A stretch of 64,000 nucleotides of DNA from Natronosalvus amylolyticus (GTDB taxonomy: Archaea; Halobacteriota; Halobacteria; Halobacteriales; Natrialbaceae): NCBI RefSeq assembly GCF_024298845.1, contig NZ_CP101157.1, positions 1 to 64,000 of the forward strand, written 5' to 3'. The number at the start of each line of letters is the position of its first letter. The stretch's first letter is position 1. Below the pieces are notes generated by a model. It was not told where the DNA came from. It saw only the letters and a list, made by a program, of their open reading frames with translations, and made no database searches. The position numbers and the translations under genes were made by a program. Shown here in pieces: positions 1 to 64,000 of this stretch.

Positions 1-155
1 CGTAGCGAACGCATCCTGATTTTTCGAGCTTGTTGACTGCCTACCTGACCGTTTCGTAGTGTGTATGGAGGTGCTGTACGACGCAGCGGGTGGAGTCACC
101 ACTTTCGGTAGCTGAGATTGACCAGTGGCACACCGGAACGTCGACTCGTTGGATA

Positions 156-326
156 GAAACGAACGCACCGAAAAAAATGAATAAAACGAATGAAACGAAT
201 ACATCCGGAAACGAGTTTAGTGGATCTCACGGGTGACTTGCTCTTCCTCACAAGAAACGAATGAAACGAGCGTAACGAGTAGATGTATAAAAACGAACGA
301 GTTTCGTTCAGTGAGAGTAACGAACG
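156..326. repeat. Upstream ACGAA-type iterons of the par region
   Basis: Repeated (G/A)AACGAA units lie in the non-coding DNA before the ParA-like gene. Groups occur at 156-165, 183-200, 252-279 and 290-300. Within a group the units follow each other every 9 bp, and two more lie near 318-325. The same 9-bp unit reappears inside both downstream genes. Clustered short repeats beside a ParA gene are typical of a plasmid centromere, so a parS-like role is inferred; binding by the partner protein is not shown. Confidence 0.7.
283..293 (+). promoter_or_regulatory. Putative TATA box of the par operon
   Basis: The A+T-rich TATAAAA at 286-292 resembles a haloarchaeal TATA box. Transcription would start near 312-318, just before the GTG at 327 and the ATG at 342. 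The box sits between repeat units, so a protein bound to the repeats could repress the operon, as in autoregulated partition operons. This is inferred from position. Confidence 0.45.
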
Positions 327-1265
327 GTGGGATTTAACAGGATGGTATTCCTTTCATCGAGCGAAACACTCGCACCGAACGCACCAATCAAAACGAGCGA
401 AACGAACAAAACGAACGTAACGAACTCACCACAAGGCACGAACGATATGAGCGACACGAACACTTCACGAATCACCGTAGCGAATCAGAAAGGAGGAGCG
501 GGGAAAACAACGGACGTCATCCACACTGGCGGTGCACTTGCCGCGCGAGGACACGACGTACTCCTCGTCGATATCGACTATCACGGTGGACTTACATGCT
601 CGCTTGGCTACAGCGATCTGTATTACGACACCGACCGAACCACGCTATTTGATGTGCTGGACTTCGATCAGATGGAGTCGGTGAACGACATCATCGTCGA
701 GCACGAGGAATTCGATATTCTCCCCGCCAGTGAGAAGCTCGCTAACAATAAGAACATCCAGACGTTGCTCGAAGCGCCCAAGAGTCGAGAGCGTCTGGGA
801 ATGACTCTCGACGAACTCGACAAGGACTACGACTACATCGTCGTCGACACTCCTCCGTCGCTCAATGTTCTCACCGATAATGCTCTCGTCGCGACGGGCA
901 ACGTTATCATCCCAGTACTCCCTGAGAAGCTCAACGCCAATAGTCTCCAGATTTTCGCGAAACAGCTCCAGTCCCTCGAACCAGCCTACGGAGACGTCAA
1001 CCGCCTCGCGATCGTGTGCAACCGGGTCGAGCAGAACGCCGAACACCGGAGAACGATCGAGGAAATTGAATCTGCCTACTCGTTGCCTCTCTTCGAGATC
1101 CCGAAGCGGACCGACCTCTCACAATCGATTGGTGAAGGCGTGTCAATCTTCGGCTTCAGCAAGGAGAACAAGCGGGTCGAAGACGCCCGCTCGCTATTCA
1201 ACGACATCGCTGACCTGCTTGACGAGACCTTTGAGAAAACACCGCCGACGGAGGTTGAAGCATGA
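327..1265 (+). CDS. parA: ParA/Soj-type partition ATPase
   Basis: ParA-family P-loop ATPase that would segregate the replicon by binding DNA non-specifically and moving a centromere complex. A deviant Walker A KGGAGKTT lies at residues 55-62, followed by LLVDID and VVDTPPSL motifs. The usual D-P-Q-G after the Walker A' strand reads D-Y-H-G. GTG at 327 gives the longest form. ATG at 342 fits the TATA box best, and ATG at 447 gives a conventional N-terminus. The extension between them (KTSETNKTN) is encoded by the 9-bp repeats. The stop overlaps the next start (ATGA), so the two genes form an operon. The family is certain; the start is not. Confidence 0.9.
   Translation: MGFNRMVFLSSSETLAPNAPIKTSETNKTNVTNSPQGTNDMSDTNTSRITVANQKGGAGKTTDVIHTGGALAARGHDVLLVDIDYHGGLTCSLGYSDLYYDTDRTTLFDVLDFDQMESVNDIIVEHEEFDILPASEKLANNKNIQTLLEAPKSRERLGMTLDELDKDYDYIVVDTPPSLNVLTDNALVATGNVIIPVLPEKLNANSLQIFAKQLQSLEPAYGDVNRLAIVCNRVEQNAEHRRTIEEIESAYSLPLFEIPKRTDLSQSIGEGVSIFGFSKENKRVEDARSLFNDIADLLDETFEKTPPTEVEA
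390..426. repeat. 9-bp iterons inside the 5' part of parA
   Basis: Four consecutive 9-bp units of the form NAAACGANN run in frame and encode S-E-T-N-K-T-N-V-T. They match the upstream non-coding units, so the repeat is kept at DNA level in both coding and non-coding contexts. Confidence 0.7.
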
Positions 1266-1672
1266 GCGATGATTGGGGAAGTGCCTCGGGTATCGAGGGC
1301 AACTACGATGACGACGAGGAGGCGGAGGAAACGAACGAGACGAGCGAAGTGACCAAGACGACTGAAACCGGTTCATCGACTGTAACACAGGAAACGAGTT
1401 CACCGAACAAAACGAAGGAAACGAAGGAAACGAACAAAACGAACATTAAAGATGAGTGGAACGGCCGGACCATCTACATCCCGGATGATATCCTCAACGA
1501 CTTGGAGGACACGTACCTCGAATCCCAGCTAAAACTTCGAAAAGCGGGTCGTAACGAATTCAAGAAGAACCGGCATTTTTACCCCCTCCTCGTGCAGTTC
1601 GGCCTCGAAGCGCTCTCAGATGCCGACGCCGACGAAATTCAGGATCGGCTCTCCGACATCGCCGACGAGTAA
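1262..1672 (+). CDS. Small ParB-like/centromere-binding candidate
   Basis: A 136-residue acidic protein translated directly after ParA through an ATGA overlap. Residues 1-25 are acidic, and 25-62 are a low-complexity E/K-T-N/S linker encoded by the 9-bp repeats. Residues 67-136 form a compact domain starting GRTIYIPDD, like the strand of a ribbon-helix-helix protein. Position after a ParA suggests the centromere-binding partner that stimulates the ATPase. No ParB nuclease fold or standard ParB motif is visible, so this rests on synteny and the RHH-like look. Confidence 0.75.
   Translation: MSDDWGSASGIEGNYDDDEEAEETNETSEVTKTTETGSSTVTQETSSPNKTKETKETNKTNIKDEWNGRTIYIPDDILNDLEDTYLESQLKLRKAGRNEFKKNRHFYPLLVQFGLEALSDADADEIQDRLSDIADE
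1327..1444. repeat. 9-bp iterons inside the parA partner gene
   Basis: Two groups of GAAACGAAN-type units (1327-1350 and 1391-1444) occur in the linker region. The second group holds four back-to-back units and encodes K-T-K-E-T-K-E-T-N-K-T-N. They are the same units as those upstream of and within parA. Confidence 0.7.
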
Positions 1673-1759
1673 CTCTCGACAGACCGACGAACCACCCTGT
1701 TGCTGGCTCTCTCACTGACTGTGCTGGGGACTGTTATCCAGTAAGGGAGAGATAGAGTA

Positions 1760-3040
1760 TCACGAATCGAAGAGCCCGACCAGGTCATCACGCATTTCAT
1801 CCCGTCGATGGCGACGTCGCTCCGGCTTCGAGAGGTAGTTGTCGAGGACAACCTCGGCTGATTTTGATCCCTGCTCTTCCGCGATATCCTCGAACCGCTC
1901 AGCCACCCGTTTGACCGCCGCCCCATACGCCGTGTACCAGTATCGACGCCCCATCTTCGGCGTCGGCGCTGTCCCGTCGACGGTAACCCCTGCTTCCTCA
2001 GCGAGATCGCGGAAGTGCCGTCGGGCGGTCTCCGTTGATATATGACCGGATTTCGACGAGGATGATGGCAGTAGGTAGCCATTCCAGTCGTCACCGTGCT
2101 CGTCGTGGAGATCGTCGATCCGCGACTCGAGTTCCTCGACGCCGACCAGCAACGCGACCGTTCCCGGTCCGTTTTTGCGGTCATCCTCACCAAAGTCGAT
2201 GTACGGGTCCGGCCCCTCGTGGTCGTCCTCGGCGGGTGTGAGCGTGAGTTGGCGCGTATGAAGGGCACAGACCTCGCTCGGCCGCAGTCCCCACCCGCAG
2301 ACGCCAACGATGAGAAGGCGGTCAGCCGGCGTCTCGGCGGTCTGGTAGAGCGATTGAATCTGGTTGGCGTCGAGGGCAGGATTATCCCAGTCGGGTGCTG
2401 AATCCCACCCGAACCGACGTTCCAACCGCGTCGTCGGGTCGTAGTCAGCTTTCCCGAAGTCGACGCGGTGCTGGTAGAACTGCCGGACCTCTTGGACGTA
2501 CTTTCGTCGCGACGCGTGCGTGTTCAGCGTCTGGTCGAGCTGTCGGAGGACGTCGAATGTGTCCGCGACACGGGCTTTCTCTTCGGAACTTCCCTGTTCA
2601 GACTGGAGTGGTGAGAGCAGATCGTCGGTGTTGTTCACCTGCTGGTAGGTATCAACGTAGCGGCGAAGGACCGATTGCCGGGTCGCAACCGTCGATTCGG
2701 CACGCCCCTGCCGGTCTCGAAGCTCGCGCAGGTAGGATTCGAGCGCCTGGCATGTATCCTGATCGTCGACGAACGCGAAGGGGCTCTTGTCTTCGTCGTC
2801 GTTTGGTGGAACCCCGATCTCGGCGTAGAAGTCCCCGGGTGAGAGGTCGAAGTTCCGGGAGAGATGTGCGATGAAGCCCCGATAGTGGTCACTGAGCCAC
2901 GCGTAGGTCGGTGTCTCGCGGTCAGGGTCGAGTCCATCAGCCCGCATCTCCTGGACGATTTTCTCCTGGTAGAAGGCCTCGCAGTCATCGATATCCATCG
3001 TGCTGTAGCGTGGTGAGTCGGTGGTAGTTTCTGTGGACAT
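1760..3040 (-). CDS. Tyrosine recombinase/integrase (haloarchaeal)
   Basis: Site-specific recombinase of the XerC/phage-integrase class. Residues 90-190 resemble the SAM-like core-binding domain, and 225-410 the catalytic domain. Arg I is R253 in GLRPSEVCAL, R365/R366 lie in KMGRRYWYTAY in place of the usual HxxR box, and the probable nucleophile is Y402 in VVLDNYLS. The first HxxR histidine appears replaced by lysine, which some archaeal integrases tolerate. It would integrate, excise or resolve multimers of the replicon. It faces the par operon (convergent) and diverges from the 3400 gene, leaving a 360-bp gap that holds a long inverted repeat. Confidence 0.85.
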   Translation of the reverse strand: MSTETTTDSPRYSTMDIDDCEAFYQEKIVQEMRADGLDPDRETPTYAWLSDHYRGFIAHLSRNFDLSPGDFYAEIGVPPNDDEDKSPFAFVDDQDTCQALESYLRELRDRQGRAESTVATRQSVLRRYVDTYQQVNNTDDLLSPLQSEQGSSEEKARVADTFDVLRQLDQTLNTHASRRKYVQEVRQFYQHRVDFGKADYDPTTRLERRFGWDSAPDWDNPALDANQIQSLYQTAETPADRLLIVGVCGWGLRPSEVCALHTRQLTLTPAEDDHEGPDPYIDFGEDDRKNGPGTVALLVGVEELESRIDDLHDEHGDDWNGYLLPSSSSKSGHISTETARRHFRDLAEEAGVTVDGTAPTPKMGRRYWYTAYGAAVKRVAERFEDIAEEQGSKSAEVVLDNYLSKPERRRHRRDEMRDDLVGLFDS

Positions 3041-3204
3041 GGGTGATGGCGGTCCTGACGGGTCGTTGAATCGAATGCTGTCGTGTCCGCGTTTCTCAGT
3101 TGTATGTGTGAAATCGCGCTACGGAACGCGACTCACTGCGTGCACCCCTGATTCTAAGCCGGGTGTTCTCAGTGGATACACCGTTACTCCTAATCCACTT
3201 ATAC

Positions 3205-3250
3205 TTTGTGTGGTGTTGTTTTCCAGTCCAGAAAACCACAACAACACAAA
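3205..3250. repeat. Long imperfect inverted repeat between divergent genes
   Basis: Arms at 3205-3223 and 3231-3250 (TTTGTGTGGTGTTG against its inverted copy) flank a 7-nt centre, CAGTCCA. The repeat lies between the divergent integrase and regulator genes. It could be an operator of the regulator or a recombination core. No second copy was noticed in the window. Confidence 0.6.
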
Positions 3251-3368
3251 AATCCCATTTCCGGTGCCTCTGAGGAATAAATTTCATATCGCTATATCAT
3301 CTTTCCCCCTCAGCTAAGATCGGGGCGATGGCGAAGAGTTAATTCGATATAGAACTAATGACCTCAAC

Positions 3369-3378
3369 CTATATTAAG
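3369..3378 (+). promoter_or_regulatory. TATA box of the DUF7342-type gene
   Basis: CTATATTAAG lies about 25-30 bp before the ATG at 3400, the spacing expected of a leaderless haloarchaeal transcript. This argues for the 3400 start over the in-frame ATG at 3358, which lies upstream of the box. Confidence 0.6.
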
Positions 3379-3399
3379 ACAAAGCCCGAACGATGTTGT

Positions 3400-3939
3400 A
3401 TGACCGAAGATGAATCGAACTCCGAGGGCCTGATGGAACGCCAGACCACGGGTGAAGACCGCGTGCGGATGGTTGCTCGACAGCTGTCGGAGCCACAGAC
3501 GGCCAACTGGATCGCCTCCGAAGCGGGCTGGTCACACGAACCAACGAAGCGCGTCCTCGAGCGACTCGTCGACGACGGCATCCTCCACCGTGACGAAAGC
3601 GGTACTCACACGACGTATTATCCTGATTACCGCCGTCAAGCGATGCAGGAGGCGATGCGCCTCCGAGATAGCGGACACACTGTCGAGGAGCTTACAGACC
3701 GGCTCGCCAATATGAAGACGCAGATTCGCGACTGGGAGGATGAATTCGGCGTTGAATCACCGAATCAGCTTCGTGGGACGCTCGCTGACGAGTCCCTTGA
3801 CGGTGGCGAGGAAGACCGTCGCCGTGAGATTGCCCGCGAGTGGGAGCATCTTCAACGGCGTATCCAGATTGTCGGCTTCGCCATCCGCGAGTGGGACTTT
3901 CTCGCTCCGACGACAGAGCCTGCTGAGGCCAGCAGCTAA
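3400..3939 (+). CDS. DUF7342-like winged-helix regulator
   Basis: About 179 residues. Residues 15-75 form a winged-helix domain (repeated helices, then a wing around GTHTTYYPDY), and the rest is a long charged helical region ending in EWDFLAP. The family is common beside integrases in haloarchaeal elements and is assumed to regulate transcription. It is followed 3 bp later by an uncharacterised gene and then an integrase relic, the usual order of an integrated-element module. The family name is from memory; the target is unknown. Confidence 0.75.
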   Translation: MTEDESNSEGLMERQTTGEDRVRMVARQLSEPQTANWIASEAGWSHEPTKRVLERLVDDGILHRDESGTHTTYYPDYRRQAMQEAMRLRDSGHTVEELTDRLANMKTQIRDWEDEFGVESPNQLRGTLADESLDGGEEDRRREIAREWEHLQRRIQIVGFAIREWDFLAPTTEPAEASS

Positions 3940-3942
3940 CGG

Positions 3943-4401
3943 ATGTCGGTCCCGCATCTAGGTGGTGATCCGAACGCGAACCTCTACGCCCAGCTAAAGC
4001 GAGACGTCCTTGACCGCGTGCCACAGATCACGGCCGTCGAGTACGTTCCAGACGATATCGAGGCAAAGCAGCTTCGGGCGACTTTCGATCCGGCCCGTCT
4101 GGATCCCCCAACGGGCCCTGATTCGCCGGAACTGACCGTCAAGTGGTATCGACAGGAGCCACACGATTGGTTCCGTATCAACTACACCGACCCGAACACG
4201 GGCTTTCACGCTGGTTGGCATCAGGACGAAGACCATCCCGATCTGGGACGGACGCATTTCCAGTACTCAGTCGCCGATAAGGAGGACCGGTGGGGGATCA
4301 CATTCGAACATGAGACTCCCTCCCTGATTCTCTGGGAAATTGTCGAAGAGCTACTCAAGGACGTCCGTCCGACGTACCAGTACGCGAACGAGGAACCATG
4401 A
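3943..4401 (+). CDS. Uncharacterised partner of the DUF7342-like gene
   Basis: A 152-residue acidic soluble protein with no motif I recognise. Its middle is rich in aromatic residues (WYRQEPHDWFRINYTD) and its end is helical. It starts 3 bp after the regulator stop and its TGA overlaps the ATG of the broken integrase (ATGA), so all three were once one operon. A toxin-antitoxin-like or accessory integration role is possible but not shown. Confidence 0.7.
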   Translation: MSVPHLGGDPNANLYAQLKRDVLDRVPQITAVEYVPDDIEAKQLRATFDPARLDPPTGPDSPELTVKWYRQEPHDWFRINYTDPNTGFHAGWHQDEDHPDLGRTHFQYSVADKEDRWGITFEHETPSLILWEIVEELLKDVRPTYQYANEEP

Positions 4402-4682
4402 CACCCCGAGAACGGGCCGATCAGTCACTCGAGAGTTCCCTCGAGCGCTACCTCTAGGACAAGGGAAAAGGCCGCGGTGGCGACGGCGGGAACTACCGAC
4501 GTAACGCTGCACGCGAACTCGAGCGGTTCGCCGAGTGGGCCGCCGGTGACCGCGGCGACGACGACTGGATTGGAATCGTTCCTGACGATGTCGATCGCGA
4601 GCCGACCTTCGAGGACCTCGACGAACGCGTCTTCCGGGAATATGCCCGGCATCTCGCCGGCGAGCCGAACTTGGATGAATGA
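4398..4682 (+). pseudogene. Truncated, amber-interrupted integrase N-terminus
   Basis: The reading frame begins MTPRERADQSLESSLERYL, hits TAG at 4455-4457 where haloarchaeal integrases usually have Gln, and continues open to a TGA at 4680. The continuation (GGNYRRNAARELERF, then TFEDLDERVFREYARHLAGE) has the look of the SAM-like core-binding region of haloarchaeal XerC-like integrases. The whole catalytic domain is missing. It is therefore a relic with one nonsense mutation and a 3' deletion. The ATGA coupling with the previous gene marks its former operon. Confidence 0.8.
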
Positions 4683-4694
4683 CTGGTTCCCCGC

Positions 4695-5918
4695 TTACGG
4701 AGGAATCCAGCTCGTGTGGTCGCGGAGCGTTGTATCGGGTGTCTCCATCGTCGCACCACACTTAGGGCAGTAATCTTCGATCGCATCCTCGTCGTAGAGA
4801 TAATGATCACACTCGGGAGGGCTGGCCTGGAAGTACACGTCGTCCCAGTCGATGTCCGGTTCCCGACCGTAGAGACAGAAGGTACTGTGCCCTGAACGCC
4901 CTCGGTGATTCGTCACTAACCGAACGGGGCAGTACATACACTCATGGAGTTCGATGAGTGGCTGGTCGGAGTGATTTGTCCAGAGCGTTTCTCGACGCCC
5001 CCATTCGTGAAACCCCTTCGGACCCCAGCAGCGGTCTATCTCAGGTCGTGTAGCAAGTAGCTTCTCCACCTGTGCGGAATGGTACTGGCTTCCTGCCCAT
5101 TTCCAGAACGGTTCATGGTCGTATTCACGTACAATCGTATTCTTGAGCGCTTTCAGGGGGAAGTCCGGACCGTACTCGTCGCTCTCGGTGAAGGTGTAAC
5201 TGCCGTCGGGTTTGTGGACCCGGCGCAACTCACAACCCTGGCCGGCACAGATATCGTACGTGATTAGGTCGTCCTGTCCACGGGGGTGAGCATAGGGCGG
5301 CACTCGCTCCCACGCGTGTTCTCCGCTGTATAGGAGCGATTGGCAGTTCGTATATTGGTGTGCTTTGCTCGTCCGCTGAGAATATCCAGAGCCGTCGTCA
5401 CGCTCGAACTCGGCACCAATCGTGTCGTAGTCGAACGTATCGAGAAGGACAGTTGCTGCGCGTATCCAGACGACTGAGTAACCTGCAGCCAAGTAGTCAT
5501 GCGTCACCTGCTGGACATCCTTGTCCTCGTGGCTGTGCTGCACCTCAACGGCGAGTCCCTCCCCAAAGTAGGGATTCCAATCGATAAACGTCGCGAGTGC
5601 GTCGGCCCGGCGTTCGGTCACAGGTGTCGGTACCTCGGACATATCGACGTCTACCTCTGTCTCGATGCGGGCGCTTTCTCCGAACTGCTGGTGAAGGGCG
5701 ACCTCAACGCGTGCGACCGCTCGCGCGTGTGCCTCTGACTCGCCGCCGCTCGAGCACCGCTGGCCAGCGGCATCCGATACGTGGTAGAAGTGTCGAGCCT
5801 TCCCCGGCGCCGATCGCGGATACATAGTGTCACCGCACACAGGACACGTGACGGCTTCTCCATCGTCGACGATGGCGGGGACGACAGGGTGACCATCAAG
5901 ACGACCGCGAAAGGGCAT
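4695..5918 (-). CDS. CoiA-like competence/nuclease-fold protein
   Basis: Around 407 residues. A zinc-binding CPVCG...HFYH segment lies near residue 30, followed by EAHARAVARVEVAL, RRADALATF and LAVEVQHSH. The R-A-D...E-V-Q pattern is that of the CoiA family, a PD-(D/E)xK nuclease-like fold. More cysteine pairs lie near residues 330-390, ending in CPKCGATM. CoiA proteins act in DNA uptake or recombination in bacteria; the archaeal role is unknown. ATG at 5918 is preferred over a TTG nine codons upstream because it has GGAG in front. It lies tail-to-tail with the integrase relic. Confidence 0.7.
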   Translation of the reverse strand: MPFRGRLDGHPVVPAIVDDGEAVTCPVCGDTMYPRSAPGKARHFYHVSDAAGQRCSSGGESEAHARAVARVEVALHQQFGESARIETEVDVDMSEVPTPVTERRADALATFIDWNPYFGEGLAVEVQHSHEDKDVQQVTHDYLAAGYSVVWIRAATVLLDTFDYDTIGAEFERDDGSGYSQRTSKAHQYTNCQSLLYSGEHAWERVPPYAHPRGQDDLITYDICAGQGCELRRVHKPDGSYTFTESDEYGPDFPLKALKNTIVREYDHEPFWKWAGSQYHSAQVEKLLATRPEIDRCWGPKGFHEWGRRETLWTNHSDQPLIELHECMYCPVRLVTNHRGRSGHSTFCLYGREPDIDWDDVYFQASPPECDHYLYDEDAIEDYCPKCGATMETPDTTLRDHTSWIPP

Positions 5919-6107
5919 ATCTCCACAGAATATCTGGATAAGCAAGTAATCTCCCCCAGCCAGTAGGTCAGTGCAAGCAAAGCTGGAGGTTTTGGAACCG
6001 TGATCACCGTCTTCGTTTGAACCATTACATAACGAGTAGGCGCAAACGAGAGGTGACCAGACATCGATGAGAACATCGGCAAAGAACCGGGCTAATAGGA
6101 ATACCGA

Positions 6108-6459
6108 TCAAAACGGATCCTCGAGGCCGCAAGAAATACAGCGCATACATCCATCTTCGCGTTCCCAAATGTGGTCGCAGTACCGTGGATTTGTGGTCGT
6201 CATCTCAGTGAAGTCCTCGAAGGGATCATTTGAGATGATTTCCTCTCCATTGTGCTCTTTGAGACGGGCGCCACATCGGCACCGATAGCGATTCTTGCCT
6301 CGCGGTTCCCAGACGTGTTGATGGTTCTTCTCCCTCTTTTCTCGCTGTTCAAACGCCGCTTGAGCAGCACTATCGGCAAGATCAGTATTCGTCTTGATCG
6401 TTGATTCATCGTAAATGTGACTGACTCGGTTCTACGACGTAGGAGATACTTTGAAGTCC
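6108..6459 (-). pseudogene. Zinc-ribbon ORF without a usable start
   Basis: A 116-codon open frame carries VWEPRGKNRYRCRCGARL and, near the end, YCDHIWEREDGCMRCISCG, two zinc-ribbon-like cysteine clusters. There is no ATG, GTG or TTG before the conserved part; the only ATG is about 37 codons from the end. The 5' end overlaps the tail of the PadR gene in another frame. Either the start was lost by mutation or it is translated by frameshift from PadR. The composition fits a real haloarchaeal protein. Confidence 0.5.
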
Positions 6460-6728
6460 TCAATATATTGGCTCTCCCACTCACGCCGCGCCTCGATTTC
6501 GCGTCGTCCACGCTGGGTGACTGTGTACATATTCGTTCGTTTATCCAGTTCACCCTTCTTGAGGAGTCCTTTGTCGACGAGATCGTCCAGGTTTGGATAG
6601 AGCCGACCATGGTTGATCTCCTGTTCGTAGTAGTCGTCGAGCTCAGCCTTAACTGCGAGCCCGTGCGGCTCTTCGAGCCCGACGATCACGTACAAGATAT
6701 CACGCTGGAAGCCCGTCAGATCGTACAT
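6432..6728 (-). CDS. PadR-family transcriptional regulator
   Basis: A 98-residue winged-helix protein beginning MYDLTGFQRDILYVI, with the PadR hallmark HGRLYPNLDDLVDKGL and a wing ending YTVTQRGRREI. PadR proteins are usually ligand-responsive repressors. A close paralogue lies at 53203-53484. The two align without gaps over about 90 residues. The target is not evident; the histone-fold gene diverges upstream. Confidence 0.85.
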   Translation of the reverse strand: MYDLTGFQRDILYVIVGLEEPHGLAVKAELDDYYEQEINHGRLYPNLDDLVDKGLLKKGELDKRTNMYTVTQRGRREIEARREWESQYIEDFKVSPTS

Positions 6729-6830
6729 TCGTCCGTTTCTCTGTTTCTACTGGGTTGAATAAGTTCTTCTTGGTGTCCAACGCATATCTTAAAAGTGACA
6801 ACCGTAATTCTGTGTGAGGAACTTAGAACC

Positions 6831-6838
6831 TTTATGAG
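6831..6838 (+). promoter_or_regulatory. Putative TATA box of the DUF1931 gene
   Basis: CCTTTATG lies about 27-30 bp before the ATG at 6864, consistent with leaderless transcription. A GGAGAA stretch at 6846 could act as a ribosome site if the transcript has a short leader. Confidence 0.4.
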
Positions 6839-6863
6839 GTGGACAGGAGAACTTGGCAATGAA

Positions 6864-7031
6864 ATGTCTGACCTGATTGTCAAAGCAGCTGTGAAGGATG
6901 CACTATCGGATCAGAACGTGTCAGCGGATTTCTACGACGCCCTCAACGAGGAAGTTTCCGAACTGCTTGAGGACGCCGCTCAGCGAGCTGACGCGAACGA
7001 TCGGAAGACGGTCCAGCCACGGGACCTGTAG
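6864..7031 (+). CDS. DUF1931 histone-fold protein
   Basis: A 55-residue protein starting MSDLIVKAAVKDAL and ending NDRKTVQPRDL. This matches the small archaeal DUF1931 family with a histone-like fold. Family members are thought to bind DNA or chromatin partners; the exact role is unknown. The in-frame upstream codons from a GTG at 6795 do not resemble the family, so ATG 6864 is chosen. It diverges from the PadR gene. Confidence 0.8.
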   Translation: MSDLIVKAAVKDALSDQNVSADFYDALNEEVSELLEDAAQRADANDRKTVQPRDL

Positions 7032-7109
7032 CGGTCTGTAGGCATATTGAGAAACCGTGATTTTCTGTTCAGCACGCTCTTAGGCAGGAATCCATCGCCT
7101 CATACAGGA

Positions 7110-7152
7110 TTAACCAACATTCTGGAATTAGTGGGAGATAGATGTTGGTTAA
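7110..7152. repeat. TTAACCAACA inverted repeat, copy 1
   Basis: A perfect 10-bp inverted repeat, TTAACCAACA (7110-7119) and TGTTGGTTAA (7143-7152), with a 23-nt spacer. Two further copies with the same arms occur at 45531 and 63827. It is probably an operator or a mobile-element relic. Confidence 0.7.
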
Positions 7153-7171
7153 TATTGTGAAAATCTTCTAT

Positions 7172-7420
7172 CTATGCGGAGGGATTATTGGCATCTTCTG
7201 GTAGAAGTCGCTTTCGAGAAGCACTCACGTTCGATCGAATTGCTTCTTCGGTCGCGTTTCGAATCGCAGTAACATGCGGAGGAAGGGATTCGAGTGCGCT
7301 CGTTCGGACAGGGTAGGTTTGTCTTGGAAGAGTAACGATGTCGAACGAAGTCAGAGCGCTGTGTGACTGGTCGCCAACCATTATCAGGTACCCGTTTCGC
7401 TGGTGACCTGCATTCGTCAT
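7172..7420 (-). CDS. Small uncharacterised ORF
   Basis: 82 residues with an ATG start; the central part (SFDIVTLPRQTYPVRTSALESLPPH) looks protein-like. It has no recognised domain and is less acidic than its neighbours. It could be the C-terminal remnant of a longer gene. The surrounding 7032-7760 stretch otherwise holds only the inverted repeat at 7110. Confidence 0.35.
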   Translation of the reverse strand: MTNAGHQRNGYLIMVGDQSHSALTSFDIVTLPRQTYPVRTSALESLPPHVTAIRNATEEAIRSNVSASRKRLLPEDANNPSA

Positions 7421-7761
7421 TCGAGCATCTGGTCTGCCAGCTCTGGATACTCTTTTGGATCAACTGGTCTAGTTTTGAAGATCGTGAGAACTATAAGAGG
7501 TGGTTGAGGATGCGACGGGCATTGAAGTAACTGTCATTCGGAACCGGGATGCTGATGACGCCGATCCCAATGACTGGTCGCTGTCAGTGGTAATCGACTC
7601 AAAGAGTGGATGCAGTAGTAACGTCAAACTGATACCAAACATTCAGATACGTACACAACCTCCGAAAGTACATGACCGTCCGGGAGCACAAGTCCCAACA
7701 CGAACACGTGGAGTCGCTTCCACTTATTTCGAAGTCAGCAACAGTGAGGAACGTTGAAGCG

Positions 7762-8706
7762 ATGGACCATGACCGTCGGGGCGAAATTCGAGAGAAGCTA
7801 CAAGAACTCGGATCGAAATTTGGATTCGAGGAGGCTATTCCTGATTGGGGAAACATCAACTGGGACAGAGTCTTTGAGGAGGCAACACGATCAAACCGAA
7901 AACTTGCACCACAGATCGGTGCGTTTCGTGACCGGTTCGAACGAGCTTACCCCGCACTCGTTCGGATCGAGTTCGAAACCGACAAACCGTTTGACTTCGC
8001 TGCCGGACAGTATCTCTCGATCCGGTATGGGAACCGGACGCGCGCGTACTCGATTGCGAGTTCACCGAACCGCGAGGAAACCGAACTCTGTATCCGCCGT
8101 GTTCCCGACGGCCGACTCTCTCCGCGACTCTGTGAAGAACTGTCGGTCGGCGATCGGCTTACCATCCGGGGACCGAACGGCCATCTTTTACTCGAAGACA
8201 CGTCGAAACGGGACATGGCGTTTCTCGCCACTGGAACCGGGGTCGCCCCGATGAAAAGCATGATTGACTACACGTTTGAGAGAGGGCGGGACGAGTTTCG
8301 GGGTGAAAAACGGGACGTGTGGCTGTTCCTCGGTGCAGCGTGGGAGGACGACCTCCCGTATCACGGAGCATTTCGAGAACTCTCTGACGTGCACGACAAC
8401 TTCCACTATGTGCCGTGTCTCTCTCGTGAATCCTGGCTTTCGAAATGGAATGGAGAGACGGAATACATCCAGGACGCACTATTGAAATACGTAGACGAGC
8501 GTGCGCTCGACGATGCCGCGTTCGGTCAGCATATGGCTGAAATGTTGGAGGATCGGCCGACTGTCGAGGCGGACGCCCCCCGGATAGACCCACACGAACT
8601 CGAAGTGTACGCCTGCGGCATCAACGCCATGGTGTATAGTCTCGAAACGGCTGTCCAGCGACTCGGCGTACCCACACGACATCTTCACTGTGAAGGGTAC
8701 GGATAA
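7762..8706 (+). CDS. Ferredoxin-NADP reductase-like flavoprotein
   Basis: About 314 residues. A 60-residue N-terminal helical extension precedes an FNR module. RAYS at residues 94-97 is the FAD-binding RxYS box and GPNGHLLL follows the flavin domain. GTGVAPM at 158-164 is the nucleotide-binding loop, and the chain ends in an aromatic-tipped EGYG. It would move electrons between NAD(P)H and a ferredoxin or similar partner through FAD. ATG 7762 is preferred to an in-frame ATG at 7672 because the extra 30 residues are not family-like. It stands alone beside stress genes. Confidence 0.8.
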   Translation: MDHDRRGEIREKLQELGSKFGFEEAIPDWGNINWDRVFEEATRSNRKLAPQIGAFRDRFERAYPALVRIEFETDKPFDFAAGQYLSIRYGNRTRAYSIASSPNREETELCIRRVPDGRLSPRLCEELSVGDRLTIRGPNGHLLLEDTSKRDMAFLATGTGVAPMKSMIDYTFERGRDEFRGEKRDVWLFLGAAWEDDLPYHGAFRELSDVHDNFHYVPCLSRESWLSKWNGETEYIQDALLKYVDERALDDAAFGQHMAEMLEDRPTVEADAPRIDPHELEVYACGINAMVYSLETAVQRLGVPTRHLHCEGYG

Positions 8707-8857
8707 GCAGATCCCTCACCTGGAGTTGACGGTTTCGGCAATCAGTGTGAGTCTACTGTCGACCAACTTCGCCGATGACTGTGCGAGTCTGTTTGCGCAC
8801 GAACTGAGGAAGGTACCAGTACCCGCCGGCGAGCTTGCTCGTCGTTCTCGATGATTA

Positions 8858-8989
8858 TCAGCCGTCAAACGGTTGTACTTGGACGAGTGCATCAGTCGTC
8901 ACGCTCTGATAGCGATTCCCGTCACACATTCTCGATTCGATCCGCTTGAACCACTCTGTTACATCGTCTTCGGAATCAATCCAACGCAC
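8858..8989 (-). CDS. Possible 43-residue protein or gene remnant
   Basis: A GTG-started frame encodes RWIDSEDDVTEWFKRIESRM and ends ALVQVQPFDG. The composition is acidic and haloarchaeal-like, and the frame stays open about 20 codons further upstream. It could be a small gene or the 3' end of a decayed one. The rest of 8707-9058 shows nothing else. Confidence 0.35.
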   Translation of the reverse strand: MRWIDSEDDVTEWFKRIESRMCDGNRYQSVTTDALVQVQPFDG

Positions 8990-9058
8990 AGTCCGTATTG
9001 GCTCTCGGGAACTCGTCGGTTCAGAACTATCCCAGCGGCTGGCGTATGACGTCTACCT

Positions 9059-9496
9059 TCAGGAAAGAAGTGTATCAGGCCGAACGATAAACACGTCTGC
9101 TGGAGCTTCATTTACGATATATTTTGAGACTGTACCAAGCAACTGCTCTGCTACACTATCCGCTCCAGTTGAGCCGATAACGATCAACCCGACATCGTTT
9201 TCAGCAGCATAATTTTCAATCGTCGTTCTGGGAACCCCTTGTTCAACGACAGTCTCGGTTGTGATATTTTCGTTCGTCGCCTGATTTTCGACGTCATCGA
9301 CGATATCTTTTCCTTTGTTCAACTCCTCCGCCAGTTTTTCTTCAAGCCCCTTTTGCACGGGATCGTCACGCGTTTTTTCCGCGACGTAGAGGACGTGTAA
9401 TTCAGCGTCGTGGCGATCTGCCATACTTAGCGCGTGTTCGGTCGCCAGTTGTGCGTTATCGCTGCCGTCCGTCGGAAGCAGGATCGTATCGTACAT
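9059..9496 (-). CDS. Universal stress protein (UspA fold)
   Basis: A 145-residue single USP domain: MYDTILLPTDGS at the start, then VVEQGVPRTTI, and the ATP-loop signature IVIGSTGADSVAEQLLGTVSKYIV. This has the G-x2-G-x9-G-(S/T) type motif of nucleotide-binding USPs. USPs bind ATP or other nucleotides and tune stress physiology. It is first of a minus-strand USP set (9059-12459) that ends with a transporter fusion. Confidence 0.88.
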   Translation of the reverse strand: MYDTILLPTDGSDNAQLATEHALSMADRHDAELHVLYVAEKTRDDPVQKGLEEKLAEELNKGKDIVDDVENQATNENITTETVVEQGVPRTTIENYAAENDVGLIVIGSTGADSVAEQLLGTVSKYIVNEAPADVFIVRPDTLLS

Positions 9497-9534
9497 TGGT
9501 TTCTGTGTGAGTTGGTTGGTTGTGTGTTTTGAGC

Positions 9535-10092
9535 TTACCCGATGGTCCGATCTTCCACGTCATTCGCCCCGCAAAATGGACATTGGACGTTTTCAACGGA
9601 ATCTACCGTCGTTTGAAAACTATTCCCGCAGTTGAGACACTCGTAGACGTCTTGATCACGAATGGTTTCGCGGGCAACGCTCACAGCGAGGACTGGGGGT
9701 GTGGGTTCTCTGACGGCCTTTTCTGCGAGACTGTCGGTTAGGATGTGATGAATTCCTGTCTTGTTTTCAGCGGGAACTACGATCAGGTCTACGTTGTGCT
9801 CTCTGCTGAACTCGATGGTAGTCTGGTGGAGTTGGCCTGGTTCGACGTGTTTCTCTATCCCAATATCTGCATCTTCCGCGCGGGCGATAATCGCATCGTG
9901 AACCTGTTTAGTATCTCCGGAGCTCTCATCCGCGCTCGCTGCGTGAGAGGATCTGTACTGATCGGCCCCTCGTTGAGTAACGTATAGTATGTGGAGGGTT
10001 GCGTCCATCTCAGAGGCAAGTTCAATCGCGTGTTCGACAGCCGCGTTCACTCCCATTGCACTGTTAGTGGGGAGAAGGATCGACTCGTACAT
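9535..10092 (-). CDS. USP domain fused to a C-terminal zinc ribbon
   Basis: 185 residues. Residues 1-140 are a USP domain (MYESILLPTNSAMG). Residues 148-185 are a rubredoxin-like ribbon (YECLNCGNSF ... VQCPFCGAND) with two C-x2-C knuckles. The nucleotide loop is degenerate (VVPAENKTGIHHI), so this copy may not hold ATP. The ribbon could sense metal or redox state or give a protein-binding surface. ATG 10092 is chosen over a start 15 codons upstream because it matches the USP N-terminus. Confidence 0.82.
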   Translation of the reverse strand: MYESILLPTNSAMGVNAAVEHAIELASEMDATLHILYVTQRGADQYRSSHAASADESSGDTKQVHDAIIARAEDADIGIEKHVEPGQLHQTTIEFSREHNVDLIVVPAENKTGIHHILTDSLAEKAVREPTPPVLAVSVARETIRDQDVYECLNCGNSFQTTVDSVENVQCPFCGANDVEDRTIG

Positions 10093-10194
10093 TGCTACTC
10101 CAATTAAGATCCAGAGCCGGAAAAACCGTAGTCTCAAAATGGGGTGCTACTTGTGGTGAACTACTTTTTTTACTGTCGTATTCCCCAGGTCAAC

Positions 10195-12459
10195 TCAATC
10201 AGACAGTCGTTCTACGAGACCTTCTCGAACAGAACGATGTATCTTGTATTCTCCACGGATCAGAGCCACATTCCCCTCAGCTCTTTCGACGATACGGTCT
10301 GCGAGTGATCCCCACAGAATTTTTGACACGGCTCGCCTTTCAGAGACACCGACACAAACTGTATCGTACTTCTTGATATTTTCGAGAATTGCAGACTCGA
10401 TATCGTCGTTCACTACTACTTCAGTCTCGAATATACCCGCTTCAAGCCCAGCGGCCTCCGCAACATCTTCGATCATCAGTTCACCACGTTTTCGTGAGTC
10501 GGCTATCTCCTCATTTTCTCTCGGCTGTTGGGCGTTCAGCAGAGTCGGGGTTGTTCCTTGAAGCGCAGCGTACTCGAACGCTCGACGAGCAGCAATCGGT
10601 GCATGCGGACCAGGGCCCGCTAATGCAACGGCGTTACCGATCTTCGGTTGCTTGAGGTTTACGACCGTGACTTCGCATGGTGCATCCCTGATGATCGGGT
10701 CAACTGTCGATCCAAAGACGTAATCACGTGTACGCCGCCGCCCGTGCCAACCGAGAAGTACCTGATCGGGGTCTTCCTCCTTAAGCACTGTCAGGATTGT
10801 TTTCCCAACGTCTCGTCCTACGATCGCTCGGGTGCGGAGATTGACGTTCAACTCGCCGGCAGCCTCGCGGGCGCTTTTGAACAGGTCGCGTTGGCGTTCG
10901 ACCCGCTCTTCTTCGAACTGGAGATTCTGTTCGAGCGCCGTCTGAGAGGGGACTTGTATCACATTCACGGCGACAATTTCGGGTGTCCCTTCGTCTGCGT
11001 AAGTACGTGCACTCGCAGCGGCGAGACGTAATAACTCCGTTTGTGTCTCTGGGTTTGCGATTGGAACAACGATTCTGTACGCGTCGATTGGCTCTCCAGG
11101 ACCGTTACCCGAGCCGACGATCGCATCGCCCACCAGCTGTTCATCTTCAACACGGTTTCTCACGTAGATGACATACCAGACGATGCTGAGACCGATGATT
11201 CCAGTCCCGATGAGAAGAACGATGTTTGCCATCTGAGAGATAACGACGAACGACAGCACGACGCCTAGTATCGGAACTGCGGGATAGAGCGGCGCAGGCA
11301 TCTCGAATTCCGGATCGTATCCCTCGGGATCAGCTCGGCGCACGACGACGACCGAGACGTGAATAAGTGCATACGAAATCAAAAAGCTGAAGCTCGCTAC
11401 CTCCGCCAACAGTACGATGATCGCTTCTACCTCAAGACCAACGGTGATCAGGAGAAAGGTCACAGCGCCTGTCGCTAGAACTGCCCGGTGGGGCGTTCGA
11501 AATTTACTGTGCGTCTTGTTCAGTTTGTGACTCATCACTCCATCGCGGCCCATTGCGAAAACGACCCTTGCAGCAGAGAGGATCGACGAATTCGAACTCG
11601 AAATAGCCGCAATTGCAGCAGAGGCGACGATAGCCACGACGCCAACCGAACCCATCGAAACCGCTGCAACGTCTGAGACCGGGACGAGAGAACCACCTAG
11701 TGTCTCGTAGTGGACGACTCCTGTGCTGACGATCATGACGATCACGTACAGAATGGTGACCGAGACGACCGAGAGGATCATCGTGAGTGGAATGAGTCGC
11801 CCCGGATTTTTGATCTCCTCTGCGACAGTGGCGATGATCTCGAAACCGAGGAACGTGACGAAGACAATCCCTGTCGTCGCAATGATTCCGCTTGGACCGG
11901 TGGGAGCGAACGGTTCGAGATTCGTTGTGTCAACGTAAAATACGCCGACTGCGACGAAAATGAGGATGATGACGGTTTCGAGGCCGATCATCACATTTTG
12001 AAATTGTCCCGACTCTTCCGTGCCGTAATAGTTCACACCAACCAGAAATAGGAGACCCATGAGTCCGAATAGGACGACGAGAGCACGGCCATCGAGAAAC
12101 GGAATAGGCTCGACGATGTACTGACCGAATCCGACCATATAGAACGCACTCGCAAACATCAATCCGGTCCAGACCCCCCAGCCGACGATAGAGCCAAAGA
12201 AGCTTCCCAGGGCTCGGTTCACGTAGTGATAACTCCCACCGGCAATCGGCATCCCGGTCGCAAGTTCTGCAATCGAGAGCGCAGCAAGCAACGCAACGAA
12301 CCCAGCGATCGCAAACGAAATCGAACTCGCTGGTCCGGCATTTTCAGCTGCAACGCCGGGAAGGATGAAAATGCCGGCTCCGATCATCGTGCCGCCCCCC
12401 AGCGTCATTGCTTCGAGAAAGCCGAGGTTCCGAGCAAGTTCTCCTTCCTCAGCAGCCAT
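10195..12459 (-). CDS. APC-family transporter with C-terminal tandem USP domains
   Basis: Around 754 residues. Residues 1-430 form about 12 membrane helices of the amino acid/polyamine/organocation superfamily, with the family's helix I break GGGTMIGAGIFILPG. Residues 470-754 hold two USP-like domains, the second ending near VALIRGEYK. It would move amino acids or amines across the membrane, with the cytosolic USP tail as a nucleotide- or stress-responsive control. ATG 12459 is preferred to a GTG three codons earlier. A second transporter of this design lies at 14818. Confidence 0.88.
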   Translation of the reverse strand: MAAEEGELARNLGFLEAMTLGGGTMIGAGIFILPGVAAENAGPASSISFAIAGFVALLAALSIAELATGMPIAGGSYHYVNRALGSFFGSIVGWGVWTGLMFASAFYMVGFGQYIVEPIPFLDGRALVVLFGLMGLLFLVGVNYYGTEESGQFQNVMIGLETVIILIFVAVGVFYVDTTNLEPFAPTGPSGIIATTGIVFVTFLGFEIIATVAEEIKNPGRLIPLTMILSVVSVTILYVIVMIVSTGVVHYETLGGSLVPVSDVAAVSMGSVGVVAIVASAAIAAISSSNSSILSAARVVFAMGRDGVMSHKLNKTHSKFRTPHRAVLATGAVTFLLITVGLEVEAIIVLLAEVASFSFLISYALIHVSVVVVRRADPEGYDPEFEMPAPLYPAVPILGVVLSFVVISQMANIVLLIGTGIIGLSIVWYVIYVRNRVEDEQLVGDAIVGSGNGPGEPIDAYRIVVPIANPETQTELLRLAAASARTYADEGTPEIVAVNVIQVPSQTALEQNLQFEEERVERQRDLFKSAREAAGELNVNLRTRAIVGRDVGKTILTVLKEEDPDQVLLGWHGRRRTRDYVFGSTVDPIIRDAPCEVTVVNLKQPKIGNAVALAGPGPHAPIAARRAFEYAALQGTTPTLLNAQQPRENEEIADSRKRGELMIEDVAEAAGLEAGIFETEVVVNDDIESAILENIKKYDTVCVGVSERRAVSKILWGSLADRIVERAEGNVALIRGEYKIHRSVREGLVERLSD

Positions 12460-12620
12460 AATGTTCACCCTTTATCGATTTCGAGTGCAATCCTGAAAAG
12501 AGCCGAGCCATCTTATCGTTAGCCAATAACATCACCTCAATTGAAATACTTCACGTATCTTAGTATCAGACGAGCAGAAGAAGAGAGTCAGTACATCTTC
12601 ACCGAAATCAAATTATTTTT

Positions 12621-12842
12621 ATGTTAAAAAAGCCCAATATTCGAAATCCGACCAAATTTGGTGATGTATTCTCCGTCTTGTTAGCCTATGTGATCTTCAT
12701 TAGCGTGTTCGCTGAATTCCTCGAAGGTGATCAACGCCAATACTTCGTTCTCATAACTTCGATTATTATATTCGGATGGGGCGTCTGGGCCATCCACAAC
12801 ATCCTCCAAGAACGCAGTGAAGATTCAGATGAAGAATTCTAA
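12621..12842 (+). CDS. Small two-helix membrane protein
   Basis: A 73-residue protein with two hydrophobic helices (VLLAYVIFISVF and YFVLITSIIIFGWGVW) and an acidic C-terminus. It has no known family. It lies between USP genes and may be an accessory membrane protein. Confidence 0.55.
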   Translation: MLKKPNIRNPTKFGDVFSVLLAYVIFISVFAEFLEGDQRQYFVLITSIIIFGWGVWAIHNILQERSEDSDEEF

Positions 12843-12908
12843 CGTGGAACACAGCGTGAGTTCCTTCGCCACCGCTGCTAATTTTGCAATCCGCATCAAA
12901 GAGAACCC

Positions 12909-13342
12909 ATGGTAGAACACATTCTCATCCCAGCTGATGGACCGCCAGCTGCTTGGTGTGCAGTTGACTACACCTGTGACCAGTTTGGAGACACGAAACT
13001 GACGCTGCTGTACGAATGAATCCAATGATCGATTACCATCGGAGACAGGCATTCCCAGGCTATATTCAGGACGACGAGTTCAAAAACGAACGAGAGAAGG
13101 CCGAACACGTCCTCGAATCGATTCTCGATACGATCCCAGATGGAATGTCGGTCAAGAGCGAAATCGAAGCAGGAAACCCTGCCAGGACGATTATTCGGTT
13201 CGCCGATGACAACGATGTGGATCACATCGTGATCGGAAGCCACGGAAAGCAAGGCGTCGCACGGTATCTGCTGGGAAGCGTCGCGGAGAAGGTTGTCCGA
13301 CGGTCGGCAGTACCGGTCACAGTGGTCCGACCAAGCGAGTAG
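12909..13342 (+). pseudogene. UspA gene with a one-base frameshift
   Basis: ATG at 12909 opens a USP N-terminus (MVEHILIPADG) that hits TGA just after KLTLLYE at about 13017. The frame one base back continues as MNPMIDYHRRQAFPGY and completes a normal USP domain with VIGSHGKQGVARYLLGSVAEKVV. A single base missing around 13013-13016 (TAC-GA-ATG) explains the break. It is either a real lesion or a sequencing error. The 3' half has its own ATG at 13016 but lacks the nucleotide-binding first strand. Confidence 0.8.
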
Positions 13343-13432
13343 TCAGGAAACCATTTAACACTATCCGATAGAGTTGTGTTATCATGCCTTTACAGAATTC
13401 TCGACACTCCATTTGTGAGAAGGTGATCGGGC

Positions 13433-13873
13433 GTGACTAATTTGTTGGACCGGCCGCTCGTACCCGTTGCCAGCACCGACGATGCGATCGCTACGTACGA
13501 ACAGCTGAGGCCGTATCTCTTGCAAACGGAGTTCGTACCGATCGTCGTTCACGTGATCGAGAAAGCTGGCGGATCCCCCGATAAAGCAAGCGTCGAACAA
13601 AGAAAAGAGCACGCCGAAAAGGCCTTCGACGCGTTTCGAAAACGAGGCGAATCCGATGGGGTGTCCGTCGAAATGAAACTGCTATACGGTACTGACATCG
13701 CAAAAGCCATCCACGAAGCCGCCACCGAAATCGACGCCACAGCGATAATATTCAGCTCTCGGGGCGGCAGTCGATGGCTCGATCTCGTCTCCGGTAACGT
13801 TCGGTCGAAACTTATTGCCGATCACGACTGCCCTGTGATTGTGCTTCCAAGTGATGGTGATCTTCGTGAATAG
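13433..13873 (+). CDS. USP-like single-domain protein
   Basis: 146 residues from a GTG start (MTNLLDRPLVPVAST). It ends with a degenerate loop, FSSRGGSRWLDLVSGNVRSKLI, and a typical last strand, PVIVLPS. Its 3' end overlaps the next gene by about 20 bp, so the two are translationally linked. The target is unknown. Confidence 0.8.
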   Translation: MTNLLDRPLVPVASTDDAIATYEQLRPYLLQTEFVPIVVHVIEKAGGSPDKASVEQRKEHAEKAFDAFRKRGESDGVSVEMKLLYGTDIAKAIHEAATEIDATAIIFSSRGGSRWLDLVSGNVRSKLIADHDCPVIVLPSDGDLRE

Positions 13874-14750
13874 TGAAGGTTCTACGAGGCAATCACCGAC
13901 CAATATTAGCGACACAACCAGTGAGGATGAGTTCGTCGTTTTCGTTCCGTTATCTAACCCCAGAACCGAAACACACCTCATTACGCTCGGAGCTGCAATC
14001 GCAAATCAGCGAGATGACCGTGTCGTTGCTGTGACAATCATCCAAGTTCCTGACCAGACCTCACTCCAAGCCGCGAGAGACCGGTTTGAGGTCCAGGATT
14101 CGAAGGATCAGCTGGCGGGTGCTCGACGGACTGCATCCGATATCGGGGCACCGATAGAAACTCGTACTATTTTTTCCCATCGGCTATTCAAAACAGTCTT
14201 CGATACCGCCCGCCAGTACGAGGCAGATCTCTGTCTCATGGGATGCGGATCGGAACTCCCCGGAATATCTGGGCGTACGGAACCACTGATCGACGAACTC
14301 GCTCACTCGTTACCCTGTGACTTCCTCGTGTTCAAGGATCGCGGCTTCGATCTCTCAAACGTGTTGCTACCCACCACTGGTGGACCGCATACCGAGTTGG
14401 CAGCGGACATCGCACGGGTCTTGCAGACCGAGTTTGGATCCGAGCTGACAATGTTACACGTAGCTGATGATCCTGATGAAGGGGAACGTTTTCTTGCGTC
14501 CTGGGCATCGAAGCACGGGCTCGAAGGTGCCGCCCAACGGGTGGAAGTCGGGGATATTGAGACGGCTATTGAATCTGCTGCGCGCGAGCACACAATGATT
14601 CTCATCGGTGCTACGCAGGTCGGCGTTCTCTCCCGGCTTGCACGTGGCTCACTCACCCTCGACGTTCTCCAGGATGTCGAATGTTCGGTACTCATCACCG
14701 AACGGAAAACGGAACGTGGCTTCTTCGAACGAATCTTCCGTCGTCAATGA
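13854..14750 (+). CDS. Tandem USP protein, orphan copy of a transporter tail
   Basis: About 298 residues with two USP-like domains (residues 25-170 and 175-290). The sequence closely parallels the C-terminal half of the APC-USP transporter immediately downstream, with shared blocks such as VPDQTSL, DELAHSLPCDFLVFKDRGFD and VECSVL. It looks like a duplicated transporter tail that has become a free cytosolic protein, or the source of the fusion. ATG 13854 overlaps the previous gene; the first codons are poorly conserved, so the start is uncertain. Confidence 0.8.
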   Translation: MVIFVNSEGSTRQSPTNISDTTSEDEFVVFVPLSNPRTETHLITLGAAIANQRDDRVVAVTIIQVPDQTSLQAARDRFEVQDSKDQLAGARRTASDIGAPIETRTIFSHRLFKTVFDTARQYEADLCLMGCGSELPGISGRTEPLIDELAHSLPCDFLVFKDRGFDLSNVLLPTTGGPHTELAADIARVLQTEFGSELTMLHVADDPDEGERFLASWASKHGLEGAAQRVEVGDIETAIESAAREHTMILIGATQVGVLSRLARGSLTLDVLQDVECSVLITERKTERGFFERIFRRQ

Positions 14751-14817
14751 TGTCTATAGAACATATGAACCATCGCAATTCCTCCAGCCGGTCCAGTTGC
14801 TACTGGAGTGAGTACTC

Positions 14818-17130
14818 GTGAACGGCGACGAAGAACTCGCAAAAGACCTCGGTCCCCTCGCCGCTCTGACTATCGGGGTCGGGACGATGGTCGGAGCCGG
14901 GATTTTCGTACTTCCCGGTCCGGCAGTCGATCAACTCGGACCGTTGGCAGCACTGGCGTTCGTAATCGGTGGAATTCTCGCCTTATTGACGGCACTTTCG
15001 GCGTCCGAACTCGGGACTGCGATGCCCGTCTCCGGTGGAGCGTACTACTACATCAACCAGGGACTCGGCCCGTTGTTCGGCTCGATCGCCGGCTGGGGCA
15101 ACTGGCTCGGTCTCGCGTTCGCCTCCGCTTTCTACATGTACGGATTCGGCGCGTACGTGAACGAATTTATTGTGATTTCGGGGCTGACGATCGGTCCGCT
15201 CGAACTGGCACCGGCACAGGTGGTTGGGCTCGTCGGAGCTGCGTTCTTCATCGCGGTCAACTACGTCGGCGCGAAGGAAACCGGACGTCTTCAGAATATT
15301 ATCGTTATCACACTCATCGGGATTCTCGCCGTCTTCACGCTCTTCGGCGTGCTGAATGCCGACATAGACACGCTCACACCGATCGATCCCTTCGGCTGGA
15401 CGCCGCTGTTGCCGGTGACAGGACTCGTGTTCGTCTCCTATCTCGGATTCGTCCAGATTACGTCCGTCGCTGAAGAGATTCAACAACCAGGCAAGAATCT
15501 CCCGCGGGCAGTCATCGGTAGCGTCGTCATCGTCACGGCGATGTACGCGTTCATCCTTCTCGCAGTGTTGGCAGCCGTGGAAACCGATGTCGTCGCCGGA
15601 AACGATACGGCCGTCGTAGACGTTGCACAGATATTGATCGGACCGCTCGGTGCGGCAGCACTCTTGCTCGGTGGGTTGCTGGCGACGGCTTCGTCGGCGA
15701 ACGCGTCGATCCTGGCCTCCTCGCGGATCAACTTCGCCATGGGGCGCGATAAGTTGGTTACGCCGAAAATTAACGAGGTTCATCCCCGCTTCGGCACACC
15801 GTATCGCGCAATTGCGATTACGGGTGGTCTCATTATTGTATTTCTCGTGTTCGGGAATTTGGAACTACTGGCGACCGCCGGGAGCGTCCTCCATCTCATC
15901 GTGTACGGACTGTTGAACCTCGCGTTGATCGTGTTCCGAGAAGCAGATCCCACCGGCTATAACCCCGACTTCGAGGTCCCGTTGTATCCCGTCGTGCCCA
16001 TTCTCGGCGCGATATTTTCTTTCGCGTTGATCGTGTTTATCGAACCGGTCGTAATCCTTCTCGCGGCGGTTCTCGTCGTATTCGCCGCCGTCTGGTACAT
16101 AGGATACGCCCGGTCGCAAGTAGAAGAGGCGGGTGTGCTCGCACGTTACGTGCTCGAACGATCGGAAGAATTACCGGACGTCGCGGTGTCGGCCTCAACC
16201 GCCGTCCAACCCGAAGAGAGCGACTACCGTGTAATGGTTCCGCTGGCGAATCCGGCCAGTGAGAAACATCTCATCACGCTCGGCTCAGCGATCGCTGACC
16301 AGCACGATGGGACTGTCGTCGCGGTTAACATCGTCGCCGTCCCAGATCAGACATCGCTGGAGGCAGCTCGAAGCCAACAGGAATACGACGCAGCACACCA
16401 TTTGCTCGATCAGGCACAGACCGATGCCGAGACGTATGGAGCGGAGGTCGAAACCCATGTCGTTCTCTCTCATCAGCCGTTCGAGGAGATCTTCAACGCG
16501 GCTAAGAGATACGGAAGCGATATCTGTGTAATGGGGTGGGGTCCCAAGTCGCACAGTGCACCTGGACGAGCTGAATCTACCATCGACGAGCTCGCACATT
16601 CCTTGCCATGTGACTTCCTTGTGTTCAAAGACCGTGGATTCGACCCATCACGAGTTCTTGTTCCAACTGCTGGCGGTCCTGATTCAGAACTCGCAGCAGT
16701 CATCGCTAAAACACTCCAAGATCAATTTGCCGTGACCGTGACGCTCCTCCACGTTGCGGAAGATCCAGAGCGTGGACAACGGTTCCTGCGGTCGTGGGCA
16801 GCCGATAACGACCTCACCGGGTCTGATCAACGGGTGGTGACTGGTGACGTCCAAACTCGAATTGCTGAAGCGGCAGAGGATTCGACCTTGTTATTGATCG
16901 GCGCAACCGAGCGAGGGATGCTGTCACGACTTGTTCGCGGATCGCTCGTTCTCGATGTGCTTACCGAGGTCGAATGTTCGGTGATATTGGCGGAAAAGAG
17001 CCATACACGTACGTTGCGCGAGCGCCTATTCGGGCTTACTCATACTGATCCGGACTCAATGGTAGGCACCGGTGTCGAACCCGAACCATCTACTCCTGAT
17101 GTCGAGGATTCCGACGCAGAAACGGGATAA
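14818..17130 (+). CDS. APC-family transporter with C-terminal tandem USP domains
   Basis: 770 residues from a GTG start. Residues 1-430 are the 12-helix APC transporter, with helix I motif GVGTMVGAGIFVLPG. Residues 465-745 are two USP domains, followed by a short acidic tail. Same design as the 10195 gene, but on the opposite strand, with the intervening DNA filled by single USP genes. It is probably an amino acid or amine permease whose activity is set by its USP tail. Confidence 0.88.
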   Translation: MNGDEELAKDLGPLAALTIGVGTMVGAGIFVLPGPAVDQLGPLAALAFVIGGILALLTALSASELGTAMPVSGGAYYYINQGLGPLFGSIAGWGNWLGLAFASAFYMYGFGAYVNEFIVISGLTIGPLELAPAQVVGLVGAAFFIAVNYVGAKETGRLQNIIVITLIGILAVFTLFGVLNADIDTLTPIDPFGWTPLLPVTGLVFVSYLGFVQITSVAEEIQQPGKNLPRAVIGSVVIVTAMYAFILLAVLAAVETDVVAGNDTAVVDVAQILIGPLGAAALLLGGLLATASSANASILASSRINFAMGRDKLVTPKINEVHPRFGTPYRAIAITGGLIIVFLVFGNLELLATAGSVLHLIVYGLLNLALIVFREADPTGYNPDFEVPLYPVVPILGAIFSFALIVFIEPVVILLAAVLVVFAAVWYIGYARSQVEEAGVLARYVLERSEELPDVAVSASTAVQPEESDYRVMVPLANPASEKHLITLGSAIADQHDGTVVAVNIVAVPDQTSLEAARSQQEYDAAHHLLDQAQTDAETYGAEVETHVVLSHQPFEEIFNAAKRYGSDICVMGWGPKSHSAPGRAESTIDELAHSLPCDFLVFKDRGFDPSRVLVPTAGGPDSELAAVIAKTLQDQFAVTVTLLHVAEDPERGQRFLRSWAADNDLTGSDQRVVTGDVQTRIAEAAEDSTLLLIGATERGMLSRLVRGSLVLDVLTEVECSVILAEKSHTRTLRERLFGLTHTDPDSMVGTGVEPEPSTPDVEDSDAETG

Positions 17131-17194
17131 TGCCTTCATTCGCACCTCGACCGATGGCCATAGCGTTTTATGTTCCCTATCTGTATTACCTCAT

Positions 17195-17893
17195 ATGTTA
17201 CGTGTTCTTGTGCCGCTTGCAGTCCTCAAAGGTGAAACCGTCTCACCAGGTTTGATGAAACTTCTCAGTACTCTCGATGTCACGGTTCTCGGCTACTACG
17301 TTCCACCTGATCAGACGTCGGCGGAACAAGCACGAAATCAGTTCGGTGAGAGAGCGAAATCATCGTTAGACGACATTGTTCAGGAATTCCAACAGACAGG
17401 TGGAGACGCCGATTACCATTTGGTCTTTACTCATGATCGCCAGCAGACGATACATCGCGTGGCCGAGGAAATCGACGCCCGTGCTATTGTCACAACTGGT
17501 GCGACAGGGAACGTAGATCGATTGTTGGTCTCACTTTCTGGCAATGTCGATGTCGAACGAATCCTTTCTTTCGTTTCCGAACTGGTAGCCGAGCGAGAAA
17601 TTGGCGTTACGCTGCTTGCGGTGAGTAGTCGGGCTGAGGATGGCGAGTCTCGCCTCAAAAACGCTGCATCACGCCTTTCTTCAGAAGGTCTTGACGTGGA
17701 AACAGTAGCAAAGGCTGGATCAGCGTTTGACGCGATTACTGGAACGATTGAGGGACACGACGCTGTCGTGCTTGGCGAAAAAGCTCCATCGTTGACCTCC
17801 TTGATCTTCGGTGACGAAACTGACCGAATTGCATCAACAACTGTCGGCCCCGTTCTGGTGGTTAGATCCAAAAGAACAGCACACAGTAGATGA
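17195..17893 (+). CDS. USP-like tandem protein
   Basis: About 232 residues beginning MLRVLVPLAVLKGE, a USP-type first strand; PPDQTSAEQARNQF is shared with the transporter tails. A second half-domain ends STTVGPVLVVRS. The ATP loop is poorly kept, so nucleotide binding is doubtful. ATG 17195 fits the fold; the longer in-frame form overlaps the transporter gene and is not family-like. It is the last gene of the + strand USP run. Confidence 0.75.
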   Translation: MLRVLVPLAVLKGETVSPGLMKLLSTLDVTVLGYYVPPDQTSAEQARNQFGERAKSSLDDIVQEFQQTGGDADYHLVFTHDRQQTIHRVAEEIDARAIVTTGATGNVDRLLVSLSGNVDVERILSFVSELVAEREIGVTLLAVSSRAEDGESRLKNAASRLSSEGLDVETVAKAGSAFDAITGTIEGHDAVVLGEKAPSLTSLIFGDETDRIASTTVGPVLVVRSKRTAHSR

Positions 17894-18036
17894 CAACCGA
17901 ATTTATTGATAGCTTCTAGTGTTAGCGAGAACTCAATTCGCGGGACGCAAGACGACTTATAGTAGTCCGGGAAGGATTGACCGACGAGCCATAGTCACCA
18001 TTAGACCTATGAAATGCGGAGGACACATATTCTACT

Positions 18037-18318
18037 ATGGGGACAAACAGCAAGTCTATCGAACTCCCGGACGAGATGATGAGCAAGCTTCAACAGGCAA
18101 GAAGATACGGAGAAAGTCAAAGTGACGTTGTTGGACGGATCCTCTCTCGCGGCATCAGAGGCGATATCAACCGGACGAAATTAAAGTGGGTCTCGTTTAT
18201 CGCTGCGGTTCTGTGGCTTCTCAGTCTCGGGTTGGTCAGTACAACTGCTGCCAGCCTCGTTGGGGGATTTCATATCATAACAATCCTATTCTGGGTCATT
18301 TGGTCAGAGATACAATAA
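18037..18318 (+). CDS. RHH-like N-terminus with two membrane helices
   Basis: 93 residues. Residues 6-40 (SKSIELPDEMMSKLQQARRYG) look like a ribbon-helix-helix or coiled segment, followed by helices near 53-70 and 75-91. It may tether a small DNA- or protein-binding domain to the membrane. No known family. Confidence 0.5.
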   Translation: MGTNSKSIELPDEMMSKLQQARRYGESQSDVVGRILSRGIRGDINRTKLKWVSFIAAVLWLLSLGLVSTTAASLVGGFHIITILFWVIWSEIQ

Positions 18319-18372
18319 TAAAGAAGCCGACGCACTGGGTGAAAATAACATTTTGAGATCAATAGAGAGGAC

Positions 18373-18381
18373 ACGTTATAT
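18373..18381 (+). promoter_or_regulatory. TATA box of the CBS-domain gene
   Basis: GTTATATA ends about 25 bp before the ATG at 18406, the spacing of a leaderless haloarchaeal transcript. It supports ATG 18406 over the in-frame codon at 18400. Confidence 0.55.
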
Positions 18382-18405
18382 ATGAACGTAGCCTGATCTG
18401 TGCGT

Positions 18406-18795
18406 ATGATCCCGTTCTATATTGGAGAAGTGATGAGACGGAAGACAGAACAGCTGGAAAAGGAGAGGAGAGCGGCTCGTGCTCTGGAAAAGCTCACCGA
18501 GCCAGAGACGGACCTGATCGTCGTTACTGACGATGGCAAGCCTGTCGGAGTGTTCACTCATTCAGAGGCAGTGAAACTGGTTGAGGAACAGAAAGACCCT
18601 TCATCAACGACCCTCGGCGATTGCTCTTTATCTCCGGTGGTTACAATCGGTGAGTCCGAGAATGTCGAAACGGCTGCTGCGATAATGGAAGAGCAAGGCC
18701 TGAAATATCTACTCGTCGAGAAAGCCAACAAGATAGTAGGCTATTTAACCGATCGTGATATCTCTACGGCCCTTTCCGAAGTTAATGAAAAGTAG
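18406..18795 (+). CDS. CBS-domain pair protein
   Basis: 129 residues with two CBS repeats. The first holds DLIVVTDDGKPVGVFTHSEAV and the second SPVVTIGESENVETAAAIM with VGYLTDRDIS. CBS pairs bind adenine nucleotides, and in some families c-di-AMP, and sense energy state. Beside USP genes and ion transporters a nucleotide-sensing role is plausible. Its stop abuts the convergent gene. Confidence 0.82.
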   Translation: MIPFYIGEVMRRKTEQLEKERRAARALEKLTEPETDLIVVTDDGKPVGVFTHSEAVKLVEEQKDPSSTTLGDCSLSPVVTIGESENVETAAAIMEEQGLKYLLVEKANKIVGYLTDRDISTALSEVNEK

Positions 18796-18996
18796 CTATT
18801 CAAACAACCCATTATAGGCCAACCATAGATTCTGTATTACGACCACGAGTAAGAGTACCAGCATTGCAATAACTGCGTACTCGATGAATCCAGCAATCCA
18901 TAGCCCGATAGTTACTATCAGTAAAGAGATAGCGTATTTGTTGAAATTATATTTTAGAACATCCCTTACTGCTCCTTTACTTGGGACGTCTACCAT
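18796..18996 (-). CDS. Small membrane protein
   Basis: 66 residues with two hydrophobic helices (YAISLLIVTIGLWIAGF and AVIAMLVLLLVVVIQNLW). It ends directly against the CBS gene. No family recognised. Confidence 0.5.
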   Translation of the reverse strand: MVDVPSKGAVRDVLKYNFNKYAISLLIVTIGLWIAGFIEYAVIAMLVLLLVVVIQNLWLAYNGLFE

Positions 18997-19115
18997 ATCA
19001 TTACCCTATTCACGTCTGCGAATATAGGCTCTTATTCATCCGAGAACAATAACCTTTGAGATCTCAGGACATCATCTGACGCATACTATATCTACTTATT
19101 CTGATATATTGGCTA

Positions 19116-19352
19116 TTATTCAGGGCTTTTTGATATCGGTTCGAGATACGCATCGATCAGTATCATTCCTAAAACGCGTGCTTCCTTATCTGATAATGTA
19201 AATAGCTTTGATGCATCCTCATCCGGTGACTCTCGGAGATGAACATCTTTCTGACCGGACTTCCTGACGGTGACGACTAACTCTTCATCACTTGAAATGT
19301 CCATCTCGTATTGCTTACGGACGCCTTTGGGATTTGATTCGCGGACTTCCAT
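19116..19352 (-). CDS. Stand-alone KhtT N-terminal-like domain
   Basis: 78 residues: MEVRESNPKGVRKQYEMD ... ELVVTVRKSGQKDVHLRESPDEDASKLFTLSDKEARVLGMIL. This follows the N-terminal domain of cation:proton antiporter regulatory subunits (KhtT/AmhM type), which normally continues into a TrkA-C (RCK_C) domain that binds c-di-AMP. Here that second domain is absent. It sits 380 bp downstream of two CPA2 antiporter genes on the same strand and probably regulates one of them. ATG 19352 is preferred to a GTG at 19370. Confidence 0.65.
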   Translation of the reverse strand: MEVRESNPKGVRKQYEMDISSDEELVVTVRKSGQKDVHLRESPDEDASKLFTLSDKEARVLGMILIDAYLEPISKSPE

Positions 19353-19400
19353 ACTGATCGAGTTCTGCACGGGCCTACGTAAAAATACTCTTTCGGCTGA

Positions 19401-19688
19401 TTACCGGCGAAGGGGTGAATCATTTGGAATGTCGATTTCGCGATACAGACAGAGTTCTCGAGCTCGGTCGCGTAGTTCGGATGGGTCTGGAAGCTTTCTG
19501 TCGTGAACTGCTTCGACGATTACCCAGCCCATCAGATCGTCGTGGGTCTCTTCATCAGCAAGTTGGTGTACTGTTTCTAGAATTTCCCGATAATCGTCTC
19601 GGGGATTCACTTGGGGTGATTGTGGGGTCTGGTCTAGCTTTCGTTGCGCACGTAGGATTCGCTGGATTGCAAACGTCGGTGAAGCCAT
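19401..19688 (-). CDS. Conserved-looking haloarchaeal protein, unknown role
   Basis: 95-residue acidic helical protein (REILETVHQLADEETHDDLMGWVIVEAVH). It lies between the KhtT-N-like gene and the antiporters. It has no signal or membrane segment and no known fold. Confidence 0.55.
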   Translation of the reverse strand: MASPTFAIQRILRAQRKLDQTPQSPQVNPRDDYREILETVHQLADEETHDDLMGWVIVEAVHDRKLPDPSELRDRARELCLYREIDIPNDSPLRR

Positions 19689-19730
19689 AACACAGCGTTA
19701 TTCCCCGATTGCCTTAAGAATTAGATAGAC

Positions 19731-21425
19731 TCACCACTGTCCATCATCATACTCTGTTTTGCCCAGTGAGGCGAACCCGGCCTGTTCGAACTCGTCAAGT
19801 GTTTTGAGGTGGTGTTCTCGTAATGCCTCTCGATCCACGTCTCCGGCAAGTACGTCTTTGAGATGTTCCGTCAACTGTTCGGTTGCCAGTAAATCTGGAA
19901 TGATCACATAATCCGCCCCCTGCTGTAACTGCGAGCGTGCTTCTTCAGCATTAGAAGAGCGGAGCATCATTTCGGCGTCCGTGTCGAGAGTGAGTATTCG
20001 CTCAGACAGGTACGTCGTATCGACGGTCGAAACGATCAACTGAGCCGATTCGTGTTGGGCCTTCTCCCACGTATAGTCGTGTAGCGCATCTCCGAACACG
20101 AAGTGCGTACAGCTGCTTTGGAGCTCTCCAAACCGAGCTGGGTCGTTCTCTATGACAACAAATTCTCGACCGATCTGTTCACACTGGGACGCCAGTTGGC
20201 GACCGATCCGTCCGAATCCAACGACGATGACGTGGTCATGGAGATCGGGTTCGATCTGACTTCGGTCATCAGTCTTCTCGCCGTGGAATTTGTCCAGTCC
20301 CAGCTCCGAAAGCATCCGGTATATCTGATCGTCGTGTCGACGCGTGAAACTGGAGGTAATCATTGTAATTGCAGCTGCAAGGACGATTGCATCGAACAGT
20401 TCGCGGAGTAAGTGATCGAGGATGAGTGCCTGAATTGCGATGATGAGCGCAAATTCACTCACCTGATCGAGACTGAGGCTGGTAAATGTCGAGGCTCGCG
20501 TATCGTATCCCTCCCAAAGCAGCGTCGCGATGATGATGAGAGGTTTGACGAGAACAGTGAGGACAATCAAGACGAGAGCAGCAAGTGCGATCTCCAGCGT
20601 TGGAACTGCTACAAGAGCACCAACCGTAACGAAGAAAATCGCGACGAAGAAGTCGCGGATCGATTGAATCCCGTTGAGCATTCCGAGGTTGCGCGTGAAG
20701 TCTCGCTTGATCGCTAGACCAGCCGCGAAGGCCCCGAGGACGATCGAAATACCGAGAAATTCGGAGATGGCCATAAATCCGATCAGGATTGACACACTAC
20801 TGATCAATAGGAGTTCTTGAGACCCTTCGGCGAGTTTGAGCAGGTAATCGAACAGATACGTGCTGATAATGAAAGCCACCACCAAGAGACCGATGCCAAT
20901 CGCGAGTCGCTGACCGACTGCCTCGGTGGTGAACGTCTCTGCGGCAAGGATCAGTATGAGGAGAACGGCAATTAGGTCTTGAATGAAGTGGATGGAATTG
21001 GCGAGCCGACCGTACACGAGGTTTTCTCTAATTTCCGATTGGAGCGATGCCGTCCCGACGATAGTCGAACTCAGTCCCGCGGCGACGGCGAGATAGGCCG
21101 CGTTTAGCGCATCGTATCCGAGTAAAAGTCCAGCCCCATATCCAACGGTACTAATCACTGCAAACTGAGCGAAGGCTGCAAGTTCGCTGTCCCGTAAGAC
21201 GTTTCGGATGTCTCCGAACTCCAGATTTACCCCGTACACGAACACGAGGAATGCGATACCCCACTGTGCAATTTCGAGAAGAATATCTTCCTGAATGAAT
21301 TGTCCGGCGACGATTCCTGCGAGGATCAGCGCCGGAACGGTTGCCAGTCTAAAGTAGTGCGCTCCCAGCAGGAATACGCCAGCAATCACGAAGATAATTC
21401 CCATTGCGGTCAAGAGTTCTGTCAT
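19731..21425 (-). CDS. CPA2 (KefB-type) antiporter with TrkA-N domain
   Basis: 564 residues. Residues 1-370 hold about 12 helices of a monovalent cation:proton antiporter-2. From about residue 400 a TrkA-N Rossmann domain (VIVVGFGRIGRQLASQ) binds NAD(H) or NADP(H). The end, around residues 520-550, lacks a clear TrkA-C domain. It exchanges K+ or Na+ for protons. Its start overlaps the stop of the upstream antiporter (ATGA), so the two are co-translated and may form a heteromer. Confidence 0.88.
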   Translation of the reverse strand: MTELLTAMGIIFVIAGVFLLGAHYFRLATVPALILAGIVAGQFIQEDILLEIAQWGIAFLVFVYGVNLEFGDIRNVLRDSELAAFAQFAVISTVGYGAGLLLGYDALNAAYLAVAAGLSSTIVGTASLQSEIRENLVYGRLANSIHFIQDLIAVLLILILAAETFTTEAVGQRLAIGIGLLVVAFIISTYLFDYLLKLAEGSQELLLISSVSILIGFMAISEFLGISIVLGAFAAGLAIKRDFTRNLGMLNGIQSIRDFFVAIFFVTVGALVAVPTLEIALAALVLIVLTVLVKPLIIIATLLWEGYDTRASTFTSLSLDQVSEFALIIAIQALILDHLLRELFDAIVLAAAITMITSSFTRRHDDQIYRMLSELGLDKFHGEKTDDRSQIEPDLHDHVIVVGFGRIGRQLASQCEQIGREFVVIENDPARFGELQSSCTHFVFGDALHDYTWEKAQHESAQLIVSTVDTTYLSERILTLDTDAEMMLRSSNAEEARSQLQQGADYVIIPDLLATEQLTEHLKDVLAGDVDREALREHHLKTLDEFEQAGFASLGKTEYDDGQW

Positions 21426-23173
21426 TCCTTTTCACCCCCATTTGTGGCAGCGTCTTCGTCCCACGAAAGAATCGACACGCCATCCATGTCAAGCCCCTCG
21501 GCTGGGTATTTTTGGATTCGCTCAATATCGACTTTGGTCATCCGCTCGAACTCGTCAGGATCTTCGAAGTACAACTCCAAGTAATCGCTCACGCGTTCGG
21601 CCGTCAGATGGGTGCTCATGATGACGTAGTGCGCCCCCAATTTATAGAGTTCGCGCGCGTCGTCGATCCAGTTCGCCTCAACGAAAACCGTCGTTTTACT
21701 CGACAGTTCCGAAAGCAAAGCTTTGTTCACCTCCGGCTGCATCGTCGAACTCAAGACGAAAGACGCGCGTTTCAGCCCCGCGGCTTTGCGGACTTCTGTG
21801 TGCCTGAAGTCCCCAAACACAGTGTCGTAACCCTTCTGTTCGAGTTCTTCTCGATGGGCCGCTTTTCGATCGACGACGACCAGCTGGTCGAACTCCCGGT
21901 CAAGAATGGGCAAGACGTTTTTCGTGATCTCATCGTATCCGATGACGACTGCGTGATCGTTGTACTCCGGTAGCTCGGCATCGACTTTCTCCTCGGACTC
22001 CCAGCGGGTGAAGAACGGCTGGACGCGGTCGTAGATCTGATGGTTGTAATTGATGATATACACGGAGATGCTCATCGTCATCAACGCCATCAGGCTGAGG
22101 TAGCCAAGAATAGGTTCGTCAATGAAGCCCGCGGTAATGGCGATTCCACCGACGACCAGTGAGAACTCGCTCACCTGAATCATGTTCAAGCTTCCGAGGA
22201 ACGACGTTTCGACGCTGAACCCCTCGCGGTCGATCAGATAGAACATGATCCAGAAGTTCCCGACCATCAGGACGACCGAGGCGATAATAGCCTCCATCCA
22301 GTAGGCAAACAAGTCTGCAGCTTCGAGTTGGAGGCCGATCGCAACGAAGAAGACGAGGATGAAGAAGTCCGTGATTGGCCCGACCCGATCCTCAAGTTCT
22401 GTACTGTAGGGCAGTTGTGCGATCGACATTCCTGCAAGGAATGCGCCCACTTCGAGTGAGAGATTCAACTCTTCGGAAATAAGGATGAAGAGGAACGCCC
22501 ACGCAATTGCGACCAAAAAGAAGATGTCCTTGTTGTCGGCGATGCGACGGAAAAGCCGCGGGAGGAGGTATCGTGACGACGCGAAGGCGATGATTCCGAT
22601 CAGGGAAATGAGGACGGTGATCGTGACGATTGTCACGCCAATCTCCGTCGGTGAGTCGAGTTGACCCGCACCCAACAATGCAAGCACGAATACGAGATAG
22701 ATGTCCTGAACGATGAGTACCCCGACGTCAATCTTGCCGGGCATCGCCGTAATTTCGTCTTTGTCGGTGAGAATCTTGACGATGATCGGCGTCGCACCGA
22801 AGACCGTTGCTAATGCGATAATGATCGTCTCAATGAGCGTAAAACCGAGAAACCACGCCACGGCGAATGCAAGCGCAGTTTGAAGAATCGTCTGAAGAAC
22901 TGCAATGTTGACGATTGGTCGCAGGATGTCTTTAACGTCATCAAGCCGCATTTTGATGCCGAGTAAAAACAGGAGGAAGCCAAGACCGAGTTCTGCCATC
23001 GTCTCAGTGAGTTCGCCCGGCGTGATAACGCCGAATACGGCAGGGCCAAGCAACAGACCGGTCAAGATATACGCAATGATGGTCGGTTGTCCGGTTTGTT
23101 TTGCCAACAATCCGACAACAGCCGCTGCGACGATGATTATGGCGAAGTCAGCTGCAAGTACGATTTCTGACAT
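21422..23173 (-). CDS. CPA2 (KefB-type) antiporter with TrkA-N domain
   Basis: 583 residues, same family as the downstream gene. The transport domain has an N-terminal helix AADFAIIIVAAAVVGLLAK. A TrkA-N-like domain from about residue 410 (HAVVIGYDEITKNVLPILD) has a weakened G-x-G-x2-G loop (G-Y-D-E-I-T), so its nucleotide binding is questionable. It heads the two-gene operon. Paired, diverged antiporters suggest one catalytic and one modulatory subunit. Confidence 0.88.
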   Translation of the reverse strand: MSEIVLAADFAIIIVAAAVVGLLAKQTGQPTIIAYILTGLLLGPAVFGVITPGELTETMAELGLGFLLFLLGIKMRLDDVKDILRPIVNIAVLQTILQTALAFAVAWFLGFTLIETIIIALATVFGATPIIVKILTDKDEITAMPGKIDVGVLIVQDIYLVFVLALLGAGQLDSPTEIGVTIVTITVLISLIGIIAFASSRYLLPRLFRRIADNKDIFFLVAIAWAFLFILISEELNLSLEVGAFLAGMSIAQLPYSTELEDRVGPITDFFILVFFVAIGLQLEAADLFAYWMEAIIASVVLMVGNFWIMFYLIDREGFSVETSFLGSLNMIQVSEFSLVVGGIAITAGFIDEPILGYLSLMALMTMSISVYIINYNHQIYDRVQPFFTRWESEEKVDAELPEYNDHAVVIGYDEITKNVLPILDREFDQLVVVDRKAAHREELEQKGYDTVFGDFRHTEVRKAAGLKRASFVLSSTMQPEVNKALLSELSSKTTVFVEANWIDDARELYKLGAHYVIMSTHLTAERVSDYLELYFEDPDEFERMTKVDIERIQKYPAEGLDMDGVSILSWDEDAATNGGEKE

Positions 23174-23294
23174 AGTAGATGTAGTGGGATATTGAAGCCG
23201 GGTTGTGGTGTGATAGATTCGACGCCTAAATAAAATCCAGCGTTCTGATTCGGAGCAGGCTTCGTTTTTACGTTCGGAAGATTCTCAGTGAACG

Positions 23295-24158
23295 CTAAGG
23301 CTTAGGTTTCTCTGCTGGGTCGAGCTCCTCTGGAGGTTCGTGATCGAGATCATCTACGTGTTCACCACAGTGCGGACAGTATTGATCCCCCCGACGGCGA
23401 CTATCAAGCTCCTCGGCAAATCCGGATGCAATAATACCCGCTGGTAGGGCAAAGAGAGCAATCCCAAGTAATGCAATTATTGCACCGAATGCTCGTCCAA
23501 GTGGCGTTACTGGAACCACATCACCGTAACCGACTGTGGTTAGCGTAACAATGCCCCACCAGATCGATGCTGGTATGCTAGTGAAGACTTCAGGTTGTGC
23601 ATCACGTTCGACATAATACATAAGGCTAGAAACAAATACAAGCCAAATACTCATAACTAAAATAGTGATCCCCAATTCGTGGGATTTTCGCCGGAAAACA
23701 TCCGTAATGAGTGTTGTTGAATCGGAATACCGCGCGATTTTGAGTAGTCGGAAGAGACGGAAAATTCTGAGCATCCGCTCAGCTCCTTGCTCACCGATGA
23801 TCACGGGAAGGTAGAACGGCAATATGGCTAACAGGTCGATGAGTGCATACGGGGAAAGCATGAACCGGATCCGACCACGGATCGGGGATGAATACCGCTC
23901 GTCTACAGTGCACGACCACACCCGGAGGACATATTCGACGGAGAAAACGGCGACACAAAACACGTCGAATGCGTAGATGTACCAGCCGAACTGGGCGCCG
24001 ATCCAATCCACCGTCCCTGCAACGTACGTCGCCACGTTCAGAACAATTAAGCCCATAATAAACAGGTTTGTTCCGAGTGATAGGCGACTCTCAGTATTTG
24101 TGCCGTCCAAGAGAACGTAGACGCGTCCTTTCAGGGACTGCATGGAGCCAAAAGCCAT
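23295..24158 (-). CDS. Voltage-sensor K+ channel
   Basis: 287 residues with six membrane helices. S4 at residues 128-143 has a basic residue every third position (R128, R131, R134, R137, K140, R143). The pore carries the K+ selectivity filter TTVGYGD at 207-213. A short C-terminal C-x2-C (CPHCGEH) forms part of a ribbon. It is a Kv-like potassium channel of the cytoplasmic membrane. It lies next to the K+/H+ antiporters and diverges from the MscS gene. Confidence 0.9.
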   Translation of the reverse strand: MAFGSMQSLKGRVYVLLDGTNTESRLSLGTNLFIMGLIVLNVATYVAGTVDWIGAQFGWYIYAFDVFCVAVFSVEYVLRVWSCTVDERYSSPIRGRIRFMLSPYALIDLLAILPFYLPVIIGEQGAERMLRIFRLFRLLKIARYSDSTTLITDVFRRKSHELGITILVMSIWLVFVSSLMYYVERDAQPEVFTSIPASIWWGIVTLTTVGYGDVVPVTPLGRAFGAIIALLGIALFALPAGIIASGFAEELDSRRRGDQYCPHCGEHVDDLDHEPPEELDPAEKPKP

Positions 24159-24187
24159 AATTTACTCATAATCTATTGGACGAAGGG

Positions 24188-24196
24188 CTTAAGAAC
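24188..24196 (-). promoter_or_regulatory. Putative TATA box of the K+ channel gene
   Basis: TTCTTAAGC on the minus strand lies about 30 bp before the ATG at 24158, consistent with a leaderless or short-leader transcript. Confidence 0.35.
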
Positions 24197-24270
24197 GCCG
24201 TTCCTCGGTCTCTTACTGGAATTGCCCACGTAGCAAAAGCTTATCATACGCCTACCGACTGTATCCCGCT

Positions 24271-25389
24271 ATGGAGAGTATCGTCGGCGAATATCTTGAG
24301 ACGATCCCGACCTCGATACAGGTTATTCTAATCCTCTCATTCTCCTTTGTCGCTGCAAAAATAATCGAATCAATTGGGTATCACGTGTTACATCAGTCGA
24401 AGAGATTGGCAACTGGTGAGTACGACCGAATCATCATTGAGGAACTTCACGTACCATTATATGTAACTATCTTCCTCGTCGGAGTGTATGCAAGTGCTCG
24501 ATTACTTCCGGAGGTAGGAATCGGATTCTATATTGCCTCTACTGCTATGTCCATTATATTGGTTCTATGGGCCTATGCAACAATCTGTCTCGGAGGACGT
24601 ATTATTGGTGCTAGCAATAATGCTCCAACCGACCGTGAAATCACGCCGATCTTCAAAAACGTACTCACATTCTTGGTTATTGTTGCCAGTTTTTTCTTGC
24701 TCTTAGGCATCTGGAACGTCGACGTTACACCGTTACTCGCATCTGCTGGGATAATCGGGATTGTCCTTGGTATTGCTGCTCAGGATTCTTTAGGGAACTT
24801 CTTTAGTGGAATCTCACTGTATCTGGACAAAACCTACAAGCTAGGAGATGTGGTACAGCTGGAATCAGGTGAGCGAGGGACTGTTATCGATATGAGTATT
24901 CGAAGTACCACAATACTCACGAGAGATAATATAGCCATAACTGTCCCAAATTCCGAACTGAACTCAAAACAGGTGATCAACGAATCTGCCCCTGTACGCC
25001 GTCGACGTATACGACTCGATGTCGGTGTCGCATACGGATCAAACCTTCAACAGGCTAAAGAAGCACTGCTTAAAATTGCTGAAGAAGAAGACCTAATACT
25101 CGAAACACCCGGTCCAGTCGTTCGATTTCAGGAGTTCGGAGATTCATCTATTGTCGCGCAATTGCAGTGCCATATTGAACACCCAGCGTTGCGAGGACGG
25201 GCGAGACACTTCTTGATTGAACGAATAGATGAACGCTTCCGTGAGGAAGAAATCAAGATACCGTTCCCACAACGTGAATTAACGTTCTATGAATCAGGAA
25301 ACACGGTTCGGTTCGAAGATGGTAATGAACAAGTGGCATTTCCCAATTCAGTGAGTGAAGACATAGCGGAACAAAATACAGACGATTAG
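24271..25389 (+). CDS. MscS-family mechanosensitive channel
   Basis: 372 residues. About four N-terminal helices precede the pore-lining helix and MscS signature (LASAGIIGIVLGIAAQDSLGN, then FSGISLYLDKTYKLGD). A cytosolic beta domain (VPNSELNSK) and an alpha/beta cage end in IPFPQRELTFYE. It opens on membrane tension and releases solutes on hypo-osmotic shock, fitting the osmotic-stress neighbours. The codons are more A+T-rich than those of the flanking genes. Confidence 0.9.
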   Translation: MESIVGEYLETIPTSIQVILILSFSFVAAKIIESIGYHVLHQSKRLATGEYDRIIIEELHVPLYVTIFLVGVYASARLLPEVGIGFYIASTAMSIILVLWAYATICLGGRIIGASNNAPTDREITPIFKNVLTFLVIVASFFLLLGIWNVDVTPLLASAGIIGIVLGIAAQDSLGNFFSGISLYLDKTYKLGDVVQLESGERGTVIDMSIRSTTILTRDNIAITVPNSELNSKQVINESAPVRRRRIRLDVGVAYGSNLQQAKEALLKIAEEEDLILETPGPVVRFQEFGDSSIVAQLQCHIEHPALRGRARHFLIERIDERFREEEIKIPFPQRELTFYESGNTVRFEDGNEQVAFPNSVSEDIAEQNTDD

Positions 25390-25617
25390 CTCAAACGATA
25401 TGAGGCACCGTATGCTGATTAGAATAGCTATAGAGATTGCTGAAAATGAATGTCGGTTTCAATGTCAGCAGATACTTGAAAGCCCGACCACGGTCGCCTT
25501 CGCCTATCAAGGTGATGGGGCTCATATGGCATTCACGGTAGAGGGCTCCAGAAGTTGTTAAACGTCTCACCATTGGATATCCTCTGACGGAGCGCTTTTG
25601 AAGTGTCCATCCAATCG

Positions 25618-26688
25618 ATGGTCATGAACCGGATACGTTCCGAACCGGAACCGTTCCAGTATGATGGGGAGGTTGACCCAGGAGAGAAGCGTCACATCCG
25701 ATATGAGGTGGGTGAGACCTACCTCGGCGACCCGATCGAAATACCGATTACAGTCATCAACGGAGAGCATGACGGAAAGTCGGTGTTTTTCAGCGCGGCG
25801 ATCCACGGCGATGAACTTAACGGTGTCAAAGTTGTCCAGGAGATCGCCGACCGATACTCGCCACAGGACCTCCACGGGACGCTCATCTGTCTGCACGTCT
25901 GTAACATTCCCGCCTACGAGGCCCAACAGCGGTACACGCCGATATACGATCAGGATATGAACCGATCGTTCCCGGGGAAAGAACGCGGGAACACTACCGA
26001 TCGTATGGCCTACGAGATCTACCACCGGTTCATCGCCCAGTGTGATATTGGTATTGACTTTCACACTTCGACCCGCAACCGGACGACGATCTACCACGCT
26101 CGTGCCGATCTGACGAATCCAGATGTCAAGCGGCTGGTACGGGCGTTTGCAACGAACGTTGTCCTGTACGGTGAGGGCGATGATGGGGCGCTCCGGTCGG
26201 TAGCGACCGCCGCCGACATCCCGACAATTACTGTTGAGATGGGACGTGCCCACCGGTTCCAACCGGTCCTCATTGAGAAGGCACTGGAAGGCGTTGAGAG
26301 TGTACTCGCCGAGTACGAGTTCTTACCCGGGGAGCCGGTCCACTGGCCAGGTTGGTACAAGACGACAGCCGCAGACAGCACGAAACGGTGGCTCCGAGCC
26401 GACACCGGCGGCCTCGTCGAGATGGAGTGGGGACCGTACCCCCTCGTTCACGAGGACGAGACGATCTGTACCATCACCAACCACTTCAAGACCGAAGAAC
26501 ACGTCGTCACCGCACCGTTCGACGGGCTCATCGTCGGTGCACTGGAGAACCCAGTCGCGGCCCCCGGCCATCCGCTGTGTCACATCGTTCGGCTCGATCG
26601 TGAGACACTCACCGAGATTGAACGCGAGATCAAACAGGGCGAGTTCGATGGCTATCGTGCTCACGGTGATAATTGGGTCGAGAGTTGA
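25618..26688 (+). CDS. Succinylglutamate desuccinylase/aspartoacylase-family hydrolase
   Basis: Around 356 residues. Zn-binding motif AAIHGDELNG near residue 60 (H-x2-E) and a second ligand in IDFHTS near 150. The core is a carboxypeptidase-like fold followed by a beta-rich C-terminal domain with LRADTGGLVEMEWG. The family deacylates N-acyl amino acids. The natural substrate is unknown; compatible-solute turnover (for example an N-acetylated amino acid) would suit the context. ATG 25618 and 25624 are both possible. Confidence 0.85.
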   Translation: MVMNRIRSEPEPFQYDGEVDPGEKRHIRYEVGETYLGDPIEIPITVINGEHDGKSVFFSAAIHGDELNGVKVVQEIADRYSPQDLHGTLICLHVCNIPAYEAQQRYTPIYDQDMNRSFPGKERGNTTDRMAYEIYHRFIAQCDIGIDFHTSTRNRTTIYHARADLTNPDVKRLVRAFATNVVLYGEGDDGALRSVATAADIPTITVEMGRAHRFQPVLIEKALEGVESVLAEYEFLPGEPVHWPGWYKTTAADSTKRWLRADTGGLVEMEWGPYPLVHEDETICTITNHFKTEEHVVTAPFDGLIVGALENPVAAPGHPLCHIVRLDRETLTEIEREIKQGEFDGYRAHGDNWVES

Positions 26689-26759
26689 ACGTAGTTCTCA
26701 TCAGAGGTCATGCCGGAATAGAATGCAATATCCATAGAATAATACCATTGGAGCGTCCT

Positions 26760-27383
26760 TCAGCTCTCGTCATAATCACCTGTAGAACGCCACTCACCAC
26801 CTAACTCATCACGTTGATAGTCGTTGTAGGTCCCCTCTGTGAAGATGGTCATTCGGCCGTTTTCCTCGCTAAGTGTGATAGCTGCGACGATCTCTTCGCG
26901 GACGGATATTTCGACTGCGCTGAGGTGCTTCGTTCCCATCCAGTCGGCCGACTCTACCCTCTCGTCTTCTGCTCCTGATCCGCTGTTACCCAGACTCTTG
27001 ATTCGAACCATCTGCTCCTGAATAGTTCCATCTGTACTGATAATAATCGCACCATCGCGTGAATGGCCCACTGCTCGCGCTGCCTCTACGAATCCGTCGA
27101 GATTCTCCGTCACGACTCGACAGGTCTCCACCGGCCACGTGTTCTCCCCCAGTGGATCGGCATACGCCCTGGAATGAACCCCTGTCACGACTACGAAATA
27201 CAGTCCTGGCCCACGTACATACTCCTCGTCCCACCGGTCGAATCCGAGACTGATACTCTCGATAGCATACGTAATAAACTCGATAAGCTCCGTCACCGTC
27301 GTATATTCGACTCGTAATGGATCTGGATCAGTCACGAAGATCACCGTTACTGACGACCAATCCAGAAAGGACGAAGATGGCAA
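26760..27383 (-). CDS. DisA_N-type diadenylate cyclase (c-di-AMP synthase candidate)
   Basis: Up to 207 residues (TTG start at 27383; GTG at 27347 also possible). The DAC signatures are DGA at residues 110-112 (RDGAIIISTDG) and GTKHLSA at 150-156 where the family has G-(T/A)-R-H-R/M-A-A, followed by LSEENGRMTIF. The enzyme condenses two ATP into c-di-AMP, which controls K+ and osmolyte transport. The catalytic-loop Arg is Lys here, so activity is uncertain. It is not the standard archaeal DacZ sequence. It lies at the end of the K+/USP island. Confidence 0.75.
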   Translation of the reverse strand: MPSSSFLDWSSVTVIFVTDPDPLRVEYTTVTELIEFITYAIESISLGFDRWDEEYVRGPGLYFVVVTGVHSRAYADPLGENTWPVETCRVVTENLDGFVEAARAVGHSRDGAIIISTDGTIQEQMVRIKSLGNSGSGAEDERVESADWMGTKHLSAVEISVREEIVAAITLSEENGRMTIFTEGTYNDYQRDELGGEWRSTGDYDES

Positions 27384-28104
27384 CTACGACCGTCGTCCCG
27401 ACACTGTTAGCGAGCGTCCTAAGTAGCCCGACATTGGGACTAAGACCCTCATATACTCCTGCCAAATGAGTACACAAAGACCTCCCAGAGTCCTTTGTCA
27501 TACTCCATTAGTAGTTTGGATGTTATAAAAATTCAGTGAGGCAGCAACAAACCGAGGATCTGCCATATTGACGCCATAAATCTTGTACTGGCTTACCCAC
27601 CAACTTTCGATCTATTATTTGTATGATTACCGCGAGAGCCGCTCAACAATCCTTTCACGCACTGTCCGGTGTGTTTTGAGTTCACTACGAGCTAATGCAA
27701 TGTTTGTGAGCGGGTATAACACATACGCTGGGAGATTTGGCGTCGATGGTTTTGAAGGCCGATCGTCCAGAGTTACCCCACAGAGTGAAGTCTTTGAATT
27801 CCGTGGGGTAACTCTGTTTCAAAACACACGAAAATTTGACTTTCATTATTTTCTTCTATTTTCCTGATTGGTTGGAAATCCGTCTTCTAAAACAATCAAT
27901 TTCTAGAATCATTTTAGAAATACAGAAGATATATGCTCTATCTCGACAGATCGTATTTCGACAATCAATGAGCAAATTGAGGAACCGAAAGCAAACATTC
28001 TCTCGAACAGGTTGCAGTCGATACAATCCGTTGAACAGTGGCTTCACCGCAAATCTGCACAGCGAGATGGCTCGATACAGATCTAGTAGAGGTCAGGTCT
28101 CTCA
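27384..28104. other. 720-bp intergenic boundary with inverted repeat
   Basis: No convincing gene. The stretch separates the stress island from the conjugation-like operon and is more A+T-rich than either side. It holds a strong inverted repeat at 27768-27816. A 90-codon frame ending in an ATGA overlap with the next gene has basic, Arg/Ser-rich content unlike its neighbours and is not accepted. Confidence 0.5.
27768..27816. repeat. GTTACCCCAC inverted repeat, copy 1
   Basis: A perfect 14-bp inverted repeat, CAGAGTTACCCCAC (27768-27781) and GTGGGGTAACTCTG (27803-27816), with a 21-nt spacer. Weaker copies occur at 56578 and 58334. It lies 290 bp before the first gene of the conjugation-like operon. 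Confidence 0.75.
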
Positions 28105-28515
28105 ATGACGACAAGAGATCGTCCTCCTGGTGAACAACAGAATCCCAATGCTCTTCGACAGCGAGTAGTACGTAGCGGATTCGCTTCGTTCCTTATCCTC
28201 TCGCTTGTCGCTGTAGACCCCGTTTTGGCTCAAGACAGCGTCGTGTGTGACGCTGAAGGCTTGCCAGACATGATCTCTGGATTCTTCCAGATTACGACTG
28301 CGCTCGGAATTATGGGATTGGTTGTGGTCTGGCAGGCTGATTCACTCGTTGAGATGTTCACGATGAACATCGAGCAGAAAAAGAGCCTCAAACAGCACAA
28401 ACGGACGGCGATGAAGTCTGCAGTTATCCTCGTGATCCTCGGACCGCTGTATACGGTTGCTGGATCGGCGATGGGGCTTCCACTCGCTGAGTGTGTCGAC
28501 CTCGTCCCGTGGTAA
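28105..28515 (+). CDS. Pilin-like (VirB2/TrbC-like) membrane protein
   Basis: 136 residues: a basic N-terminus, a signal-like helix at about 25-43 (SGFASFLILSLVAVDPVLA), a short exported loop with two Cys, then helices at about 58-75 and 102-120 separated by a cytosolic basic loop (EQKKSLKQHKR). Size and topology match VirB2/TrbC pilins or small subunits of type IV secretion systems. It is first in the nine-gene operon. The call rests on topology and position. Confidence 0.6.
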   Translation: MTTRDRPPGEQQNPNALRQRVVRSGFASFLILSLVAVDPVLAQDSVVCDAEGLPDMISGFFQITTALGIMGLVVVWQADSLVEMFTMNIEQKKSLKQHKRTAMKSAVILVILGPLYTVAGSAMGLPLAECVDLVPW

Positions 28516-28574
28516 CTCAACGCTACACCCTGGATCGTCTCTGATTCACTCCGCTCGTGCATCACATTCGTCCT

Positions 28575-30254
28575 CACATGGTTGCGGTGCTCGCTCTCGT
28601 TACCGTCACGCTCGCGTTTGCAGGGGTGACTGCCGTGAGTGCCGACTCTCCACCACGACCGGGCACTGACGACAGTGACTTAGACGTCAACGAGACGGCG
28701 ACGCTCTGGTCGAAAGAATCGAATGAGTGTCTCAGTGATACCGAGTACGAAGAGCGATACGATGAACAACGAACGGCCATGCAGGAACTCGGCAATTGCA
28801 CGGATATCACGTTCAAAGAACCTCCAGATACCGCTGAACGCTGGACCGCATACGATTACGAGTCACTCGAGGGTGGAAATGCAGAGACTTCGATCTATCC
28901 TACTCATGCAGAGCTAACAGATTCTGTCCTCATCGTCGATGCACACGCGACGACGTTCTCGATCCAGCCGTCGACGAGAACACATCTTGATGCAAATGAG
29001 ACTGTCCACTACATCGCTCCGGAAGGCGAACTCCGTGGATTCGTTGATTATCGTGTTCGTCTCGACAGCAACTCGTCAATCCAAGACCACGGAATCGACG
29101 AAGTCCGCCTCTTACACGATGGCGACGTGGTCGAGACCACAGGAGGAACACAGACTCCAACATTCGAATATGCACTCGATCGTGGTGGCCCGGCAACACT
29201 CACACTCGAGGCGGATATCAACGCTCGAGTCGAACGCGATCGTGGCAATGAGACGGAGGTCATCACCGACCAGGTGACCGTCTCTCAGGACCTCGATGTG
29301 GAGGTTTACGATCTACGGGCGTCGATCTACCACGCATCGTATCCAAACGGCGACAGCGGTGTTGCCATCTATCAGACCCAGCCGTGGCATGGGTACACGC
29401 TTTCCGATGATGGTGAGGCGAACGTCCGTGGTGTGTGGCGATACTACACGGCTCGAGATACCAACTGGGACGATCTGATACACTCGAGCCGGGATGGCCA
29501 AGAGACGATACAATCTCACGCCCTTCCTGTATATGTCCACGCGTATCCATCCGAGCTGGGCCCACGTTCAGAACCCATCCGTGATGGCCCCGACATTCTC
29601 GAGGTCTGGGGGACAGAGAGTTCGTCTCCAGAACTCTCGATTCACGAGAACGTCGACATCGATGTCGTCTCTGAGACGTACACCCGTTCTTCTGGGCTTG
29701 CTCTCCGTTACGATGGCATCGATCGAGATGCTATCAGAGTCGACGGGATTGTTCGCGGTGTCTCAGCAGAAATTATTGAACCCGATGGAGGGTCGGAACG
29801 GGAGATACGCGGGAGTGACCTCTCTGTCGAAATCATCGAATCGAATGCGACTGCGGTGACGTTGCAGATCGAGCTTCGTGATGCTGAGACGGGAGCACCG
29901 ATCATGCTCGAGAGTCCGTTCGACGATCCTCGATTCTCACTGATTGGCGCTACGTCGCGTGAGGGCTACATTACGATCGACGATCAGCAGGTGCAAACGA
30001 ACACAGCTGGTACTGCTGAGATAACTGTCCACCAGCCAGGTATCTACACCGCAGAGTATCATCCCGGTTCGTGGCGCTCGCATAACCCTGCCTATATCGG
30101 TGATACAGCCACAGAAACGTGGCATCCGTTGGCCACCCCGACAGGCTGGTTCACACTGTTAGTCGATCTTATCCGATATGCCATTCCCTTTGCGGTCGCC
30201 CTGTACGCAGCGAAGCGGATCGGCTCGTTCTTGAAAATGAGAGACACGTTATGA
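28575..30254 (+). CDS. Large exported surface protein of the conjugation-like operon
   Basis: About 559 residues. Signal peptide at residues 1-24 (MVAVLALVTVTLAFAGVTAV), a long acidic beta-rich extracellular part with many N-x-S/T sites, and a single C-terminal helix (LIRYAIPFAVALYAAK) ending in basic residues. It is anchored with its bulk outside. It could act in cell-cell contact or as a structural part of a mating pore. No named domain seen. The stop overlaps the next start (ATGA). Confidence 0.75.
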   Translation, partial: HMVAVLALVTVTLAFAGVTAVSADSPPRPGTDDSDLDVNETATLWSKESNECLSDTEYEERYDEQRTAMQELGNCTDITFKEPPDTAERWTAYDYESLEGGNAETSIYPTHAELTDSVLIVDAHATTFSIQPSTRTHLDANETVHYIAPEGELRGFVDYRVRLDSNSSIQDHGIDEVRLLHDGDVVETTGGTQTPTFEYALDRGGPATLTLEADINARVERDRGNETEVITDQVTVSQDLDVEVYDLRASIYHASYPNGDSGVAIYQTQPWHGYTLSDDGEANVRGVWRYYTARDTNWDDLIHSSRDGQETIQSHALPVYVHAYPSELGPRSEPIRDGPDILEVWGTESSSPELSIHENVDIDVVSETYTRSSGLALRYDGIDRDAIRVDGIVRGVSAEIIEPDGGSEREIRGSDLSVEIIESNATAVTLQIELRDAETGAPIMLESPFDDPRFSLIGATSREGYITIDDQQVQTNTAGTAEITVHQPGIYTAEYHPGSWRSHNPAYIGDTATETWHPLATPTGWFTLLVDLIRYAIPFAVALYAAKRIGSFLKMRDTL

Positions 30255-31090
30255 CAATTCAACAGACATCACTCGATAGACGCACCGTTCTTGGAAGCAT
30301 ACTCGTCGGGATCACTACTGGACTTGCTGGTTGTTCTGCGTTGAGTGATTCTGATGACGATGATTCGTCGACAAACTCCAGTGGAGACGTTCTCCAGAGC
30401 GTCGCGGTCGAGGGACTCGAGCTTGTGGTTGAACTCGAACGGGATGCGGTTGACCAACTGAACCTTATCGATCCCTCTGGCGAGTTGTTTGCCCAACAAA
30501 CGATTGAATCGGGGGTGTCCAAAACTGCGATCGAGATTGGGACCGACTATCCTGTTGGCGAATACGAACTCATTGGGCTTGCAGACGAGGAGACCGTTGA
30601 GACGACGTCGATTACGCTCGAACCGGACCTCGAGTTAACAGAACTCCGGTTGGCCAGGAATTACCCCGAGGAGATGTACGAGGGTGCGAGAGACTCCAGT
30701 ACGGAAGCAGAGGCGATACTTACTGTGACGAATCGGGGAACTGGGCCGACCGCAGCTACCGCGCTTCGGTTCGAAGGTGATGTCCCCTTCCCGTCACATG
30801 AGAGCTACGATGAGGCGGGTGAGAGTGGGATCCATGATCCGGAGAGCGACTTTGGAGCGGATGCAGAGTCAATAGCTCTACCTGCAGGAGAGACGGTACT
30901 CATCTACAGCAACACGCGCCCCTTTTCGCCAGCGGGTACACGATCAAAATGCGATTCGGTTGGACGGGACGGTCAGTTCATCGTTCGTCTCTCTACAACC
31001 CATGCCATAGATCTCACTCTTGACTACGTTATCCACTATCTTGGTACCGCTCCCGATGATTGTGAGATCGAAATTGAGGAGCTATCGTAA
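30251..31090 (+). CDS. Tat-exported lipoprotein
   Basis: 279 residues. N-terminal twin-arginine motif (SLDRRTVLGSILVG) followed by a lipobox (TTGLAGCS, Cys near residue 25) and an acidic Ser/Asp linker, as in haloarchaeal lipoproteins. The mature part is beta-rich, without known domains. It would be lipid-anchored on the outer face. It lies in the operon between the surface protein and the polytopic membrane protein, suggesting a part of the transfer machine at the cell surface. Confidence 0.8.
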   Translation: MTIQQTSLDRRTVLGSILVGITTGLAGCSALSDSDDDDSSTNSSGDVLQSVAVEGLELVVELERDAVDQLNLIDPSGELFAQQTIESGVSKTAIEIGTDYPVGEYELIGLADEETVETTSITLEPDLELTELRLARNYPEEMYEGARDSSTEAEAILTVTNRGTGPTAATALRFEGDVPFPSHESYDEAGESGIHDPESDFGADAESIALPAGETVLIYSNTRPFSPAGTRSKCDSVGRDGQFIVRLSTTHAIDLTLDYVIHYLGTAPDDCEIEIEELS

Positions 31091-32232
31091 TGTCGTGGTC
31101 ACTCTCGGATATCGGGATCAAGTGGTTCGAAGACGCAGTTGACAAACTCATCGAATGGTTTCAGGAGGGGTTGGCAGATGGATATGAGGCCGTCACGGCA
31201 CAAGTTTTCGGCACGCCAACACCGGAGACGGATGGCGCCTTCGTGTTCGGTCAGCCGTCGAACACACCGTGGGAAGAAATTCACAACAATCTCGTTGCTG
31301 GGGAGATCATGCTCGTTTCCCTGTTGTTGCTCGTGATGTGTGTCCAGGGAAGGCATACGATCCGGATCTTCAATATCGGCAGCGCGTACGAGACGCGAAA
31401 GGCAAAGCGCAGTGCCTGGACGGGTGCGTTCCTGATTGTAACGTGGTATTGGGTCGCTGTGTTAGCTCTCTATCTCGTCGACGGCTTCACCATTGCCCTC
31501 CTTCCAGATATCTCGACGGTAACAGATACTATGATCGACTTGCTCCGTTTGACCGTTTCAAACCCAGCTCTAGCTCTCTTCCTCACTGGAGTTGGAGCTG
31601 TCGCCATGTGGATCTTACAGGCGCTGTTCTTCCTTCGCGAGATTCTATTGTACATCTTGATCTATGCGATGCCTATCGGTATCGCACTGGCCTATGGGAA
31701 TCTTCCTGTCGTCTCTCACATCGCCCGCACGGTCTGTATGAAGTTCGTGCCACTCGCGATTATGCCGATCCCGGTAGCGCTATTGTTCAAAGGGTATGAA
31801 CTCCTGTTCAGTGAGGGGACAGACTCGACACTCGTTCCGGATAGTTCGTTTCTGAGTTATCTCATTGCGGTTACACTGCCGCTTCTCTCGATTCTCATCG
31901 TCTGGAAGCTGTTCAAGTATGCCAGTCCGATGACGACGAAAATCATCGGAGCGACGACGAAAGGGGCCGTGACAGCCGGTGCAGTCGTTGGTGCGGGAGC
32001 GGTCGCAGGCCCCGCTGCGGCGGCGACAGCGGCAACCTGGGGTCCGAAGGCGGCTGCAGGCTACACAGTCGCCTCGAAAGTGCGTCAGCGAGGCAACTCA
32101 CCACAGTCATCTGGCAACTCGAGCACCGCTAGCGGAGGACGAACCGACCACGATAACGTTGCGACAGATGCGTACGGCCAAGAAGGCGTCCCGGCGTACC
32201 GTCGCACCGAGAACGATCCGGGGTATTACTGA
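31090..32232 (+). CDS. Polytopic membrane protein (VirB6/TrbL-like)
   Basis: 380 residues with six or seven hydrophobic segments between about residues 75 and 310 (such as IMLVSLLLLVMC, FLIVTWYWVAVLALYLVDG and FLSYLIAVTLPLLSILIVW), an Ala/Gly-rich stretch, and a disordered tail. The tail extends past residue 330. The topology and neighbours match the inner-membrane channel proteins VirB6/TrbL of type IV secretion. Sequence motifs are not diagnostic. Confidence 0.65.
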   Translation: MSWSLSDIGIKWFEDAVDKLIEWFQEGLADGYEAVTAQVFGTPTPETDGAFVFGQPSNTPWEEIHNNLVAGEIMLVSLLLLVMCVQGRHTIRIFNIGSAYETRKAKRSAWTGAFLIVTWYWVAVLALYLVDGFTIALLPDISTVTDTMIDLLRLTVSNPALALFLTGVGAVAMWILQALFFLREILLYILIYAMPIGIALAYGNLPVVSHIARTVCMKFVPLAIMPIPVALLFKGYELLFSEGTDSTLVPDSSFLSYLIAVTLPLLSILIVWKLFKYASPMTTKIIGATTKGAVTAGAVVGAGAVAGPAAAATAATWGPKAAAGYTVASKVRQRGNSPQSSGNSSTASGGRTDHDNVATDAYGQEGVPAYRRTENDPGYY

Positions 32233-33333
32233 ATGACACGAGATCACGATGCAGCTGGCCGTCGAATCATGGATGAGCTGGGTGAAGAGAGTCGCATACC
32301 GATTCTGAACATCGAGGAGGGAGACGTCTATGTGCTCCTTGGCTTCCCGATCGCTGGCCTCCTCTTTGGTGGGCTCACGGGACTCGATGGTGCGATCTTA
32401 CCGTTCGTCTTACTCGGTGTCGTCCTTGGTGGGTCGATCGTCTACGCGTCACCCAACCACCTCCCGGCGTCGACATGGCTGGGAGACGTCTACCGCCACT
32501 ACTGCAAGCGGCCTCGGTTTACGTACAGCACGGAGGCCACAGCAGAGTCCACTGAAGCGAGTACCGAGGGCGGACTCGTGAGCTATACGCCGTTCAAACC
32601 GGACGAGCGAACACAGGACCTCACGAACATCAGGCGAGCGTGGCCTGGTGCCGGTGCAATCGAGCGCTCAGATGGCGCGATGGAAGCCTACCTCGAGATC
32701 GATCCTGGGAACATGGACTTCGCGATGTCCGGCGACTGGGCGCAGATCCAGCAGCTTGGAGAGGAGTTCGCGAACAAGGAACTCGAGTTCACGCTCAAAT
32801 TCCACGCCACGACGCGGTCGTTCCCGGTCGAGAAACTGATCGCCAGGATCGATGGGCGGCTCACTGACAGTGACGTCAAGCAGAATCCGATCTTCAAGGA
32901 GTTACTCGAGGAGTATCGCGAGCAACGTCCACGAGACCTCGAGGGAACCCAACAGGTACGGTATTTCATCGGCGTCGAAGTCGACCCTTTCGAGGTCTAC
33001 GATCGGTACCAGGACGAACAGTCGCCTGCTGAAAAACTCACCTCGTTTCCGGTGGTTGGCTTCCTGTTCAACCCGTTCGTGACCCGTCGCAACGACATGA
33101 CCGACGCGGAGATCCGGGCGGCCATGTTCGACAAACTCGAGAATCGGTGCCACGGTCTCCAGACGGAATTCATCCAGAAGGCAGCAGGGTGGTCGGCTCA
33201 TCGACTGACGACGGTCGAACTGTTCGTCCTCTCAATGGACTTTTGGAACGGCGAGGAACACGAGTACGACGACGGAGCCGATGCGATCCGTGAGCATCCA
33301 GTGATCGACCATCAACGGAGGGTCGATCAGTGA
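32233..33333 (+). CDS. VirB3/PrgI-like helices plus VirB4 N-terminal-like domain
   Basis: 366 residues. Two helices at about 33-75 (VYVLLGFPIAGLLFGG and ILPFVLLGVVLGGSIVYAS) resemble VirB3/PrgI. The soluble rest (FTLKFHATTRSFPVEKLI ... RYFIGVEVDPFEVYDR) resembles the N-terminal part of VirB4/TraC ATPases without a P-loop. It would be the membrane anchor of the ATPase encoded next. The GTG of that gene overlaps its stop. Confidence 0.7.
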   Translation: MTRDHDAAGRRIMDELGEESRIPILNIEEGDVYVLLGFPIAGLLFGGLTGLDGAILPFVLLGVVLGGSIVYASPNHLPASTWLGDVYRHYCKRPRFTYSTEATAESTEASTEGGLVSYTPFKPDERTQDLTNIRRAWPGAGAIERSDGAMEAYLEIDPGNMDFAMSGDWAQIQQLGEEFANKELEFTLKFHATTRSFPVEKLIARIDGRLTDSDVKQNPIFKELLEEYREQRPRDLEGTQQVRYFIGVEVDPFEVYDRYQDEQSPAEKLTSFPVVGFLFNPFVTRRNDMTDAEIRAAMFDKLENRCHGLQTEFIQKAAGWSAHRLTTVELFVLSMDFWNGEEHEYDDGADAIREHPVIDHQRRVDQ

Positions 33334-35468
33334 TCGACGCACTCTCCGATCCAGGGACACAAGCTGGCCTTGCCCTCTATATCGGTGCAACGGCATTGTT
33401 CACGCTTCTCGTGAAGCTGGCGTGGGACCGCTGGCGTGCCGAGGACGTCGAAGAAGTCGAACTCGCCGATCTCCTCGAGGAGACGACCATAGAAGACGGC
33501 CTCGAGGAAGGTCAGATCCTCGACGACATTGCCGAACATCATCAACACGTCGTCGCGCCGGCGGCGATCGAGTGGGACACGCGTACCGCTCACGTCGGTG
33601 ATCAGTGGACGTCCACACTCTACGTCGCGGATTATCCGGATTACCCGAAAGACGGCTATCTGACCGAACTCTTCGAGCTCACGGACGTCGAGTTCGATCT
33701 GACGATCCACATCACACCAAAGAGTCAGCAACAAGCTCGAGACGAACTCCAGCGAGTGGCTGACGACCTCCAGGCCGATGCTGACCTCGAGAGTACTGTC
33801 CGTGGGAGCTATCTCCAGGAACGAGCCAATGAGGCGCTATCGACGTACAAGAGCGTCGAGAACGGGAGCCGGGTGTTCAAGCAAGGAATGTTTATCACGG
33901 TTCGATCGGAGTCACGTGATCAGCTTCGTGACGCCGTCCGGACGGTTCGGAGCCGGCTTCGTGAACAACCCGCTGGACTCTCGCCAAAGACAGCCATCTG
34001 TAAGCAAGACCTTGCTATCCAGGCTGCAGCTCCGATCGGTTCCAATCCGTTCGGTCGAGAGGCCACAGCACTCGGTGGTGCGGTCGGTGCGTTGCTCGCG
34101 TCGCCACACAATGCCACGATTCTCGAGGACGGTGGCGTCGAGTTCGGCGTTCACTGGAAGAACCAAAGCCCGGTCGTCATCGATCCGTTCGCTCGAGAGA
34201 ACGGCTATGCGATGTTTACGATCGGTGACCCAGGATCTGGGAAATCGTTCGGCTCGAAGCAGAACTTCATCCGCTCAATCGAGCAAAGCGAGGACCGTAT
34301 CGGGATCATCCTCGAGCCACTGAACAACTGGGCCGGTGTCGCCGAAGCCCTCGGTGGCGAACGAATCACAATCGGCGGGGATATGGGGCTGAACCCGCTC
34401 GAGATCAAGCCGACTCCCGAGCGTGTCCAACGGGCAATGGGGAAGGACGCCAGCCCATACCGTGAAAAGCTCGATAGTGTGATGAGCTTCCTCTCGAACT
34501 ACTTCGCGCTTCGGGGAATCACGCTCGGTGACCGTCGCACAACGTTGGAGACCGCGATCGAACGTGCATATACGCGCAACGGAATCACCGACGATATCGC
34601 GACGCATCACAATGAGAGTCCAACGATGCGGGACGTCCTCGATATCCTCGAGGAGATGGTCGAGACGCCGACGGAGTACGTCGTACGGACTGACGAGGAA
34701 GCGACGAAAATTGGGGAAGACGCGACGTGGCTCATCGATCAACTTCGTCCGTTCGCAGAAGACGGCCGGTACGAGAATCTGGGCCGAGAGACAGAGTTCG
34801 ACATCCGCGACGAGAAGGTGATCTATCTCGACCTCGCCCAGCAGGAGGGCAGTCTCGGTGGGAGCACGAGTCTCATCATGCAGTTGCTAATTTCGCTAGT
34901 CTATGAGCGTGCGAAGGAGACGGACAAAGAGGTCGTCTTCGTCATCGACGAGGCCCGGTACATCATGCAGGATGCGGCGAGTCTCGAGTACCTCGAGATC
35001 GTCTTCCGTCATCACCGCCACCACAACCTCTCGATTCGCCTCGTCACCCAGACCGTCGACGAGTTTTTCCAGCATCCAGAGTCCGAGGCAATCATCGACC
35101 AGTGTGCGATCAAGCAGTTCCACCACCTCGACGGGATGGACCACGAGTGGGCCAACGAGTTCGGCCTCAACTCGGCACAGATGCGCTTCGTCCAGGAGGC
35201 TGTTCCCGGAAACGACCGAACCGGCTATTCGGAGGCGCTCGTCGGCGTCGACGGTGAGTGGCGCGGAATCGAAGTTCGAGCGATGGAAGACGAGACGGCA
35301 GTGATCGACTTCGATCCAAAAGCCCAGTCTCAGACTGAGTTGCCCGGCCGTTCAGCAGACACACCTACAGAGCTATCTATGAATACTAATCCAGCGACTT
35401 CACACCAAGTATCAACTCCACCACAGACTGATGGCGGTAAGCACGGAGGTGAATCGAAACATGAGTAG
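33330..35468 (+). CDS. VirB4-like type IV secretion ATPase
   Basis: 712 residues from a GTG start. One N-terminal helix, a middle domain, then a RecA-like motor with Walker A GDPGSGKS near residue 296 and Walker B VVFVIDEARYI near 535, followed by a VirB4-type arginine/glutamine segment (HHHNLSIRLVTQTVDEF). It would power assembly of, and transport through, a conjugation-like pore at the membrane. Its 3' end overlaps the next gene by 8 bp. Confidence 0.88.
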   Translation: MIDALSDPGTQAGLALYIGATALFTLLVKLAWDRWRAEDVEEVELADLLEETTIEDGLEEGQILDDIAEHHQHVVAPAAIEWDTRTAHVGDQWTSTLYVADYPDYPKDGYLTELFELTDVEFDLTIHITPKSQQQARDELQRVADDLQADADLESTVRGSYLQERANEALSTYKSVENGSRVFKQGMFITVRSESRDQLRDAVRTVRSRLREQPAGLSPKTAICKQDLAIQAAAPIGSNPFGREATALGGAVGALLASPHNATILEDGGVEFGVHWKNQSPVVIDPFARENGYAMFTIGDPGSGKSFGSKQNFIRSIEQSEDRIGIILEPLNNWAGVAEALGGERITIGGDMGLNPLEIKPTPERVQRAMGKDASPYREKLDSVMSFLSNYFALRGITLGDRRTTLETAIERAYTRNGITDDIATHHNESPTMRDVLDILEEMVETPTEYVVRTDEEATKIGEDATWLIDQLRPFAEDGRYENLGRETEFDIRDEKVIYLDLAQQEGSLGGSTSLIMQLLISLVYERAKETDKEVVFVIDEARYIMQDAASLEYLEIVFRHHRHHNLSIRLVTQTVDEFFQHPESEAIIDQCAIKQFHHLDGMDHEWANEFGLNSAQMRFVQEAVPGNDRTGYSEALVGVDGEWRGIEVRAMEDETAVIDFDPKAQSQTELPGRSADTPTELSMNTNPATSHQVSTPPQTDGGKHGGESKHE

Positions 35469-38400
35469 TAGTGAGTATTTGAAAGTGACTCCGACGTCGG
35501 GACCACTCCGTCGGTCGGATATTCCGGCAGTTCTTGAGAGCCTTCATAAACTGTCGAACCCAGCGGCAGAGAGTTTCTGGAACCGGGTGAGGCCCAGAGT
35601 GGACACAGCTCCACCAACGTTCGAATTCCTCGCCGTCTCTGCAGGTCCTGATGCTCCAGTTGAGTTCTACTACGGGGTCAACCAAGAAGAACATCTCAAC
35701 ACGCTCGAGAAGCGTCTCAGGTCGATTTACCCGACTACGTTCACGGTTATGCGAACAGAACTCGATCTTGAGGCAGTCCTCATACCTGAATCCGACTTGG
35801 CGGAGGGAGATCTCGAGTCTGAGGAACAGGGGGCATTGGATCGAGAGGATATTCGAACTGATTCGGGAGAGACTGATTTGGAAGATTCCGATGAAGGTGA
35901 CGTAGAAGACGAACCCCCGACCCCCTCTCCACTGGGGGTCGAGTGGCTCGGTAAAACTGGGCGCAAAGAAGACTGGATGACGACCATCGCGCCGTTTGTC
36001 GTCGACGAACCCGATGAAGAGTACGAATCAGAGCGACCACCGCTTTCGGCCGTTGTTGAAGTCCTCCATGAAATGACTGTCCCCACTGTTTATCAGATTC
36101 TCTGGCAGCGCAAACCTGACTGGCGGGATGATGCTGAAATCCGAAAAATGAATCTCAAGGAGGGACGCGATACCTGGGCCGAAGACCTCATCGGCTCGTG
36201 GCTCGAGCCTGTCGATGCAGATCCTGCAGATCGAGAGCTATCTCAGGAGACAAAAAACCGTATTCAGAGAATCGACAGCAAACACCCGCGTCGAACGTTC
36301 ACTGTCAATGCTCGAGCCGTTGCAATGGCTTATGACGGCGATGTTGAGATCCGCGCAGAACTCGAGCAGCTGAAGGCAGCACTCCATCCACTCGACGGTC
36401 CGTTTTACGAACTCTACGGACGCCGTATCCGAGAGAAAGGATTCCTCGATCGGCAGAAAGCCAAACGAGCTCAACGCCATCTCGAGCGCGTTCTCAACGG
36501 AGAGATGATCGCTGGTAGCGGGAAGAAGCGGCCAGATTTCGTGTTCAATGCGGACGAACTCGCAAACGTGATCGTTGTCCCGAGCGCCGAGGATTTGACT
36601 GTCGAGGGCTCTCGTGGAGCGCGTTCAGAGCAGCGCAGCCGCAATCCACTGCCACGACCGAATCCCGATTTGATGGCACAGTTCCGTGAGGGGATGGCGA
36701 TCGGATATGCACTTGATGAAAATAGTACTATCCAACCAGACCCGATACGGATTCCGCCAAATCTCTTAACAAGACACTACGGAAGGTTTGCATCGACTGG
36801 AGGCGGAAAGTCGAAAGCAATCATCAATGATGCGCTGGCTCTCAGGGAGACGACAGGTGGGCCGGTTATTATCGTTGATCCGAAAGGCGATGGAATGTGT
36901 GAGAACTATCTTCGCTGTCACTATACCCGATTCAACGGATTGGACAACACCTATCAGTTCTGTGTCCCCGAAACCCTCCCTGCTTTCTCTTTCTTCGATA
37001 TTCGTTCGACACTTGATGCGGGATGGAGGCGCGAGGATGCGATCCAAGACAAGGTCGATCACTTCCACGACATCATGCGGATGGTCATGGGTCGCAAACA
37101 GTATGAACAGGCGTTCGTCGCCAACGAGATTCTCAGCTACCTCATCAAGGCGCTCTTCGACGAGGAATACGGTAGTGACGCCTTCGGCCTCGATGATCTC
37201 TTTGCGGCTGCACTCCAGATGCAACGCGAGCGGACAGTCCCGCCTGTCGCTGCCGAGAACCAAAATGTCGAGGAGTCGCTTACGCGCCACTTCGAGAAGG
37301 ATGACCGTCAATTCCAGATCTCGATGGACGCCGTCGGGAACCGCCTCGATAAACTAAGAGAAGACGCGCACCTACGACGTATCTTCAGTCACGTTCCGGA
37401 ACAGGGCGATGATGGCGAATACATCGACAACCGATTCGATTTCCACGAGTTCCTCGACGAAGATGCCACAATCTTGTTCGACTTGGGTGATCTCCGTCCG
37501 GAGGCTCAGCGAGCAATTACACTCCTTCTGTTGAGTAACCTCTGGGATGCGGTTCGGGTGCGTCGACGTGATGGGAAGACAGACTACGAGAATCTCACCA
37601 ACCTCATCATCGAGGAGGCAGCCCCCGTCGCCTCGACGAAACTCGTTTCCGAGCAGCTGCTTCCCCAGGGTCGGTCGTTCGGCCTGAGCATGGGACTGGT
37701 GATGCAGTTCCCCGGACAGGTCAGGAATCGAAGCGAGCGTGCCTACGACGAGGTCCTCAACAACATCAAAACGAAGCTTATCGGGAACATCTCCATCGAA
37801 CGCGACCTCGCCGAGTCGCTGGCCCACGAAGACCTGAGCCCGACTGATCTCCGAAATCGGGTCAACACGCTCCCCAGCGGAGAGTGGATCGCGCAACTCC
37901 CGAGCCCGTCATTCGGGGAGACGGGTCCAGCCCCGTTCTCCGTGAAGCCGCTCCCGATAGCAGCCGGCCATCCAGAGAGCGATGAGCCACTCTCTGTCGA
38001 ACAGGAGGACCACTTCGAGACCGTAGCCCTCCCTCAACTGTCGGAGCGAACACAGACCCAGTACGGGCTTGCTGAGGGGGCAAGCGAATCAGAGGCAGCC
38101 GATAATGAAGGATGGGGAAGTAGACCGAACGATGCACGGTCGACATCCGCAGAATCGGATAGCCCTGTGGACTCGACGCAGTCGTCGTTTATCGGACAAG
38201 CAACCAGTGGTTCAGCAGCTGATGAAGAGAAAGAAGCGGACTCCACCAACTTACTGTTTGGAGATCCCGAGTCAACTGCGTCAGAAGAGCCAGCCGCTGA
38301 AGCGGAGGAGACAACTGTCGACGAGAACAGATCGTCACCAGTACAGGCTGGTGGTGTAACCGTCTCAGATGACGAGCTTCGACGGCGCGGGCTCACTCAC

Positions 38401-39078
38401 GACGACGTCCGATTCCTGACTCGCATCCTCGACGTGATGAATGGTGACTCCCCGGACTACACGCTCTTGGATTCGATGAGTGCGTTCAAGAACGACTTTG
38501 ACGACCTGGACGTGCAACGACTCGTCGATCAAGACCTGCTGGAGGAAGGACGAGCATGCGGTCGGAAGTACTACACCGTCCTTCCGGCAGGGCGTGAACT
38601 GCTCGGCCAAAAGCTCAAGGTCGGCCCTGGTCAGGGGGATATCGGTGAGAAGACGCCGCACAAGGTCGGTGTGAAGCTGCTCGAACTGTGGTTAGAAGCC
38701 CGCGACGATGTCGAGAAGGTCGAACCATACTACGAGTACGATGAGGAGACGGTGTTCGACGTTGCCGGTCTCGATGCTGACGGAGAACTCGTGTGGGTCG
38801 GTGAAGCCGAACTCGCGAGTAATAACAAACACGCTCCGGTCAACGACTACGACAAGCAGAGTCGGGTGGACGCAAACGTTGTCTGGGCGTTCAACAGACG
38901 CGAGACCGCCGTGGAGGTATTAGACCATCTCGCAGAGGCCGATCGGATAGAATACAGTGTGAGTGGCCGTGCAGCCCGATCGTTCTCCGACATTCGAGAG
39001 GCCGTTGAATCGTTCGATGCAGCTGGGCTGACGACGATTCGGAGCTTCAACAAACTCGATCAGGAGTTCAATTCATGA
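35461..39078 (+). CDS. TraG/VirD4-HerA-like coupling ATPase with C-terminal nuclease-like domain
   Basis: About 1205 residues. N-terminal 370 residues are acidic and unassigned. The motor has Walker A ASTGGGKSKAI near residue 445 and Walker B NLIIEEAAPVAS near 715. Residues about 880-960 are an acidic linker, 965-1060 look like a winged helix (DDVRFLTRILDVM ... GRKYYTVLPAG), and 1090-1125 hold FDVAGLDADGELVWVGEAELA, a D...E-x-E pattern of PD-(D/E)xK folds. It would recruit and pump DNA into the pore. The nuclease-like tail could replace the missing relaxase. Confidence 0.85.
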   Translation: MSSSEYLKVTPTSGPLRRSDIPAVLESLHKLSNPAAESFWNRVRPRVDTAPPTFEFLAVSAGPDAPVEFYYGVNQEEHLNTLEKRLRSIYPTTFTVMRTELDLEAVLIPESDLAEGDLESEEQGALDREDIRTDSGETDLEDSDEGDVEDEPPTPSPLGVEWLGKTGRKEDWMTTIAPFVVDEPDEEYESERPPLSAVVEVLHEMTVPTVYQILWQRKPDWRDDAEIRKMNLKEGRDTWAEDLIGSWLEPVDADPADRELSQETKNRIQRIDSKHPRRTFTVNARAVAMAYDGDVEIRAELEQLKAALHPLDGPFYELYGRRIREKGFLDRQKAKRAQRHLERVLNGEMIAGSGKKRPDFVFNADELANVIVVPSAEDLTVEGSRGARSEQRSRNPLPRPNPDLMAQFREGMAIGYALDENSTIQPDPIRIPPNLLTRHYGRFASTGGGKSKAIINDALALRETTGGPVIIVDPKGDGMCENYLRCHYTRFNGLDNTYQFCVPETLPAFSFFDIRSTLDAGWRREDAIQDKVDHFHDIMRMVMGRKQYEQAFVANEILSYLIKALFDEEYGSDAFGLDDLFAAALQMQRERTVPPVAAENQNVEESLTRHFEKDDRQFQISMDAVGNRLDKLREDAHLRRIFSHVPEQGDDGEYIDNRFDFHEFLDEDATILFDLGDLRPEAQRAITLLLLSNLWDAVRVRRRDGKTDYENLTNLIIEEAAPVASTKLVSEQLLPQGRSFGLSMGLVMQFPGQVRNRSERAYDEVLNNIKTKLIGNISIERDLAESLAHEDLSPTDLRNRVNTLPSGEWIAQLPSPSFGETGPAPFSVKPLPIAAGHPESDEPLSVEQEDHFETVALPQLSERTQTQYGLAEGASESEAADNEGWGSRPNDARSTSAESDSPVDSTQSSFIGQATSGSAADEEKEADSTNLLFGDPESTASEEPAAEAEETTVDENRSSPVQAGGVTVSDDELRRRGLTHDDVRFLTRILDVMNGDSPDYTLLDSMSAFKNDFDDLDVQRLVDQDLLEEGRACGRKYYTVLPAGRELLGQKLKVGPGQGDIGEKTPHKVGVKLLELWLEARDDVEKVEPYYEYDEETVFDVAGLDADGELVWVGEAELASNNKHAPVNDYDKQSRVDANVVWAFNRRETAVEVLDHLAEADRIEYSVSGRAARSFSDIREAVESFDAAGLTTIRSFNKLDQEFNS

Positions 39079-39959
39079 CGTGGCGCCAGGCGACTCGCGA
39101 AGAGATCTACAGGTACTACGCCGAGGAGTTCCCCTCGTACCGTGACGAGCTCCCGTCGTTCATCACAGCGAAGGGGCCAAAACAGTACGCGCTTGCGTTT
39201 CGAGGCCCCCACCCGGTACGGAAAGATGGAGTCCCAGACAAGGACTTCATCCGAAGAGATACGTGGCAGACGAACGTCTCAGGTGAGCGGATCACGGCGG
39301 CGTTCCACGACTTCGACGATGTCCTTGAGTTCATCCGCCATCCAGCACGAAACGATCCACTCGGTCGGAGTGACTTCGCGCTCGCAGATCCCGACTTGCT
39401 CGACACACCAGACCCGTGTCCTGATGCAGTCTACTACGCACTCGATCATTGGGAACGGCCGTGGGTGCTCCTCGTCGATATCGACGCAAAAACGATCGCC
39501 CGAGAGCGAGCAACGCAAGCAGTATCGGACGAGGATGTTTCGGAGGATAGCGAGACACTACTCGATGCTGCGGGGATTCTCGAAGCAGACCCAGCAGGCT
39601 ACCCGTATTCCTTCGAGGATATCGAACGGGCCATCGAGTACGGCTTCGAGGTGCGAGAGATCTTCGAGGACGACTTCAACGCCGAAGACACAATGGTGGT
39701 GTACAGCGGCCAGGGCGTTCACGTCTATCTCCTCGATACTGACCCCGCTCATCGGTACGACGCCAAGAGTCGAGAAGTGCTGAACGACCTTCTACAAGAC
39801 ACCTACGAGATTCCCATCGATCCAGTGGTTACCGCCGATCGTCGGAGGGTCGCCCGGCTACCCTACTCGTTGCACGCTGACGTCTGTAGTATCGTCACGC
39901 CGATTGAGAGCCCGGACTTCGACGTTCGGTCTGCGACACCGGAGGTGCTCCAGTCATGA
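39075..39959 (+). CDS. Archaeo-eukaryotic primase, PriS-like catalytic subunit
   Basis: 294 residues with all three AEP motifs: LLVDID (D135, D137), SGQGVHVYLLD (S211-H216) and IDPVVTADRRRVARLPYSLH (D249, R261, H267). These bind metal and nucleotide in DNA primase small subunits and related polymerases. It would make primers on transferred or replicating DNA. It starts inside the stop of the coupling ATPase gene (ATGA) and its stop overlaps the PriL-like gene, so priming is tied to the transfer operon. Confidence 0.88.
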   Translation: MTWRQATREEIYRYYAEEFPSYRDELPSFITAKGPKQYALAFRGPHPVRKDGVPDKDFIRRDTWQTNVSGERITAAFHDFDDVLEFIRHPARNDPLGRSDFALADPDLLDTPDPCPDAVYYALDHWERPWVLLVDIDAKTIARERATQAVSDEDVSEDSETLLDAAGILEADPAGYPYSFEDIERAIEYGFEVREIFEDDFNAEDTMVVYSGQGVHVYLLDTDPAHRYDAKSREVLNDLLQDTYEIPIDPVVTADRRRVARLPYSLHADVCSIVTPIESPDFDVRSATPEVLQS

Positions 39960-41467
39960 CTCAGTCGACGCCTGTCAAGGACGAGCGTACCGCCTATCGC
40001 GTTGCGACGCTCCCGCTGGAATACGGCACGACGCGGATAAACCAGCTGTTCACGCGGGGCTACAATCGCTACATCGTCGACGGCGAAGATCAACCAGCAG
40101 ATCTGCTGAACGACCTCGAGCGGTTCGGAACGGCGGCGTTCAAAGAAAACATCAGGACAAACGCTGCAGAGGAACCGTTCGTCGACGAACCGGGAACACT
40201 CGCCGTCCTCGCGACGTTGAGCGCGATCTGCGTCAAGGCACACCCGAAGTTCGAGCACGCTCCACCGCGAAAGGTGCAGGTTCTCTACGATATTCGAGAG
40301 TTGTACGTCAATAATCTCGCCTCCCTCCTTCGAGAGTTCGGTGATGGGAGTCTTCAACAGAATATCGCAGAGGTGCTGTACGCGAAAGCCCCCGGAGAGG
40401 ATGGTCCACACCCCGGCCGTGTTTGTACAGGAATCAAAGAAATGCCCGAGTTCGGTGGTGGGTTGTACCTCGAAATCCCGATGGCTGCGGCGTCGAGGAA
40501 TTGCCTCGTTCACGCCGACACCGAGACAGGAGAGGCCGGGGAACTGCTCACTCGCGTCAAGAACAATCGCCTCCACGTGCCAGTCGGTGATTTCGATACG
40601 AAGTATCGCGAGTACGCCAGACGTGCGTTCAAGAAGCTCCTGCGAGTCCAAGAGGAGAACCTCTCCGAAGACCAGCTCACGTGGCTGACGACAAATGAAT
40701 CAGCCATCACAGAACGCATCGATCGCTTCATCGAGACGGGACACCACGAACGAATCTGGCGAGACTGGGACCCCGGTGAGCGAACTATTCGTGTGCTACG
40801 GGAGGCAATTCGAGACGCTCCAGACGAAGTCGCCATGCTGGGAGAGTTCCACTCGGCGAAGGATCTGTTTGAAGCAGTGGAAGCGTACGATCCGGAAGCG
40901 GACTGGAAGCGGGACGTGTGTAATCGTATCTCGAGTCCACGAAGTCTCGGAAATCTCCTTGCATCCCAGCGCGACCACCGGAGCCTCACTATCCGACAGC
41001 ACGGAAATACGAACCACTATCGGATTCAGGAGTCTTCGCGAGGCGTCCAGCCACTCTCCGTCGAGTCAATCGAGGATCTGTTTGAACTTCCTTGTATGGC
41101 GAACATGGCCGAACGCCTCCGCGAAAAGAAGCCAGTCCGAAAGGATCTGTACAGCTTTGCTCGGATGGTGATGTGGCTGCCCCAGTACCAGGACAGTGAC
41201 CTCGAGACGATTGTCGCGGATCTCAAGGACATCTTCTCACGATGGCCGTGGTACGACGAACAGGTCACCGACTACCAGATTCGCTACGAGTTCTCGAATA
41301 CGATTGGTGGCGACACCCCGCTTCCGATGAACTGCGACAACGACGATATGCAGCGGTACTGCATCGGGCAGGAGCAGTGCCCATACTCCATCTGGGGAAG
41401 TCTCCCATTCCCAGACGAAATGTACGACCAACTGAATGAGGCCGAATCCACTGGAGAGGAGTTCTAG
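39956..41467 (+). CDS. PriL-like primase large subunit with Fe-S cysteines
   Basis: 503 residues. The C-terminal third has C380, C460, C469 and C475 in the order and context of the PriL [4Fe-4S] domain: ELPCMANM, then KPVRKDLYSFARMV, DYQIRYEFSN, and MNCDNDDMQRYCIGQEQCPY. The N-terminal 350 residues are helical and resemble PriL only loosely. It should pair with the PriS-like product as a replicon-borne two-subunit primase. It is the last gene of the operon. Confidence 0.8.
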   Translation: MTQSTPVKDERTAYRVATLPLEYGTTRINQLFTRGYNRYIVDGEDQPADLLNDLERFGTAAFKENIRTNAAEEPFVDEPGTLAVLATLSAICVKAHPKFEHAPPRKVQVLYDIRELYVNNLASLLREFGDGSLQQNIAEVLYAKAPGEDGPHPGRVCTGIKEMPEFGGGLYLEIPMAAASRNCLVHADTETGEAGELLTRVKNNRLHVPVGDFDTKYREYARRAFKKLLRVQEENLSEDQLTWLTTNESAITERIDRFIETGHHERIWRDWDPGERTIRVLREAIRDAPDEVAMLGEFHSAKDLFEAVEAYDPEADWKRDVCNRISSPRSLGNLLASQRDHRSLTIRQHGNTNHYRIQESSRGVQPLSVESIEDLFELPCMANMAERLREKKPVRKDLYSFARMVMWLPQYQDSDLETIVADLKDIFSRWPWYDEQVTDYQIRYEFSNTIGGDTPLPMNCDNDDMQRYCIGQEQCPYSIWGSLPFPDEMYDQLNEAESTGEEF

Positions 41468-41500
41468 CTCTGCTGAGAACCAATTGGATGTGATTAAAGC

Positions 41501-41515
41501 GGCTCCGTTGAAATT
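41501..41515. repeat. Solo IS6-like terminal repeat (left-end orientation)
   Basis: GGCTCCGTTGAAATT resembles the terminal inverted repeats of IS6-family elements and is the inverse of repeats at 43117, 53136 and 61392. No transposase lies beside it. It marks the end of the transfer operon. Confidence 0.5.
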
Positions 41516-41637
41516 ATCAATTATAAAGCGTTCGCTGAAGCCATGCTGAATAGAGTGCGCCAATCTCGCACAACAGTAACCCCTGGCGTGGGCATTAGAT
41601 TCGTTTAAACTGAGGGTCTATTCACACCGGAACAACA

Positions 41638-41916
41638 TTACTCAGGATCGCTGAGACGGATAGTTCCGTCACTGAAACTGCCACGTTCTCGTACTGGAAC
41701 GTGACTTCTCCCTTCAGACTCCGATCGGCCTGGATTGGGGCGAACAGGATCGAGTGCGTCCAGGTCGATAACCGGGTACAGCGGGTCGAGATCAGTCGAT
41801 TCGACCTCATAGAACGTTGCGACGGCATCGACGACTCGCAGAGACACGGAACCACTCGTTGGGTCGAACGCCGACTCGAAAATCATCGTCTTCGTTTCGT
41901 CATCAGCATGTGCCAT
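41638..41916 (-). pseudogene. HalOD1-domain gene with disturbed frame
   Basis: The 92-codon frame starts like a HalOD1 protein (SVSLRVVDAVATFYEVESTDLDPLYPVIDLDALD). A central stretch then switches to nonsense, and it ends with SDGTIRLSDPE. The missing middle (LFAPIQADRSLKGEVTFQYENVAVSV) is intact one frame away at about 41690-41760. Two compensating small indels explain this. HalOD1 proteins are short haloarchaeal output-domain proteins often found beside DUF7344 genes, as here. A degenerate copy of its 3' part lies at 50700. Confidence 0.65.
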
Positions 41917-41940
41917 ACCAGCCGAAGGCCGTAGCCGAGC

Positions 41941-42303
41941 TTATGGCTGTTCGCTCGGCGGTTCGGTCCAGAGATCCGCCCGGCGTGCCGGCTCCAAGAA
42001 GGGGTCTAGGGAAACGGTGTCGTCGGTGAGGGCGATTTCCCCGGGGTTGGACTCGTAGGTTATGACGCCGAGATCGGCGAGCTTCGGCAGGTGCACGTGA
42101 TACAGGGCCGTGCGCATCTCGGTGAGGGTGGCGTCGTCGACGACGTCCGGGGTGCTATCGGTGCGCCAGGCGGCAACCCGAGTGGTGAGACGGTCGAAAG
42201 AGACTGGAGTCTCCTGCTCGGAGAGGTAGTACAGGACGTACCGACGAACGGGGTCTGCCAATGTGGCGAAGGTGTCGGTTACCGCCTCGGTTGATTCGGC
42301 CAT
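41941..42303 (-). CDS. DUF7344-type winged-helix regulator
   Basis: 120 residues with an ArsR-like winged helix (DPVRRYVLYYLSE, then LYHVHLPKLADLGVITYES). This is the typical DUF7344 layout in haloarchaea, commonly encoded next to HalOD1 genes. It is probably a DNA-binding regulator of local genes. It starts just after an A+T-rich stretch, TTAATAATACTATTT, that could hold its promoter. Confidence 0.8.
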   Translation of the reverse strand: MAESTEAVTDTFATLADPVRRYVLYYLSEQETPVSFDRLTTRVAAWRTDSTPDVVDDATLTEMRTALYHVHLPKLADLGVITYESNPGEIALTDDTVSLDPFLEPARRADLWTEPPSEQP

Positions 42304-42464
42304 ACCCTGGCAAAGACGTGCTCACGAATAACCCCTTCTTTACAGTTAATAATACTATTTGAAAAATTCAATCGAACCCGGTTATGGGTGGATATATTGA
42401 AATCCAAACGCGGTCTGAAAGCCGATGGACGTGGCCGGATTTGAAATTGTCAAGTGGTTCCCTG

Positions 42465-42986
42465 CTATCCTTGAACAGTGGACGAACCGTCGTCGGTGTC
42501 GTCGTCCTGGTCCGCGTCGGGGCCCGTCCGTGGATAGAAGTGATCCCATGGCTGGCCCTGCGTCTCAGAGATGATCTCAGAGCTGTTGATCGTCATGCCC
42601 AAGGCCGCCAGTTCGTTGCGGATCTCTTCGATCTCCCCAACCGTGCCAGCGACGACCTCGACGTGGACATTCCGTTCGCCTCCAAGCAAATCCCGGGTGG
42701 TCACCACACCACGAATGTCGAGGATCTGTTCGGCCAGTGTGTCCAGCTCATTCGGATCAACCGTGCAAACGAACATGACATGGAGAGGGTAGCCCGCTTG
42801 CTCGTAGTTGATCTCGGGGTGGTAGCCCCGGATCACGCCCTTATCTTCGAGTTTGTCGAGGCGATTCCGGACCGTCGTTGAGGTCACATCTACCTTTTCA
42901 GCGATCTCCGTATCTGTTTGGCGGGCGTTTAGCTGGAGTTGGTGCAAGATGCTCCGGTCCACGTCGTCGATTTGAAGGTCGTCCAT
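42465..42986 (-). CDS. Lrp/AsnC-family transcriptional regulator
   Basis: 173 residues. N-terminal HTH (DVDRSILHQLQLNARQTDTEIAE ... TVRNRLDKLEDKGVIRGY), then an AsnC-type ligand domain (MFVCTVDPNELDTLAEQIL ... GERNVHVEVVAG), and a short acidic tail. Members bind amino acids and assemble as octamers to control metabolism genes. ATG 42986 is chosen because upstream in-frame codons do not fit the family. Confidence 0.88.
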   Translation of the reverse strand: MDDLQIDDVDRSILHQLQLNARQTDTEIAEKVDVTSTTVRNRLDKLEDKGVIRGYHPEINYEQAGYPLHVMFVCTVDPNELDTLAEQILDIRGVVTTRDLLGGERNVHVEVVAGTVGEIEEIRNELAALGMTINSSEIISETQGQPWDHFYPRTGPDADQDDDTDDGSSTVQG

Positions 42987-43116
42987 ATCGTGTCCTTGGA
43001 CGGGCCAACTGAAAAGTCCGCATGAGCCCTTAACTAGCATAGATGAAAGCAGTCCGTCCAATAACTCCGCACACCTATCTAACGGCTGTTTCAGCGGGAA
43101 AGGTGTCAATACCACA

Positions 43117-43132
43117 GGATTTCAACAGAGCC
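43117..43132. repeat. Solo IS6-like terminal repeat
   Basis: GGATTTCAACAGAGCC in right-end orientation. With the inverted copy at 41501 it brackets 1.6 kb that contains the HalOD1, DUF7344 and Lrp genes but no transposase. Confidence 0.5.
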
Positions 43133-43208
43133 ATTATATGAGTCTTGACTCAGAGAACCAGTCGCTCGATACAGTCTTTGCCTTGACGACCCAATAGAAG
43201 AACTCTAC

Positions 43209-43853
43209 ATGGCAACGGTAGCTGAGTTCACACTCGCAGCCGACGAATTCCCCTTAGGAACCGTCTTCGCTAACCTACCAGACGTGACCGTTCAGCTCGA
43301 ACGAGTTATTCCAGACCCAAACGGTGTTATACCGTACTTCTGGGTGCGGGGTACTGACTCTGATAGTATCGTGGAACAGTTTTCCAAGCATCCGGGTGTC
43401 CGCGACATTCAGTTGGTTGATAGTGCTGATGACGAGTACCTCATGCGTTGCATGTGGATTTCAGAGTACGACAGTGTTCTCGATGCACTCATCGCACCAG
43501 AGGTTGTACTACTCTCAGCAATCGGCACAGCGACAGAGTGGACGTTTGAGCTACGCGGAGAAACTCGAAAAGCCATCGCAGAGTTTCGAGAGTACTGCCA
43601 CGATCACGACGTGCCGGTGACCCTTACTGAACTTCACGCACTGAGACCCCTCGACGCTCAACACGGACTCACCGATACACAGCGCGAAGCGCTCATCCTC
43701 GCGTATGAATGTGGATACTTCGAGTCGCCACGTGAAACTACGCTTGCGGAGATAGCCGAGGAACTCGGGATATCACAGCAGGCACTCGGCTCTCGGCTTC
43801 GACGTGGGAATCGACGACTCGTCGAACAAGCGCTCATCGAATCGCACTCGTAA
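43209..43853 (+). CDS. Bacterio-opsin activator-like HTH regulator
   Basis: 214 residues. The N-terminal 150 residues are a haloarchaeal sensor-like domain. The C-terminal HTH-10 domain is typical of Bat proteins: LTDTQREALILAYECGYFESPRETTLAEIAEELGIS with QQALGSRLRRG. These are transcription activators of unknown ligand here. It stands before a HalOD1 gene on the same strand. Confidence 0.88.
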   Translation: MATVAEFTLAADEFPLGTVFANLPDVTVQLERVIPDPNGVIPYFWVRGTDSDSIVEQFSKHPGVRDIQLVDSADDEYLMRCMWISEYDSVLDALIAPEVVLLSAIGTATEWTFELRGETRKAIAEFREYCHDHDVPVTLTELHALRPLDAQHGLTDTQREALILAYECGYFESPRETTLAEIAEELGISQQALGSRLRRGNRRLVEQALIESHS

Positions 43854-43940
43854 GTAGCCGGTGCGATAGAGTATTTATACCCTGTTGTGGACGAAAGAGT
43901 CAGAGTCACCCCTGTCACGGTGCTATGGACGGGCAGGACT

Positions 43941-44348
43941 ATGATTGACAAACAAGATTCTTCACCAGGCAAAACGACTCAGCCGAAGGTATCACCATCA
44001 GTCGAAAAGGAGGCTCTCGAAAGTAGCGTCTGCCAGTTTGAATCCTTCGAGCATTACCCTGATGAGAATATGTATCGGGCCATATTCGATGCCAACACCG
44101 TTTCTCCGAGTACAGCAGTAATTGGTGTGATATCAGCAGTTTCCGACAAAGATCCGCTCGATATCGACCCGCTGTATTCGTCTATCGACCCTGATGCGTT
44201 TGATACGCTCATGTCTCATCAGTCGATCGCTGATGGAGACGTCCATGTCGCATTTGAGCTGGCTGGATACGACGTCACAGTCAGCAGCTACGGTAGTGTT
44301 ACGGTTCAAACACCCCAGAAAGACATTACGACTGCAAAAGGTGACTGA
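43941..44348 (+). CDS. HalOD1-domain protein
   Basis: 135 residues from ATG 43941. The HalOD1 core is TAVIGVISAVSDKDPLDIDP followed by SIDPDAFDTLM and a beta pair, VHVAFELAGYDVTVSSYG. The domain is thought to be an output or adaptor module in haloarchaeal signalling. It follows the Bat-like gene by 87 bp and may be co-regulated. The longer in-frame form from 43887 is not domain-like. Confidence 0.8.
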   Translation: MIDKQDSSPGKTTQPKVSPSVEKEALESSVCQFESFEHYPDENMYRAIFDANTVSPSTAVIGVISAVSDKDPLDIDPLYSSIDPDAFDTLMSHQSIADGDVHVAFELAGYDVTVSSYGSVTVQTPQKDITTAKGD

Positions 44349-44350
44349 TA

Positions 44351-44473
44351 GTGAAATTGCCACCCGCTGCTATCGTGTACGTGTGGATGGAAGAGACCCA
44401 CCCCGAGTTTGGAACACACGAACCACCTGCCTCTGCAGCGGAGCAACCAGCCCGGTCGGTTGCACAAGACTAA
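44351..44473 (+). CDS. Possible 40-residue protein
   Basis: A GTG-started frame 2 bp after the HalOD1 gene reads MEETHPEFGTHEPPASAAEQ. The composition is plausible for a haloarchaeon and the spacing suggests co-transcription. No family recognised. Confidence 0.3.
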   Translation: MKLPPAAIVYVWMEETHPEFGTHEPPASAAEQPARSVAQD

Positions 44474-45082
44474 CTCGGTAGAACAGCTGTTCCACCTTCA
44501 GAATATATCAATTCCATAAGCGGATAGCTTCTCCAAGGTCCTGACGCCGACAAACCAACCATAATATTTCCTATGCTTCTATGGGGGATGAAATCGAGGT
44601 TGTTAGAAAGCCCGTCATGCACTTTTCAGACCCTGTATTGCACGATTTGCGTAGAAAGAGCGGATTATTAGCAGTTACAGAATCTGTGCCGCTAATTGGT
44701 GTCAACCGGTATTGCCTAAAATCGTTCTCAGATTTCTCTCTATTCCCCGATTTTGCTGGTTTCAGCTACTCGTCAAGGGCAATTCTCGTCGATTGTCTCC
44801 GCTGCATTTCGTCGAAGACATCAATAGTGTCTGAGAACAGCCCGACGGACCTATCGCCAAATCTAAGCGGGTTTCGTTTCTCCCTGCACCTCCAGAATTA
44901 TCCAAAGGAAGGCTAGGGTACACCGGTGCAAATGCCGCTGGCTCTCTCCGGCCGAGGGGCCATCAAACGACGAGCGTTTACAGCAAATATATCAGAAGTC
45001 ACTCATTGGATAATGATGCGATTCGCGGTGGAGTTTGTCGCTCCCGAGAGGGGCGAGGGGCTATCACGCCTACTCAACAACC
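44474..45082. other. 600-bp stretch without a convincing gene
   Basis: The only long frame (44581-44916, 111 codons) has content (F-, S- and C-rich) unlike the acidic proteins around it, and no recognisable domain. I see no RNA gene or strong repeat here; the DNA is probably decayed. Confidence 0.4.
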
Positions 45083-45526
45083 ATGTCTTCAGAACACGAG
45101 CAACAGCGATCACGACCACCTGGCGAGCAAACGAAACAACCGAGCGAAGAACCGTGGGCAGATCTCGAGCTGACGCTCCCACACACCAGAAGTCCGACTG
45201 CCGTCGTCTCATTTGTCGAGTGTGTACTCGTCGAACTCACCCACGAAGACGTCGGAGCCGAGTTCATCTCGGCGAGCATTGCAGGAGTGAAGCGAACACA
45301 GTTCATCGCCGTCGACGACGTCGGTGAGGAATTCAAGAAGCGATATCTCGACGAACGACTCGGTTGGCACGAAGCAACAGTTAGCCGCAAAGCAGTTCGC
45401 GACGAGCTGGTCAATCGCCTCTCACAGCGGCCGTCACTGATCGATGAGGTAGGTCAGAATGACGTCGTCACCGCTCAAGATAGATTCCAGGTGAAACCAG
45501 TTCGGGAACTTCGAGTTCAAAAATAG
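45083..45526 (+). CDS. Uncharacterised acidic protein
   Basis: 147 residues (MSSEHEQQRSRPPGEQ ...), a disordered start and a compact core (SFVECVLVELTHEDVGAEF ... TQFIAVDDVGEEF). It has no membrane segment or known motif. ATG 45083 is preferred to the track-long frame because upstream codons are basic and unlike it. It is followed by the second TTAACCAACA inverted repeat. Confidence 0.55.
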   Translation: MSSEHEQQRSRPPGEQTKQPSEEPWADLELTLPHTRSPTAVVSFVECVLVELTHEDVGAEFISASIAGVKRTQFIAVDDVGEEFKKRYLDERLGWHEATVSRKAVRDELVNRLSQRPSLIDEVGQNDVVTAQDRFQVKPVRELRVQK

Positions 45527-45530
45527 ATTC

Positions 45531-45572
45531 TTAACCAACACGAACCCAATTATCACGCCTGTTGTTGGTTAA
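45531..45572. repeat. TTAACCAACA inverted repeat, copy 2
   Basis: Perfect arms TTAACCAACA (45531-45540) and TGTTGGTTAA (45563-45572) with a 22-nt spacer. It lies downstream of one gene and 38 bp before a GTG-started frame at 45611, a position fitting an operator. Confidence 0.7.
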
Positions 45573-45610
45573 GTCTAATTGATGATAGAGGCATTCCAGT
45601 CTACACTACG

Positions 45611-45802
45611 GTGGGAACGATTCCTCGAAGCAAGACCGACACCGACAGCCACACAAGAACGAGCATGTCCAACAGCGAGTCCCCAGATGATGTCCCTCAT
45701 TCGAGGACGCGTTTCGCGGTGACGATGTCGAACAACGCGTCTACGGGACAATCCCCAGACTCGTGGTCCGATGACACCGAGTGTCATTGCCAGGCGAGCT
45801 AA
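45611..45802 (+). CDS. Small Ser/Asp-rich ORF
   Basis: A 63-codon frame with an internal ATG at 45665 (MSNSESPDDVPHSRTRF ... SDDTECHCQAS). It is low-complexity and acidic at the end. It may be a small gene under the upstream inverted repeat, or the remnant of an antitoxin before the next frame. Function unknown. Confidence 0.35.
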   Translation: MGTIPRSKTDTDSHTRTSMSNSESPDDVPHSRTRFAVTMSNNASTGQSPDSWSDDTECHCQAS

Positions 45803-45804
45803 TC

Positions 45805-45957
45805 GTGACGACGCCGACGCTGCTGTCGGTATTTGTCCGAACAGGTCAATTGACGCCTGCTGAGGCACTCACCGTCCTCGAGGACATCAGCATCGCTCGA
45901 AGTTGGAACGCGAACAGCTACGTCCGCGGGCACGCTCATTACTTAAAAGATGCCTAG
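45805..45957 (+). pseudogene. C-terminal remnant of a PIN/DUF3368-like protein
   Basis: A GTG-started 50-residue frame reads LLSVFVRTGQLTPAEALTVL ... IARSWNANSYVRGHA. The pattern of two helices around LTPAEAL and a final helix resembles the C-terminal part of VapC/DUF3368 PIN-domain proteins. The catalytic acidic residues of a PIN domain are absent because the N-terminal part is missing. It is probably a decayed toxin gene. Confidence 0.4.
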
Positions 45958-45978
45958 CGGCAAAACCCTCATACCACT

Positions 45979-46170
45979 GTGATCGGAAGCGACACACAAG
46001 TGACGTCCGACAACGACTCCTCAGCGACGGTCGACAAAGAAGTCCGCCGACTGTACGAGCGGTATCAGGCGGCCGAGAGCGACGCCAAACGTCACGAGAT
46101 CGCCCTCGAGATGGGGAAGCTTGACGGACGCCGCCACGCAGACATTTACGCAGCGCTCGAAGACGAGTGA
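45979..46170 (+). CDS. Small helical acidic protein
   Basis: 63 residues from GTG. The core helix EVRRLYERYQAAESDAKRHEIALEMG is charged and coiled-coil-like, and the end is RRHADIYAALEDE. It may be a small DNA-binding partner or antitoxin of the adjacent remnant. No family recognised. Confidence 0.45.
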   Translation: MIGSDTQVTSDNDSSATVDKEVRRLYERYQAAESDAKRHEIALEMGKLDGRRHADIYAALEDE

Positions 46171-46392
46171 CTCAACAGGGTTCTCAGCGCCTCCTTAGCT
46201 ATCGACGGCTGTTTTACTATCCAGTGACGAGGCCCCGTAACCAAATGACCATCACGACGTGTTTTGGCTTGGTCCATGATCTAATCGACAGTCAAGCCAT
46301 GAACCGTGTGGGACGAACAGGACACCCTCGATAGCCTGTTTTTCTGCGCTAGAAGGCGTGCAGCGCGCGTTAGCGTGCTCAATGTGATTTGC
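46171..46392. other. Short gene-free stretch
   Basis: Nothing recognisable apart from AT-poor DNA before the 46393 gene. Confidence 0.3.
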
Positions 46393-46683
46393 ATGGCCAA
46401 ACCTGACCTCAACGACGACACGAGTGCCGACTACGAACAGTTCGAGGCCGAACTCCTCGCCCAAGATCAAGACGCCGTCCGCGTTGGGACGGCGGACATG
46501 GACGATTCGGAGGCCCGTAACCTGGTCAATGACCTCATCGACGCGGGCATCGTCATCCCAATCGCTGAAAAGCGCGTGCTCGTCCACGAACCCAGTAGTG
46601 AAGCGTTCGAATTGATTACCCAGCTTGCTGTCTTCCACAAAGGCTGGACGGCCGCTTGCGACACCAGCGAGGAGACGGCCTGA
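46393..46683 (+). CDS. Uncharacterised acidic protein, pair with zinc protein
   Basis: 96 residues (MAKPDLNDDTSADYEQFEAEL ...), helical, with NLVNDLIDAGIVIPIAEKRVLVHE like a small winged-helix segment. The stop overlaps the next ATG (TGATG), so the pair is co-translated. No known family. Confidence 0.6.
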   Translation: MAKPDLNDDTSADYEQFEAELLAQDQDAVRVGTADMDDSEARNLVNDLIDAGIVIPIAEKRVLVHEPSSEAFELITQLAVFHKGWTAACDTSEETA

Positions 46684-47018
46684 TGCAGCAGACACTCTCC
46701 GGGTGTGCCTTCTGTAAGGCGCTGCCCGGTGCTGACGCTGGTGAGGCACACACGTGGGGGAAAGAAGAGCAGGTCACCCACCAGATCTGTGTCGACTGTG
46801 CAATTCAGGCGCAACCCGATCCCGATGAGCGCGATCACCACGCTTGCGACGGGTGTGGACTCGTCGTTGATACGCTTGCAGCACTCACCCGGTTCCGCGT
46901 GGAACTCGGACATCTCGAGGGGCCGCTGCAGCTTTGTGTTCGCTGTAGCCCCGATGGGCCCGCCACATACTGGACGCGCGAGCTCAAGGAGCACCTCGTA
47001 GCGGCGCCAGTGGAGTAG
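46683..47018 (+). CDS. Multi-zinc-ribbon protein
   Basis: 111 residues with three cysteine pairs: CAFC (residues 8-11), CVDC near 36, CDGC near 55 and CVRC near 87, plus His. These suggest two zinc ribbons. Such small zinc proteins are abundant in haloarchaeal elements and are thought to bind nucleic acid or partners. It is translated with the previous gene. Confidence 0.7.
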   Translation: MQQTLSGCAFCKALPGADAGEAHTWGKEEQVTHQICVDCAIQAQPDPDERDHHACDGCGLVVDTLAALTRFRVELGHLEGPLQLCVRCSPDGPATYWTRELKEHLVAAPVE

Positions 47019-47481
47019 TCCCAGATTGTCATCTCTGTTGAAACACTTGGTGAGTTACGCGTTTGATCAGTAGTGTAACCGAATGCAGACTCTCCCGAGA
47101 TCACGGTTACGATCGGTCCAATGTGACGCCTCGAACGACGTGGTTTCTCACGGCAAGTCGTCGCAGTCTAGTGATTTACCAAAGCCAAATGGATCTCTCG
47201 AATCAAGAACCACGATCGGGATCGACATCGATGAGAACGTGGATTCCTCCGAGAAAGCTGAGGCTCGCTCAGCGACGGCATCGGTGTGGAACCGAACGAA
47301 GCATTTCTTTCGGACCGATTCCGAATGACTTGCATGTTTTTCTGCGCCTTTGGGACCTGAAGCGCGCTTGCAGTGCGTCTATCAGAGCTACTTATGATAT
47401 CACACATTGATCGATGGCCTATTCGCGATGATCGCCTCCGGATGCGTAGATATTCGGTTATCGGTTCCATAGGAGGATGCA
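47019..47481. other. 460-bp stretch with one doubtful ORF
   Basis: An 81-codon frame at 47083-47328 (SSQSSDLPKPNGSLESRTTIG) is Ser-rich and could be a small gene, but nothing supports it besides length. No repeat or RNA is seen. Confidence 0.3.
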
Positions 47482-48093
47482 ATGGAACTCAGTGACGATA
47501 CACTCGCAATCTCTCGAACCCTGTCCGAACTCGACAAGGACGTCATCGAGTTCATAACGGTGCTTGATTCGTGTGACGTAGACTACGTCATCGTCAGCGG
47601 GTATGTCGCAATTCTCACTGGACGATCACGTGCGACTGAAGACATCGACATCGTTCTCGAACGTCTCTCTGTAGAGGAAATGGACCGCTTGGTCTCCACG
47701 CTGAAAGACCGAGGATACTGGGGGATGGCCATGCCGCTCGATGAAATGTACTCCATGCTGAGCGAAGGTGACCGTATCCGAATCGCCGAGAAAGGAGAAA
47801 TGTTCCCGAACTTCGAAACGTGGTTCGTTTCAAACGATGTCGAGCGAGAAGCACTCGAGGCGGCTCTGAGAGTGGAACTCAACGATAGTCAGATTCAGAT
47901 TAGCCCAATCGAACTCCAAATTGCATACAAACTCCGCCTCGCTCAGCAAGCAGGGACACTGGACGGAAAAGACTTTGAAGATGCCTTACACCTTTACCTC
48001 ACGTTCGAGGAACAATTTAAGGGTGAAGAACTCGAAGCGTACGTTAGAGAACTGGGTGTTGAAGAGTCATATGCTGAGCTCAGACGAGTTTGA
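47482..48093 (+). CDS. Nucleotidyltransferase-fold protein (MNT/AbiEii-like)
   Basis: 203 residues. The NTase signature is VSGYVAILTGRSRATEDIDIVLE near residues 38-60 (a G-Y/S loop followed by D-I-D), then helical parts and EIAYKLRLAQQAG-like packing. The D-x-D binds metal and a nucleotide for transfer to a target protein or RNA. Neighbour order and the 23-bp overlap with the next gene suggest a toxin-antitoxin-like pair, in which one protein is silenced by nucleotidylation. The polarity of toxin and antitoxin is unknown. Confidence 0.75.
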   Translation: MELSDDTLAISRTLSELDKDVIEFITVLDSCDVDYVIVSGYVAILTGRSRATEDIDIVLERLSVEEMDRLVSTLKDRGYWGMAMPLDEMYSMLSEGDRIRIAEKGEMFPNFETWFVSNDVEREALEAALRVELNDSQIQISPIELQIAYKLRLAQQAGTLDGKDFEDALHLYLTFEEQFKGEELEAYVRELGVEESYAELRRV

Positions 48094-48301
48094 AGAACAT
48101 CACCGCCGTAACATCGAACAGCGACGCGCGTTTATCAAGCGGTGGGCAGAATACGTTCGAACTCACGATGACGCCGAGTGGTCACGTCAACAAAATACGC
48201 TCATCAACTCTCAACTAGAGTCGGCAAACGAACTGGCCTCCGATGGACAGACCGATCCCGTCCAGTTCACTAAGGCTCGAGACCGACGTCGTACTGAGTG
48301 A
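48071..48301 (+). CDS. Partner of the nucleotidyltransferase
   Basis: 76 residues starting MLSSDEFEEHHRRNIEQRRAF, with SRQQNTLINSQLESANELAS. It is helical and charged, with no known motif. It overlaps the nucleotidyltransferase gene by 23 bp in another frame, so production is linked. It may be the partner recognised or neutralised by the NTase. Confidence 0.65.
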   Translation: MLSSDEFEEHHRRNIEQRRAFIKRWAEYVRTHDDAEWSRQQNTLINSQLESANELASDGQTDPVQFTKARDRRRTE

Positions 48302-48322
48302 GATAGTTTTCCGTTGGCGAGT

Positions 48323-48553
48323 ATGAGTGGCTGCGCTGACGAGGTCCACTACACGGACGAGCTCGTCATCCGATTCGACAACCACCAAGGCCCGCACGAA
48401 CTTTATCTGAGTCCGACGACATCTGAAATCGATTTCCCCGGTCTTCAGCCGCTCTATCGTGCCTGGAAAGTCGCCGTCAGGATTTGTGACCAACACGGTC
48501 TCGAGCCCGCTGAGGCCGTCTTACAACTTGATTCGAGCGACCCTCGAGTATAG
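48323..48553 (+). CDS. Uncharacterised small acidic protein
   Basis: 76 residues (MSGCADEVHYTDELVIRFDN ...) with no known domain; it ends VLQLDSSDPRV. It lies 21 bp after the partner gene and is likely transcribed with it. Confidence 0.5.
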   Translation: MSGCADEVHYTDELVIRFDNHQGPHELYLSPTTSEIDFPGLQPLYRAWKVAVRICDQHGLEPAEAVLQLDSSDPRV

Positions 48554-48612
48554 TGTTAGCTTTGTGGATTTTTCAGCCACACTCTCATGAAACATCTGGT
48601 CAGTACAGTTGC

Positions 48613-48831
48613 TTACTGATCGATCGTGATTGTGCCGCTATCTACAGTTATGTTGTATCCAAGATACTCAAACTGAATCTTACTTGATTCAGCAAGACGG
48701 TCCAGTGCATCAGGGTCAACGCTATCATATAGAGGTGGTAAGTCCAGTGAATCCTGTTCCTCTATTTCAGCCACTCTCTCTACAATTTCAATGGCTGGAC
48801 TGGGCCATGTACTCGTCGTTAGATCCCCCAT
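48613..48831 (-). CDS. HalOD1-domain protein, short form
   Basis: 72 residues with VERVAEIEEQDSLDLPPLYDSVDPDALDRL and IQFEYLGYNITVDSGTITI: the HalOD1 core in minimal form. It is an output/adaptor domain without a fused sensor. It converges with the 48323 gene. Confidence 0.75.
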   Translation of the reverse strand: MGDLTTSTWPSPAIEIVERVAEIEEQDSLDLPPLYDSVDPDALDRLAESSKIQFEYLGYNITVDSGTITIDQ

Positions 48832-49254
48832 TAGAGATTTGATTTGACGGCCCTGCTTATAATTGAATCGTGAATTAAAGTAGGTAATTATAAACCATGG
48901 TAGTTAATACCTCCCGACAAATGAATCTTCTGCACTGACCGTCGGGAGCTTCAAACCGATCGTTCGGAGGGTGCCTCTTTGACTACGAAGAAAGCCCCTG
49001 ACGCGCTCGAGTCCCGCGCCTCGCTGCGCTCCTCACACAGTTGCGGTGCTTGCGTCGTCGGGGTTCCCCGAGCAACGGAAGACGCTTCGCGACTTCCGAG
49101 CATCGCGAACGCAAACGTTCGCTCAACGCGTCAGCCCCTTTTGATCCCACCCACGTGGACCAATGAGCTGACTGTCGAAGGTGGTTGTTCCCTACTCAGA
49201 GACGGCACGTCCCGCTCGCCGCTTCTGCCCTCCACTCACTCTCGCTCTTCGGAT

Positions 49255-49318
49255 GCCAGTTTTAAGCGCGCTTTCGGTCATCGCTCGCGCTCAGACGCGA
49301 AAACGGCTTAAAACTGGC
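49255..49318. repeat. 13-bp inverted repeat, 38-nt spacer
   Basis: GCCAGTTTTAAGC and GCTTAAAACTGGC are perfect inverted copies, with the spacer holding further partly self-complementary GCG/TTTCG-type sequence. This is a candidate cruciform. Confidence 0.7.
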
Positions 49319-49370
49319 CGCTCGCTCCGATTGAAGCGCCGCGCGTTACTGGTTGGATCTGTCATCGGAG

Positions 49371-49428
49371 CGTCTCGCTCGCGCCCTGACGGGCGCTTGC
49401 GAAGGCGCGAGCGAGACGCGTGTGATGG
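49371..49428. repeat. 15-bp inverted repeat with nested hairpin
   Basis: CGTCTCGCTCGCGCC and GGCGCGAGCGAGACG are perfect inverted copies. The left arm overlaps a nested perfect hairpin (GCGCCC TGAC GGGCGC), so two alternative structures are possible. Confidence 0.7.
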
Positions 49429-49517
49429 ATGAGTTGGAGTGCGACGAGAGCCAGGGCTGGAGAGTCGTGGTGTCGGAAAGACGCCGAGTGAGCGCCTTTG
49501 GAATCCAATTAATTCCA

Positions 49518-50366
49518 ATGTCTAGTAAGAAGTCGGTTAGTAAGGTCGTTTCGGTCGATGAACAAGCGTACGAGCAGGAAGTGGGTCGAGCAGAGCACGA
49601 GGACGTCGTCGACGAGACTCCGGAGTTTCGGGCCACGGTGGAGATGGAGATTCAGGCGAAGGTCGATGCGAACCACCCAGACGGGATCGTCGACACCAGC
49701 GAGGATCGGATCTACGGTGTGACCTTGGCCCAAGAAGAACGCATTCGGGCCAGAGAGGAAGAACTCGAGCGAATCAGTGCACAGGCAGCGTTCGGTCAAC
49801 AGGAAGGACGAGCAGAGCGAACGAGAGTGGTAGTTGAACAGATGTGTCGGAATCAGCGGCCAGCCAAGGAAGTCGATCCTCGAGCGAAACTTGGACGAGC
49901 GACGTTGGGCCAGGTCAATAGACAGGCACAGCGGTTGTCAGAGAACGTCAACGGTGGGTACACAAGAGCGGTCATCGCGAAGCGGATCGCCAGTCGGGTT
50001 CTCGAGGGTGCGGACATGTTCGAGGCGGTGATGGATACGAAAGAAGAGATGCACCACGAGGCAGGGACGATCGTGCCGATCAGAAGGCTCGAGGAAATCA
50101 GACGAGGCGAGGTCACTGTGGAAGGTCGTGTACTCGAACTGTGGGAGCCCTCGAATCCGAGTATCCAGCAGGTTGGGTTGCTCGAGGACGAAACTGGTCG
50201 GACGAAGTTCACGATCTGGGCGAAGAGTCGACAAACAATGGTACAGGAGGGTGAGCGAGTGCGGTTCAGGTCGGCGGCAAAGAATTGGTACAATGGGCGG
50301 TGTTCGATCGCGCTGACTCACTGGTCGGAAATCATCTTCCCAGAGCGCGGTCGGTGGTGGGAGTAG
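49518..50366 (+). CDS. OB-fold ssDNA-binding (RPA-like) protein
   Basis: 282 residues from ATG 49518. The N-terminal half is helical and acidic; residues 195-275 look like an OB fold (RGEVTVEGRVLELWEPSNPS ... DETGRTKFTIWAK ... RVRFRSAAKNWY). RPA-type proteins bind single-stranded DNA in replication and repair. It sits beside the structured block. The longer in-frame form reaches back into the repeats and is rejected. Confidence 0.8.
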   Translation: MSSKKSVSKVVSVDEQAYEQEVGRAEHEDVVDETPEFRATVEMEIQAKVDANHPDGIVDTSEDRIYGVTLAQEERIRAREEELERISAQAAFGQQEGRAERTRVVVEQMCRNQRPAKEVDPRAKLGRATLGQVNRQAQRLSENVNGGYTRAVIAKRIASRVLEGADMFEAVMDTKEEMHHEAGTIVPIRRLEEIRRGEVTVEGRVLELWEPSNPSIQQVGLLEDETGRTKFTIWAKSRQTMVQEGERVRFRSAAKNWYNGRCSIALTHWSEIIFPERGRWWE

Positions 50367-50699
50367 CCGGACGAGCTCTTTTTTGCTGGTGCCCGATCAC
50401 CCACTACCCACCGCCCCACCCACCTCCACGTTCCGGGCTGCTCACGGCCTACGGCCGTTTCACTGCCGGGCTTTCGCAAATATGTCTAAAATCACATCAG
50501 CTGGGTTTATTGACCCTCTCAGAAGATGATAGGTGCTGACTGCTGCATAGAGAGGATGGGTGCAACACAGACACCTACTTATTCCCGCCAATTGATTCTG
50601 AACTAGCCGGAAGAGAAACGTGCGAATGTATCGCCAGATAACCTTCCAGTTGCGACAGATTTTCGTAGGGACGTGCAAGAAACACAGTGCAAATCTAGC

Positions 50700-50850
50700 A
50701 TAACAGCAATCCCTGAGTGTGGGAATTGGATTCGTTTAAGATGGAGGGTTTTCCCACCGAATTAGCCTCTCTCCAGATCACTGAGACGGATGGTTCTGTC
50801 ACCGTTCATGGAAACCGCCACAGTTCTAGTACTGGAACGTGACCATTCCT
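50700..50850 (-). pseudogene. Degenerate copy of a HalOD1 gene 3' end
   Basis: This stretch aligns with 41571-41710 in the same order: a run near ATTCGTTTAA, then GCTGAGACGGAT / ACTGAGACGGAT, then CTAGTACTGGAACGTGAC. It no longer encodes a full protein because of stops. It abuts the AI-2E-type gene. It probably arose by local duplication and decay. Confidence 0.55.
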
Positions 50851-50851
50851 T

Positions 50852-51925
50852 TCAATCGGGGAGAATCTTCGGTAGTTGGATCCGCAGAAATTGAATGGTG
50901 ACAACCATGATGAACGGGCCGAGGAATATCCCATACCACCCAAAAATTGCTGGTCCCAGGAGATACGCGAACATGACCATCCCCGTGTGAAAGAGACGTC
51001 CGGAAAGGAAGGGCCGGACGTACGTCCGGATGATGTTGTCGAAGAGGACTCCCATCACTACGTAGAATACTATCGGGAACCAGATATATGACAAATTTGT
51101 TTGGAACGCTACGACAGTGAGATAAAGAACGATCGACCCATACAGCAGATTCCGACCGAGGAGTGGAATCACTGAAATCAGTCCAGTGACTAAACCGAGA
51201 AGTATCGCATGGGGGATTGCGAGACCTGGCGGAGCAACGAGATTCAACACGTTATAGATAAGTGCGGCCACAAGACCGATCACAATAATAGTAAGCGTAT
51301 ATCCAAAATAGACCGAAGCGAGCCCTCGATCAACCGCTCTCAAATATTCGTACACGTTTGACTCCCGCTTTACAATGGTGGATCGAAACCAGGAAGTGAT
51401 TCTTCGCTCGTCTCGAATCAGGAAAAACGCGAAGATGAATGTGATCAATGCGTTGAATACTTGTCCAGTAAACGTCCCGACGAACCCGCTCACCAACGGA
51501 GCAAACGTGGCGATGGTTGGATCGCTCCGTAGGGTTTCAATGAACGCGTAGAGTTCATCCTCACTTGTGGGGAGTGTCTCTATATCAAGCCCGGGAAATA
51601 GCGTTTCCAGCACCCCTTCAACGTCCGTCGCCTCTATCGCTGCAAGCTCTGCAAGTAGTAAAACGATTAACACCCCCAGAACTGCGACGAATGGCAATAT
51701 AACCAGACCAAGTGAAAGGAGAGCAGAGAGTCCCGGTGAAACGCCTTGCTGTTGAAGACGTCTGGCAACTGGCCGCATGACGTAGTAAAGGAAAAGTCCA
51801 AACACAATCCATCCAAGGTAGGTGTGCAACGTCACAACGAGGACAAGTGCAAGAGCGAGCGCGAAAACCCACCAGCCGATCGTCTCAGAGGGTCCCCCGC
51901 CGTTCGAAGAATCGCTCCATCTCAT
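50852..51925 (-). CDS. AI-2E/PerM-family transporter
   Basis: 357 residues with about eight membrane helices. N-terminal VFALALALVLVVTLHTYLGW, and the PerM-type late helices GLVTGLISVIPLLGRNLLYGSIV. The family exports or exchanges small molecules or ions; its Na+(Li+)/H+ antiport members suit halophiles. The substrate is unknown here. It lies next to decayed DNA rather than in an operon. Confidence 0.85.
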   Translation of the reverse strand: MRWSDSSNGGGPSETIGWWVFALALALVLVVTLHTYLGWIVFGLFLYYVMRPVARRLQQQGVSPGLSALLSLGLVILPFVAVLGVLIVLLLAELAAIEATDVEGVLETLFPGLDIETLPTSEDELYAFIETLRSDPTIATFAPLVSGFVGTFTGQVFNALITFIFAFFLIRDERRITSWFRSTIVKRESNVYEYLRAVDRGLASVYFGYTLTIIVIGLVAALIYNVLNLVAPPGLAIPHAILLGLVTGLISVIPLLGRNLLYGSIVLYLTVVAFQTNLSYIWFPIVFYVVMGVLFDNIIRTYVRPFLSGRLFHTGMVMFAYLLGPAIFGWYGIFLGPFIMVVTIQFLRIQLPKILPD

Positions 51926-52327
51926 AAGATACGAAAATTATGGTTTGGATTCACATAAGTAGCGTCAATCTACCAACGGCTAATCGGTCAGCTACATCTC
52001 AAAAGCGGACAGCGTGGCTCAAATGAGTTTGTTCATGCGTATTCGAAACAGAGTGGTATTCAATTGATCATGTTTGGAGTGTAATTTCCATCCGGCTCCA
52101 TAACCAGTTGGATTTATAGAATAATCTCAATGTAGGCGTGTGAGAATAAAATACTCTCGTGCCGGATATATCCTCTGCATGTTTTAGGCTAATTCTGACA
52201 ATTTTGGTAAAGGTGATTCAGCACGTGATGAATCCACGGCACGAATCAGTCACGGAGGTCAACTGCTACATACGGATTTAGGATTGGTTGATGTGGATCG
52301 AAACAACCCGACAATCACTCCGGAGGT
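51926..52327. other. 400-bp gene-free stretch
   Basis: Nothing recognisable: no long frame with haloarchaeal content, no strong repeat. Confidence 0.4.
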
Positions 52328-52759
52328 TCAGGCTGAACCATCGGATTGAATCCACCAGTGAAGTTGTTCTTCGGGGTGGTTACGGTCGAGATGTTCCCCG
52401 AGGAGTACTCCGGTTTCGAACTCCTGGCTACAGATATTGCAGTAATAGTGATGATTGCGCCACGGGGTAGACTCTTTCGTGATGTCACCTGGTGCGTGTT
52501 CGGTATGTGAACCGTCGTTGCCAAAGATCGACGACCGGATTAGCATAGATAGTCGATCAAAGTGCAGAAATTTCGGATGGTCAACGATGAGTTCAGAAAG
52601 GATGGCAAAGGGGATGGCGATTAGAACAACTACGATGACGATGTCGGTAGAAAGTTCTGCATCAGTTGCAATTAGAACCGCCAGAATATCTTCAGTCACT
52701 CCAAAAACTATCCCGATTATAAAAAACTCCAACAACCGTTTGAGTCTACCGTGATCCAT
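52328..52759 (-). CDS. Membrane protein with C-terminal C2H2-like finger
   Basis: 143 residues. Two helices at about 10-32 and 38-60 (FFIIGIVFGVTEDILAVLI and IVIVVVLIAIPFAILSELI), a linker, then CNICSQEFETGVLLGEHLDRNH: C-x2-C-x12-H-x4-H, a classical C2H2 finger facing the cytosol. This is an unusual combination, possibly a membrane-held DNA- or protein-binding element. Confidence 0.7.
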   Translation of the reverse strand: MDHGRLKRLLEFFIIGIVFGVTEDILAVLIATDAELSTDIVIVVVLIAIPFAILSELIVDHPKFLHFDRLSMLIRSSIFGNDGSHTEHAPGDITKESTPWRNHHYYCNICSQEFETGVLLGEHLDRNHPEEQLHWWIQSDGSA

Positions 52760-53202
52760 GAATTGTTATCCGATTGCGATAGCTTACCACGTTCGGTCGG
52801 TAATAAGTATCGTGCTGAGTGAGAGCCTATACAGTCGGAACTGAAGTCGGTCAAATTTCTCATAGTGAGAGATCTGATCGACAGCCACCGCACAGTCTGT
52901 ACGCTTACGAATTGTCGGATTCAGTTGATTAAATCGGAACGAATGCAATCGCTGTGCTGCACTCACATTCTATAGTCAACAGGCGACTTTTGGCAGATCC
53001 AAGAGAGATCGATAGTGGATCCGGTAACTGCTCGACCTGTACTGAGCGTTCAACCTTCCGCGTTGGTCGCTCCTCAGTCCGTGCCACATTCGCGCGGTCT
53101 ATTCAGCAAGACTCCTAAAATACATCACAGGTCAAGGATTTCAACAGAGCGCATCAGTCACAATTCCGTAAATTTACTTGACGACCTCCCATAGAATCAG
53201 CC
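52760..53202. other. Gene-free stretch with a solo IS6-like end
   Basis: No coding frame is convincing. It holds the repeat at 53136-53150 and an A+T-rich start to the PadR promoter region. Confidence 0.4.
53136..53150. repeat. Solo IS6-like terminal repeat
   Basis: GGATTTCAACAGAGC, same as 43117-43131 in the same orientation. It lies 53 bp before the PadR gene, close enough to carry its promoter. Confidence 0.5.
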
Positions 53203-53484
53203 ATGTACGACCTGACCGGGTTTCAACGTGACCTCCTCTACGTGGCTGCTGGACTAGATGAGCCCCACGGACTTGCGATTAAAGACGAACTCGAGAACTA
53301 CTACGAGAAGGAGATCCACCATGGCCGCCTGTATCCGAATCTTGACACCCTCGTCGAGAAAGGGCTGATCGAGAAAGGTGAAGCCGACCGTCGAACGAAC
53401 GTCTATTCTGTGACCCGTCGAGGACATCGAGAGATCGAAGATCGACGCCAGTGGGAAGACCAGTACGTCGAAAATACTCTGTAA
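53203..53484 (+). CDS. PadR-family transcriptional regulator, paralogue
   Basis: 93 residues, MYDLTGFQRDLLYVAAGLDE with HGRLYPNLDTLVEKGLIEKG, closely matching the 6432 gene. It likely binds a related operator. Its downstream gene encodes an ArdC-like protein, so it may control it or a far target. Confidence 0.85.
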   Translation: MYDLTGFQRDLLYVAAGLDEPHGLAIKDELENYYEKEIHHGRLYPNLDTLVEKGLIEKGEADRRTNVYSVTRRGHREIEDRRQWEDQYVENTL

Positions 53485-53627
53485 CTTTGGTGGAGACCGT
53501 TTTCCAAGGCTGCTGATCCTTCTCTTACTCGTCTACCGTCTCGACACTGACCGCACGGTGGATTTTTTCCAGACCCGCTGATGGCCAGCGGTCTTCTCGA
53601 GTTCGACTCGAGGGACCTGAAGTGAAC

Positions 53628-54563
53628 ATGGCTACGAGCAACAGCACCCGGAAAACGTTCGACGATTCGGATATCCGGCACGACGAGATGCACAGCACGA
53701 TCGAAACGTGGCTCAAAGACCTCGTCTGCGAGGTCGACGATGCGGTCTCGAGCGACCAATTCAGAGAGTGGCTCGACGTCCAGTGTGAGTTCCACGACTA
53801 TTCCCCTCGAAACACACTATTGATCAAGCTCCAGTGTCCGCACGCAACTCGAGTTGCTGGCTACAGAACGTGGAAAAACGAGTTCGACCGATGTGTGAGC
53901 GAAGGCGAGAAGGCGATCTGGATATGGGCACCGATCATCGCGAGGAAGTGCCCCGAGTGTGGGAATTCGTCGTCCTACCACGAACGGAGTGACTGCGAAT
54001 ACGACGAAACGGAACCCGACGAGTGGAACAAGGGACTTGTCGGCTTTCGACCAGCACCAGTCTTTGACGTCTCACAGACTGAGGGAGAGCCACTCCCGGA
54101 ACTCGAGACCGAGGCAAACGGCAATGCCGACGAACTGGTGCCAACACTCCTCGAGGCAGCGGTTGTCCTTGAGGTAGAGGTTGAGGTCGTCCTCCCTCAG
54201 GAGTGGTCTCACGGCAGCGCCAAGGGCGTCTGTCAGTATCGTCTGGAGAAACAGCCACTCGTTGAAGTGCGTGATCGCGAAAACGAGGCAGATCTCGCTG
54301 TCACACTCGTTCACGAGTACGCTCACGCACTACTGCACGGTGGTCTCGATACCGAAGACCAAAGGTCGAAACGCGAACTCGAGGCTGAAGCCGTCGGGTA
54401 CATCGTCGGTCGGCACTTCGGGGTGGACACGAGTGGGTCAGCGTTTTACCTCGCCGCGTGGGAGGGGGATGAGCCGGAGGCAATTCTCGAGCGGCTTGAA
54501 CGGATCAGTTCGACTGCGCAGGAGATCATCGATGTCGTCGAGGAGGAAATGGTCGATGTGTGA
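53628..54563 (+). CDS. ArdC-like antirestriction protein with metallopeptidase motif
   Basis: 311 residues. The N-terminal half matches ArdC: YSPRNTLLIKLQ, then VAGYRTWKNEF and GEKAIWIWAPI, with an inserted CPEC zinc knuckle. The C-terminal half has HEYAHALLHG, the HExxH zinc motif of ImmA/IrrE-type proteases. ArdC proteins bind single-stranded DNA and protect incoming plasmid DNA from restriction. This fits a conjugative element. ATG 53628 is preferred to 53622. Confidence 0.82.
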   Translation: MATSNSTRKTFDDSDIRHDEMHSTIETWLKDLVCEVDDAVSSDQFREWLDVQCEFHDYSPRNTLLIKLQCPHATRVAGYRTWKNEFDRCVSEGEKAIWIWAPIIARKCPECGNSSSYHERSDCEYDETEPDEWNKGLVGFRPAPVFDVSQTEGEPLPELETEANGNADELVPTLLEAAVVLEVEVEVVLPQEWSHGSAKGVCQYRLEKQPLVEVRDRENEADLAVTLVHEYAHALLHGGLDTEDQRSKRELEAEAVGYIVGRHFGVDTSGSAFYLAAWEGDEPEAILERLERISSTAQEIIDVVEEEMVDV

Positions 54564-54589
54564 CGGACACTGTTGTTCGAAATCATTGA

Positions 54590-54872
54590 AGCACTCGAGG
54601 ATCTGGCTGGACCGCGTTCGTCGAGAAATTGAACGCCGATGTGTATGGCCTCGACGGAGAGAACAAGATAGCAGTCGAAGTTGCGATGGGAGTCAACGAC
54701 AGAGAAATCAACCACGTCCAAGACCACCTGGAAAAGGACTGGAAGACGATAGTCGCCTGCCGGAACCAGTCGGTGATGAAAGGCCTAGAACGGAAGCTGG
54801 AAGAATCAGACGCCGACAGCTCCGAAGTACTGGTGACACGGTACGAGACCCTGACAGCGGCGACGTTGCGCC
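54590..54872 (+). pseudogene. Orphan C-terminal nuclease-like domain
   Basis: A frame without ATG/GTG start (only TTG at 54629) encodes DVYGLDGENKIAVEVAMGVNDREINHVQDHLEKDWKTIVACR. The D...E-x-A pattern resembles the nuclease-like tail of TraG-type ATPases, as in the 35461 gene, but is a different sequence. The upstream part of its parent gene is gone. It is likely the surviving 3' end of a second coupling ATPase gene. Confidence 0.6.
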
Positions 54873-55517
54873 TTAGTCCTTCACGATCTCTGGGTCGGAC
54901 AGTGGGTATGGCAGCTGTTCGAGGAACTCGTCTTCCGATACAACGATACCTCCGTAGTCCCTGAGCCGATACTCGCCGTTGTACCGGCCCCAGGCGTTGA
55001 TCTGGTATATTTCTGGTTGGCCTGTGGTCATCCCGTGGCTTACAAACTCGATGTTTGACTCCTCGATTTCATCGGTGAGAGGGGCGAGCTGGTTAGCGAT
55101 CTCCTGCGATTTCGGCAGTGTCTCCGCGTAGGGCATGACGGTCCACAAGGCATCTTCGTGGTGGTCGATTACAGGGACGAGCAGATGATCGAGGGGCTCA
55201 TAGCGGGAGAGAATAACTTCGTGCCAGTTCGACATCCATCCCTCGGTGTAGTCTACCGGGTACAGCGCATCTTCCGTTCCTGTCTTCCCTATCTCCGGAA
55301 GTGCAAACTTCACTACCAGGCGTTGGTCTCCTTCCGCAATGTTGGATGGGACTTCGTAGACTGCCCGACTACGCCCGTTGTCAAGGTGGTTGAAGTGCTT
55401 ATCCAGGGTTTTGTACGCCTTCTTGAGGTTCTCTTCCTCGTGAATGATCTCTGCTGTCTTGTCGAAGAGCCGTCTGAATGAGTCGTCGACCTCCTCTGGA
55501 GGATTCACGATATCCAA
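54873..55517 (-). CDS. Minimal protein-kinase-like protein
   Basis: 214 residues. RAVYEVPSNI followed by RLVVKFALP (a VxK strand as in kinases), then HEVILSRYEPLDHLLVPVIDHH and WTVMPYA (hinge-like), and later RLRDYGGI that could be a D-Y-G version of DFG. A catalytic HRD is not visible, so it may be a pseudokinase or lipid/antibiotic kinase relative. Length is short for a full kinase. The call is structural inference from motif order. Confidence 0.45.
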   Translation of the reverse strand: MDIVNPPEEVDDSFRRLFDKTAEIIHEEENLKKAYKTLDKHFNHLDNGRSRAVYEVPSNIAEGDQRLVVKFALPEIGKTGTEDALYPVDYTEGWMSNWHEVILSRYEPLDHLLVPVIDHHEDALWTVMPYAETLPKSQEIANQLAPLTDEIEESNIEFVSHGMTTGQPEIYQINAWGRYNGEYRLRDYGGIVVSEDEFLEQLPYPLSDPEIVKD

Positions 55518-55559
55518 CCTGTTATCTTGATAGATTAGAAACCTTTCGGGAACTTTCTG

Positions 55560-55853
55560 CTATTCTTTCCTGTTGCCTCTCTGGTCGTACAGCCGAAGTT
55601 CTTCCGGCGTGATGACCGCAGTGGCTCCCCATACCTGGACAACTATCTGGCCCTGCACCTGCGTAATCGCTTCAAAGACTTCTCGGTGGATGTCATCAGT
55701 ATCTGGTGGCAGACCGTCTTCTCTGTGATCAAGCGCACTCTCGGCGACCCCGTGCGTGCGCGATTCTGGTATCGTGAGTTCCGTGAAATCGTCCTGATGT
55801 GTGTCGTCTATAACATCAAGCGTGCCATCGAACAGTAAAATCAACCGCAGCAT
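55560..55853 (-). CDS. Uncharacterised acidic protein
   Basis: 97 residues: hydrophobic start MLRLILLFDGTLDVIDD, then acidic, ending IVVQVWGATAVITPEELRLYD. It lies 42 bp upstream of the kinase-like gene on the same strand, so they may be co-transcribed. No known family. Confidence 0.55.
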   Translation of the reverse strand: MLRLILLFDGTLDVIDDTHQDDFTELTIPESRTHGVAESALDHREDGLPPDTDDIHREVFEAITQVQGQIVVQVWGATAVITPEELRLYDQRGNRKE

Positions 55854-55985
55854 GGCGATTCACCACGGCCATTTCGAGAGATCTCACATCACTATTAGGG
55901 CAACACCGTACTCGTGTTCGCGTTGTGTTTTGTGCGCCTGAACAAGGTGCAGGCGCATCAGAGAAGGTGTCTGCGTGAAAACCCA

Positions 55986-56515
55986 ATGACACAGCGAAGG
56001 ATACGTACTGCCGATCCCGTAAAGACGGCGTGCCTCAATCTGGTTTGTGAAAACCCAACGTCAACGGTATACTGCTCGCCAGCTTGTGCCATTTCGCACC
56101 AGGATCAGATCCGACTCAAGATCACGGAGGCCCGATCATTATTCTCGAGGTTCAGCAGACTCGAGGACACCACGTTGTACTCGGCGTCGACGAAGAGTTC
56201 TGTGAGACAGTCGTCTCGGCCTGTGAGCTTCGAGGAGAGTGGTTCGAAACACACGGTGACAAGGAGATCAGAAATCTACTGGACGCGATCGTGACGATCT
56301 GGATGGTTGGACGTCGGCGTGGGCATATCCACACTCGAGTAGCGTGGCTGGCTCTCACTGCTGACGCTTGCCAGTGGTATGCCAAATCGTTGCAAAGGGC
56401 TCGAGAGGATGAACTTGATTGGCGGGCCAAAGACGCCTGTCGACAGCTCAAGAGTGTGCTCCGAGAGTATCGACGAATGAACGGTCGTATCTACGAACTC
56501 AGAACGAAAAGGTAG
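55986..56515 (+). pseudogene. Zinc-finger protein gene with a one-base frameshift
   Basis: ATG 55986 opens a frame with CLNLVCENPTSTVYCSPACAISHQ, a zinc knuckle, and IRLKITE, then goes wrong near 56127. The frame one base back carries on as GPIIILEVQQTRGHHVVLGVDEEF ... HIHTRVAWLALTADAC with haloarchaeal content to 56515. A single missing base joins the two. It is a real lesion or a sequencing error. Function unknown. Confidence 0.6.
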
Positions 56516-56577
56516 TGCCACCGTCTCGAAGCGCTAACAGTGGAAATACTGGAAACAATGGTGTCTTGATGATACCC

Positions 56578-56625
56578 AAGTTACCCCACATGAGAATCGT
56601 TTTCGGATTTCGTGGGGGAACTTTT
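56578..56625. repeat. GTTACCCCAC inverted repeat, copy 2
   Basis: AAGTTACCCCAC (56578-56589) and GTGGGGGAACTTTT (56612-56625) pair with one mismatch around a 22-nt spacer, as at 27768. It lies between a broken gene and the SWIM gene. Confidence 0.7.
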
Positions 56626-56742
56626 AACTTGCTCAGAAAAACTCCGCTCCTTTCGAAACTATATCTCGACGGCAGACGCTACAAGCGATTTTTTGTGCGC
56701 CAACAAGCGTGAGGCGCAACTCAATGTGCCTCGAGATCACTG

Positions 56743-57306
56743 ATGAGTACAGATCAACCACTCCAGAACGAGACGCATCGAGAATACCAACTCAAGCAGA
56801 AAGACACGAGTGATCGGGACCGCAGCTACCCAGGTGACGTTGCCCACCTCAACGGACATGAACTCATAGCTATAGATGAGTGGCTTCCCGGTACCGAGCC
56901 ATCACCGTACGAGATCGACCTCACAGAAGGCTATGAATACCGCACACGCTACTGGCGCTGCAGAAAATGCGGCCAAGAACGCAATCGTCGAGAGGAATTC
57001 ACCAACCCTTGTGAGAACACCCAGCCACCGACTGCACTCGAGGCAGGCGGCTACTCTGTCGATGAGCCACGAACCCGTCGCGCGCTGAGCGAGGATATGG
57101 ACGTTCGTTTCGCCAGCGTGGGGCCAACCTACGAGGTCGTCAGCGGGAGTGGGAACACCTACATGGTTGACGTCGAGGCGGAGACGTGCACTTGTCCAGA
57201 TTTCGAACAGCGTCAACCAGACGGGGGCTGTAAGCATATCCGACGTGTCGATCTCGAGATCCGCACAGGACTCGTCCCGGCTCCAGACGGAACCTTCATT
57301 CGATAA
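56743..57306 (+). CDS. SWIM zinc-finger protein
   Basis: 187 residues. A C-terminal SWIM motif C-x-C-x(n)-C-x-H reads CTCPDF ... GGCKHI (about residues 149-167); a second C-x2-C (CRKCG) lies near 74. SWIM domains bind DNA or proteins and occur in many haloarchaeal element genes. It precedes the TFB gene by 87 bp on the same strand. Confidence 0.8.
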   Translation: MSTDQPLQNETHREYQLKQKDTSDRDRSYPGDVAHLNGHELIAIDEWLPGTEPSPYEIDLTEGYEYRTRYWRCRKCGQERNRREEFTNPCENTQPPTALEAGGYSVDEPRTRRALSEDMDVRFASVGPTYEVVSGSGNTYMVDVEAETCTCPDFEQRQPDGGCKHIRRVDLEIRTGLVPAPDGTFIR

Positions 57307-57393
57307 CTGATTCCACAGGAACACCCGCTCGAGACGGTTTATGGCCCCGAAAGGGGTGACGGGGCGAACAGACACTTGCCTCGTCGGAGCAAG

Positions 57394-58335
57394 ATGGCTA
57401 CAAACGAGATATTCAGCAGTCACTTCACTCGAGAGGCAGAGCAAACAACGCGATCGACGACGTCGTGCCCTGAGTGCAGGGAAGATATCATCGCAGCGAA
57501 CCACGAAACACGCTGTCGAGAATGTGGCTTGATCGTCGGTGAAGACTACCTCGACTACGGGCCGGAGTGGTTCAACTCACCTGAGAACTCGAGCCAGCGC
57601 CGAACAGGTACTCCGCTCACAGCAGGCCGACACGACCGTGGACTGTCAACTGAGATCGGGTGGCAAAGAGATGGGCGAGGGAACGCACTCCCCGGACGGA
57701 AACGTAGTCAACTCAACCGCCTTCGACGGGAACATCGCCGCAGTCAGTGGCGAACGAAGCGTGAACGAAATCTTGGATACGGTCTTGGCGAAGTCCGTCG
57801 GATCGTAAGTGCTCTCGAGTTACCGGACTCGTTGTGCGAACAGGCGTGTCTGCTCTTTCGGCGTGCCCAAAAAGAGGACCTCTGTCAGGGACGGTCACTC
57901 GAGGGGGTTGCAGCAGCGAGTGTATACGCAGTGTGTCGATGCAACGGACTTGGACGGACCCTCGAGGAGATCAGTCAGCTGGCGACGTGCTCACGGTCAG
58001 ACCTCGAGTGTGCGTACTCGGCGATGAACACCGAACTCGAGGTTCCAACAACGGTTCCACGGCCACAGAATTTCCTCCCGCGACTCGCAACCACACTTGA
58101 GGTTCCAGATAAGATTCGACACCGAGCACTTGAGTTAGCAACGCTCGCAGAAGATGCTGGGATAACAAGTGGACGTCGTCCTCGAGGCTTCGCTGCAACC
58201 TGTCTATATCGAGCCAGCCGCGAGTTCGGCTACGGGCTCTCACAGCAAGAGGTTGCAGACAGTGCAAACACGTCGACGGCGACGATTCGAGCACACCGTG
58301 ACTGTTTGCTCGAGGTCCTCGAAGACCAGAAGTAG
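57394..58335 (+). CDS. tfb: Transcription initiation factor IIB (TFB) paralogue
   Basis: 313 residues. An N-terminal zinc ribbon (CPECREDI ... CRECG near residues 25-48), a B-finger/linker, then two cyclin folds (LEGVAAASVYAVCRC and PRGFAATCLYRASREFGYGLSQQEVADSANTS). TFBs recruit RNA polymerase to the TBP-DNA complex. Haloarchaea use many paralogues to select promoters, so this one may direct the element's genes. ATG 57394 is chosen over a TTG six codons earlier. Confidence 0.9.
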   Translation: MATNEIFSSHFTREAEQTTRSTTSCPECREDIIAANHETRCRECGLIVGEDYLDYGPEWFNSPENSSQRRTGTPLTAGRHDRGLSTEIGWQRDGRGNALPGRKRSQLNRLRREHRRSQWRTKRERNLGYGLGEVRRIVSALELPDSLCEQACLLFRRAQKEDLCQGRSLEGVAAASVYAVCRCNGLGRTLEEISQLATCSRSDLECAYSAMNTELEVPTTVPRPQNFLPRLATTLEVPDKIRHRALELATLAEDAGITSGRRPRGFAATCLYRASREFGYGLSQQEVADSANTSTATIRAHRDCLLEVLEDQK

Positions 58336-58377
58336 TTACCCCACAAGGTCGAAAAAGAAGTCGGCGTCGGGTAACTC
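58334..58377. repeat. GTTACCCCAC inverted repeat, copy 3
   Basis: AGTTACCCCAC (58334-58344) begins in the TFB stop codon and pairs with GTCGGGTAACT (58366-58376) with one mismatch around a 21-nt spacer. With copy 2 it brackets the SWIM-TFB cassette. It could act as a terminator or as a boundary. Confidence 0.65.
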
Positions 58378-58469
58378 GCAGTGAAAGCTGGCCAACCACC
58401 TCAGCAATTCGTTGATCGGTCTTCGCCTCGAGTTTAAATAGGAGAACGCGGCCTACGAAGAGTACGACG

Positions 58470-59324
58470 ATGGATCAAAGAGAACTCGATCGCCATGAAC
58501 TTCGGCCGCTTGGAGAGGCATTTCCCGGTGTAGATCCCGTCCTTAAAGAAAAACGAGACCGCAATCTCCGCACAAGGAGGGTGAGGTATGGAAGCAGAGA
58601 AACCGAAGAGCGCGAACCGGAGTCGGACTGTCGCTCGTGTGGTGCACCAATTCCATCGGCCCAAACCAAATGCCAGTTCTGTCTGAGCAAGTATATTGAA
58701 CCGGTCGATGAAGACGCGCCACGGTCTGCTGAGGTACTCTTGGGCATAGTTTTCATCATCACAAGTGCACGGACATACTACGAGGCTGTGGCGAAAGGAG
58801 CAGCCGCCTGCCGCAAACTCGTCACTGATGAAGGACCAATCGATGGATATCAACTCGTGTACGACATCGACGATCCAGCGCCACAACTCGTCGAACCCTG
58901 GCCCTCACTGCCCTCGGCGGCAACATTCGATTCTGAACTCGGGCAACAGCTACTCGAACGACTCGCCAACGTTAGCGACGACGATTCCATCAGATGGTCA
59001 CCGGTCCATGGCAAGCCACCAATGCTCTACGATGAGTGGGGGCAATCGATCGACGACCTCGAGGACGTGCTTGAACTGGAAGAGAAAGCTCACCGTTGGT
59101 TGGTTCCGGCACTTGCACTCCACGAGCAACTGCAGTCACAAGACACTACGCAAGAAGAGCCGTGTATCCCAACCAAGAAACGACTCTTCTGCCAGCAATG
59201 CGACCAAGAGACGGTTCACGGGTTTGATAGCCGTGATTCCGTTCCTGACTCCTCTATACCCAAGACACCGATTTGGAACTGCAGCCGGTGCGAAACGCTA
59301 CGGTATGGCCCAGATCCAGAATGA
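58470..59324 (+). CDS. Zinc-ribbon protein with N- and C-terminal cysteine clusters
   Basis: 284 residues. CRSCGAPIPSAQTKCQFC lies near residues 54-71 and CQQCDQETVHGF ... CSRCE near 241-280; the middle is acidic and helical. Two zinc ribbons at either end suggest nucleic-acid or protein contacts. No family name is secure. It lies after the TFB gene. Confidence 0.65.
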   Translation: MDQRELDRHELRPLGEAFPGVDPVLKEKRDRNLRTRRVRYGSRETEEREPESDCRSCGAPIPSAQTKCQFCLSKYIEPVDEDAPRSAEVLLGIVFIITSARTYYEAVAKGAAACRKLVTDEGPIDGYQLVYDIDDPAPQLVEPWPSLPSAATFDSELGQQLLERLANVSDDDSIRWSPVHGKPPMLYDEWGQSIDDLEDVLELEEKAHRWLVPALALHEQLQSQDTTQEEPCIPTKKRLFCQQCDQETVHGFDSRDSVPDSSIPKTPIWNCSRCETLRYGPDPE

Positions 59325-59493
59325 GGGATTTGTTTAAACTCACCCCTTTTGATTGTTATCAGTAGTCGTGCTAAATATACAGCGCGAACGTAGCACGCGG
59401 TTCCGCTGACTGATATCGTCCGCCGATTTCTACCCATGTCTCCGAACCTGGCGGCCAAGTCCTATTCCGTTCAGACACTATTTGGCAGTAGAG

Positions 59494-60231
59494 ATGGCTC
59501 AGAACGCAGCCGACCGAATCGGCATCCTCTGTTCTGCGGATCAGCCCGTGTTCTCCGCGGTCGCCGAGCGCCTGCGCGAATCCGGTTATACCGTTCGGTT
59601 CTTCGATCCTCGCTCCAACATCTCGCCAAGTAAACTCGACCATCTCTCACTACTTGTCAACAAGCAGGTCTTCCCGGTTACGCTCCCTTCTCTCGACTAC
59701 GCCCGGCGAACGGGTATACCACTGTGGAACAATCTCCCTGCAACGATAGCGTTTAGCTCTCGCCTGATCTGTCTGCAAGCGCTCGAGGAAGTGGGATTTC
59801 GCACCCCCACAGTGACGTTTGAGAAACCTGCGGGGGAGTACGTTGCAAAGGACTACTACATCTGGAATGGGGACCCCGAACTGAACGGCGAGGGGGACTT
59901 CTATCAGGAACTCATCCCGACGAAACCGGTCGACTACAAGTACTACGCCGTCAACGATGGGGAGTGCATTCAGATGGCGGGCAGGCGCGTCACGTCGAAG
60001 CTATACCGCCCTAAGCGCTTCCTCGGCAAGGCCCGGGCCAGACCGAGGCTTACCGCCCGCCTCCAGCGTCTCGTCGAACGAACCGATCTTCGAGGTCTCG
60101 GGGTCGATTTCGTCCGGGATGACGAAAACCGATTCTGGGCTATCGATCTCAATCTCGCAGCGGGATACCGAAACACCGGGTTAGAACTCGCGATCTGTCG
60201 GTCCATCCGTGCGAGCCTTCCCGGCCACTGA
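59494..60231 (+). CDS. ATP-grasp protein (RimK-like)
   Basis: 245 residues. An N-terminal nucleotide-type domain (RIGILCSADQPVFSAV), middle PTVTFEKPAGEYVAKDY (the first ATP-grasp lysines), and a C-terminal DFVRDDENRFWAIDLNLAAGYRN (the E/N metal site, with D in place of E). ATP-grasp enzymes ligate carboxylates to amines. The partner substrate is unknown. A TTG start four codons earlier is possible. It is likely a peptide-tailoring or cofactor ligase. Confidence 0.75.
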   Translation: MAQNAADRIGILCSADQPVFSAVAERLRESGYTVRFFDPRSNISPSKLDHLSLLVNKQVFPVTLPSLDYARRTGIPLWNNLPATIAFSSRLICLQALEEVGFRTPTVTFEKPAGEYVAKDYYIWNGDPELNGEGDFYQELIPTKPVDYKYYAVNDGECIQMAGRRVTSKLYRPKRFLGKARARPRLTARLQRLVERTDLRGLGVDFVRDDENRFWAIDLNLAAGYRNTGLELAICRSIRASLPGH

Positions 60232-60368
60232 TCTACCGCTGGGACACGACCTTTGTACCTGGCAGTTATTTTTGTGGACGGTGAGATAACGTACTGGATC
60301 TCGCACGCACTTCCTGACACCGTCTCGTCAGCTCACGCGGTATGCGCGAGTTACAGGGCGCTAGTTGA

Positions 60369-60656
60369 TCACTCGATTTCTAGCTGACTGCTCCCACTAT
60401 CTCCCTCACTGCCGTTCTCGTTCCATTCGAGTTCGAACTCGATACTCAATTCACCGGGTCCGTCCGTCGGTCCCTCACGTTCGGCTTTGACCTCGAATGT
60501 CGGGCGAGCTGGCGGCTCCATCGTCACGGACTCGGATCCCGATTTAAGCGTGATCGCGTCCCCTTGTTCTAACTTGTCGGCTACACGCTGAAGGTACGCT
60601 GCGATCTCCTCTCGACTATGATCGCTCTCCGATTTGAACAGGATTTCTTCGGGCAT
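60369..60656 (-). CDS. amphi-Trp domain protein
   Basis: 95 residues: MPEEILFKSESDHSREEIAAYL ... GDAITLKSGSESVTMEPPARPTFEVKAERE ... LSIEFELEWNEN. It matches the small amphi-Trp domain family of haloarchaea, with its antiparallel strands and acidic tail. Function unknown. Confidence 0.8.
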   Translation of the reverse strand: MPEEILFKSESDHSREEIAAYLQRVADKLEQGDAITLKSGSESVTMEPPARPTFEVKAEREGPTDGPGELSIEFELEWNENGSEGDSGSSQLEIE

Positions 60657-60945
60657 ATAGACACATACACCACCGATACTGATAACTGCAACCCTGTGTC
60701 GGAACCGCTCTGCTGAACCCAGCCTCTGGATGTTGCACGCTGCTTTTGCCAGTTGACGTATGGGACAGACTTTATTGCGTTACGTTGCCCACCTGTCTTG
60801 AGCAACCACTTCCACAGATTGATCTGGATATTGTGTCACCTTCGTGCTATTCATTTAGTATCGACTGAATGTTCTCTCTGGTTCCGAAGCCACTGTCGAT
60901 ACACGAGTTTCTGACCGGAACAAAGACAGTGTACGTGTGTGTGTC

Positions 60946-61227
60946 ATGGCAGGTATGGAACACACCGTCGGTGAACTTCGAAATGCAATCAGGGTAGCGG
61001 TAGGCCGATTTGAACGAGAGGGGTCGCCAGCGTTCACGAAAGAGGACCTCGCCGCAGTTTGTGATGCAGTGGGGTATGAGATTGAGACGAGCGGGCGTCT
61101 GCCTCCGAAAGCAGAAATGAGGGCAGGCATCTTGTGGAAAATCGATGTTGTAGAAAAGGCTGATCCGGAGGAAGCACCGTCGTTCCGAAAAGATGAGCTG
61201 GAAGCGATCATGGCAGCTGTTCAGTAG
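60946..61227 (+). CDS. Uncharacterised conserved-looking protein
   Basis: 93 residues (MAGMEHTVGELRNAIRVAVGRFERE ...) with two similar halves: PAFTKEDLAAVCDAVGYEI and SFRKDELEAIMAAV. It may be an internal repeat of a small helical module. Role unknown. Confidence 0.6.
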   Translation: MAGMEHTVGELRNAIRVAVGRFEREGSPAFTKEDLAAVCDAVGYEIETSGRLPPKAEMRAGILWKIDVVEKADPEEAPSFRKDELEAIMAAVQ

Positions 61228-61391
61228 GTTTGGAGATCGATTGTGGATTCATTGATGAGGTCGGGGGGCCCAGTGAGTAATCCATTCGCAGTTCTCCGGA
61301 TCAGCTGATTCAGCACAAATAGATGGGGAAATAACAATGATTTGCTGGATTTATGCTCTGTATGCAACACGCGGCTCCTATCAAGTTCAAA

Positions 61392-61407
61392 GGGTTTCAG
61401 CAGAGCC
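61392..61407. repeat. Solo IS6-like terminal repeat, diverged
   Basis: GGGTTTCAGCAGAGCC differs from the 43117 copy at two positions; same orientation. Confidence 0.45.
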
Positions 61408-61517
61408 AGCGTGAAGTGCGTTCAAATCAGACTCGACGGTCCAGAGATTTACACTGAATCGAGATTTTCTAATGTCAACAAACTCGCCCTCGTTGGTTTA
61501 TCTGCCCCTAGAGGACT

Positions 61518-61542
61518 GCGGGGGCTCACGAGAGTTCCCCGC
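61518..61542 (+). terminator. GC-rich stem-loop
   Basis: A 10-bp stem with a 4-nt ACGA loop and a one-base bulge. It has no T-run after it, so a terminator role is weak; a structural element of a decayed transposon is also possible. Confidence 0.3.
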
Positions 61543-61618
61543 GGTGAATTATGGAAATAGTGGAAAAGCCAACGGAATTGACAAACGCTGAGACGTTTCT
61601 TCACCGAGGTGTCAGCAG

Positions 61619-61783
61619 ATGAGCAGAGGTGATGAGTGTGGAGTACCGACCTGCTCAGAACCTGTTCGTGATCAATCAGGATACGCCGGCCGCTTCTGTT
61701 CGAACAGGTGTGAGGTTCGGTACGATCACCTCCGAGCAGATGCGCGGGATGCCGCATACGCTGAACAGGAGGAAGGTCACTGA
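61619..61783 (+). CDS. Small zinc-finger protein
   Basis: 54 residues: C-G-V-P-T-C near residue 7-12 and FCSNRCEVRYDHLRADARD, a four-cysteine zinc finger, followed by an acidic helix. It is too short for a 60-codon cutoff. Its TGA overlaps the next ATG (TGATG), so the pair is co-translated. Likely a nucleic-acid-binding accessory protein. Confidence 0.65.
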   Translation: MSRGDECGVPTCSEPVRDQSGYAGRFCSNRCEVRYDHLRADARDAAYAEQEEGH

Positions 61784-61983
61784 TGCTCGAGCAGCGCGAT
61801 CACCGCGGTAAGCGGTTCACGATTGGTCACGAGGATACTACCGACGATGTAGCCCTCGAACGTTGTCGGCGAGCAGAGGCACTCGAACGACAGGTTCAAC
61901 GTGACCTCCGCGAACTCGAGCGTGCAAAAGCAGTTGCCGGTCCCACTGGGAAACACCCCGATGCTGAGGTACTCGAGCGATGA
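61783..61983 (+). CDS. Small charged helical protein
   Basis: 66 residues with a coiled-coil-like helix (CRRAEALERQVQRDLRELER). It is co-translated with the zinc-finger gene. No known family. Confidence 0.55.
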   Translation: MLEQRDHRGKRFTIGHEDTTDDVALERCRRAEALERQVQRDLRELERAKAVAGPTGKHPDAEVLER

Positions 61984-62030
61984 TACCGAATGAACGAACT
62001 TCAAATCCACACGATGTCCCTGGTGTGGTC

Positions 62031-62200
62031 TCATTGTGGTAAGTCCATCTCATATTCAGCCACAAGCTTCTGGAACTCCGACCACTCGAGGAGGCGATCG
62101 TTGTCAACCTGACCGTGAGTCTCGAGATACTGGAGTAGGGTGTCGATTTCGTTTTCGAGGGACCTCGAATTTGATGCGCCGGAGAACTGTGTAACATTGT
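62031..62200 (-). pseudogene. C-terminal part of a gene cut by the tnpB element
   Basis: An open frame enters from the mobile-element side and ends LENEIDTLLQYLETHGQVD ... LVAEYEMDLPQ. Acidic and haloarchaeal-like, it has no start of its own. The tnpB element abuts its 5' side. The N-terminal part was not recognised on the far side of the element. Confidence 0.5.
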
Positions 62201-62215
62201 ACGAAACCGATTTGT

Positions 62216-62262
62216 GAACTACCCCGCCCTGCTCGGCCTGACGGCCTCGCTGAGGACGGGGC
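62216..62262 (-). ncRNA. Candidate reRNA (omega RNA) 3' hairpin of the tnpB element
   Basis: On the minus strand a long stem (CCCCGTCCTCAGCGAGGCC against GGCCGAGCAGGGCGGGG, 4-nt loop) lies at the end of tnpB and is followed by GTAGTTCAC. TnpB guide RNAs come from this right end and overlap the gene's 3' end. The following bases (62200-62215) would be the guide. This is by analogy; no RNA evidence. Confidence 0.5.
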
Positions 62263-63448
62263 TTCCTGTTTCTAAGACACGCTTTGCAGGAACCGAATCG
62301 GTCCCCACAGGGAGCGCAGTCTCCGCAGGCATTGAATCGGAGTGAACCACTCCTACGTGATCGAGTCCGCGTGAAAGAATGTTGTACGCCGCGTTGAGAT
62401 CTCTGTCGGCCTTAAACCCGCAGGACGGACACGAGTGTTCTCGAACCCACAACGGTTTCTCGGTCGAAACGCCGCACGCTGAACACTCTTTCGTCGTCCC
62501 GCGTGGATCGACGGCGACGAAGTGCGTTCCATCGCGTTCGCACTTGTATTCGAGCATTCGCAGGAACGTCCCCCATGCCGCGCCTGCTCGGTTGTGACTG
62601 TTCGATGGCAGTTCCATCAACCCCTTCGCGTCGAGGTCTTCGACCGCGACGAGGTCGTATTCCCGAGCGTAGTACGCCGAGAGTTTGTGCAGGAAGTCGC
62701 GGCGCTTTCGCTTTAGGTCGGCGTGACGCCGGGCGACGACGCGCTGTTGTTTGCGGTAGTTCGCCGATCCGTGGTCCTTCCGTGAGAGTTTGTGTTATTC
62801 GCGTTCTAACCGCTCGCGTTCCTCGGAAAGGTCGGGACGTTCGACGGCAGTTCCATCGCTGTCGTGGGTGTACTTCAGGATCCCCACGTCGATCCCAACG
62901 CACCGCTCGTGATGTTCGGGCTTCGGTGGTGCGTCGTTCTCGGTTTCGATACTGAGGACGGCGAACCACTCGCCCGTGGGTTCCTGCTTTACGACGACCT
63001 CTTTGATCGTGGCCCCGTTGGGAACGTCGCGGTGGTAGACCATCGGAATATCGCCGATTTTGGAAAGGGAAAGTACAGTACGGCCACTCGTGTTGTTGAG
63101 TTCGAAGCCGGTTTGACTGTACGTGATCGAGCGAAATTCCTGCGGGCCTTTCCACTTGAGTTCGCCGACGCGGTAGCCGTTGTCCTTCCGCCCCTTCAGC
63201 GTCGAGAGGTTGTCGTACAACCGTTGGACGGCCTTCTGGAGGACCTTCGAGTGAACGTCCTTCAGGTCGCCCCACTCGCGTTTGAGGTTCGGCAGTAGCT
63301 TCTGCTCGGAGTAGGCGGACGTACCGTCGACTCGGTTGAGTCGGTGAAGGAAGTGGTTGTAGACCTGGCGGCAGGTATCAACGGTCCACGCTAATCGCTC
63401 GTGGAGTTCGCCGGTTGGGTTGAGTCGATACCTGTAGTTGTAGCGCAT
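62219..63448 (-). pseudogene. tnpB: IS1341-type TnpB with one in-frame stop
   Basis: About 409 codons in one frame with TAA at 62795-62797 where a Gln codon is expected. RuvC-like catalytic residues are all present: D in GIDVGILKY, E in AVEDLDAKG, D in ADRDLNAAYNI. The zinc ribbon C-x2-C/C-x2-C (CSACG and CPSCG) is intact. TnpB is an RNA-guided nuclease of IS200/IS605 elements. There is no TnpA. Without readthrough or restart it is inactive. A DUF2080 gene precedes it on the same strand. Confidence 0.85.
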
Positions 63449-63457
63449 GAAGCCGGC

Positions 63458-63610
63458 CTACTCGCCTGAATCGATGTCTGGTTCAGAAACACGGACGACT
63501 TTCACGTCCGCTCCAATCCACCGTTTCGGGACGAGAACGTGCGCGCCGTTTCCGACCGGGCGAACGTCTCTGTCGATGACTTCGTAGCCCTCAATTTCGT
63601 GCCGATCCAT
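63458..63610 (-). CDS. DUF2080 transposon-associated protein
   Basis: 50 residues, MDRHEIEGYEVIDRDVRPVG ... VLVPKRWIGADVKVVRVSEPD. The small DUF2080 family sits directly before tnpB in haloarchaeal IS1341 elements. It may be an SpoVT/AbrB-like DNA-binding protein regulating the element. It ends 9 bp before the tnpB start. Confidence 0.75.
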   Translation of the reverse strand: MDRHEIEGYEVIDRDVRPVGNGAHVLVPKRWIGADVKVVRVSEPDIDSGE

Positions 63611-63826
63611 TAACTTTGTATATACTATGTTGTAACATAAGTCTACCGATTACGCAGGCCTGCGGACCGGTCGGTGTCGGTAGTTGGTCAAGGGAGCTTA
63701 CGGCGCGTATCCCCTCCCTACTCACTCGCTTCGCTCGTTCCTTGAGGAAGGGGCATTGCGCCTGTCTTGGGTAAAGTGGTTTCGAGTAATGTTACAGACA
63801 GCGGCGCGGAGAGCTGACAAACCTTC

Positions 63827-63867
63827 TTAACCAACAAAACTATGAGATGAGAACTCGTGTTGGTTAA
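63827..63867. repeat. TTAACCAACA inverted repeat, copy 3
   Basis: Perfect arms TTAACCAACA (63827-63836) and TGTTGGTTAA (63858-63867) with a 21-nt spacer, ending 14 bp before the ATG of the last gene. This is the clearest operator-like placement of the three copies. Confidence 0.7.
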
Positions 63868-63881
63868 CACAGGGAGACTCG

Positions 63882-64000
63882 ATGTCCTACGAACCACCGA
63901 CCCCACCAGCGAACTTTCCGAGGGAAGTCGTCAACACCCTCAACGAATCCACACCGAACCGTCTTCGGGACGTTGCTCGCTATGCTGAAGAGTTGGCTGA
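63882..64000 (+). CDS. N-terminal part of a haloarchaeal conserved protein (runs off the window)
   Basis: 39 codons reach the edge: MSYEPPTPPANFPREVV ... LRDVARYAEELA. The start is familiar from haloarchaeal proteins of unknown function that continue into a charged helix and a basic strand domain. It sits directly behind the third TTAACCAACA repeat. Confidence 0.65.
   Translation, partial: MSYEPPTPPANFPREVVNTLNESTPNRLRDVARYAEELA

Follow-up and report, generated by a model that had tools for sequence, protein, structure and literature searches.

Organization of the locus

The window analyzed here, a stretch of 64,000 nucleotides, is part of contig C2 (72.5 kb), which belongs to a haloarchaeal genome of 4.2 Mb. 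It contains a 1.49-kb unit (positions 48990-50477, with GAAAGCCC at its start and GGGCTTTCGC at its end) that consists of an ~530-bp hairpin-rich noncoding block, a gene for an RPA-like OB-fold protein, and an ~110-bp 3' block (Table 1). The plus strand carries, in this order, the genes for VirB6, a VirB4-like ATPase, a HerA-type ATPase, a primase-like protein, and a primase-associated protein, followed by the DUF7558 gene, the unit itself, and an ArdC-like gene. The HerA-type ATPase is a candidate DNA translocase of the type IV secretion system (T4SS). Just 5' of the unit, on the minus strand (48613-48831), there is a HalOD1-domain gene; the Haloplanus GDY1 plasmid likewise has a gene of this type ahead of its unit. 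Farther downstream, positions 58419-59321 match the NCBIfam entry MBSP1, "biosurfactant protein 1" (E=5e-97).

Table 1. Features of the conserved unit and its neighborhood (positions within the window)
Feature	Position	Strand	Remarks
VirB6/TrbL-like T4SS gene	31087..32229	+	PF19590, E=7e-226; 17-18 kb upstream of the unit, same strand
VirB4-like T4SS ATPase gene	33330..35465	+	NF045971, E=7e-40, below cut-off
HerA-type ATPase gene	35431..39075	+	PF01935, E=1e-5; NF053655, E=1e-3 (weak CedD match)
PriS-like primase gene and primase-associated protein gene	39012..41464	+	PF01896, TIGR00335; NF038197, E=4e-255
DUF7558 gene	46656-47018	+	Members of the family accompany the unit at 34 loci and invariably share its strand
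8-bp inverted repeat	48911-48918/48941-48948		Perfect arms
5' noncoding block	48990..49517	+	Sharp edge GAAAGCCCC; reaches the start codon
13-bp inverted repeat	49255-49267/49306-49318 (span 49255..49318)		GCCAGTTTTAAGC/GCTTAAAACTGGC, perfect arms
16-bp inverted repeat, main hairpin H1	49370-49385/49404-49419 (span 49370..49419)		Perfect 16-bp arms, loop ends GAA; competing inner hairpin GCGCCC/GGGCGC
Hairpin H2	49451..49470		CCAGGGCT/AGTCGTGG here, ACCGCGATG/CATCGCGGT in most relatives; covarying
Hairpin H3	49477..49499		AAAGACGC/GCGCCTTT here, GGCGC-GTGA-GCGCC in most relatives
Hairpin H4	49500..49516		GGAAT/ATTCC; ends two bases before ATG
RPA-like OB-fold gene	49518..50366	+	282 aa; start ATG at 49518
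T-run TTTTTT	50379..50384	+	Just 3' of the stop codon
3' conserved block	50367..50477	+	Hairpin ACGGCC/GGCCGT (50444-50458); edge GGGCTTTCGC
ArdC-like anti-restriction/ssDNA-binding gene	53622..54563	+	PF08401, E=1.4e-4; PF06114, E=1e-4; downstream of the unit

A first-pass annotation of this DNA had reported, between positions 48911 and 49428, a cluster of three perfect inverted repeats with arms of 8, 13, and 15 bp, one of them with a nested hairpin, next to a gene for an ssDNA-binding protein. All three repeats are indeed present in noncoding DNA and exceed the chance expectation: this region contains 4 perfect repeats with arms of at least 8 bp, compared with 0.7 expected from dinucleotide shuffles, and an arm of at least 13 bp was seen in none of 300 such shuffles. 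The third repeat, however, has arms of 16 rather than 15 bp, and no other of its kind in the window is as long. The inner hairpin, GCGCCC-TGAC-GGGCGC, exists but is not nested; it competes with the 16-bp stem because some bases are common to both. Only the 13- and 16-bp repeats are inside the conserved unit, whereas the 8-bp one falls outside it. A further perfect inverted repeat, with 14-bp arms, is found at positions 27768-27816, just 5' of the T4SS gene block.

The adjoining gene is of the RPA-like OB-fold (ssDNA-binding) type. Its product matches NF005553 with an E value of 4e-20, which is below that family's cut-off, and its structural model includes a disordered N-terminus, a helical part, and a confident OB-fold at about residues 188-273. 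In the AlphaFold model, residues 1 to 68 are weakly modeled, and the C-terminal part alone was used. The best Foldseek matches are archaeal OB domains and the AROD-OB region of Pyrococcus abyssi Rpa1 (8aa9), with which both the helical part and the OB domain are aligned; unlike P. abyssi Rpa1, the protein described here combines a single OB domain with a long disordered N-terminus and is plasmid-borne. Profile and structure comparisons thus point to an RPA-like OB-fold, ssDNA-binding protein.

Phyletic distribution of the unit

The unit is present three times in this genome, on C2, C1 (3.5 Mb), and C4 (99 kb). Between the C2 and C1 copies, identity is 95% over 484 bp in the noncoding block and 87% in the gene, so that constraint on the noncoding part is here no weaker than that on the gene; between C2 and C4, the order is reversed, with 80% identity for the noncoding block and 89% for the gene. 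A partial copy of the OB gene (88% identity over 253 bp; G000:C1:2397588-2397845) is located ~2.5 kb from the full C1 unit, within a longer open frame.

In PLSDB, the OB protein is found on 200 plasmid records and the DNA match on 161, and both lists name haloarchaea. The exact core of H1 occurs at 75 places in 116 Halobacteriales genomes, 68 of which are upstream of an OB gene and in the same direction. A covariance model, built on the last ~157 positions and searched in 116 Halobacteriales genomes, produced 112 full-length matches: 101 before an OB gene (two of these broken), 9 before a gene for transcription factor B (TFB, TFIIB-like), and 2 that are truncated or doubtful. Conversely, the element is carried by 98 to 99 of the 103 OB genes. 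One of the two broken cases has foreign sequence between the element and the gene, and the other is frameshifted; at locus L230 (G036:C2, 270000-273500), H4 is split, between the element and a downstream remnant of the OB gene, by foreign DNA that is probably an insertion sequence. There is usually one element per plasmid, with several on one contig in G015:C7. By these sequence comparisons, the cassette is class-wide on haloarchaeal plasmids, across Halobacteriales, and the block singled out by its repeats is conserved throughout the class. We found no description of the cassette, or of an archaeal ssDNA promoter, in the papers searched, and an Rfam gathering scan returned no family match for the element. 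A viral origin was considered and rejected: the hairpin is absent from viral contigs, and the protein has no match in phages.

The nine elements that lack an OB gene sit 95 to 102 nt before a TFB gene, in the same frame. The TFB versions that were checked retain H2 to H4 and the CAATG start context, and in 8 of the 9, the TFB gene has a 3' block of the same kind behind it. The ORF is thus interchangeable within a fixed noncoding frame.

The edges of the unit are well defined. In about 50 loci, an equally sharp 5' edge is kept at positions -467 to -781 from the ATG, and the upstream flanks beyond it are mostly unrelated. The T-run after the stop codon, which has a terminator-like appearance for archaea, is present in most relatives. 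Two types of 3' block can be distinguished. The sharp edges, the mostly unrelated sequences 5' of them, three copies in one genome, and a swapped ORF could be taken to mean that the noncoding blocks are the ends of a non-autonomous transposon carrying either OB or TFB. However, the unit includes no transposase, no target duplication was seen by eye in the flanks, most plasmids have a single copy, several copies have their 3' flank in common, and the strand agrees with that of the T4SS genes (see below), which leaves such a mobile gene cassette very improbable.

Structure and covariation of the hairpins

Among the 68 exact-core loci, the distance from H1 to the start of the OB gene is nearly fixed, ranging from 94 to 160 bp with a median of 102 bp. 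The sequence of H1 varies by lineage, with long complementary arms being kept (e.g., GCGCGCTCTCGCTCGCGCC, GCGCGCCGCTCGCGCC, and CCGCGCCGCGCC, each with its complement), and the arms of H4 differ in nearly every clade yet remain complementary. The 13-bp repeat forms the base stem of a peripheral domain; in other clades, its place is taken by unrelated sequences that are often still complementary, such as GCCAGCGGGTAAGC/CTTACTCCGCTGGC. Nine base pairs show changes on both sides, and none of 500 shuffles reaches the observed pairing; the stems of the element thus contain compensatory base changes, as expected of a structured cis-regulatory RNA. Most relatives have a GTGA loop in H3, and many H4 loops contain a GGTGA-like sequence near the ATG. 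Structure prediction for the two strands as ssDNA indicates that both fold far better than shuffles (z scores of -4.2 and -4.3), with equal folding energies of the whole region on the two strands. At two loci, L044 (Natrinema gari contig_85, ~5680-5900) and L088 (~5670-5890), a segment of ~100 bp that contains the main hairpin occurs as a tandem duplication 5' of the OB gene.

Linkage to type IV secretion genes and the origin readings

A VirB6/TrbL gene (PF19590) is found within 60 kb of 54 of the 93 OB genes and is on the same strand in 51 of these 54 cases; in 40 of these 51 it is upstream of the OB gene, mostly by 12 to 23 kb. For the other 39 OB genes, VirB6 was not found within this 60-kb distance, in part perhaps because their contigs are short. 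In G081:C1, which has VirB6 without a nearby OB gene, a TFB version of the unit lies 16-17 kb away. The order of T4SS, primase, and unit is the same in pJ7-1 and in the Haloplanus GDY1 plasmid as it is here. Around 80 loci, conserved neighboring genes for TFB, DUF7558, ArdC-like, and HNH-type proteins are on the unit's strand, and for the first three of these families this holds for all members found; the second ArdC-like copy of this genome is near the C4 unit. Beside its T4SS, pJ7-1 (L123/L124) encodes a type B DNA polymerase, a primase, exonuclease VII subunits, and a BREX-5 system. No relaxase was recognized, and MOB-suite types all plasmid records with a match as non-mobilizable.

The first-pass annotation regarded the repeats as the strongest candidate in the window for an origin of replication or transfer. 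A plasmid replication origin would be consistent with hairpins beside an ssDNA-binding gene on plasmids and with the GC skew minimum of this plasmid, which coincides with the unit. That minimum, however, includes a local dip made by the unit's own composition, and in C4, pJ7-1, and the Haloplanus plasmid the skew extremes are away from the unit, so that a skew switch at the unit is seen in only 1 of 4 plasmids. Moreover, orc1/cdc6 is found in every plasmid tested, 18 kb from the unit here and 30-50 kb from it in most others; haloarchaeal plasmid origins of the Orc1/Cdc6 type are on the same plasmids but elsewhere, beside the orc1/cdc6 genes. The block is also GC-rich, not AT-rich. We have rejected the replication origin, whose probability we consider negligible.

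The proposal of an origin of transfer fared better in part. The unit usually occurs once per plasmid, in a fixed orientation and at a typical distance from the T4SS genes, as would be expected of an oriT whose hairpins are bound and nicked by a putative relaxase with the OB-fold protein as an accessory factor; the conserved 3' block behind the gene would also fit. OB-fold proteins encoded by a conjugative element are known from ICESt3, where OrfL and OrfM are part of the relaxosome (PMC12614216). Those proteins, however, assist a known relaxase, whereas the protein of the unit is RPA-like and comes with a cis hairpin block and no recognized relaxase. The near-fixed ATG spacing, the abutment of H4 on the ATG, the use of the element before TFB, and the several elements on one contig would all be unexpected for an oriT. 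The link to the T4SS is supported, but the spacing and the use before two genes argue for expression control rather than a nick site; we regard the oriT as improbable. Each of these three readings, including the mobile cassette, is less likely than the two considered below, folded ssDNA and an mRNA leader.

Possible mechanisms of expression control

Near-fixed spacing, hairpins that abut the ATG, and two alternative genes argue for control of expression, and the 5' block probably controls that of the framed gene. A gene for an ssDNA-binding protein or TFB on a T4SS plasmid that also encodes primase-like and ArdC-like proteins would fit early expression on entry. We envisage that the paired structured noncoding blocks frame a single gene, usually for the RPA-like ssDNA-binding protein and sometimes for TFB, that would be needed on entering or settling in a new cell, and that the 5' block would fold as a single strand after transfer and so allow the framed gene to be expressed early.

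A precedent for this scheme is known from the leading regions of plasmids, where Frpo-like hairpins immediately precede ssb genes (PMC11541004, PMC9849209). As in Frpo/ssi of F, ColIb-P9, and their relatives, a noncoding hairpin block is located directly 5' of the gene for an ssDNA-binding protein, with an anti-restriction gene nearby, the genes on one strand, and a linked conjugation system (PMC11541004, PMC9849209). The unit shares with these systems the predicted ssDNA stem-loops in noncoding DNA 5' of an ssb-type gene, on an apparently conjugative element with same-strand genes. It differs from them in being archaeal and GC-rich, in framing TFB as well, and in having a conserved 3' block; transcription from ssDNA is predicted here by analogy. 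F has two Frpo copies, whereas the unit usually occurs once per plasmid. The -10/-35 boxes of Frpo/ssi have no counterpart, as there is no sigma-70-like site in the element, and inspection of the hairpins by eye revealed no conserved archaeal TATA/BRE box. Sigma-70 boxes are not expected in archaea. Control through folded ssDNA after transfer, in the manner of Frpo/ssi upstream of ssb, is a reading that we prefer with some reserve, falling short of an even chance.

The serious rival to the ssDNA reading is a structured mRNA leader, in which H1 to H4 would regulate translation or stability of the OB or TFB mRNA, perhaps with the OB protein as an autoregulator. The ATG spacing, the contact of H4 with the start codon, the covariation, and the H3 and H4 loop sequences are all consistent with such a leader, as are the G-U pairs of H2: when counted on an alignment that had not been adjusted to the structure, H2 has 36 G-U versus 1 A-C on the sense strand, an RNA-like pattern. 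A purely DNA-level structure, derived from our first count of G-U and A-C pairs, was withdrawn after this recount, and given the G-U excess in H2 we make no claim for an action at the DNA level. On the other hand, H1 and H4 are almost purely Watson-Crick, and neutral scoring gives 14 G-U versus 29 A-C, unlike haloarchaeal SRP and RNase P RNAs, which under the same treatment have 8-10% G-U and about 1% A-C. Overall, consensus folding of the unit is no better on the sense strand and shows no consistent sense bias, whereas SRP RNA folds better on the sense strand (-136 versus -76), as does, less strongly, RNase P RNA. The 3' block located beyond the terminator-like T-run and the lack of an Rfam match also count against the mRNA leader, which we view as possible but rather unlikely.

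Implications for haloarchaeal plasmid transfer

We place at about even the chance that the unit serves haloarchaeal conjugative (T4SS) plasmids as a cis-acting control cassette. Its support at the sequence level is the fixed frame with a swapped gene, the near-constant ATG spacing, the covarying stems, and the linkage to and shared strand with T4SS genes. More tentatively still than folded-ssDNA control as such, we suggest that it might be an ssDNA-operated cassette that arose independently of Frpo and makes an RPA-like protein or TFB at entry.

How haloarchaeal plasmids pass from cell to cell, and whether in single- or double-stranded form, is to our knowledge unsettled, and ssDNA transfer in haloarchaea is unproven because no relaxase has been recognized on these plasmids. 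The cassette offers a defined, cloneable handle on this question and marks candidate conjugative elements in genomes. Should the proposed reading be true, the cassette would represent a convergent equivalent of the control system found in bacterial leading regions, and its operation on ssDNA would imply single-stranded DNA transfer in haloarchaea.
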